DNA of 34,950 nucleotides from the NCBI GenBank assembly GCA_009930415.1, contig RZYG01000006.1, positions 1 to 34,950 of the forward strand, written 5' to 3'. Below, in pieces: positions 1-34,950 of this stretch. Numbering within the stretch: position 1 is the first letter of the stretch; the number at the start of each line of letters is the position of its first letter. Origin of the DNA: Spartobacteria bacterium (GTDB lineage: Bacteria > Verrucomicrobiota > Kiritimatiellia > CAIQIC01 > Lenti-01). Both the position numbers and the translations under genes were made by a program. Below the pieces are notes generated by a model. The model made no database searches. It saw only the letters and a program-made list of their open reading frames with translations, and was not told where the DNA came from.

Positions 1-11
1 TCTGAGGATTT

Positions 12-88
12 GGGGGGTTAGCTCAGTTTGGTAGAGCGCCTGAATGGCATTCAGGAGGTCGGGAGTTCGAACCTCCTACCCTCCACCA
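12..88 (+). tRNA. tRNA-Ala (anticodon GGC), CCA encoded
   Basis: Acceptor GGGGGGT/ACCCTCC, D-arm GCTC..GAGC, anticodon stem-loop CCTGA-ATGGCAT-TCAGG (GGC at 46-48), T-loop TTCGAAC, encoded CCA at 86-88. Third acceptor pair is G:U, the alanine identity element. Confidence 0.96.
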
Positions 89-103
89 AATCCCGGACGG
101 TTC

Positions 104-125
104 CCGCCGGTTCCGGCGGTTTTTT
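104..125 (+). terminator. Rho-independent terminator downstream of tRNA-Ala
   Basis: Inverted repeat CCGCCGG-TT-CCGGCGG followed directly by TTTTTT. Confidence 0.75.
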
Positions 126-871
126 CATGCCCGGCGGCGGTAGTCGCCGCGGGCCAGCCGGCGCTCCAGCCAGACGTAGAGCACGATGAACAGATAGCGG
201 CTGCCCATTTCCTTGATCTTGAGCTTGGACTCCCCCGCCTGCCGGTTGGTCCAGGAAATCGGAATCGTTTTGAACGAATACCCGCGCACGATCGCCTTCA
301 GCGGCATTTCGACCGTCAGATTGAAGTGCGGCGAAAGCAGCGGCTGGATGCCTTCGATCACGTCGCGCCGGTAGCACTTGAAGGCATTGGTGACGTCGTT
401 GTGGTCCAGCCGGAACAGGACCTTGATGAATCCATTGGCCAGCCGGTTGAGCCAGAGCTTGTGCCGCGGATAATCGATGACTTGCGAGCCCTTGATGAAC
501 CGCGACCCGAACACGCATTCGGCCCCGGCCTTCATCTCGCGGTAGTAGGCCAGGATGTCGTCGGGCGAATCCGACAAATCCCCCATCACGACGCAGGCGC
601 ATTCGCCCGCGAACGATTCGAGCCCCTTGCGGACGGCATAGCCGAACCCGTTGGGCGGCGAGTTGTTGACGTAGCGCACGGCCGGCAGCCGCGCCGCCAG
701 TTCCTTCAGGATTTCCTCCGTGCGGTCGCGGCTGTTGTCGTTCACCACGCAGATTTCGTAGTCCGAAACCCCCTCCTGCGCAAACCGCGCGGCGATGGCC
801 TCGCAGGTGGCTGCGATGCAGCCCTCTTCGTTGTGGGCCGGAATCACGATGGAAAAAAACGGCGCGCTCAT
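125..871 (-). CDS. Glycosyltransferase family 2 (dolichol-phosphate-mannose-synthase-like)
   Basis: MSAPFFSIVIPAHNEEGCIAATCEAIA...VVNDNSRDRTEEIL...; GT2 N-terminal fold. ATG overlaps the upstream gene stop (ATGA, 868-871); the longer ORF 125..1708 has no meaningful N-terminus. Confidence 0.9.
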   Translation of the reverse strand: MSAPFFSIVIPAHNEEGCIAATCEAIAARFAQEGVSDYEICVVNDNSRDRTEEILKELAARLPAVRYVNNSPPNGFGYAVRKGLESFAGECACVVMGDLSDSPDDILAYYREMKAGAECVFGSRFIKGSQVIDYPRHKLWLNRLANGFIKVLFRLDHNDVTNAFKCYRRDVIEGIQPLLSPHFNLTVEMPLKAIVRGYSFKTIPISWTNRQAGESKLKIKEMGSRYLFIVLYVWLERRLARGDYRRRA

Positions 872-1956
872 GCGGGTTTCCCGAAGATCGCGGCCATCAA
901 GTCGGGATGCGTTTGCAGCCAGTCGCGGATGTCGCGCAAAACGGTTTCGGCGTCGCGGGTCGGCTTCCAACCCAGCCGTTCGGTCGTGCGCCGGTTGTCG
1001 GTCGCGAACCAGATCACGTCCGCCGGCCGGTTGTCCGGCCGCGCGGACAGGGGAACGGCGCGGCCGGTCAGCCGTTGGCACAGGTCCGTGGCCTCGCGCA
1101 GCGACAGGCTGGAAAACGCCGAACCGCCGGCCGGGAAGACGGCGCCCCGGAATTCCCCGATGCGCTCCGCCTGCCGCAAAACCAGATCGACCAGGTCGTC
1201 GATATGCAGAAGATCGCGCACCTGCTTGCCTTGCCCGCCGAAGCCGATGTACGCGAGCGGCCGCTGCAGCATGTGCGAAACCAGCCAATAGGTGAAGACG
1301 CCCTGGTCCTGCTTGCCCAGTTGCCACGGGCCGGCCACGACGCCGCAGCGCGTGATGACAGCCGGCAGGTCGTATTGCCGGCTGTACTCCTGCAGCATGA
1401 TTTCCGACGCCAGCTTGGTCGCGCCGTAGAGCGAACGGGCGCCGTCCATCGGAAAATCCAGCCCGACGCCTTCGGGTCCGAAGCCCGGTCCCGTTCCGGC
1501 CGGCACGAACCGCGTGGCCTCTTCGCGGTATTCCTGCCGGTTGAGCCCGTCGTACGGATACACGCGGGACGTGGAGAGAAAAATCACCGCCGCCTTGCGC
1601 TTGCGCGCGAATTCGAAGCAGTGCAGCGACCCCACCAGGTTGTTCTGCACCATGAATTCGGCGTCGTTGCCGTCGAGGCCCACCAAGACGGACGGTTCCG
1701 CGCTGCACTCGAGCATCAAATCGACCGGTCCCGCCACCTGCTCCAGATCCGCCGGATTCCGGATGTCCCCTCGGACGAATTCCGCGCCGGCCGCTTCCAC
1801 CCGTTCTTTAAGGATTTCGGAGCCCTTGCGCGACAAGTTGTCCAGCGCCACGACGCGGTCGCCCCGTTTCCGGAACGCCACGGCCAGATTGGACCCGATG
1901 AACCCGCACCCGCCGGTAATCAGAATCGTCGCCATGATGCGCGGATGTTGGGCCAA
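868..1956 (-). CDS. NAD-dependent epimerase/dehydratase, CDP-paratose 2-epimerase-like
   Basis: ITGGCGFIGSNLAVAF Rossmann motif, RDLLHIDDLVDLV; extended SDR family. Start may be the second Met (MATILITGG). Confidence 0.88.
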   Translation of the reverse strand: MAQHPRIMATILITGGCGFIGSNLAVAFRKRGDRVVALDNLSRKGSEILKERVEAAGAEFVRGDIRNPADLEQVAGPVDLMLECSAEPSVLVGLDGNDAEFMVQNNLVGSLHCFEFARKRKAAVIFLSTSRVYPYDGLNRQEYREEATRFVPAGTGPGFGPEGVGLDFPMDGARSLYGATKLASEIMLQEYSRQYDLPAVITRCGVVAGPWQLGKQDQGVFTYWLVSHMLQRPLAYIGFGGQGKQVRDLLHIDDLVDLVLRQAERIGEFRGAVFPAGGSAFSSLSLREATDLCQRLTGRAVPLSARPDNRPADVIWFATDNRRTTERLGWKPTRDAETVLRDIRDWLQTHPDLMAAIFGKPA

Positions 1957-1998
1957 GCCGGCGGAGTTGGCAAGGGCGAAAACCGCGATTCCGCCCCC

Positions 1999-3573
1999 TC
2001 AGGGGATGGATTTGATCAGCAGGTCTTCATCCGCATACACGGTGGGCCACTCCCGAACAACGGCCGGCAGGCGTTCGGCATGCCGGATCCGCCGACGATC
2101 CGACTCGCCCGGATTCACTTGCTGCAGAGCCGCGGCCAAGGGCGACTCGTTGACCACGACCAACGTCTGATAGCCCCGTTCCTTCAGGCGCGCCACGACC
2201 TGGGGCGATTCCAGTTGGGCGAGCGTTCCCAACGACAGCCCGCTTCGTCCGGAAAGCCGGAACAGCGGATCGCCCCACCCCGCTCCTCCGGCCAACAGGA
2301 TGCGGTCTTCCGGCGCCGTGTGTTCCCGGATCCGGCGCCCCACCTCGCCCGGATAGCGATCGAAGGCGTAATGCGCCTCCATGCCGAAGTACCCCTGAAC
2401 CAACGCCAACCCCAAAACGAGGGCGGCCACCCCCCGGAGCAACCGCCGCATGCCGGCGGACATGTCCGGCAGGTTCGCTTGGATGAAACCGAATCCCGCG
2501 GCACCCAGCATGGCCAGCGGCGGGCTGAGCATCAGATAATAATGACGGTGGGTGGCCACCACGATGATGTGGAAAAACACCAGCATGGAAGCCAGCACGC
2601 CCAGCAACCAGCCCCGGACCAGGCGCGTGGAAGCCTGCGACAGGCCGATCAAGGCCACCCCCGCCAAGGCCCAGCTGCCGAAACAGGCATTCAGGATCCG
2701 CCAGCCCGCCTTGCCCCAATTCAGGGGCTGGAGCCGCTCCAGCCAAGTGCCGAAATACCAATAGACCATATACGGGTTCTCCCGCATCCGCAGTTCCAGC
2801 ATCGGGAATTCGGCTTGGGCATGGCAGGCGTTGCAATGCGCCGTCCACAGCATCAGGGCCGCCCCGGCGCCGCCGCCCAGCGCCGCCACGGACAACCAGC
2901 GCGGCCACGGCGCGCGCCGCTGCAGGAGCCAGCAGAACGCGGCGGTCCCGGCCGCGAAGAAGAACGGCGCCTTGGTCAGCACCGTCAGGACGCCGAACAG
3001 CGCCGCCCCCAGCCAGGTCCCGGCCGACCCGGTCCGGACGTGGCGTTCCGCGAAATAGAGGAACCACAGCGCCAAGGCCAGGCACGTTCCGTCCGTTCCG
3101 GCGGCGGCCCCGATGAAAAAGACCAGGGGCTGCAGGAGATAGAGCACAACCGCACCGCGCGCCAACCGCTCTCCCCCGAATGACCGCGCCAGCCCATACA
3201 CGGGCGGCACGGAAGCCACGATCGCCAGCCAGGAGACGAACAGCGCCCACCCGACGGACTCCCCGAAGAGACGAAGAAAAATGGCCACGGCCGCCTGCCA
3301 TAGCGGCAGCTCTTGCGGGGTGGGCACCCCGTTGGCGTTGAACCCTTCGATCACCGGGCGCAGCAAATCGATCGAGGTCTGCGCATAGATGACGGCGGTG
3401 CCGTAATGCTGGGAGCGATACCGGGGATATCCCAGCGCCGCACAGGCCAGTTGGAAAACCAATATGGCCAAGAGCACGCCCAAAACCTCGACGTTCCAGC
3501 GCGGCGCCGGCCTCCCCGCGTACGGGCTTCCGGACAAGTTGACTTCATTCATGGATCCCTGGTCTTTCTTCAT
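1999..3573 (-). CDS. Multipass membrane glycosyltransferase, GT39/ArnT/PMT-like
   Basis: Many hydrophobic segments; LGYPRYRSQHYGTAVIYAQ, GLARSFGGERLARGAVVLYLLQPLVFFIGAAAGTDGTCLAL pattern typical of dolichyl-phosphate-mannose-protein mannosyltransferase-like proteins. Confidence 0.78.
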   Translation of the reverse strand: MKKDQGSMNEVNLSGSPYAGRPAPRWNVEVLGVLLAILVFQLACAALGYPRYRSQHYGTAVIYAQTSIDLLRPVIEGFNANGVPTPQELPLWQAAVAIFLRLFGESVGWALFVSWLAIVASVPPVYGLARSFGGERLARGAVVLYLLQPLVFFIGAAAGTDGTCLALALWFLYFAERHVRTGSAGTWLGAALFGVLTVLTKAPFFFAAGTAAFCWLLQRRAPWPRWLSVAALGGGAGAALMLWTAHCNACHAQAEFPMLELRMRENPYMVYWYFGTWLERLQPLNWGKAGWRILNACFGSWALAGVALIGLSQASTRLVRGWLLGVLASMLVFFHIIVVATHRHYYLMLSPPLAMLGAAGFGFIQANLPDMSAGMRRLLRGVAALVLGLALVQGYFGMEAHYAFDRYPGEVGRRIREHTAPEDRILLAGGAGWGDPLFRLSGRSGLSLGTLAQLESPQVVARLKERGYQTLVVVNESPLAAALQQVNPGESDRRRIRHAERLPAVVREWPTVYADEDLLIKSIP

Positions 3574-3844
3574 GGGCGCAGGTTCGACGTCCCGCGGGCT
3601 TTGACAGAGCGACGGAATTCAACCCGCTCGCCATCCGGATGACAAGTCCGAACTCGCACAACCGCGCGCCGGGCCCCCTCCGCCGCTAGCCAGGCATGCC
3701 CATCGATGGAGCCCGCCGAACTTGCGCCGACCGAGTTTGCTCTTGCCGCCGTCCGGGCTTCACGGCTACCGTCTGGAACTGAGCTTCGCGCAAGAGGTGG
3801 CCCCTTCACCAGCCGCGCGGGCGTTTTCCATCTGGAAGAACCGC

Positions 3845-4771
3845 ATGCAACCTCGAAAATTCATCAAATACGTCCAAAACCCGTTTCTCCTGTTCTGGAG
3901 ACTGGGCCTCGACGGCCATTTCCAGTTCATTCCCGACCGGCTCTATCTCCAGCTTTGTTTCCGCATCCGCATGGGGCATTGGCCGAATTTGGATTCTCCC
4001 CGAACGTTCAGCGAGAAACTGCAGTGGCTCAAACTGTACGATCGCCGCCCGGACTATACCCGGCTGGCGGACAAATTGGCCGTCCGCGACCACGTCGAGA
4101 AGACCATCGGCGCCCAGCACCTCATTCCGCTCCTCGGCGTCTGGGACACGGCCGAGGAAATCGATTTCGACGCGCTGCCCGACCGGTTCGTGCTCAAATG
4201 CACGCACGATTCCGACAGCGCCGTCCTCTGCCCCGACAAAGCGCAGCTCGACGTCGAGAAGGCCCGCGCCTCCCTCGCGCGCCATCTGGCCAAAAACTAC
4301 TACTGGGCCAGCCGCGAATGGTCCTATCGGGACATTCCCCCGCGCGTGATCGCGGAGCAGTTCATGGTCGACGAGTCGGGGCGCGAGCTGAAAGACTACA
4401 AATTCTTCTGCTTCGACGGCGAACCCCGGGCGCTGTTCATCGCTTCGGACCGCGCTTCGAAAACCGAAGAAACCAAATTCGACTTCTTCGACATGGATTT
4501 CCGCCTGCTCCCCTTCACGAACGGACATCCGAATTCCGGCCGGCCCATTCCCCGTCCAAAGACGTTCGAGGAGATGAAGGCCCTGGCCCGGACCCTGTCG
4601 CGAGGGTGGCCCCACGTCCGCGTCGATCTCTACGACGTCAACGGCCAGATCTATTTCGGCGAGCTGACGTTTGCCCACTGGGGCGGCCTGACGCCCTTTG
4701 TCCCGGAAGAATGGGACGCCCACTTCGGCCGTTGGCTGCGGCTCCCGCCGCCTTACGTTCCTGCGCCATGA
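3845..4771 (+). CDS. TupA-like ATP-grasp protein (polysaccharide biosynthesis)
   Basis: MQPRKFIKYVQNPFLLFWRLG...FSEKLQWLKLYDRRPDYTRLADKLAVRDHV...FVLKCTHDSDS...VIAEQFM; characteristic TupA-like ATP-grasp signature. Start chosen at 3845. Confidence 0.85.
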   Translation: MQPRKFIKYVQNPFLLFWRLGLDGHFQFIPDRLYLQLCFRIRMGHWPNLDSPRTFSEKLQWLKLYDRRPDYTRLADKLAVRDHVEKTIGAQHLIPLLGVWDTAEEIDFDALPDRFVLKCTHDSDSAVLCPDKAQLDVEKARASLARHLAKNYYWASREWSYRDIPPRVIAEQFMVDESGRELKDYKFFCFDGEPRALFIASDRASKTEETKFDFFDMDFRLLPFTNGHPNSGRPIPRPKTFEEMKALARTLSRGWPHVRVDLYDVNGQIYFGELTFAHWGGLTPFVPEEWDAHFGRWLRLPPPYVPAP

Positions 4772-6021
4772 AGGTCCTGCTCGTCCATTACCGCTACTTC
4801 CTCTCCGGCGGTCCCGAGAGCTACCTGTTCAAGGTGGAGGATCTGTTCCGGCGGCACGGCGACGAGGTTTTCGTATTGTCCGCCCGGGACGCCCGCAACC
4901 GGCCCTGCCCCCAGGAAAACTATTTCGTCGAAGGCCGCGGAAACGACGTCTATTTCCGCCGGATCCGGCTGACGCCGGCCAATGCGCTCAAACTATTGAA
5001 GGGGGCGTTCTACAATCCCGAAGCCGCGCGCAACTTGACGCGCATGATCCGCGACCTGCGGCCCGACGCGGTCTACGTCCTGCAGCAGAACAACCTGCTC
5101 TCGCCCGCGGTCTTCATGGCGGCCCGGCGGGCCGGCGTGCGCGTCGTGCACCGGCTGTCGGACTACAATCCGATGTGCCCCCGCTTCGATTTCCTGCGCG
5201 CCGGCGAACCGTGCGAAAAATGCCTCGCCGGATCGCTGTGGAACGGCGTGCGCCACAAGTGCGTCCAGCATTCGTTCGGCGCTTCGCTGGTCCGGGTGCT
5301 GTCCATGGTCTTCCACCGCTGGATCGGGGCGTTCGATTGCCTGGACGGCTTCGTCGTCACCAACCGTTTCATGGAGCAAAAGCTGCGGGAATTCGGCGTC
5401 GCGCCCGAGCGGATCTTCCTCGTGCCGACGTTCATCGACAGCGCGGCCATCCAGCCCCGCTACGACCACGCGGGCTACGTTCTGTATCTGGGCCGCCTGG
5501 AACCCGAAAAGGGCCCCCAGTTCGCCGTCGCCGCCATGGCCCACCTTTCCGATCTGGATCTGCGGTTGAAACTCACCGGCACGTTGGCCGACGACCATAC
5601 CGGCCAGTTGGCCGCGCTGCTCGAACGACACGGCCTGGCGGAGCGGATCGACTTCGAGGGCTTCGTCCAGGGCGCGCAACTGGACGCGCTGATCGCGGGC
5701 GCGCTGGGCCTCGTTTGCCCGTCCGTGCTGTACGACAATCTGCCCAACGTCCTGCTCGAAGCCGCCGCCTACGGCAAGCCGGTGATCGCGCCCCGCCACG
5801 GCTGTTTTCCCGGAGTCGTCGACGACGGCCGCACGGGCCTGTTGTATGCGCCGGGCGACGCGGCCGATCTGGCGGACAAAATCCGGCGGCTGCAAACCAC
5901 GCCCGGCTTGGCCGAAACCCTCGGTCGGAACGCCCGCGCCAAATGCGAACGGGAATACGCACCGGAGCGCCACTATCGGGATCTGCGGCGGGTGCTCGAA
6001 CCCGCCGCCGCCGGAGCTTAG
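4768..6021 (+). CDS. Glycosyltransferase family 4 (group 1)
   Basis: MKVLLVHYRYFLSGGPESYLF...VLYLGRLEPEKGPQFAVAAM...LVCPSVLYDNLPNVLLEAAAYGKPVIAP; GT4 nucleotide-sugar binding motif. ATGA overlap with the upstream CDS. Confidence 0.93.
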   Translation: MKVLLVHYRYFLSGGPESYLFKVEDLFRRHGDEVFVLSARDARNRPCPQENYFVEGRGNDVYFRRIRLTPANALKLLKGAFYNPEAARNLTRMIRDLRPDAVYVLQQNNLLSPAVFMAARRAGVRVVHRLSDYNPMCPRFDFLRAGEPCEKCLAGSLWNGVRHKCVQHSFGASLVRVLSMVFHRWIGAFDCLDGFVVTNRFMEQKLREFGVAPERIFLVPTFIDSAAIQPRYDHAGYVLYLGRLEPEKGPQFAVAAMAHLSDLDLRLKLTGTLADDHTGQLAALLERHGLAERIDFEGFVQGAQLDALIAGALGLVCPSVLYDNLPNVLLEAAAYGKPVIAPRHGCFPGVVDDGRTGLLYAPGDAADLADKIRRLQTTPGLAETLGRNARAKCEREYAPERHYRDLRRVLEPAAAGA

Positions 6022-7199
6022 CGGCCCGCGGCCTCCGCGGCCGGGCCGGCGGCCCACACGTGCTTGGCCAACACGTCCAAATAGGCGCGGCCATGCCGCA
6101 AATCGGGCTCGAGATGGTTGCCTTCCCCCCACTCGTTCCAGGATTGCACGAACAAGATCCGCTGCTCGAACGGCTTGTCCCGCACCAGATCCAGCGCCTT
6201 GCACAGCGCCGTTTCGAAGTGCTGCGGCGTGCTGTTCACGTAGATGGCCGCCTTGCGGCCGCAGCGGGGGCTCCGGTCCCAGTTGGACACCAGCGTGGGA
6301 TAGACGTTTTCCCAGCGGTCTTCCGGCACGAACATGTGCCGCACGATCTGGTCGTAGCGATAGCGGTCCAGCAGGGACACGTTGAAGAACCGATCCCAGG
6401 TGCGCCGGACGAAACGATTCAAGCGCCCCTTGACCGCCACCTCCGCGCGCGTGATCCCGCGCGAATTGACCGCGTCGAACCCCATGTCCAAAATCGCTTG
6501 ATACAAGGATTGGGCCTCGTCCAGCCGGGGGAGTTGGACCTGGCCGTCGGCGCTCCGAAACGACACGTTGGACTGGGCCCCCACCAAGTGGAGGCCCGGC
6601 AGGCCGTTTTGCTGCGCCAACTCCCTCCAGATGGCGATGAAGGCCTTGACGTCCGGAATCCGCTTCGGCTCGAAGATCATGAACAGCGGCTTGCCGTCCA
6701 CCGTGAGGTAGCGCTTGTCGCGGAACGCCCCGAGCAGCGCCCGGAAATGCAGGACGTAATCCTCCTCGGAATAGGTCTGCTTCATCAATATCTTTTCCGG
6801 GCTGAACGCCGCGCGGCGCGTCCAGGTCTTGTTCGTCCAATCGTGGTTGGCCCAACCCAGGCAGAAGGGAAAATCAGGCTGGCCGCTGGCCAGCACTTCC
6901 TGGAACGGACGTTCCAGCAAGCGCTGGCCTCCGCCGAACCAATAGTGCCAGTAGCAAAAACCTTCGATGCCGGCTTCCCGCGCCAGTGCCGCCTGCGCCT
7001 CGCGGACTTCCGGCAGGCGCAAGTCGTAGAACCCCAGATCCGCGGGGATATGCGGCTGATAGTGCCCGCGAAACAGCGGCCGGGCCTTGGCCACGTTGGT
7101 CCACTCCGTGAACCCCTTGCCCCACCATTCGTCGTTTTCCGGAATCGGATGGAACTGGGGCAAGTAATTGGCGATCACTCTGGCTTGGCGCTTTTTCAT
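6018..7199 (-). CDS. WbsX / glycoside-hydrolase-99-like domain protein
   Basis: VIANYLPQFHPIPENDEWWGKGFTEWTNVAKARPLFRGHYQPHIPADLGFYDLR...IEGFCYWHYWFGGGQRLLERPF...WNEWGEGNHLEPD; WbsX signature. Start chosen at MKKRQARV. Confidence 0.93.
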   Translation of the reverse strand: MKKRQARVIANYLPQFHPIPENDEWWGKGFTEWTNVAKARPLFRGHYQPHIPADLGFYDLRLPEVREAQAALAREAGIEGFCYWHYWFGGGQRLLERPFQEVLASGQPDFPFCLGWANHDWTNKTWTRRAAFSPEKILMKQTYSEEDYVLHFRALLGAFRDKRYLTVDGKPLFMIFEPKRIPDVKAFIAIWRELAQQNGLPGLHLVGAQSNVSFRSADGQVQLPRLDEAQSLYQAILDMGFDAVNSRGITRAEVAVKGRLNRFVRRTWDRFFNVSLLDRYRYDQIVRHMFVPEDRWENVYPTLVSNWDRSPRCGRKAAIYVNSTPQHFETALCKALDLVRDKPFEQRILFVQSWNEWGEGNHLEPDLRHGRAYLDVLAKHVWAAGPAAEAAGR

Positions 7200-7236
7200 G
7201 CGGATTCCCCCACTTATCCGAAAACGCGCCGCCCTG

Positions 7237-8601
7237 TCAATTTCCATGCCGAGTCCGCGGCCCCCGCGAAAATCCCCCGCGCCGCCAAGCCATCTTCAGC
7301 GCATGCAGCATTCCCGCGATCCGCGCCGGCGGCGGCAAGTACTTCGCCGCGGCCAACGGCGTTGCCGTCCGGGGAAGCAGACGGAGGATTTCGTCGTTCA
7401 CCGCCATGGAACCGAACCCGGCCAAGGCGGCGGAACGGCATCGCGCGGCGTCTGCCCGAACGCGGGGCGCGTCCGCCAGATATTCCACCAATTCCGTTTC
7501 CTTTTCCAACACGATCCCGACGCCGGATTGCCGCGCTTCGTCGGCCACGTTTCCGCTGTCGGGATGGGTAAGCACCATCGTCCCGGCCTGCAGGCATTCG
7601 TAGAGAACGTAGCAGTAGGTTTCCGGCCAGAGCGACCAGAGGAGCACGACGTCCACGCCCGCTCGGCGCAAGGCTGCCGTCATGGCTCCGCGCCCGTCCC
7701 GGACGAATGAAATCGGCACGTTGCGGACCGTCCGGGGAGGATCCGAAGCCGGCCGGCCGAAATGGAAAAACTCGATCGGCATCCGACGCAGCTCCGGCCG
7801 CTGGCTGAGGCGCACGAAAACGTCCCAGCCTTTCGCCGTCGTCGGCGCGCCGACGAAACCGATTTTCAACGTCTCGCCGCCGGCCGCGGCGCCCGTGGCA
7901 CCCGTGGCGGCCGGCGCGTTGCCGGGCCGCCAGTGGGGAACGACCCGCATCTGGTCCGCCCACTCCGGATAGGCGCCGGCAAAGACGCGGGCGGCCGCCG
8001 CGGAGGGCACCCAAACGGACAAGCGGCCGCGCAAGCTGTCCAAAAAGGCCCGCATGGCCGGAGCATAGGCGGCATTCCAGCTGCGGCACCCCGCGCACTT
8101 TTCCGCCGAGGGAGCCGTCGGTCCGCAGAACTCCCGGCCGTTCCGCAGCAAATTGTATTGGCCGCAAACGGCGTGGTAGTCATGGACGAACAACCGCACC
8201 GGCGCGGGCACCGCCGCCAAGAAACGCGCGAGCGAATCCAAGGGGAAATCCTGGACGTGGTGCAACTGGACTTCCAACAGGCCGCCGGCCTTTCCCGGCC
8301 CCGCCGCGAGCCAGTCGGCCAACTCCGCCGCGCGAATGAACCCGCGCCATTTCCCGGCGGCCACCACGCCCCAGTATTGCGACAGCCAGGCATCCACCGC
8401 GCGGTTTCGCCGCGTCCGGAAAGGAAACACGCAAACGGCGGCGAGGCCGGCGCCGGCCAGCACTTCGATTTCTTCCGTCAGGTATTTTTCGAGCCCCGAG
8501 GCGGCCTGCCGATAGTCGGCCCGCGTGAAACACACGACGAAGCGCCCTGCCGGCGTTTTGGCGCGCGCCCCCTCGCCCACTTGGTCCGTCCGGTCGATCA
8601 A
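7237..8601 (-). CDS. Glycosyltransferase, GT4-like
   Basis: FTRADYRQAASGLEKYL...VRLFVHDYHAVCGQYNLLRNGREFCGPT...CAGCRSWN...KIGFVGAPTTAKGWDVFVRL; GT-B-like two-domain arrangement. Confidence 0.8.
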   Translation of the reverse strand: MIDRTDQVGEGARAKTPAGRFVVCFTRADYRQAASGLEKYLTEEIEVLAGAGLAAVCVFPFRTRRNRAVDAWLSQYWGVVAAGKWRGFIRAAELADWLAAGPGKAGGLLEVQLHHVQDFPLDSLARFLAAVPAPVRLFVHDYHAVCGQYNLLRNGREFCGPTAPSAEKCAGCRSWNAAYAPAMRAFLDSLRGRLSVWVPSAAAARVFAGAYPEWADQMRVVPHWRPGNAPAATGATGAAAGGETLKIGFVGAPTTAKGWDVFVRLSQRPELRRMPIEFFHFGRPASDPPRTVRNVPISFVRDGRGAMTAALRRAGVDVVLLWSLWPETYCYVLYECLQAGTMVLTHPDSGNVADEARQSGVGIVLEKETELVEYLADAPRVRADAARCRSAALAGFGSMAVNDEILRLLPRTATPLAAAKYLPPPARIAGMLHALKMAWRRGGFSRGPRTRHGN

Positions 8602-10148
8602 GCGGCCGGTTCCTCAAGCAAATCCGGCGCCGTCGGTTTCATGTCCCACGTCCGCCCCACCAGCATCCAGAGCGGGAACGACAAGACCGGAATGGTCACG
8701 ACCTTGATGAACAGAATCACGAAAAACATGAAGATCATGCAAGAAGCCAGAGACAAATACACCCCCACGAAAAGCGGGTGGGCCCGCGAGGCGGAGGCCT
8801 TGTTCAGCAACCGCCAGATCACCCAACCCCAGAAGCTGAAATACACGACGACCCCCAGCCAGCCGAACTCGCCCACCAGGGTATAGTAGTCCGACTGGGG
8901 CCAAGCCAATTGCGAGGCGCCCGTTCGCGTTCCGAAACCGCCGTAGGTCATTCGGCTCCGTTCGATTTCATCCCGGTAGGGAATGATGTAGCGGCGCGCC
9001 AAGCTGGCTTTGCCCGCCACGGCTTGATCCGAACAAAAGCGTCCCGGCCCCGCGCCAAAAAGCGGATACGGCACGAGATACTTGAAATCGACCGTGGTGG
9101 CCACGAACATTTCGCCTTTGGGAGAATATTTCATCTGCTGCCAGTTCCGGCGCAAATCCAGCCGACCGGCAAATAAGAGAAAATAGGCGGAACTCGCCAA
9201 TATGAAGACGATTCCGCCCGTCAGCAATCCGGACCGCAACCGGTACGAGATGGCCGGGTGGAACAAAAACGGCAGAAAAGCGAGCGGCGCAAACAGCAAC
9301 GCGTGCTTGGTATCCGTCATGAAGACCAAATTATATCCGATGACCAAGGCCAGCAACAGCACCAGGAATCGGCGCCGTTTCGGCAAATCGCGGCCGCGGC
9401 CGATCCACCAACCGGCCAGCAAAAACAGTCCGAAAACGCTTAGATATCCTACGATGTGGGCCGACCCCGTCCCCTCGGGCCCGAACACCCCGCCACTGAT
9501 GTCCGGATGGTAATGTGGCCACAGCCCTCTTTGCCAAAGGACGTTGTAGGCATATTGCAGCGCCGCGTAGCCAATGATGATCCACAACCAGCGGAGCATG
9601 TACCGCTCGTCATCGAACGTGCACGAAAGCCGGCAATAATACCAAAGGATGTAGGGCTTGAGCATCACCAGCGTGACCTGGACCGCCGTGAACGGCGAAC
9701 CCTTGCCGTTGACGTACCAGCTGACGGCCGCAATCAGGAAAAAAACCACGGGGAACAGGGTCGCCTCGCGAAGCTGACGACGCTGAATCCAGTTCATCGC
9801 GATCACCGCGATGAACGGCATGAAAAACAACTCGTCGATGAAAGTCGGCAAGGGCAACCCCAACAGGCCCAGCAAGCGATTGCTGGGCATGAGCATGAAA
9901 TAGAACATCATCAAGCCGAGCAGCATCCGGGGCCGGTCCAACAGCATGGTGCCCGCCGTGAAGACAATCGCCAAGAAAGCCCAACCCAGCGGCGCGGGAA
10001 TCCCGAACATCCCCGAGATGAAGAACATGGCCGTCAGCCCGATCGCGTAGCCGGCCACGGTGAGCCAGCCGATCCAGCGATACACGGGAAACTGGTAGCT
10101 GGATCGCCGACTGGGCGTCAGTTTGGTTGGGGCGGGAGGTTGATCCAT
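8598..10148 (-). CDS. O-antigen ligase/polymerase-like (Wzy/WaaL type) membrane protein
   Basis: Multipass hydrophobic protein with central YGGFGTRTGASQLAWPQSDYYTLVGEFGWLGVVVYFSFWGWVIW, typical of O-antigen ligase/polymerase C-terminal regions. ATGA-type overlap with downstream gene; start chosen at MDQPPAP. Confidence 0.75.
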   Translation of the reverse strand: MDQPPAPTKLTPSRRSSYQFPVYRWIGWLTVAGYAIGLTAMFFISGMFGIPAPLGWAFLAIVFTAGTMLLDRPRMLLGLMMFYFMLMPSNRLLGLLGLPLPTFIDELFFMPFIAVIAMNWIQRRQLREATLFPVVFFLIAAVSWYVNGKGSPFTAVQVTLVMLKPYILWYYCRLSCTFDDERYMLRWLWIIIGYAALQYAYNVLWQRGLWPHYHPDISGGVFGPEGTGSAHIVGYLSVFGLFLLAGWWIGRGRDLPKRRRFLVLLLALVIGYNLVFMTDTKHALLFAPLAFLPFLFHPAISYRLRSGLLTGGIVFILASSAYFLLFAGRLDLRRNWQQMKYSPKGEMFVATTVDFKYLVPYPLFGAGPGRFCSDQAVAGKASLARRYIIPYRDEIERSRMTYGGFGTRTGASQLAWPQSDYYTLVGEFGWLGVVVYFSFWGWVIWRLLNKASASRAHPLFVGVYLSLASCMIFMFFVILFIKVVTIPVLSFPLWMLVGRTWDMKPTAPDLLEEPAA

Positions 10149-10224
10149 ACGTTGGAGGGGCACTATGGTCTTTCGAGCACCAAAAGACAAACCGTTTCCG
10201 GCGCCCCGGCGCACCGCCGCCCGT

Positions 10225-11262
10225 TCATCCCGCGGCGCACCCGGTCCCGCTTTTCCGGTTCTGCCGTCGGGCTGCGCCCAGCCAGGGGACCGCCCGCATG
10301 GCCATCTTCAGATAAACGTATCCAACCGGAACCGGCAGCAAACTGTGCAGATAGCGGATTTTCCAGCCGCCGCCCATGCCGCGGAACGTGCTCCAACGGA
10401 AAGGCCGGCCCGCCCGCACGTCCTTCCGATACACGGCATAAGCATTCAGGCCCGCTTGGCGCGCGCGGTCCACAAGTTCGGCCCGGCGGACGGCCAAGAA
10501 TCGCAGGACGTCCGGGCGCGAGCCCAGTCCTTCCCGCCCCAGAAAGGCCTCCATCATGCCGAGGATTTGGAGCCAAGCGCCGAAACGCCGGACCGGATTC
10601 GCCGTCATGGTCGAATGGCCGTGGACCCGATAGAGATAGGTCGGCCCCTTCACGACGCCCATCGTCTCCGCCCGGCACGCCACCATCAGCGTCCAGAGAT
10701 CGTCTTCGTGGACCAACCCTTCGGCAAAATACAATTCGCGGTCGACGAGAAACCGGCGGCGCACGAAGCGATTGCCGACCAGCGTCTGCCAGTCGCTGCG
10801 CAAATACGCCCCCAGGATCGCGTCCCGGCCGCGATGCGCGCCGGCCGCCATGCGAACGGCCCAGCGGGGAAACGCTCCGCCCTCGATCTCGAATTCGCCC
10901 ACGGCAAAATCCAGGTCGCCGGCCCCGGCGCAGGCGACGAATCGCGCCAGCGTGTCCGGAAACATCTCGTCGTCGCTGTCGAGAAAATACAGGTAGTCGC
11001 CGGTGGCCGCGCGAATCCCCGTGTTGCGGGCCGCCGACTGGCCGCGGTTGCTTTCGTGGCGCAAGAGGCGGAAATCCACCGGTCCCCCGTACGCCGCAAG
11101 AAACCGCTCGGCGGACGCGACGCTGTCGTCCGTGCTGCCGTCGTCCACCAGCACACATTGGACGTCCGGATGGGTCTGGGCCGCAACGGAGGCCAGACAA
11201 CGCTCCAGGTAAGGCCCGGCATTGTAAACCGGAACGATGACGGTTACTTGCACGGGCGTCAC
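10225..11262 (-). CDS. Glycosyltransferase family 2
   Basis: VTVIVPVYNAGPYLERCLASVAAQTHPDVQCVLVDDGSTDDS...DYLYFLDSDDEMFPDTLARF. A GTG at 11262 is the likely start; the ORF extends to 11409 but that extension is basic and looks non-conserved. Confidence 0.88.
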   Translation of the reverse strand: MTPVQVTVIVPVYNAGPYLERCLASVAAQTHPDVQCVLVDDGSTDDSVASAERFLAAYGGPVDFRLLRHESNRGQSAARNTGIRAATGDYLYFLDSDDEMFPDTLARFVACAGAGDLDFAVGEFEIEGGAFPRWAVRMAAGAHRGRDAILGAYLRSDWQTLVGNRFVRRRFLVDRELYFAEGLVHEDDLWTLMVACRAETMGVVKGPTYLYRVHGHSTMTANPVRRFGAWLQILGMMEAFLGREGLGSRPDVLRFLAVRRAELVDRARQAGLNAYAVYRKDVRAGRPFRWSTFRGMGGGWKIRYLHSLLPVPVGYVYLKMAMRAVPWLGAARRQNRKSGTGCAAG

Positions 11263-11557
11263 GTCGTCCTTCGACCAATCCGCGGGAACCGCCGGAACGG
11301 CCTTCCGGCTCCGGCCGTGGCCGCCGCCGTGAGGGCGCCGCGATCCAGTCCCCGCCCTCCTCCGACCCTTTTTCTGCCACGTGTTTTTTGCACGGATGAA
11401 TCTTGCCATTGGCGGCGCACTTTTGCCACCATCATCTCGTCGTGGCGCCTGTTCGCTTTGTCCAAGGCTACGTCCGCCCGCCCAGCACGTTCATGAGCGA
11501 ATCAAGCAGTCTGCACGATGGATGACCGGCATCCGCCGCCCCCGCCGAATCCCCAAC

Positions 11558-13114
11558 ATGTCAACCCAACGAATCAGCCTGAACATGGCGGCCACCTACG
11601 CCCAAACCCTGGTGTCGCTGGTCATCGGGCTGTTTTGCTCGCGCTGGGTCTACAACGCGCTGGGGGAAACCCAGTTCGGTTTGTTCTCCGTCGTGGGCTC
11701 GCTCATCGCGTTCGTGGCCGTGTTGAACCAGACGCTGATCAGCAGTTCGGGCCGTTTTTTCGCTTTTGCGCTGGGCCAGCAGACCCGGCCGGACGTCGAC
11801 GGGGATTTGTTGTGCAAGTGGTTCAATACGGCGCTGAGCGTCCAACTCGTCGTGCCGGCGTTCCTGGTCGCCATTGGCGGTCCCGTGGGCGCCTATGCCA
11901 TCCGGCACGTGCTGAACGTCCCGGAACAGCTGCGGCTGTCTTCGACGTACATCTTTTACTTTTCGCTGTTCTCCATGTTCTCCACCATGGTTTTCAGCCC
12001 GATCCAAGCCCTGTATTACGCCAAACAGTTCATTTTCGTCCGAAACCTTTTTGGCATCGTCAACACCTTGCTCTTGGCCGCCGAAGGGTGGTGGCTGTTG
12101 CATTACGGCGGCAATCGCCTGCTGGCCCACGCGGCGGCCACCACCGTTCTGCTCCTGCTGTCGAACGTCGCCATCACGATTTTCGCGCGGCGACAATTCC
12201 CGGAAGCGCGAATCCGCTTCCGGTATTGGTTTGATCGCCGCCGGCTCCAACAGATGTTTTCCTATTCCTCCTTCCTGCTGTTCGGGACGCTGGGCACGTT
12301 GTTTGGAAATTCCGGGGTGGCGGTCGTCCTGAACAAGTTTTTCGGGCCGGCCGCCAATGCCGCGATGGGCATCGGGAACCAGGTGTTCCAAAAGTCGTCC
12401 GTCGTGGCGCAGGCCTTCAACGACGCCATTGCGCCGGAACTCACCACCCGGGTCGGCGCAAACCGATTCGAGCACGCCAAGCAGCTTGCGCTGCGGGCTT
12501 GTCTCTACTCCACCGCAATGGCGCTGCTGATTGCCGCTCCGTTCATCGCCTATGCGGACCGGATTCTGGCGCTGTGGCTGAAAACGCCTCCGCAATTTGC
12601 GGCGCAGATTGCGGTCATCATGATCCTGAACCTGCTGGTGGAGCGGCTGACTTCCGGGTACATGATGCTGGTGCAGGCCAGCGGGCGGATCAAGATGTAC
12701 ACCACTTGTCTCGGCATCGGGAACGGCGCGCGCTGCCTGCTGGTTCTGATTCTGTTGCTCGACGGCGTCCCGCTCATCCCCGCGCTTTGGCTGGGCTGGT
12801 TTCTGCCCTTCCTGATTCTCAACCAGATGCGCGTTTGGTTCGCCAAACAGGCCGTCGGCGTCTCGGTGCGCGAGTATTTCCGAGTCGTTCTCGTTCCCTT
12901 GGCGTTGATGGGCGGCGGCTCGTTCGCTTTTTGCTTCGGCTTCAAGGAACTGGCCGGCGAAGCGGTCTGGGCCATCCTGACGGGATCCGCCGCGAATGCC
13001 GGCCTCGTGGGGGCGTTGCTCTGGCTGCTGATCGGCCCGACGGAACGCCGTTTTCTCGGCGCCAAGCTCGGCGCCGCATGGGACAAACTGCTTCGGGGCG
13101 TTTCCGCGCGCTAG
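11558..13114 (+). CDS. Polysaccharide flippase (Wzx/MATE-like)
   Basis: MSTQRISLNMAATYAQTLVSLVIGLFCSRWVYNALGETQFGLFSVVGSLIAFVAVLN...; multipass pattern of polysaccharide export flippases. Start chosen at 11558. Confidence 0.85.
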   Translation: MSTQRISLNMAATYAQTLVSLVIGLFCSRWVYNALGETQFGLFSVVGSLIAFVAVLNQTLISSSGRFFAFALGQQTRPDVDGDLLCKWFNTALSVQLVVPAFLVAIGGPVGAYAIRHVLNVPEQLRLSSTYIFYFSLFSMFSTMVFSPIQALYYAKQFIFVRNLFGIVNTLLLAAEGWWLLHYGGNRLLAHAAATTVLLLLSNVAITIFARRQFPEARIRFRYWFDRRRLQQMFSYSSFLLFGTLGTLFGNSGVAVVLNKFFGPAANAAMGIGNQVFQKSSVVAQAFNDAIAPELTTRVGANRFEHAKQLALRACLYSTAMALLIAAPFIAYADRILALWLKTPPQFAAQIAVIMILNLLVERLTSGYMMLVQASGRIKMYTTCLGIGNGARCLLVLILLLDGVPLIPALWLGWFLPFLILNQMRVWFAKQAVGVSVREYFRVVLVPLALMGGGSFAFCFGFKELAGEAVWAILTGSAANAGLVGALLWLLIGPTERRFLGAKLGAAWDKLLRGVSAR

Positions 13115-13202
13115 GCCGGTTGCGCCGACATTTGAAAGATGGTAGTTTGACCTGACTGAATCGGATCGAGTCCGTCAAGGCAGGCGACAACAAGGATGGA
13201 AT

Positions 13203-14978
13203 ATGGATTCCGGCAAATTCTACACGGACGAGCAGAACGCGCAAATCGTCATCGCGCTCCTGAAAGCGCATGGCATCCGCAAGGTCGTGGCCAGTCCGGG
13301 CGCGACCAACATTCCCATCACCGGAAGCATTCAGAACGATTCTTCCTTCGAAGTCTGGTCGGCCGCCGATGAACGCTCGGCGGCCTACATCGCCTGCGGC
13401 CTCGCCGCCGCCACCGGAGAAGCCGTGGCGCTGAGTTGCACGGGCGCCACCGCCAGCCGCAACTATCTGCCGGGCTTGACGGAGGCCTACTACCGCAAAC
13501 TGCCGGTGATCGCGATCACTTCCGGCCCCGGCTTCGCCAGCGTCGGCCACCTCGTGGCCCAAAGCATCGATCGCTCGTTGTTTCCCCGCGATGCGGCGAA
13601 GATCAGCGTTTCCCTCCCCTCGGTCAAGGACCGCGCGGAGGCTTCCGCCTGCAAGCACCTTGCCGAGAAGGCCATCCTCGAAGCCTTTCGCCAGGGCGGC
13701 GGTCCAGTCCATCTCAATCTGGAAACTTCCTACAAGGGCACCTTCAACTCCCGCGAACTGCCGGCCCTCCGCGTCGTCCGGCGCATCGGCCCCGGCGCAA
13801 CCGATTGGCCGGCCCTGCCGGCTTCCGCCAAGATCGGGGTGTTCATCGGTTCCCACAAGCCTTTCGCCGCGGCGGAAGCCGAAGCGCTGGCCGCGTTCGC
13901 GCAAGCGCGGGATGCGGTCGTGTTCTGCGACCACACGAGCGCCTACCGGGGCCCGGGCCGGATCCTGTCCGCCTTGCCGTGCGCGCAAAACCTGCCCGCC
14001 AAAAGCGAATATCCGGCCTTGAAGCCCGATCTGCTCATCCACGTCGGCGAAGTCTCCGGAGATTACCCGACGCAAGGCTTTCTGATGAACGCAGCTCCCG
14101 TCTGGCGGGTCAGCGAGGATGGCGAAGTCCGCGATCGGTTCTCGCGCCTGGAACGCGTTTTCGAAATGCGGGAAGCGGATTTCTTCCGCCGGTATGCCCA
14201 AGACGCCGCCGCGGTTCCCGGCGGATACCAAGAGGCTTGGCGGAACTATGCGGCGCGGCTCCGGCCGGCCATTCCCGACCTCCCCTTTTCCAACGCCTGG
14301 ATCGCCCAGACGCTGGCCCCCCAGCTGCCCCCGGACTGCGCGCTGCACCTCGGCATCCTCAATTCCCTGCGTTGCTGGAATTATTTCGACGTGGAGGCAT
14401 CGATTTCGCCGGCCGCCAACGTCGGTGGATTCGGCATCGACGGCTGCGTCTCCACGCTGATCGGCGCCTCGCTGGCCGACCCCGCGAAGTTGCATTTCGG
14501 GGTGGTCGGCGATCTGGCGTTTTTCTACGACCTCAATTCCCTCGGCAACCGCCACGTCGGTTCCAATCTGCGCATTCTGCTCGTCAACAACGGCGGCGGC
14601 GGCGAATTCAAACTCAACAGCCACATCGGCGCCCAGTTCGGGCATCAAACCAACGAGTTCATCGCGGCGGCCCGGCATTACGGAAACAAGTCGCCGGATT
14701 TGGCGAAACACTACGCCGAGGATCTCGGCTTCAGGTATCTCTGCGCCAACGACAAGCCGGAATTCCAGGGTGCCGTCAAAGAATTCGTCGATCCCCAGAA
14801 ACGGGACCAGTCCATCCTCTTCGAATGTTTCACCGATTTTGCGAACGATTCGGATGCGCTGGAGGCGTTGGAACACCTCGACGACACGGTGGCCGCCGCC
14901 TTCGTCGCGCGCCGCTTCGTCGGCCAGGTTCTCCCGCCCTCCGTCAAAAACGCCATCAAAACCTTTTTGCATCCATGA
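13203..14978 (+). CDS. Thiamine-diphosphate-dependent enzyme, MenD-like
   Basis: SPGATNIPITGSI...ADERSAAYIACGLAAATGEAVALSCTGATASRNYLPGLTEAYYRKLPVIAIT and GDLAFFYDLNSLGNRHVGSNLRILLVNNGGGGEF (ThDP/Mg motif GDx..NN). AAGGA Shine-Dalgarno-like element just upstream of ATG. Confidence 0.88.
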   Translation: MDSGKFYTDEQNAQIVIALLKAHGIRKVVASPGATNIPITGSIQNDSSFEVWSAADERSAAYIACGLAAATGEAVALSCTGATASRNYLPGLTEAYYRKLPVIAITSGPGFASVGHLVAQSIDRSLFPRDAAKISVSLPSVKDRAEASACKHLAEKAILEAFRQGGGPVHLNLETSYKGTFNSRELPALRVVRRIGPGATDWPALPASAKIGVFIGSHKPFAAAEAEALAAFAQARDAVVFCDHTSAYRGPGRILSALPCAQNLPAKSEYPALKPDLLIHVGEVSGDYPTQGFLMNAAPVWRVSEDGEVRDRFSRLERVFEMREADFFRRYAQDAAAVPGGYQEAWRNYAARLRPAIPDLPFSNAWIAQTLAPQLPPDCALHLGILNSLRCWNYFDVEASISPAANVGGFGIDGCVSTLIGASLADPAKLHFGVVGDLAFFYDLNSLGNRHVGSNLRILLVNNGGGGEFKLNSHIGAQFGHQTNEFIAAARHYGNKSPDLAKHYAEDLGFRYLCANDKPEFQGAVKEFVDPQKRDQSILFECFTDFANDSDALEALEHLDDTVAAAFVARRFVGQVLPPSVKNAIKTFLHP

Positions 14979-16039
14979 CCGGCCGCAAGATTCTCGTTCT
15001 TGGCGGAACGGGCGCGATGGGCGTGTACCTCGTCCCCGCATTGCTTCGGGCAGGCTTCCAAGTGCTCGCCACGAGCCGCACACATAGGGAAACAACTCAT
15101 CCCAACCTGCGGTATCTCCAAGGCGACGGACGCGATATGGCGTTCCTGTCTTCCCTCCTTTCCAACCTCCATCCCGACGCCATTGTCGATTTCATGTCGT
15201 ATGGTACGGAAGCATTCGCCGCAAGGCGTCATCTTCTGCTGGATTTCACGTCCCAATATCTTTTCCTTTCGTCGTACCGCGTCTTTGCCGACAGTTCGAC
15301 CATTCCGTTGACAGAGCGCTCCCCTCGCCTGCTGGACGTCTGCGACGATCCAGCCTACTTGGCCACGGACGAATATGCGCTGGCCAAAGCCCGCCAGGAA
15401 AACCTGCTGCGCGAATCCGGCCTAAGAAATTGGACCATTCTGCGCCCGGGAATCACCTATTCTCACAACCGTTTCCAGTTCGGGACGCTCGAGGCCAACA
15501 CGGTTTGCTTCCGCGCGTTGCAGGGATTGCCCGTCATCATGGCGCGGGAAATCCTGGCCAGACAAACCACCATGACCTGGGCAGGAGACGTTGCCAAGCT
15601 CATCGTTCCGCTTGTCTTGAACCCGGAAGCGCTGGCAGAGGATTACAATATTGTGACGGCCGAACACCGGCTTTGGTCGGAAATCGCACAGCACTACAGC
15701 GACTTCCTAAATCTTCGCGTCGTGGAAACGGACCTCGCCACCTATGCGGCCGTCGTCGGGCGTCTTCCGCAGATACGATTCGACCGCATGTACGACCGCA
15801 TCATGGATAATTCCAAGGTGTTGGCCGCAACCGAAATTGCACAAGCGGATTTCATGCCTTTGCGCAACGGCCTGGAGCGGGAACTGGCCTCATTCAAAAA
15901 GCATCCCTATTACCAGTATCCCGACTTTGCCCTCAATGCCAGAATGGACCGTGCGACGGGCACCCGCATGTCGCTGGCGGGTCTTCCTCTCAAGCGAAAA
16001 ATCCGTTATTTTCTCGAAAAACACCGGTCGGCAAAATGA
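14975..16039 (+). CDS. NAD-dependent epimerase/dehydratase family protein
   Basis: MTGRKILVLGGTGAMGVYLVPALL...YLFLSSYRVFADSS...DEYALAKARQENLLRESGLRNWTILRPGITY; SDR YxxxK motif. ATGA overlap with the MenD-like CDS. Confidence 0.88.
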   Translation: MTGRKILVLGGTGAMGVYLVPALLRAGFQVLATSRTHRETTHPNLRYLQGDGRDMAFLSSLLSNLHPDAIVDFMSYGTEAFAARRHLLLDFTSQYLFLSSYRVFADSSTIPLTERSPRLLDVCDDPAYLATDEYALAKARQENLLRESGLRNWTILRPGITYSHNRFQFGTLEANTVCFRALQGLPVIMAREILARQTTMTWAGDVAKLIVPLVLNPEALAEDYNIVTAEHRLWSEIAQHYSDFLNLRVVETDLATYAAVVGRLPQIRFDRMYDRIMDNSKVLAATEIAQADFMPLRNGLERELASFKKHPYYQYPDFALNARMDRATGTRMSLAGLPLKRKIRYFLEKHRSAK

Positions 16040-17139
16040 AAGTCGCGCTTGTCACCTTCCACTGCGCATGGAGCTACGGGGCCGTTTTGCAAGCCCACGC
16101 GCTCTGCCGTTTTCTGACCCAGGCGGGCCATGCCGTTGAAATCGTCGATTACCGCCCGGACGCCATCGAAAATCCCCCCGATTGGCGGCGCGACCGGTTC
16201 CGCGGTTTCCACCCGGCCCATTTCGAATGGTGGCTGACCGGACGTCGTTTTGCCGCGTTTCGCCAGGCTTTTTTGCCGTTGTCCCCCCAAATCTACCGTT
16301 CGCATGCCGAACTCCGGGCGAACCCTCCGGAGGCGGATGCCTACGTATGCGGCAGCGACCAAATCTGGAATCCCGAGATCACGAGCGGCCGCTTGGATCC
16401 CGCCTATTTCCTGGATTTCGCTCCGGCGGGCAAGCGGCGAATCGCCTATGCCGCCAGCCTGGGCGGCACGCACCTGTCGTCCACCTGTCTGGCGACCTTC
16501 CGGGAACTGGTCTCTCGCCTCGATTTCATTTCTTGCCGGGAAGCCGAGGCCGCGGCTTTCGTCGAAACCGCAACGGGACGGGAAGTCGCCACGACGCTCG
16601 ACCCGGCACTGCTGGCGGGCAATGGAGACGCCTCGGAACGGCCCGAACCGCCCGCCCGCAAACCCTACCTCTTTGCCTTCACCTTGCAGCAACGTCCAGA
16701 CCTGTTAACGGCCATCGACACCGGCGCGCGCGAATTGGGTTGTCCCGCCCGCATCGCAAACGGTCCCTGGAAGTGGTGGACGTTGCCAGGGCACCCCGTT
16801 TATCCCGGCCCAGGGGAATGGGTCCGGTGGGTGCGGCATTCCGCGGCCGTCTTGACCGACTCTTTCCACGGAACGGTTTTCGCCATCCTGAACCACCGGA
16901 ATTTCATTGTATTTCCGCTGGCCGGCCGAATGGCCGACCGCAACCCGAGGATCGTCCGCCTGCTGGAATCCCTGGGCCTGCAGGACCGGATGGTGCCACC
17001 TGCCGATCTGGAAGCCATTCGCCAGTTGCTCCACGCCCCCATGGATTGGGCGGACGTCGAGCACCGTCTGGCTGCGCTGCGGCTAGCGTCTTCGCGATTT
17101 CTTCTCCGCGCGTTGTCAGCCCCCCTTCCCCAGCGCTGA
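16036..17139 (+). CDS. Polysaccharide pyruvyl transferase family protein
   Basis: MKVALVTFHCAWSYGAVLQAHALCRFLTQAGHAVEIVDYRP...YVCGSDQIWNPEIT...RRIAYAASLGG...LTDSFHGTVFAILNHRNFIVF; family signature. ATGA overlap with upstream gene. Confidence 0.92.
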   Translation: MKVALVTFHCAWSYGAVLQAHALCRFLTQAGHAVEIVDYRPDAIENPPDWRRDRFRGFHPAHFEWWLTGRRFAAFRQAFLPLSPQIYRSHAELRANPPEADAYVCGSDQIWNPEITSGRLDPAYFLDFAPAGKRRIAYAASLGGTHLSSTCLATFRELVSRLDFISCREAEAAAFVETATGREVATTLDPALLAGNGDASERPEPPARKPYLFAFTLQQRPDLLTAIDTGARELGCPARIANGPWKWWTLPGHPVYPGPGEWVRWVRHSAAVLTDSFHGTVFAILNHRNFIVFPLAGRMADRNPRIVRLLESLGLQDRMVPPADLEAIRQLLHAPMDWADVEHRLAALRLASSRFLLRALSAPLPQR

Positions 17140-17172
17140 AAGCTGATCCAATCGGCGTTCGCCTCACCGGCG

Positions 17173-20100
17173 CTACGGTACCCGTGGATCCGTCCCGGCC
17201 AGATATTCCGCGCCGTTGCTGGCGCCGTCGCCGTCGGCATCGGCCAGCCAATCGTCGACGAGCGCCAGTTCGTTGGTGCCCAGCGCGGAACGGTAGATCC
17301 GCAGGTCGTCGATCCGGCCGCGCCAATAGGCCTCGGGCACGTTGACGTGGCCGCCGCCGATGCGCAGCTCGGGCTGCCGGGCCGCCGTGAAGGCTTGCGG
17401 GGCGGCGGCGACTTCCCGGCCGTCCACGAACAGGCGGGCCTGGATGCCGTCGTGCGCCAAGGCGACGTCCACCCAGCGCCCCGCCCTGACGCCGCTCCAG
17501 TTGGTGGCCAGAACGGCGCCGACCGGCGCATTGCTGCTGCCGGCATAGCCGGCCAGCGCGTCCAAACCGGCCACGTAGCGCAATGCAAAGCCCGGCCAAC
17601 GGTTGGTCATGAACAGATAGCCGTCGGACACCACGGTCGGATAGACGTTGGTCCAGCCCGGTTCCTGCCAGATCACGGCCGTCACGGTGAACGGCGCGCC
17701 CGTCACCACGGCCGCAGCCGTCTGATCCACGGCCACATAGTCGTTCGCACCATCGAAACCCAGAGCCGTGCCGACGCCGCGGCCGGCCGTCCAATTGGTT
17801 TCCGCCATGGCAACCAACCGGGCCGGCCACAGGGCAGTTGCGCGGTTGGAGACGATGCCGTCCGCGGTTTCCTCGAAAGTCCAGCGAGCCGCGAGGCCAT
17901 GGGCCAACCCGCCATCCGAGGCCGGATTGAAGCCATAGTCCACTTCCCAGCCATCGGGCAGGCCATCGGCATCCGTGTCGGGAGCCAGCGGATCGGCGCC
18001 GTTCGCGATTTCCGGGCCATCCTCGAGACCATCGGCATCCGTGTCGGGGACCAGCGGCAAGGTCCCCCACCCGTACTCTTCCAGATTGATCAGGCCGTCG
18101 CCGTCGGGATCTTCGTCGGCATTGGCCACGTTCGCGTTCAGCCCGGAATCCAGCTCCCATTTGTCCGGCAGGCCGTCGACATCCGTGTCGGCCGCGAGCG
18201 GATTCGTCGCATGGGTCCAGACTTCGGCCCCGTCGCTCAAGCCGTCGTCGTCGCTGTCGGCATCGAACGGGTCGGTGCCGCGCGCGATTTCGTCGCCGTC
18301 CAGAAGTCCATCCGCATCCGGATCGGCTTGGAGGGGCCACGTGCCGTTGACGTATTCCTGGAAATGGGTCAGGCCATCGTCGTCGTCGTCGTCGTCTGCG
18401 TCGTCCAGCAGCGGATTCGTGCCGAAGGCCACTTCCCAGGCATCGGGCATTTGGTCGCCATCGGTGTCCATCAACAGCGGATCGGTGCCGTGGACCGCCA
18501 CTTCGTCGTAATCCGACAGGCCGTCGCCATCGGTGTCGGGATCGTTGGGATCGGTGCCCTGTTGCCATTCGCGGCCGTTGACCAGGCCATCCAGATCGGG
18601 ATCGCCCAGCCAGTCGTTGACCACCGCCAAATGGAAGGCATCCAGCGCGGAACGATAGATGCGCACGTCGTCGATCTTGCCGCGCCAGAAAGCGTCAAGC
18701 ACGTTGAGATGGCCGCCGCCGATCAGCAGTTCGGACTGCCGCACGGCATCGAAACCGTTTGAGGTCGTGCCGGCAAGCTGGCCCTCCACGTAGAGCCGGG
18801 TCCAAGTGCCGTCGTGCGTCAGGGCCACGTCCACCCAGCGGCCGCCGCCGATCGGAAGCCAATTGGTCGTCCCGGCCCCGTAGGTCACCGCGTTGCTGTT
18901 GCCGGCCAATCCGACCAGCCGGTTCTGGCCGGCATGGTAGCGCAAAACGTACCCGGGCACCCGATCGCCCGAGACCAGCCGCGCATCGGAGACCACCGTC
19001 GGATACAGTCCGGTCCAGGCTTCATCCTGCCAGATCACGGCGGTCACGGTGAAGGGCGCGGCCGTCACCACCGCGTGGCCGGCCGCTTGCGCGACGGCCA
19101 CGGCGTCGTTGACGCCGTCGAACCACAAAGCGCGGCCGCCCCGGCCGGCGATCCAATTGGTCTCCGTCATGAACCGCAACGTACCCGGCCAGTTCGTCGA
19201 GACCGCGTTCGAGGCGACGCCGCCGACGCCTTCGTCGAACGTCCAGCGCGCGGCCAACCCGTATTCCAGCCCGCCGTCCGACGTGAGATCCAGGCCGTTG
19301 TCCCGTTCCCACAGATCCGGCAACCCGTCGCTGTCGGAATCCGGTTCCCGCGGATGGCTGCCGTAGCCGTGTTCGAGCCAATTGCTCAGCCCATCGGCAT
19401 CGGCGTCGGCGGCGGCATCGTCCTCCAGCGGCAGCAGGCCGTACCGCACCTCCCAACCATCCCACATGCCATCGCCGTCCGAGTCCGGGTCCAGCGGATC
19501 GGTGGCGCCGGGAACCGTTTCCGCCGCATCGGACAACCCGTCGCCGTCCGTATCCGGGTTGGCCGGATCGGTGTGATGGAGCGCCACTTCGTCGCCGTCG
19601 CTCAAGCCGTCGCCGTCCGTGTCGGGATCCATGGGATCGGTTCCGTAGGTCGCTTCCAGTTCGTTGCTCAAGCCGTCGTCGTCGTCGTCGTTGCCGGCAT
19701 CGTCGGAAAGCGGATTCAATCCCACCGCGATTTCCCACGAATCCGACAAGCCGTCGCCGTCCGTATCCACGGCCAACGGATCCGTTCCCCACGTCACGAT
19801 TTCGGCATAATCGTTGAGGCCGTCGCCGTCGGAATCCGGATCCAGAGGCGCGGTGCCGTAGGTGATCGCCTCGGCGCGGTCGTTCAGCCCGTCGCCGTCC
19901 GTGTCGACCCGCGCGGGATGCGTGCCGTGCTGCAGGACTTCCGCAGCGTCGGCGAGCCCGTCGCCGTCCGTATCCCCAAGCGTCGGATTCGCGCCGGCGG
20001 CGTACTCCTGCAGGTTCGTCAGGCCATCCCCGTCCGGATCGCCGCCCGCGATCTCGTCCAGATGGCCCAAACGCAGGCGCTCCCACGCGTCCGGCAAACC

Positions 20101-23100
20101 GTCTCCGTCGACATCGGCCAACACCACGGTTTCCGGCGCGTTCGCCCACGTTCCGAAATAGCGATTGGTTTCCACAACCCGGCCGGCTTCGTCGAACGCA
20201 AGGACATGGAAGATGCCGCGAACCCGCCAATGCAGGGGCTGGCCGGCGGCCGGCATCGGCTGATCCAGCATGGACCAGTCGATCCGCGCAGTGGCCGTCA
20301 GCGTCCTCAGGTTGGTTGCGGAGAAATCCGTCGCGGCGCTGAACTGCCACTCGTAGGCCTGGGCCTGTTCCAGCGGCGCCCAGGCGAAGCGGATAATTGG
20401 ATTGGTCGTCGTGTCGCCCGTGGCGGAATGGCCTTCCAGCGGCGCCCAGAGTTTCGCGAACCGCTCGCGGGACCAAAGGTCGGCGACTTCCGGCACGTAA
20501 TGCGCGTTTTGATACGAACTGGTGTAGCCCGGCCGATTGACCAGCAGGAACGCGGAATACGGCACGACGAGGCTGGATTGGAATTCCGGCAAAACCGCAT
20601 GGGCCACGTCGTTCGACAGCCAATTCAGGTTGTACGTGGCGTTGGTGGCGCCGGGCGATACCGCCGGGAAGGGATAGGTGTGCGCCATCGCGTAGCTGCC
20701 GAAACCGGTGTTGGTGCCCATCACCTCTTTCAGACCCGCCAGTTGCAACTGGACGTCTTCTTCCACCCGCCGGGCCGTTGTTCCGTACGTGTAGCGCCGG
20801 CTGTTTTCCATCACCATCCAATCCAAATCGGGAATTTGCGAAAGCAGCGGCAGATTGATGGCGGCCCACGGTTTCCAGGCCAATTGCGGCGAAATGAACG
20901 CCACCATCCCCCGCCAGTGGGCGTTCGTGGCGTTGAGCGCGGCCAATTGTTCCGCATAGCCGGCCATCAGATGGGCGAACACCACCTGCCGCCATTCCCA
21001 CCACTGGGCCCAGTGGTCCGGATCGGTCGTGATCTCGAACCGGTTGGTGATGGCCTCATCCAGCACCAGGCGATAAGCCGCCGCGTTGGTCGCCTCCGCG
21101 GCCCCGTACCCCAGCGGAGAGACCGGGAAGCGGATGCCGGCATGCGCCGGGCCGTAGCGGGCGACGACATATTCCCGGAACCAAGCCAAGCCGTTGGTGC
21201 TGGCCGTGGGACTCCGCAGATAGGACCCGTCTTCCCATCCGTTCAGCGACGGTTCGTTGAAGAAGAAATAGCCGTAGTCCGAAAATACGGACAGGTCCAG
21301 CCGCCACTTGTCCAGGAAGTTGCTCACGGTGGTCCGATCGGCCACGTCGAACCGCGGCACCTCGAAGGAATCGTTGATGACCCACGTCGCATTGGTCAGG
21401 AATACGCGGATTTCCGCGCCGTTCGTCGTCGCGGCCAGGCATTCGGCCCGGTTCGGCAACGAATTGGAATAGCGGTAGCAAATCTTGGGTTCCAGATGGT
21501 TGGCGCTGCTGAGGGCGATGTCCAGGCCTTCCTCGTTGCCGATGGCGATGGCATCGCGGACGTTCGCCTCGATGATGTCCCAGGTCTTGGGGGCGGATTG
21601 GGCCCAGCCCATCCAGCTCATGGTTTTTTCCGCGGCGTCGGCCACCTGGGCATAGCGCCGGATCAGCACGCGCATCGCGTTGCTGGACACGAAGTCCGCC
21701 ACGCCCATCGGCCGCGTGATTTCCTGGATCAGCGTGCGCGGCCGGGCCCCGGGCGCCGGCGGGTCCTTGGCCCGCAGCGCGAACGTCGGCAGCGGGTTGG
21801 TGGCGGCCATCCCGTAGGCCGTCGGCCGCACGTGCGCGGCCACCCAGTCCACCTTGGCCGCATAGATTCCATCGGCCCAGGAGCCGAACCGAACGGCGTT
21901 GGACCGCACCACCCCGGACCAGGGGGCCGCCACGAACGCGGCGTTCCAATAATCGGTTTCGTATTCCCAGAAAGACGTGGTCAGCCGCGGATTGTGGACC
22001 AGCCCCATGTCCGCTTGATGGTCGATGCCGTTGACGAACAAGCGCATTTCGGCCGTGGGCCGACCCGTGTTGAATCCGCGCCAACTGGCCGTGATCCGGT
22101 TGGTCGCGTTCGACAGCAAGAACCCGCCGCCGACCAGGTTCGGATGGAATACGGCATGCCGGTTGCCGTCCGCATCCATCAGGATGAACTTCAGCTTGTC
22201 GTTTTCCAGGAAGACGTGGATTTCGTTGCCGGGATTCGAATCCCCGAAATGCGCCAGGTACTGCGGCGGATCCTCGGGCGTCCAATCCCGGGGCACGAAG
22301 AGCATATCCAGCGCGCCTTCGGATCCGGCGACGCCGGCATCCGCCCGGGGATCTTCGGCGGCGAGGAATTCCTCGCGGTTGCTGGCACCGTCGGCGTTGG
22401 CGTCGGCTTGGGCCTCGAACAATTCGGCCAGTTGCGCGGACGTCAGGGCGGTTCCGTAGATCCGCACGTCGTCCATCTTGCCCCGCCAGGCGGAATCCGG
22501 CTCGTTCACGTGGCCGCGGCCAATGCGCAGCTCGGCGTTGGTGGCCGGCACGAACACGTTGGTCCGGGCGCTCCAGAGGCTGCCGTCCACGTAGAGCCGC
22601 GTCGTGTCCTGCTCCTGGACCAGCGCGACGTGGGTCCAACGTCCGCCCCAGCGGGCACCCCACAAATCGGCGGCGACTTCGGCGACGGGCTGATCGGCGC
22701 TCCCCACCAATCCCATCACCTGGTCGCCTCCTTCCGTCACGCGCAGCGTGAACCCGGGCCAGTAGGCGTCGCCCCGCCAAGCGCCATCCGAAACCAAGGT
22801 TGGATACGGCGAAGCTCCCGTCTCCTGCCAGACCCAGGCGCAAACCGTAAACGAACCGCCCGTGACCACCGCGCCTTGAGCCTGCGCTACGGCCACGTAG
22901 CCGTTGGAACCGCCCAGCCACAGCGCCCCGCGGCCTTTGGCGTCGTTGGTCCATTGCGTGCCCGTCGCGCCGCGGATTTGGGCCGGATACTCGGCGCTGG
23001 CGGAATTGACCAGCGCGGTGCCCGCGCCTTCGTCGAAGCGCAACCACAACCGCAGGTGCAGATTCGTCGCCATTCCGGACAAGGGGTTGAATTCATAATC

Positions 23101-26100
23101 CACTTCCCAGCCGTCGGGCAATCCGTCGGCATCCGAATCCGCATCCAGCGGATCGGTCGCGAGCGGCAATTCGTCCCCGTCGTCCAAGCCGTCGCCATCC
23201 GTATCGGCCAAGAGCGGATGCGTGCCCAAGCCGCGTTCCTCCTGGTTGGTCAATCCGTCGCCATCCGGATCGCCGTCCGCGCCTTCGCGCCCTTCGCCGT
23301 CCAGCGCGTCCAGACCGGTTTCCACTTCCCAGAGGTCCGGCAAGCCGTCGCCGTCGGTGTCCGGATCCAGCGGATTCGTTCCGTACGTTTCGGCTTCGGC
23401 ATAGTCGTTCAGCCCATCATCGTCGCTGTCGGCGTCGAACGGATCGGTGCCGTGCGTCACGACTTCGGCGTAATCGTTCAAACCATCGCCGTCCGGATCG
23501 CCATTGCGCGGATCCGTGCCGTAGCCGTATTCTTGGAGATTCGTCAATCCATCGCCATCCGCATCGCCGTCCGCGTCGGGGACCGCCGGTTCAAAATCGT
23601 GGGCCACTTCCCACGCATCCGGCATTCCGTCGGCATCGCCGTCCGCGGACAGCGGATCGCTGCCGTGGAGGTCCACTTCGGCGCCGTCGGCCAGACCGTC
23701 GCCGTCGCTGTCGGCGTCGTTCGGATCCGTGCCCGCCTCCCACTCGCGGCCATTGATGAACCCGTCGCCGTCCGGATCGCCCAGCCAGTCGTTGACCGCC
23801 GCCAGATCGTTCGTCGAGAGCGCCTGCCGGTAAATGCGCACGTCGTCGAGCGCGCCCCTCCAACCGGATTCGTGCTCGTTGACGTGGCCGCCGCCGATCA
23901 ACAGTTCCGGCTGCAGCGCCGCCGAAAAGGCTCCGGCCATTTCCTTCGCCAATCGCCCGCCCACGAAAAGCCGGGCCGTGCTGCCGTCGTGCGCGAACGC
24001 CACGTCCACCCAGCGACCCGCCTGCGCCGGCAACCAGTTCGTCGCCGGCAATTGACTCAGCGAATTGGTTCCACCGACGTTCACTGTCATCGCGTTGGGA
24101 CCGCGCTGATAGCGCAGCGTGAAGCCCGGCCAATAGCCGCCCGTAAACTGGCCGTCGGAGATCACGGTCGGATAGTTCCCCGTCCAAGCCCCGTCCTGCC
24201 GGAGCACGGCCGTCACCGTGAACGGCGCGCCGGTCACCACGGCCGCGCCGTTCGACTGCGCGACGGCCACCCCGTCGTTCACCCCATCGAATCCCAGCGC
24301 GCCCCCGTTGCGGCCGACCGTCCAGTTGCTGGCCGCCATGCCGCGCAGAAGTCCCGGCCAATTCGACGAAACCCGGTTCGACGCCGTGGTTCCCGTCCCT
24401 TCGTCGAACCTCCAGTGCGCCGCCAGCCCGTAAGACAAGCCGCCGTCCGAAAGCGGGTTGAGCTCGTGCGCCAGCTCCCAGCCATCCGGCAAACCGTCCG
24501 AATCCGTGTCGGCCGCCACCGGATCGGTGCCGTGATCCTCGATCTCCGCGCGGTCCCCCAGGCCGTCGCCGTCCGTGTCGGAGTCCCGCGGATCCGTGCC
24601 CGCGCCGTATTCCTCCGCGTTCGACAAGCCGTCCCCGTCGTCGTCCCCGCCCGCATCGTCCACCAGCGGATCGAATCCGTTGTACAACTCCCACCCATCC
24701 GGCATCCCGTCGCCGTCCGTATCGGCCGCCTGCGGATCGGTGGTCGCGCCGTATTCCTGTCCATTCGCCAAGCCGTCGCCGTCGGGATCGCCCGCCGCAT
24801 CGTTCGCCAGCGGATTCAAGCCGTGGGCCGCTTCCCAGCCATCCGGCATCCCGTCGCCATCCGTGTCCGGCAGGTTCGGATGCGTGCCCAGACCGCGCTC
24901 CTCCTGATTCGTCAACCCGTCGCCATCGGGATCGGCTGCCGCGTCGGCGACCAGAGCGTCCGTGCCGTTCGCGATTTCCCAGGCGTCCGGCAGGCCGTCG
25001 GAATCCGTATCGTCCGACAGCGGATCCGTTCCGTAGGTGATGGCTTCGGCGTAGTCGTTCAGCCCGTCGCCGTCGCTGTCGGCGTCGAACGGATCCGTGC
25101 CCGCGGCGATTTCCTCGTCGTCTTCCAATCCGTCGCCATCCGGATCGCCGTTGCGCGGATTCGTGCCGTAGCCGTATTCCTGCAGATTCGTCAATCCATC
25201 GCCATCCGCATCGCCGTCCGCGTCGGGAACCGCCGGATGAAAATCGTGAGTTACCTCCCAGAGGTCCGGCATGCCGTCGGCATCGCCGTCCGCGGACAGC
25301 GGATCGCTGCCATGGACGTCCATTTCGGCGCCGTCTTCCAGCCCATCCCCGTCGCTGTCGGCCTCGTTCGGATTTGTGCCGGCTTCCCACTCGCGGCCGT
25401 TGACCAACCCGTCGCCGTCCGGGTCGCCCAACCAGTCGTTGACGGTCGCCAAGCCCGCCGCCGTCAACGCGGAACGATAGATGCGCACGTCGTCGAGCTT
25501 GCCGCGCCAGAAGGATTCGGGCGTATTGACTTGCCCGGCCCCCATCCACAATTCGGGCTGCATCTGGGCACTGAAGGGTTGCTCTTTCACGGAAACCAGC
25601 CCGCCATCCACGAACAGGCGCGCCTTGGTCCCGTCATGCGCCAGCGCCACGTCCACCCAACGCCCCGTCGAGACCGCCGCCCAGTTTGTCCGGACCAACT
25701 GCGCCCGCGGAGCGTTGCTGCTGCCCACCAGCCCCACCAGGGCATCCATGGAGCGTTGAACGCGCAGCGTGAAACCCGGCCAATAGACCCCGTCATAGGC
25801 GGCATCCGAAATCACCGTCGGATAGCCGCCCGTCCAGGTTCCGTCCTGCCAGACCACGGCCGTCACCGTAAAGGGCGCGCTCTTGACCACGGCGGCGCCG
25901 TTGGTTTGCGCGACGGCGATCCCGTCGTCCACGCCGTCGAATTCCAGCGCCCCGCCGTTGCGCCCCGTCGTCCAAGCGTTGGAAGCCATGCCGCGCAACC
26001 GTCCCGGCCAATTCGTCGAAACCCAGTTCGAGGCAAACGTGGCCAAACCGTCATCGAACGCCCACCGCGCCACCAAGCCCTGGGCCCGGCCGCCATCCGA

Positions 26101-29100
26101 CAGCGGATTGAACCCGTGGGCCACTTCCCAGGCGTCCGGCAGGCCGTCGCTGTCCGTGTCGGCGGCCAACGGATCCGTGCCGACCGCCGTCTCGGCGCCA
26201 TCCGGCAAGCCGTCGCCGTCCGTATCGGCCGCCAGCGGGTCGGTGCCGTGGGCGAGTTCCTGCCGATTGTCCAAGCCGTCGTCGTCCGGATCTCCGGCGC
26301 CGCCCTGGTCGCCGACGGCATTCGCCGGCTCGAGGCCGACGTCCAGTTCCCACGCATCCGGCAAGTCGTCGCCGTCGGTATCCGCCGAAAGCGGATCGGT
26401 GCCATGCGGATCGATCTCCGCTTGATCCCCCAGGCCATCGCCGTCCGTGTCCGACAACAGCGGATCGGTGCGATGCACCTGCACTTCGTCGCCGTCGTCC
26501 AATCCGTCGTCGTCGGTGTCGGAATCCAGCGGATCCGTTTCCTGTTCGTATTCCTCGCCGTTCGTCAGACCGTCGCCGTCGGCGTCGCCGGCTCCCGTCT
26601 CGTCCAAATCGCCGAAATGCAGGAGCTCCCAGTCGTCCGGGAGACCATCCCCGTCCAGATCCAAATCCGCCGCGTTCGGATCCGTCCCCAGCTGCCATTC
26701 CCGACCGTTCACCAATCCGTCGCCGTCGGGATCGCCGAGCCAATCGTTGACCGCCATCCATTCGTTCGTGCCCAGCGCTTGCCGATAGATGCGCACGTCG
26801 TCGATGGCCCCGCGCCAGAAAGACTCGGGCACGTTGACGTGGCCCGCGCCAAGGAGCAATTCCGGTTGCAAGCGGGCCGAAAATGCGTTGGAGGCCGACG
26901 CCACCAGCTGTCCGCTCGCATAAAACCAAGCCGTCGTTCCGTCGTGCGCAAACGCCACGTCCACCCAGCGATCCGCGCGCGCCGGCAACCAGTTCGTCGC
27001 AAGCAGTTGTTTCAGCGGCGCATTGCTGGCGCCGATATTCAGCACCAGGGCATTGGTGGCCCGCTGATAGCGCAGCGTGAAGCCCGGCCAAAAGCCGCCG
27101 GAATAGGCGCCGTCCGACACCACCGTCGGATAGTTCCCCGTCCAGGCGCCATCCTGCCGGACAACCGCCGTCACCGTGAACGGCGCGCCCGTCACGACGG
27201 CGCCGGCATTCGTCTGCGCCACCGCCACGTAGTCGTTCTGGCCATCGAACCGCAGTGCGCCGCCGTTGCGGCCCGCGATCCAGTTGCTCGCCGACGTATT
27301 GCGCAAAAGACCGGGCCAATTCGTCGAAATCCGGTTCGAGACGAAGGTCGCCGCACCGCCGTCGAAGGTCCAATGCGCGGTCAAGCCGAACGCCATGCCG
27401 CCATCCGAACGCGGATTGAATCCGTGCGTCTGTTCCCAGCCGTCCGGCAGCCCATCCGAATCGGTATCCACGGCCAAGGGGTCGGTCCCGTACGTTCCGA
27501 CTTCCTGGGCATCCGTCAAGCCATCGTCGTCCGTATCGGCGGCCTGCGGATCCGTTCCGGCGGAGAACTCCGCCAGATTGTCCAATCCGTCGCCATCGGC
27601 ATCCCCGGCGGCATCGTCCAGCCCCGGGTTCAGTCCGTGGGCCACTTCCCATCCGTCCGGCATTCCGTCGCCGTCCGTATCGGGGTCTTGGGGGTCCACG
27701 TCGTCCGCGTATTCCTGCGCATTCGTCAAGCCGTCGCCGTCGGCATCCCCCGCGGCATCGTCGGCGAGCGGATTCAACCCATGGGCGTGCTCCCATCCGT
27801 CCGGCAAGCCATCGGCATCCGTATCCGGCCAATTCGGATGCGTTCCAAGCCCGTATTCCGTTGCGTTCGTCAAGCCGTCGCCGTCGGGATCGCCGTCCGC
27901 GCCTTCGCGTCCTTCGCCGGCCAGCGCGTCCAGACCCACGTCCACTTCCCATCGATCCGGCAGCCCGTCCGCGTCGGTGTCCGGATCCAGCGGATCCGTG
28001 CCGTGCGTTTGCGTCTCCGCATAATCGCTCAGCCCGTCGTCGTCGCTGTCGGCGTCGAACGGATCGGTTCCGTGCGTCACGACTTCCGCGTAGTCGTTCA
28101 GCCCGTCCCCGTCCGGGTCGCCGTTGCGCGGATTTGTGCTGGAGTCGTATTCTTGGAGATTGGCGAGACCGTCGTTGTCCGCATCGCCGTCTGCGTCGGG
28201 TACCGCCGGTTCGAAATCGTAGGCCACTTCCCACGCATCCGGCATGCCGTCGGCATCTCCGTCCGCGGACAACGGATCGCTGCCGTGGACGTCCACTTCG
28301 GCGCCGTCGGCCAGACCATCGCCGTCGCTGTCGGCCTCGTTCGGATCCGTGCCCGCCTCCCACTCGCGACCATTGATGAAACTGTCCCCGTCCGGATCGC
28401 CCAGCCAGTCATTGACTGCCGCCAGATCGTTCGTTCCCAGCGCCTGCCGGTAGATGCGCACGTCGTCGATGGCCCCGCGCCAGAAGGATTCGTGCACGTT
28501 GACGTGGCCGCCGCCGATCAGCAATTCCGGCTGCAGCGCCGCCGAAAAGGCGCCGGCAGCTGAAACCGCGAGCCGCCCGTCCACGAAGAGCCGGGCCGTG
28601 CTGCCGTCGTGCGCAAACGCCACGTCCACCCAGCGATCCGCACGCGCCGGCACCCAGTTCGTCGCCTGCAATTGTTTCAAGGGAGCGTTGCTGCTGCCAA
28701 TGTTCACCAACATGGCGTTTGCTCCCCGTTGGTAGCGCAGCGTGAAGCCCGGCCAATAACCGCCCGCGTACGACCCGTCCGACACCGCCGTCGGATAGTT
28801 CCCCGTCCAAGCCCCGTCCTGCCGGAGCACGGCCATCACCGTGAACGGCGCACCCGTCGCCACGGCCGCGCCGTTCGACTGCGCGACGGCCACCACGCTG
28901 TTCAAACCATTGAATTCCAGCGCCCCTCCGTTGCGGCCGACCGTCCAGTTGCCGGCCGCCATGCCGCGCAGAAGTCCTGGCCAATTCGCCGAGACCCGGT
29001 TCGACGCCGTGGTGCCCGCTCCTTCGTCGAACCGCCAATGCGCCGTCAACCCGTAGGCCAAACCGCCGTCCGACCGCGGATCGAAACCATTCGCCTGCTC

Positions 29101-32100
29101 CCAGCCGTCCGGCAAGCCGTCCGAATCCGTGTCGACCGCCAACGGGTCGGTGCCGTAATCCTCGATCTCCGCGCGGTCCCTTAAACCGTCGCCGTCCGTG
29201 TCGGAGTCCCGCGGATCCGTGCCCGCGCCGTATTCCTCCACGTTCGACAAGCCGTCCGCATCGTCGTCCCCGCCCGCATCGTCCACGAGCGGATTGAACA
29301 CGTGGACCCATTCCCAACCGTCGGGCATTCCGTCGCCGTCCGTGTCGGCCGCCTGCGGATTCGTGGCCGCGCCGTATTCCTGTCCATTCGCCAAACCGTC
29401 GCCGTCGGGATCGGCCGCCGCATCGTCCGCCAGCGGATTCAAGCCGTTCGCCGCTTCCCAGCCGTCCGGCAGCCCGTCGCCGTCCGTATCGCCGTCTTGC
29501 GGATCCGTGCCGGCCGCCTGCTCCTGCAAATGGGTCAGCCCGTCGCCGTCGGCGTCGGCCCCCGCATCGTCCACCAAGGGATCAAGGCCGTTCGCGACCT
29601 CCCAGCCGTCGGGCAGCCCGTCGCCGTCCGTATCGCCGTCTTGAGGATTCGTGCCCGCGCCGTATTCCTGTCCGTTCGTCAATCCGTCGCCGTCGGCATC
29701 GGACCCCGCATCGTTCGCCAGCGGATTCAAGCCATGGGTCGTTTCCCAGCCATCCGGCATCCCGTCGCCGTCCGTGTCCGGCAGGTTCGGATGCGTGCCC
29801 AGACCGAGCTCTTCCTGGTTCGTCAGGCCGTCGCCGTCGGGATCCGCCGCCGCGTCGGCGACCAGCGCATCCGTGCCGTGGTCGATTTCCCAGGCGTCCG
29901 GCAAGCCGTCGGAATCCGTATCGCCGGCCAATGGATTCGTTCCGTAGATGATCGCTTCGGCATGGTCGTTCAGCCCGTCGTCGTCGCTGTCGGCGTCGAA
30001 CGGATCGGTGCCGTGCGTCACGACTTCGGCGAAATCGTCCAGTCCGTCGCCATCCGGATCGCCGTTGCGCGGATTCGTGTCCTGGACGTATTCTTGGAGA
30101 TTCGTCAGTCCGTCGCCGTCCGCATCGCCGTCTGCGTCGGATACCGCCGGGTTGAAATCGTGGGCCACCTCCCACGCATCCGGCATGCCGTCGGCGTCGC
30201 CGTCTGCGGACAGCGGATCGCTGCCGTGGACGTCCACTTCGGCGCCGTCGGCCAGCCCGTCGCCGTCGGTGTCGGCGGCGTTAGGAGCCGTGCCGGCCTC
30301 CCACTCGCGGCCATTCACCAGCCCGTCGCCGTCCGGATCGCCCAGCCAATCGTTGACCGCCGCCAGTTCGTTCGTCGAGAGCGCCTGCCGGTAGATGCGC
30401 ACGTCGTCGATCGCACCCCGCCAGAACGAATCGGGCACGTTGACGTGGCCGCCGCCGATCAACAGTTCGGGCTGCATCTGCGCGCTGAACGTCTGGTTCG
30501 AAGAAGCCGCCAAGCGGCCATCCACGAACAGCCGGGCCGTCGTTCCGTCGTGCGAAAACGCCACGTCCGCCCAGCGGCCGGTCGGCGACGGAACGCTGAC
30601 CAGCCGCGCCAGCGGCGCATGGTCGCTGCCCAAAATACCCACGAGGGCATTCATGGTCCGATAATGGCGCAACGTGAAGCCCGGCCAAAGGCCGCCCGAA
30701 TAGGTGCCGTCCGAAATGACCGTGGGGTAGTTCCCCGTCCAGCCGGATTGCTGCCAAATCACGGCCGCCACCGTGAACGGCGCGCTCGTCACCACGGCCA
30801 TGCCGTTCGATTGTCCGACGGCCACGACGTCGTTCAGGCCGTCGAACCATAAAGCGCCCCGGTTGCGCCCCGTCGTCCAATTCGTCGCCGCCACGTTGCG
30901 CAAGCGACCGGGCCAATTCGTCGAAACCCGGTTCGATGCCACGGTTCCCGCGCCTTCGTCGAACGACCAGTGCGCCGCCAACCCATAGGCCGACCCGCCA
31001 TCCGACAGCGGATCAAAGCCGTGAACCACTTCCCATCCATCGGGCAATCCGTCCGAATCCGTGTCCGCCGCCAGCGGATCCGTTTCATAGACGTTCAGTT
31101 CGCCCAGATCCGTCAGATTGTCCCCGTCGGTATCGACGTCGCGGGGATCGGTGCCCGCGTTCATTTCCTGCAGGTTGGTGAGACCGTCGCCGTCCCGATC
31201 GTCGCCGGCATTGCTCAGGAGCGGATTGAGGCCGTGGCTGGCCTCCCAGCCATCCGTCATGCCGTCGCCATCCGTATCCATGTCCAGCGGGGCGGTGCCC
31301 GTGCCGTATTCCTGCAGGTTGGTCAACCCGTCGGCATCGGGATCCGCGGCGGCATCGGCCTCGAGCGCGTTCGTCCCGTGGGCGATTTCCCAGCCATCCG
31401 GCAAGCCATCGGCATCCGTATCGGCCAGGTTCGGGTGCGTCCCGGCCGCCTGTTCCGCCCAATTCGCCAACCCATCGCCGTCGGGGTCCGCCGCCGCGTC
31501 AGAAACCAACGGTTCCGTTCCGTTCGCAATTTCCCAGGCATCGGACATTTCGTCGCCGTCGGTGTCCGGATCCAGCGGATTCGTGCCGTACGTGATGGCT
31601 TCCGCAAAATCGTTCAATCCGTCGCCGTCGCTGTCGGCGGCGAACGGATCGGTGCCGTGCGTCATGACTTCCGCGTAGTCGTTCAATCCGTCGCCGTCCG
31701 GATCGCCGTGGCGCGGATCCGTGCCGGCGCCGCATTCCTGCAGATTGGTGAGACCGTCGCCGTCCGCGTCGCCGTCCGCATCGGGTACCGCCGGATCGAA
31801 ATCGTGAGCGACTTCCCAGGCGTCCGGCAGGCCGTCGGCATCCGTGTCGGCCGACAGGGGATTGCTGCCGTGAAGGTCCACTTCCGCGCCGTCCGCCAGC
31901 CCGTCGCCGTCGCTGTCGGCCTCGTTCGGATCGGTTTCATGCTGCCATTCGCGGCCGTTGACCAGCCCGTCGCCGTCCGGATCGCCCAGCCAGTCGTTCG
32001 CCGCCGCCAGTTCATCCGTCGAGAGCGCCTGCCGATAGATGCGCACGTCGTCGATGGCCCCGCGCCAGAAAGAATCGGGCACGTTGACGTGGCCTCCGCC

Positions 32101-33285
32101 GATCAGCAGTTCCGGCTGCCGCGCCGCGGAAAAAGCGCTGGACGCCGCCGCCACGAGCCGCCCGTCCACGAAAAGCCGCGCCGTCGTCCCGTCGTGCGCA
32201 AACGCCACGTCCACCCAGCGGCCGGCCCCCGCCGGCATCCAGTTCGTCGCGAAAAGTTGTTTCAGCGGCGCATTGCTGGCGCCGATATTCAGCACCATGG
32301 CGTTGGTGGCCCGTTGATAGCGCAGCGTGAAGCCCGGCCAAAGCCCGCCCGAATAGAACCCATCCGAAATCACGGTCGGATAGTTCCCCGTCCACGATCC
32401 GTCCTGCCAAACCGTCGCCGTCACCGTGAACGGCGCGCCCGTCACGACGGCGCCAGCATTCGACTGCGATACCGCCACGTAGTCGTTCGCGCCATCGAAT
32501 CCCAGCGCGCCCCCGTTGCGCCCCGTCGTCCAATTGCTGGCCGTCATGCCGCGCAGAACTCCCGGCCAATTCGTCGAGACCCGGTTCGACGCCCAGTTCC
32601 CCGTCCCCTCGTCGAACGTCCAGTGGGCCACGAGACCCAACGCCGCGCCGCCGTCCGACGTCGGCACAAACCCCTGATCCACTTCCCATTTGTCCGGCAG
32701 CCCGTCCGAATCCGTATCCACCGCCAGCGGATCGGTGGCATGCGTGAGCACTTCCTCGCCGTCGGTCAGGCCATCGCCGTCGGTATCGGCGAAATCCGGT
32801 CGGGTACCGCGTTCGTATTCCGCGAGATTGGCCAAGCCGTCGGCATCGGCGTCGATCGCGGCATCGGCGGGATCGAGCGGATTCAGCAACAACGGCCGCC
32901 GCAACTCGTAGACGTCGTCGATGCCGTCTCCATCGGAATCCAGCGGCTGCGTCACGTCCCGCGAGCGCACCCGATAGAATTGCCGGGATTGCAGCGGAAA
33001 GACGTCCGCATCTTGCCAGGTCTGCGTGCCCTGCACGCCCAGCACCAGGCCCGTCAGCCCCCAGTTGCTCACGGAAGGAGCCGCCTGCACCAGATGGTAG
33101 TCGGTGGTGGCCGACGGAATCTCGATCCGAAAATCCAGATTGGTGCGCTGCGCTTCGATCCAAAAGTCCGCCACGCCGGCATCCGGCCCCGGCAAGACCA
33201 GCCAGAGCCCCAGAAAAACCCACCAACAACCCGGCCGCCAAGCGGTCAGGTTCTTGATTCTACGACCTGCTGGAAGCCCGAGCAT
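17173..33285 (-). CDS. Giant secreted repeat protein (5370 aa): nine LamG/concanavalin-like domains, thrombospondin type-3 tracts, embedded glycosidase-like domain
   Basis: Single uninterrupted ORF; basic-hydrophobic N-terminus GRRIKNLTAWRPGCWWVFLGLWLVLPGPDAGVADF; repeated LamG cores ending GGGHVNVPDSFWRGAIDDVRIYRQAL; dense DxDxDGDGLxDxxE motifs. All LamG landmark spacings are multiples of 3. Confidence 0.95.
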   Translation of the reverse strand: MLGLPAGRRIKNLTAWRPGCWWVFLGLWLVLPGPDAGVADFWIEAQRTNLDFRIEIPSATTDYHLVQAAPSVSNWGLTGLVLGVQGTQTWQDADVFPLQSRQFYRVRSRDVTQPLDSDGDGIDDVYELRRPLLLNPLDPADAAIDADADGLANLAEYERGTRPDFADTDGDGLTDGEEVLTHATDPLAVDTDSDGLPDKWEVDQGFVPTSDGGAALGLVAHWTFDEGTGNWASNRVSTNWPGVLRGMTASNWTTGRNGGALGFDGANDYVAVSQSNAGAVVTGAPFTVTATVWQDGSWTGNYPTVISDGFYSGGLWPGFTLRYQRATNAMVLNIGASNAPLKQLFATNWMPAGAGRWVDVAFAHDGTTARLFVDGRLVAAASSAFSAARQPELLIGGGHVNVPDSFWRGAIDDVRIYRQALSTDELAAANDWLGDPDGDGLVNGREWQHETDPNEADSDGDGLADGAEVDLHGSNPLSADTDADGLPDAWEVAHDFDPAVPDADGDADGDGLTNLQECGAGTDPRHGDPDGDGLNDYAEVMTHGTDPFAADSDGDGLNDFAEAITYGTNPLDPDTDGDEMSDAWEIANGTEPLVSDAAADPDGDGLANWAEQAAGTHPNLADTDADGLPDGWEIAHGTNALEADAAADPDADGLTNLQEYGTGTAPLDMDTDGDGMTDGWEASHGLNPLLSNAGDDRDGDGLTNLQEMNAGTDPRDVDTDGDNLTDLGELNVYETDPLAADTDSDGLPDGWEVVHGFDPLSDGGSAYGLAAHWSFDEGAGTVASNRVSTNWPGRLRNVAATNWTTGRNRGALWFDGLNDVVAVGQSNGMAVVTSAPFTVAAVIWQQSGWTGNYPTVISDGTYSGGLWPGFTLRHYRTMNALVGILGSDHAPLARLVSVPSPTGRWADVAFSHDGTTARLFVDGRLAASSNQTFSAQMQPELLIGGGHVNVPDSFWRGAIDDVRIYRQALSTNELAAVNDWLGDPDGDGLVNGREWEAGTAPNAADTDGDGLADGAEVDVHGSDPLSADGDADGMPDAWEVAHDFNPAVSDADGDADGDGLTNLQEYVQDTNPRNGDPDGDGLDDFAEVVTHGTDPFDADSDDDGLNDHAEAIIYGTNPLAGDTDSDGLPDAWEIDHGTDALVADAAADPDGDGLTNQEELGLGTHPNLPDTDGDGMPDGWETTHGLNPLANDAGSDADGDGLTNGQEYGAGTNPQDGDTDGDGLPDGWEVANGLDPLVDDAGADADGDGLTHLQEQAAGTDPQDGDTDGDGLPDGWEAANGLNPLADDAAADPDGDGLANGQEYGAATNPQAADTDGDGMPDGWEWVHVFNPLVDDAGGDDDADGLSNVEEYGAGTDPRDSDTDGDGLRDRAEIEDYGTDPLAVDTDSDGLPDGWEQANGFDPRSDGGLAYGLTAHWRFDEGAGTTASNRVSANWPGLLRGMAAGNWTVGRNGGALEFNGLNSVVAVAQSNGAAVATGAPFTVMAVLRQDGAWTGNYPTAVSDGSYAGGYWPGFTLRYQRGANAMLVNIGSSNAPLKQLQATNWVPARADRWVDVAFAHDGSTARLFVDGRLAVSAAGAFSAALQPELLIGGGHVNVHESFWRGAIDDVRIYRQALGTNDLAAVNDWLGDPDGDSFINGREWEAGTDPNEADSDGDGLADGAEVDVHGSDPLSADGDADGMPDAWEVAYDFEPAVPDADGDADNDGLANLQEYDSSTNPRNGDPDGDGLNDYAEVVTHGTDPFDADSDDDGLSDYAETQTHGTDPLDPDTDADGLPDRWEVDVGLDALAGEGREGADGDPDGDGLTNATEYGLGTHPNWPDTDADGLPDGWEHAHGLNPLADDAAGDADGDGLTNAQEYADDVDPQDPDTDGDGMPDGWEVAHGLNPGLDDAAGDADGDGLDNLAEFSAGTDPQAADTDDDGLTDAQEVGTYGTDPLAVDTDSDGLPDGWEQTHGFNPRSDGGMAFGLTAHWTFDGGAATFVSNRISTNWPGLLRNTSASNWIAGRNGGALRFDGQNDYVAVAQTNAGAVVTGAPFTVTAVVRQDGAWTGNYPTVVSDGAYSGGFWPGFTLRYQRATNALVLNIGASNAPLKQLLATNWLPARADRWVDVAFAHDGTTAWFYASGQLVASASNAFSARLQPELLLGAGHVNVPESFWRGAIDDVRIYRQALGTNEWMAVNDWLGDPDGDGLVNGREWQLGTDPNAADLDLDGDGLPDDWELLHFGDLDETGAGDADGDGLTNGEEYEQETDPLDSDTDDDGLDDGDEVQVHRTDPLLSDTDGDGLGDQAEIDPHGTDPLSADTDGDDLPDAWELDVGLEPANAVGDQGGAGDPDDDGLDNRQELAHGTDPLAADTDGDGLPDGAETAVGTDPLAADTDSDGLPDAWEVAHGFNPLSDGGRAQGLVARWAFDDGLATFASNWVSTNWPGRLRGMASNAWTTGRNGGALEFDGVDDGIAVAQTNGAAVVKSAPFTVTAVVWQDGTWTGGYPTVISDAAYDGVYWPGFTLRVQRSMDALVGLVGSSNAPRAQLVRTNWAAVSTGRWVDVALAHDGTKARLFVDGGLVSVKEQPFSAQMQPELWMGAGQVNTPESFWRGKLDDVRIYRSALTAAGLATVNDWLGDPDGDGLVNGREWEAGTNPNEADSDGDGLEDGAEMDVHGSDPLSADGDADGMPDLWEVTHDFHPAVPDADGDADGDGLTNLQEYGYGTNPRNGDPDGDGLEDDEEIAAGTDPFDADSDGDGLNDYAEAITYGTDPLSDDTDSDGLPDAWEIANGTDALVADAAADPDGDGLTNQEERGLGTHPNLPDTDGDGMPDGWEAAHGLNPLANDAAGDPDGDGLANGQEYGATTDPQAADTDGDGMPDGWELYNGFDPLVDDAGGDDDGDGLSNAEEYGAGTDPRDSDTDGDGLGDRAEIEDHGTDPVAADTDSDGLPDGWELAHELNPLSDGGLSYGLAAHWRFDEGTGTTASNRVSSNWPGLLRGMAASNWTVGRNGGALGFDGVNDGVAVAQSNGAAVVTGAPFTVTAVLRQDGAWTGNYPTVISDGQFTGGYWPGFTLRYQRGPNAMTVNVGGTNSLSQLPATNWLPAQAGRWVDVAFAHDGSTARLFVGGRLAKEMAGAFSAALQPELLIGGGHVNEHESGWRGALDDVRIYRQALSTNDLAAVNDWLGDPDGDGFINGREWEAGTDPNDADSDGDGLADGAEVDLHGSDPLSADGDADGMPDAWEVAHDFEPAVPDADGDADGDGLTNLQEYGYGTDPRNGDPDGDGLNDYAEVVTHGTDPFDADSDDDGLNDYAEAETYGTNPLDPDTDGDGLPDLWEVETGLDALDGEGREGADGDPDGDGLTNQEERGLGTHPLLADTDGDGLDDGDELPLATDPLDADSDADGLPDGWEVDYEFNPLSGMATNLHLRLWLRFDEGAGTALVNSASAEYPAQIRGATGTQWTNDAKGRGALWLGGSNGYVAVAQAQGAVVTGGSFTVCAWVWQETGASPYPTLVSDGAWRGDAYWPGFTLRVTEGGDQVMGLVGSADQPVAEVAADLWGARWGGRWTHVALVQEQDTTRLYVDGSLWSARTNVFVPATNAELRIGRGHVNEPDSAWRGKMDDVRIYGTALTSAQLAELFEAQADANADGASNREEFLAAEDPRADAGVAGSEGALDMLFVPRDWTPEDPPQYLAHFGDSNPGNEIHVFLENDKLKFILMDADGNRHAVFHPNLVGGGFLLSNATNRITASWRGFNTGRPTAEMRLFVNGIDHQADMGLVHNPRLTTSFWEYETDYWNAAFVAAPWSGVVRSNAVRFGSWADGIYAAKVDWVAAHVRPTAYGMAATNPLPTFALRAKDPPAPGARPRTLIQEITRPMGVADFVSSNAMRVLIRRYAQVADAAEKTMSWMGWAQSAPKTWDIIEANVRDAIAIGNEEGLDIALSSANHLEPKICYRYSNSLPNRAECLAATTNGAEIRVFLTNATWVINDSFEVPRFDVADRTTVSNFLDKWRLDLSVFSDYGYFFFNEPSLNGWEDGSYLRSPTASTNGLAWFREYVVARYGPAHAGIRFPVSPLGYGAAEATNAAAYRLVLDEAITNRFEITTDPDHWAQWWEWRQVVFAHLMAGYAEQLAALNATNAHWRGMVAFISPQLAWKPWAAINLPLLSQIPDLDWMVMENSRRYTYGTTARRVEEDVQLQLAGLKEVMGTNTGFGSYAMAHTYPFPAVSPGATNATYNLNWLSNDVAHAVLPEFQSSLVVPYSAFLLVNRPGYTSSYQNAHYVPEVADLWSRERFAKLWAPLEGHSATGDTTTNPIIRFAWAPLEQAQAYEWQFSAATDFSATNLRTLTATARIDWSMLDQPMPAAGQPLHWRVRGIFHVLAFDEAGRVVETNRYFGTWANAPETVVLADVDGDGLPDAWERLRLGHLDEIAGGDPDGDGLTNLQEYAAGANPTLGDTDGDGLADAAEVLQHGTHPARVDTDGDGLNDRAEAITYGTAPLDPDSDGDGLNDYAEIVTWGTDPLAVDTDGDGLSDSWEIAVGLNPLSDDAGNDDDDDGLSNELEATYGTDPMDPDTDGDGLSDGDEVALHHTDPANPDTDGDGLSDAAETVPGATDPLDPDSDGDGMWDGWEVRYGLLPLEDDAAADADADGLSNWLEHGYGSHPREPDSDSDGLPDLWERDNGLDLTSDGGLEYGLAARWTFDEGVGGVASNAVSTNWPGTLRFMTETNWIAGRGGRALWFDGVNDAVAVAQAAGHAVVTAAPFTVTAVIWQDEAWTGLYPTVVSDARLVSGDRVPGYVLRYHAGQNRLVGLAGNSNAVTYGAGTTNWLPIGGGRWVDVALTHDGTWTRLYVEGQLAGTTSNGFDAVRQSELLIGGGHLNVLDAFWRGKIDDVRIYRSALDAFHLAVVNDWLGDPDLDGLVNGREWQQGTDPNDPDTDGDGLSDYDEVAVHGTDPLLMDTDGDQMPDAWEVAFGTNPLLDDADDDDDDDGLTHFQEYVNGTWPLQADPDADGLLDGDEIARGTDPFDADSDDDGLSDGAEVWTHATNPLAADTDVDGLPDKWELDSGLNANVANADEDPDGDGLINLEEYGWGTLPLVPDTDADGLEDGPEIANGADPLAPDTDADGLPDGWEVDYGFNPASDGGLAHGLAARWTFEETADGIVSNRATALWPARLVAMAETNWTAGRGVGTALGFDGANDYVAVDQTAAAVVTGAPFTVTAVIWQEPGWTNVYPTVVSDGYLFMTNRWPGFALRYVAGLDALAGYAGSSNAPVGAVLATNWSGVRAGRWVDVALAHDGIQARLFVDGREVAAAPQAFTAARQPELRIGGGHVNVPEAYWRGRIDDLRIYRSALGTNELALVDDWLADADGDGASNGAEYLAGTDPRVP
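17241..17900 (-). repeat. LamG domain copy 9 (C-terminal)
   Basis: GLAARWTFEETADGIVSNRATALWPARLVAM...GGGHVNVPEAYWRGRIDDLRIYRSALGTNELALVDDWL. Confidence 0.85.
17901..18601 (-). repeat. Thrombospondin type-3-like tract between LamG8 and LamG9
   Basis: Tandem DxDGDG units with DDADDDDDDDGLTHFQEY. Confidence 0.85.
18602..19262 (-). repeat. LamG domain copy 8
   Basis: GLAARWTFDEGVGGVASNAVSTNWPGTLRFM...GGGHLNVLDAFWRGKIDDVRIYRSALDAFHLAVVNDWLG. Confidence 0.85.
19263..20130 (-). repeat. Thrombospondin type-3-like tract between the glycosidase-like domain and LamG8
   Basis: VLADVDGDGLPDAWERLRLG...DTDGDGLSDAAETVPGATDPLDPDSDGDGMWDGWE... Confidence 0.85.
20190..22320 (-). other. Non-repetitive domain within the giant CDS: degenerate LamG-like beta segment followed by a candidate TIM-barrel glycosidase-like segment
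   Basis: ALDMLFVPRDWTPEDPPQYLAHFGDSNPGNEIHVFLENDKLKFILMDADGNR... then RRYAQVADAAEKTMSWMGWAQ...DYGYFFFNEPSLNGWEDGSYLRSPTASTNGLAWFREYVVARYGP...IPDLDWMVMENSRRYTYGTTARRVEEDVQLQLAGL. Confidence 0.55.
22405..23063 (-). repeat. LamG domain copy 7 (divergent)
   Basis: LHLRLWLRFDEGAGTALVNSASAEYPAQIRG...VVTGGSFTVCAWVWQETG...GHVNEPDSAWRGKMDDVRIYGTALTSAQLAELFEA. Confidence 0.82.
23064..23777 (-). repeat. Thrombospondin type-3-like tract between LamG6 and LamG7
   Basis: Tandem DxDGDG units; includes ALDGEGREGADGDPDGDGLTN shared with the LamG3-4 tract. Confidence 0.85.
23778..24430 (-). repeat. LamG domain copy 6 (type C)
   Basis: GLAAHWRFDEGTGTTASNRVSSNWPG...VLRQDGAWTGNYPT...FSAALQPELLIGGGHVNEHESGWRGALDDVRIYRQALSTNDLAAVNDWLG. 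Confidence 0.85.
24431..25424 (-). repeat. Thrombospondin type-3-like tract between LamG5 and LamG6
   Basis: Tandem DxDGDG units, collinear with the LamG2-3 tract except for the 288-nt difference and one codon. Confidence 0.85.
25425..26080 (-). repeat. LamG domain copy 5 (type B)
   Basis: GLVARWAFDDGLATFASNWVSTNWPG...MDALVGLVGSSNAPRAQLV...FSAQMQPELWMGAGQVNTPESFWRGKLDDVRIY. Confidence 0.85.
26081..26731 (-). repeat. Thrombospondin type-3-like tract between LamG4 and LamG5
   Basis: Tandem DxDGDG units; different unit order from the other tracts. Confidence 0.85.
26732..27390 (-). repeat. LamG domain copy 4 (type A)
   Basis: GLTAHWTFDGGAATFVSNRISTNWPG...NDYVAVAQTNAGAVVTGAPF...RYQRATNALVLNIGASNAPLKQLLATNW. 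Confidence 0.85.
27391..28397 (-). repeat. Thrombospondin type-3-like tract between LamG3 and LamG4
   Basis: Tandem DxDGDG units; includes ALAGEGREGADGDPDGDGLTN. Confidence 0.85.
28398..29057 (-). repeat. LamG domain copy 3 (type C)
   Basis: GLTAHWRFDEGAGTTASNRVSANWPG...VLRQDGAWTGNYPT...FSAALQPELLIGGGHVNVHESFWRGAIDDVRIYRQALGTNDLAAVNDWLG. Confidence 0.85.
29058..30336 (-). repeat. Thrombospondin type-3-like tract between LamG2 and LamG3 (contains two extra 48-aa units)
   Basis: Tandem DxDGDG units; expanded relative to the LamG5-6 tract. Confidence 0.85.
30337..30987 (-). repeat. LamG domain copy 2 (type B)
   Basis: GLAAHWSFDEGAGTVASNRVSTNWPG...MNALVGILGSDHAPLARLV...FSAQMQPELLIGGGHVNVPDSFWRGAIDDVRIY. 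Confidence 0.85.
30988..31984 (-). repeat. Thrombospondin type-3-like Ca-binding tract between LamG1 and LamG2
   Basis: Tandem DxDGDGLxDxxEvxxhGTdPlxaDtD units. Confidence 0.85.
31985..32641 (-). repeat. LamG domain copy 1 (type A)
   Basis: GLVAHWTFDEGTGNWASNRVSTNWPG...NIGASNAPLKQLFATNW...WRGAIDDVRIYRQALSTDELAAANDWLG. Confidence 0.85.
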
Positions 33286-33403
33286 CGTGTCCGGTTGGGG
33301 GTTGCGTGTGCGCGCTTAACACTACTCAAATACAATAACCCCGCGCCGCACCGACATCAAACCCGATTCTCCGGAAACCGCAGGGACTTCCGCAAAACAC
33401 ATC

Positions 33404-34831
33404 TCATTGGTCTGGTTCTAGATGGCCCATCCATCCCCGGGGCGGCCGCGCGGCGGGAAACGGCGGATCGAACGCAGGCCGCTCCGGAGCCCCGGCGCAA
33501 ATCTGCCAGCGCATGGGGTCGCAGGCGTGTCGCAATAGGGGTATTTTCGCTGAATCGAAGCCCAACAAGGCCGCCCCGATGAAATCGCCGACGGCCGGAT
33601 TGCGCACGGCAAAGACCGCCCCGGTCAACAGCGGATCGGGGGCCAGCGGTCCTTCGCCCTGGCCCGCGATCACGGCATCGACGATGGAGATTTCTTCCCG
33701 CTGGATTTCGTCGTGCAGAATGCCGTTGCGATCGGCATGGAGAAGGGCGCGGTTCAAGTCGAGACAGGTCCGCCAGATGGTGTCGTTGCCGTGCCAACTG
33801 CCCTCGATCTGCGCCGCGGGATCTGCTTTTTGCCGCTGCACCAAACCCCGCCAGGCCACCCGCTCGAACAACCGGTAGAGGCGCGGCAGCCCCCGCAACC
33901 GGCCGTTTGCGAAATCGAGCAGGTTTTCCGCCAGCGACAGTCTCCAGTGGGCCTGCGCGTAATCGTCGCCCGCGCCGCTGTCCGCCCCGCCCTTCCGGTG
34001 GTGCGGCAAATATTCCTTGTTGCCGTTGATGCCGATCAGGTTCTTCAGGCAACAGGTAATGCCCGTTTTTTTGTGCGCCTTGAGCTTGGGCACGTTCACC
34101 ACCAAATCCGCTTCCAGGATTTCCCTGGCGATCAAATACCGGTGCCGGCCGGGCCGATGGTGTGCCCACATCTTGCGGGGATCGTAGACCGTCACCCGAA
34201 ATTTTCGCCAGTCTCCGGAAATCGGCTCCAGCAGACTGTCGGAACCCAGATCCACAAGCGCGTAGTCCGTTTCCGGCCGCAATTCTTCGTCCACGAATTT
34301 CAAATCCCCGGCCTGCCGCATGACGGTGCGGCGGAAATCCTTCACGGCCAGAGGCAGGCCGCGCCCCTGGAAGTCGCCGACGACCTTCCGGAGCCCGCCG
34401 AAATCGAGCAGGGCTTCGAAATCGCACCCCTGCAAGGGCGCGTCGCCCAGCACGACCTGCTCCGGCTTGGCCAAAAACACGTATTCCAGCACCGCCCGGA
34501 GCACGGACGGATGGGTGATCATGCAATCCATCCCTCCCGCCCCCTCGTTGCGGTGCAACACCCAGTTGGGCTTCACCACGATCCGGCCGTCCGGCTTCAC
34601 GAGGTCGCCGAGCGGATTCCACGCCGGCGTGCCGAAGCGCGCCGCATCGAGGCCGAGGTCGCGCAGCGCCCCGCGCACCAGCGCGAAAACCGGATTGGGT
34701 GCCGGCCCAAGCCTCAGCCCCGGAAATTCCGGATAGGCCTCTCCGGGCGGATAGGCCGCCGCCGTTGGATACGCCGCCGCCCCGTCCAGCCGCTTCAACC
34801 CCCACGCACCGGACTGGACGAGCCCCGCCAT
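33404..34831 (-). CDS. DUF362 domain-containing protein
   Basis: GRIVVKPNWVLHRNEGAGGMDCMITHPSVLRAVLEYV...VVNVPKLKAHKKTGITCCLKNLIGINGNKEYLPHHRKGG; DUF362 signature. Confidence 0.88.
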   Translation of the reverse strand: MAGLVQSGAWGLKRLDGAAAYPTAAAYPPGEAYPEFPGLRLGPAPNPVFALVRGALRDLGLDAARFGTPAWNPLGDLVKPDGRIVVKPNWVLHRNEGAGGMDCMITHPSVLRAVLEYVFLAKPEQVVLGDAPLQGCDFEALLDFGGLRKVVGDFQGRGLPLAVKDFRRTVMRQAGDLKFVDEELRPETDYALVDLGSDSLLEPISGDWRKFRVTVYDPRKMWAHHRPGRHRYLIAREILEADLVVNVPKLKAHKKTGITCCLKNLIGINGNKEYLPHHRKGGADSGAGDDYAQAHWRLSLAENLLDFANGRLRGLPRLYRLFERVAWRGLVQRQKADPAAQIEGSWHGNDTIWRTCLDLNRALLHADRNGILHDEIQREEISIVDAVIAGQGEGPLAPDPLLTGAVFAVRNPAVGDFIGAALLGFDSAKIPLLRHACDPMRWQICAGAPERPAFDPPFPAARPPRGWMGHLEPDQ

Positions 34832-34834
34832 GCC

Positions 34835-34950
34835 CTATCCCAACGTCCCCACCGCGGCCGCGTAATCCGGTTCTTCCGTCAACTCCGGCACGAGCTGGAC
34901 GTGCCGCACGACGTCTTGTTCGTCGAGCACGATCACCGCGCGAGCCTGCA
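34835..34950 (-). CDS. tpx: Thiol peroxidase, C-terminal fragment (runs off the window)
   Basis: Reverse-complement translation of the window end: [37 protein letters not shown]; matches the Tpx C-terminal pattern (ARAVFVLDE...VYxELVPExxxEPDYxAAL). Not in the ORF track; translated by eye. Confidence 0.85.

Follow-up and report, generated by a model that had tools for sequence, protein, structure and literature searches.

We propose that three overlapping genes in the window (the whole 34,950-nucleotide stretch of Spartobacteria bacterium contig RZYG01000006.1 analyzed here) probably encode a carboligase-ketoreductase module of MenD descent that carries out a two-step C-C extension for a cell-surface glycan, with the donor, the acceptor, the order of the steps and the product all being predictions. 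In the first step, the MenD-derived ThDP enzyme would decarboxylate a 2-oxoacid and let the resulting acyl carbanion attack a carbonyl acceptor other than isochorismate to give an alpha-hydroxyketone. In the second, the adjacent NADPH-dependent reductase, which in the window is an extended SDR but elsewhere can be a classical SDR or an aldo/keto reductase, would turn the ketone into a diol-type branch. The product would then join the repeat unit handled by the neighboring glycosyltransferases and flippase, and in most loci the PF04230 protein may further decorate the same glycan, or possibly transfer the product.

The genes of the locus are listed in Table 1. As an earlier note on this DNA had described, the three genes of the cassette are tied together by two 4-nt ATGA overlaps, both of which are present in the DNA, and they lie behind a MatE flippase gene on the same strand. 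The motifs that it had called MenD-like (SPGATN, ADERSA, CTGATASRNYLPG, GDLAFFYDLN, and NNGGGG) are all found in the translation of the first gene. The Pfam/TIGRFAM matches are TPP_enzyme_N (1.3e-18) for the ThDP gene, Epimerase (1.8e-10) for the SDR gene and PS_pyruv_trans (2e-29) for the third gene. The flippase is the usual neighbor of the cassette in other loci, and the 120 genes in a census of cassette neighbors are mainly glycosyltransferases and acyltransferases. Because the same genes co-occur in loci of several phyla, their grouping is not due to chance.

Table 1. Cassette genes, their overlaps, and the surrounding polysaccharide genes (positions in the window)
Feature	Position	Strand	Basis and assignment
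Multi-pass membrane protein, probable Wzy-type polymerase/ligase	8598..10214	-	Inferred from hydrophobic sequence; no Pfam family
WbsX-type glycosyltransferase, context	6018..7247	-	Profile search
Family 2 glycosyltransferase, polysaccharide-locus context	10225..11409	-	Profile search
Polysaccharide flippase, MatE/Wzx-like, 518 aa	11558..13114	+	Pfam MatE
MenD-derived ThDP enzyme, 591 aa, ATG start	13203..14978	+	ORF and profile search; predicted carboligase
ATGA overlap, ThDP gene stop/SDR start	14975..14978	+	DNA letters
Extended SDR, 354 aa, ATG start	14975..16039	+	ORF and profile search; predicted NADPH ketoreductase
ATGA overlap, SDR stop/PF04230 start	16036..16039	+	DNA letters
PF04230 polysaccharide pyruvyl transferase family protein, 367 aa, ATG start	16036..17139	+	ORF and profile search

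By both sequence and genome content, the ThDP gene is not a menaquinone MenD. MenD (SEPHCHC synthase, TIGR00173) is both the best profile and the source of the best folds for its product, and the two have in common their fold, length, ThDP/Mg residues, GDLxFxYDxN motif and R395. However, the TIGR00173 score of 183.9-185.7 bits lies under the curated cut-off of 244.2, the isochorismate residues and two 2-oxoglutarate residues are replaced, an E takes the place of I474, and the cassette enzyme has a polysaccharide locus and a reductase partner. Profile searches of the genome assembly (93% complete) found no menD, menB, menA, isochorismate synthase or PF02621 over cut-off, the matches to menA and isochorismate synthase all being under it, and the futalosine pathway (PF02621/mqn genes) was not found in the assembly. 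The remark in the earlier note that no other menaquinone gene is visible near the cassette therefore extends, at these cut-offs, to those searched for across the genome. Its suggested check for a canonical menD elsewhere in the genome turned up no second menD, but menB, mqn genes and an over-cut-off isochorismate synthase are missing as well. A canonical menD over cut-off is also present in 9 of the 19 other carrier genomes, and those without one include Qipengyuania, Paucibacter, and Pseudohongiella genomes.

The branching order of MenD and MenD-like sequences varies with sampling: the MenD-like family joins the Bacteroidota MenD rows in a first tree, while in a second, from which two long rows were omitted, the MenD rows group on one side (support 99) and the data do not reject a single MenD-like clade (p-AU 0.37). 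The window protein falls outside the rows of canonical MenD, and its isochorismate residues are replaced. The refuting outcome named in the earlier note, a placement inside bona fide MenD with every isochorismate-binding residue present and no other menD in the genome, was thus not obtained, in support of its proposal of a MenD relative with another role in a polysaccharide locus. That it is instead a divergent true MenD lying by chance in such a locus is scarcely credible. The MenD profile and folds and the absence of another menD from the genome are what one would expect of it, but the sub-cut-off score, the missing menB and futalosine genes, the canonical menD coexisting in other carriers and the family-wide loss of the isochorismate residues rule out a canonical menaquinone role.

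Pocket roles were assigned by homology to Escherichia coli MenD numbering across an alignment of 44 family rows, using as a yardstick the residue roles described for MenD (PMC12312563) together with general MenD knowledge. The ThDP/Mg residues and the catalytic Glu are kept in the window protein as E57, Q120, D437, and N463 (E55, Q118, D442, and N469 in MenD), and their equivalents and that of R395 are kept in every family row that covers them. The comparison of isochorismate and 2-oxoglutarate residues that the earlier note had called for revealed a different substrate pocket. The isochorismate residues S32, R33, and K292 are A34, T35, and Y288 in the window protein, and across the family these positions are T/A, T (39 of 44 rows, with R in none), and mostly Y, respectively. 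Two of the three 2-oxoglutarate-carboxylate residues are also lost, S391 becoming L386 and R413 becoming V407 (mostly L, and V/T, in the family), and R395 alone is kept (R390). The I474 position is E in 41 of the 44 rows, including E468 of the window protein. The AF2 model of the enzyme has poor domain placement relative to MenD (rmsd 17-19 A), and the pocket was accordingly read from sequence. Since R395 is kept, a distal acid group on the donor is possible, as is some use of a 2-oxoglutarate-type donor on this sequence reading, although the loss of S391 and R413 makes 2-oxoglutarate itself less likely. C-C bond formation, as had been suggested for the cassette, is supported as what a ThDP enzyme of the MenD lineage would most naturally do, with a sugar as a candidate acceptor.

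The most direct clue to the chemistry is the free exchange of non-orthologous reductases beside the ThDP gene. An NAD(P)H reductase adjoins it in 43 of 44 assessable loci, which span Bacteroidota, Pseudomonadota, Bacillota, Verrucomicrobiota and relatives of the window organism, locus L020 being the sole exception. Cultured carriers include Gayadomonas joobiniege G7 and Dyadobacter. The partner is an extended SDR in 17 loci, a FabG-like classical SDR in 24 and an aldo/keto reductase in two. Mapped onto the ThDP tree, SDR type changes 13 times against a shuffled mean of 12.8 and so carries no phylogenetic signal. A genome of the same genus as the window (G024) has the same cassette but with a classical SDR, and in two species of that genus with different SDR types the flippase and ThDP genes are 75-78% identical. 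The extended SDR of the window has GGTGAMG, S100, and Y134xxxK138, all of them conserved. Following strand 2 it has T33-S-R35, of which T33 and R35 are invariant in the extended SDRs, and it lacks the acidic residue that marks tightly held NAD. Both SDR types share an invariant Arg after strand 2 along with an invariant catalytic Y/K pair, a pattern typical of NADPH reductases.

Because the SDR types swap so freely, the most fitting interpretation of the "epimerase" is a ketoreductase predicted to act on the ThDP product. The earlier description of it as a sugar-nucleotide SDR fits less well, given that classical SDRs and aldo/keto reductases stand in its place in other loci. The AF2 model (pLDDT 91.7) has NDP-sugar epimerases as its nearest folds (TM about 0.63), which leaves some probability to an epimerase or dehydratase function. 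Those folds, and the fact that pyruvyl transferases are common in polysaccharide loci, are what recommends an operon of independent functions, in which the SDR would be an NDP-sugar epimerase or dehydratase, the PF04230 protein would form pyruvate ketals and the ThDP chemistry would be unrelated. We regard this as quite improbable, as members of three reductase families stand in for each other beside the ThDP gene across 43 of 44 loci, the invariant TSR-type motif suits NADPH better than tightly held NAD, and the aldo/keto reductases among these partners are not known to carry out epimerase or dehydratase chemistry.

An obligatory reductase of interchangeable fold is also predicted if the ThDP enzyme is a decarboxylase paired with an aldehyde reductase, which would convert a 2-oxoacid via an aldehyde to a hydroxyalkyl compound that is then linked to the glycan, no C-C bond being formed, in the manner of phosphonopyruvate decarboxylase and its reductase. 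The hydrophobic replacements S391L and R413V, together with the glutamate (E468) gained where MenD has I474, could favor the carbanion protonation that this needs. We nevertheless consider it unlikely, as the lineage stands next to MenD, a carboligase. Its phosphonate version can be set aside, since the best PEP mutase match in the genome falls below the cut-off (19.6 versus 31.5 bits).

For a carboligase followed by a ketoreductase, the best reading by analogy is that the cassette resembles YerE plus a reductase. YerE couples activated acetaldehyde with a keto sugar (PMC12247030), and acetyl branches of this kind have been proposed to undergo ketoreduction in work on an octose ketoreductase (PMC4753412). 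As in the pathways of yersiniose-type branched O-antigen sugars, a ThDP enzyme is accompanied by a reductase in an envelope glycan locus (43 of 44 loci), with an alpha-hydroxyketone and then a diol as predicted products. The systems differ in that the cassette enzyme is nearest to MenD by profile, fold and solved relatives, YerE having been compared by description rather than sequence, and in that the YerE substrate is CDP-3,6-dideoxy-4-keto-glucose, the pathway to which was not found in the window genome. Neither CDP-glucose 4,6-dehydratase nor RmlB was found over cut-off in the genome, and hence the genome does not provide the very acceptor that YerE uses; with no CDP-glucose 4,6-dehydratase among the listed neighbor families either, the exact yersiniose route is ruled out. 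No NDP-keto-sugar enzyme is consistently near the cassettes, each listed NDP-sugar family matching at most 5 of the 120 neighbor genes, and this rarity rules out a fixed NDP-sugar pathway beside the cassette.

The third gene is a clear member of the polysaccharide pyruvyl transferases (103.8 bits versus a PF04230 gathering score of 25.3), and a PDB search by sequence found no solved PF04230 homolog. Of 47 loci, 36 have a PF04230 gene, as a rule immediately downstream, but at least nine loci that have downstream sequence lack it. Hence the earlier inclusion of a pyruvyl transferase in the cassette holds for family membership and frequency but not for an obligatory role, as the gene is missing from some loci and poorly conserved. 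In the same loci conservation declines from the ThDP enzyme (54%) through the reductase (46-48%) and the flippase (38-41%) to the PF04230 proteins, which share only about 29-33% identity, a gradient consistent with a small product that stays constant while the glycans vary.

In a stronger version of the carboligase-ketoreductase reading, the ThDP/reductase pair would supply a particular small donor, and the PF04230 protein would attach this, rather than pyruvate, to the glycan. The frequent downstream position of the gene suits this, and conserved donor-making enzymes with a variable transferase would be the natural outcome were the glycan acceptor the sole variable, but the gene is missing from the loci noted above and characterized PF04230 enzymes use phosphoenolpyruvate, which leaves this version rather doubtful. 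The same tentative standing, on the unlikely side, applies to the broader notion that a lineage split from MenD became a mobile glycan carboligase which, with a swappable reductase, makes a branched acid or sugar that PF04230 proteins transfer as an undescribed surface substituent.

If true, a carboligase role would represent an uncharacterized C-C-bond-forming step in surface polysaccharides common to gut Bacteroidota, marine gammaproteobacteria and clostridia, and a second ThDP route to branched glycans, of MenD rather than YerE descent. None of the literature searched describes a capsule or O-antigen locus that contains a MenD-like gene. The menD profile match of such genes invites a menD annotation and with it a false prediction of menaquinone synthesis; the labels in the one annotated public record examined are "thiamine pyrophosphate-binding protein," "NAD-dependent epimerase," and "pyruvyl transferase." Under generic annotation, in a record that gives no function, genes for a PF04230 protein, a flippase, a ThDP protein and an NAD-dependent epimerase adjoin one another on plasmid pRUMAL01 of Ruminococcus albus 7 (RUMAL_RS18370-18385), in an order that is permuted relative to that of the window.

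We propose that the MenD-like thiamine-diphosphate (ThDP) enzyme of the window (591 aa) acts together with the reductase encoded beside it, and this module is a real, widespread variant of the ThDP-plus-reductase kind that is seemingly undescribed, since no published description of such a module was found in the set of open-access papers searched. In a genome scan the family came up at 38 loci (identity 46-54%), spread over Bacteroidota, Pseudomonadota, Bacillota and Verrucomicrobiota; eight carriers lie among 193 relatives with the window's genome counted in, and a plasmid search added Ruminococcus albus, a patchy distribution that points to horizontal transfer. Most often the genes run flippase, reductase, ThDP gene and PF04230 (polysaccharide pyruvyl transferase family) gene; in the window and in G024, a genome of the same genus, the reductase follows the ThDP gene, and R. 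albus has a permuted order. The cassette of R. albus 7 lies on the mobilizable plasmid pRUMAL01, amid LicD, acyltransferase and nucleotidyltransferase genes.

The reductase is the most telling partner. Three of the 47 loci (L029, L034 and L039) begin at the ThDP gene on a contig edge and are not assessable, and in 43 of the 44 judged, which include the near-copies L021 and L031, a reductase lies beside the ThDP gene, L020 being the sole one without. It is a FabG-like classical SDR in 24 loci and an extended SDR in 17 (R. albus counted by annotation and Pfam match). In the other two an aldo/keto reductase carrying a D-Y-K-H tetrad takes this place, directly adjacent in L019 and one small gene off in L027. 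On the ThDP tree SDR type requires 13 changes, no fewer than with shuffled labels (mean 12.8); weakly supported branches may raise the count of 13. The plainest single swap, independent of the tree, is G024, which has a classical SDR where the window has an extended one (identity to the window 78% for the flippase, 75% for the ThDP protein and 57% for the PF04230 protein). The three most divergent family members also have a classical SDR adjacent. What the partners have in common is carbonyl reduction with NAD(P)H. In both SDR families the catalytic Tyr and Lys are retained and an Arg directly following strand 2 never varies, which fits NADPH reductases.

PF04230 proteins occur in 36 of the 47 loci and are missing from at least nine that have downstream sequence. 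Compared in the same loci, mean pairwise identity falls from 54% in the ThDP protein through 46-48% in the reductase and 38-41% in the flippase to 29-33% in the PF04230 protein, and we therefore infer that the ThDP/reductase pair acts like one unit with one constant product, and the flippase and PF04230 protein like proteins tracking a changing glycan.

A menaquinone role for the ThDP gene was considered and rejected. The protein scores 183.9-185.7 bits against the curated menD model (cut-off 244.2), menB and futalosine-pathway genes are missing from the window's genome (3.1 Mb in 471 contigs, 93% complete), which has only sub-cut-off matches to menA and isochorismate synthase, and a separate canonical menD over cut-off is present in 9 of 19 other carriers; the remaining 10, including Qipengyuania, Paucibacter and Pseudohongiella genomes, have none. 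The earlier note had suggested checking for a canonical menD elsewhere in the genome, where the protein turned out to be the sole menD-model match. Its distinction from MenD held in a tree that also contained the canonical MenDs of carrier genomes, MenD of E. coli and acetolactate synthases: the family is separate from every MenD row, and sampling decides whether it joins the MenDs of Bacteroidota or sits next to MenD as a group.

The active site, read from an alignment of the 44-row family to E. coli MenD with residue roles from PMC12312563 and general MenD knowledge, agrees. E55 (the catalytic Glu), Gln118, Asp442 and Asn469 are kept in every member covering these positions, and the isochorismate residues are lost: Ser32 has usually become T/A, Arg33 has become Thr in 39 of 44 and is kept in none, and Lys292 has usually become Tyr. 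Of the 2-oxoglutarate carboxylate trio only Arg395 is invariant; Leu usually stands at Ser391 and Val/Thr at Arg413, where Arg never occurs. The position of Ile474, which lies by the cofactor in MenD, holds Glu in 41 of 44, and new family-wide residues include R86, D123-R124, W301-R302 and H492. A fold search with a predicted model supports the MenD fold, the best 50 matches all being MenD structures; this single-chain model (TM about 0.5, rmsd 17-19 A) has poorly placed domains and is thus evidence for fold, not pocket geometry.

The best reading of the pair is that the ThDP enzyme, a carboligase, would decarboxylate a 2-oxoacid and join what remains to an acceptor carbonyl, and the reductase would then reduce the resulting ketone, the same logic as that of YerE in branched O-antigen sugars. 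The main rival is decarboxylation and aldehyde reduction with no C-C bond made. A keto sugar is a possible acceptor for carboligation; the neighbour-gene census found no NDP-keto-sugar pathway consistently near the cassette, and neither a CDP route nor PEP mutase is over cut-off in the window's genome.

Coordinates of the cassette, its surroundings and related loci
Feature	Coordinates	Strand
Second extended SDR	871-1956	-
Flippase	11558-13114	
MenD-like ThDP gene	13203-14978	+
Extended SDR gene	14975-16039	+
PF04230 gene	16036-17139	+
5370-aa ORF	17173-33285	-
DUF362 protein	33404-34831	-
ThDP ORF, Lachnospiraceae locus	L019:5653-7656	
Tandem MenD-like genes, Oscillospiraceae locus	L035:4045-7731	
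DUF362-like gene, G024 locus	L079:11665-13107	
R. albus 7 cassette	L096:8992-11808	

Inspection of ORFs and DNA places the three cassette genes and their two ATGA overlaps where the earlier note had them, and its polysaccharide setting is borne out by glycosyltransferases and a WbsX protein upstream on both strands, together with a membrane protein that has no Pfam family and, judged from its sequence, is a probable Wzy-type protein. Downstream, on the opposite strand, a single ORF with a signal-like stretch at its start, DSDGDGIDD-type repeats and LamG-like segments probably encodes a giant surface protein. At the window's far end, the other extended SDR has CDP-tyvelose 2-epimerases as best solved relatives (1.5e-37), and despite this no CDP-glucose 4,6-dehydratase is over cut-off in the genome. 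Among the other loci, L019 has a ThDP ORF with an N-terminal extension resembling a Rossmann/PglD-type domain, and 4Fe-4S motifs in the adjacent aldo/keto reductase; the tandem MenD-like genes of L035 come from different parts of the tree and are followed by an SDR with an apparent frameshift. A gene very similar to that for the window's DUF362 protein lies just past the G024 cassette.
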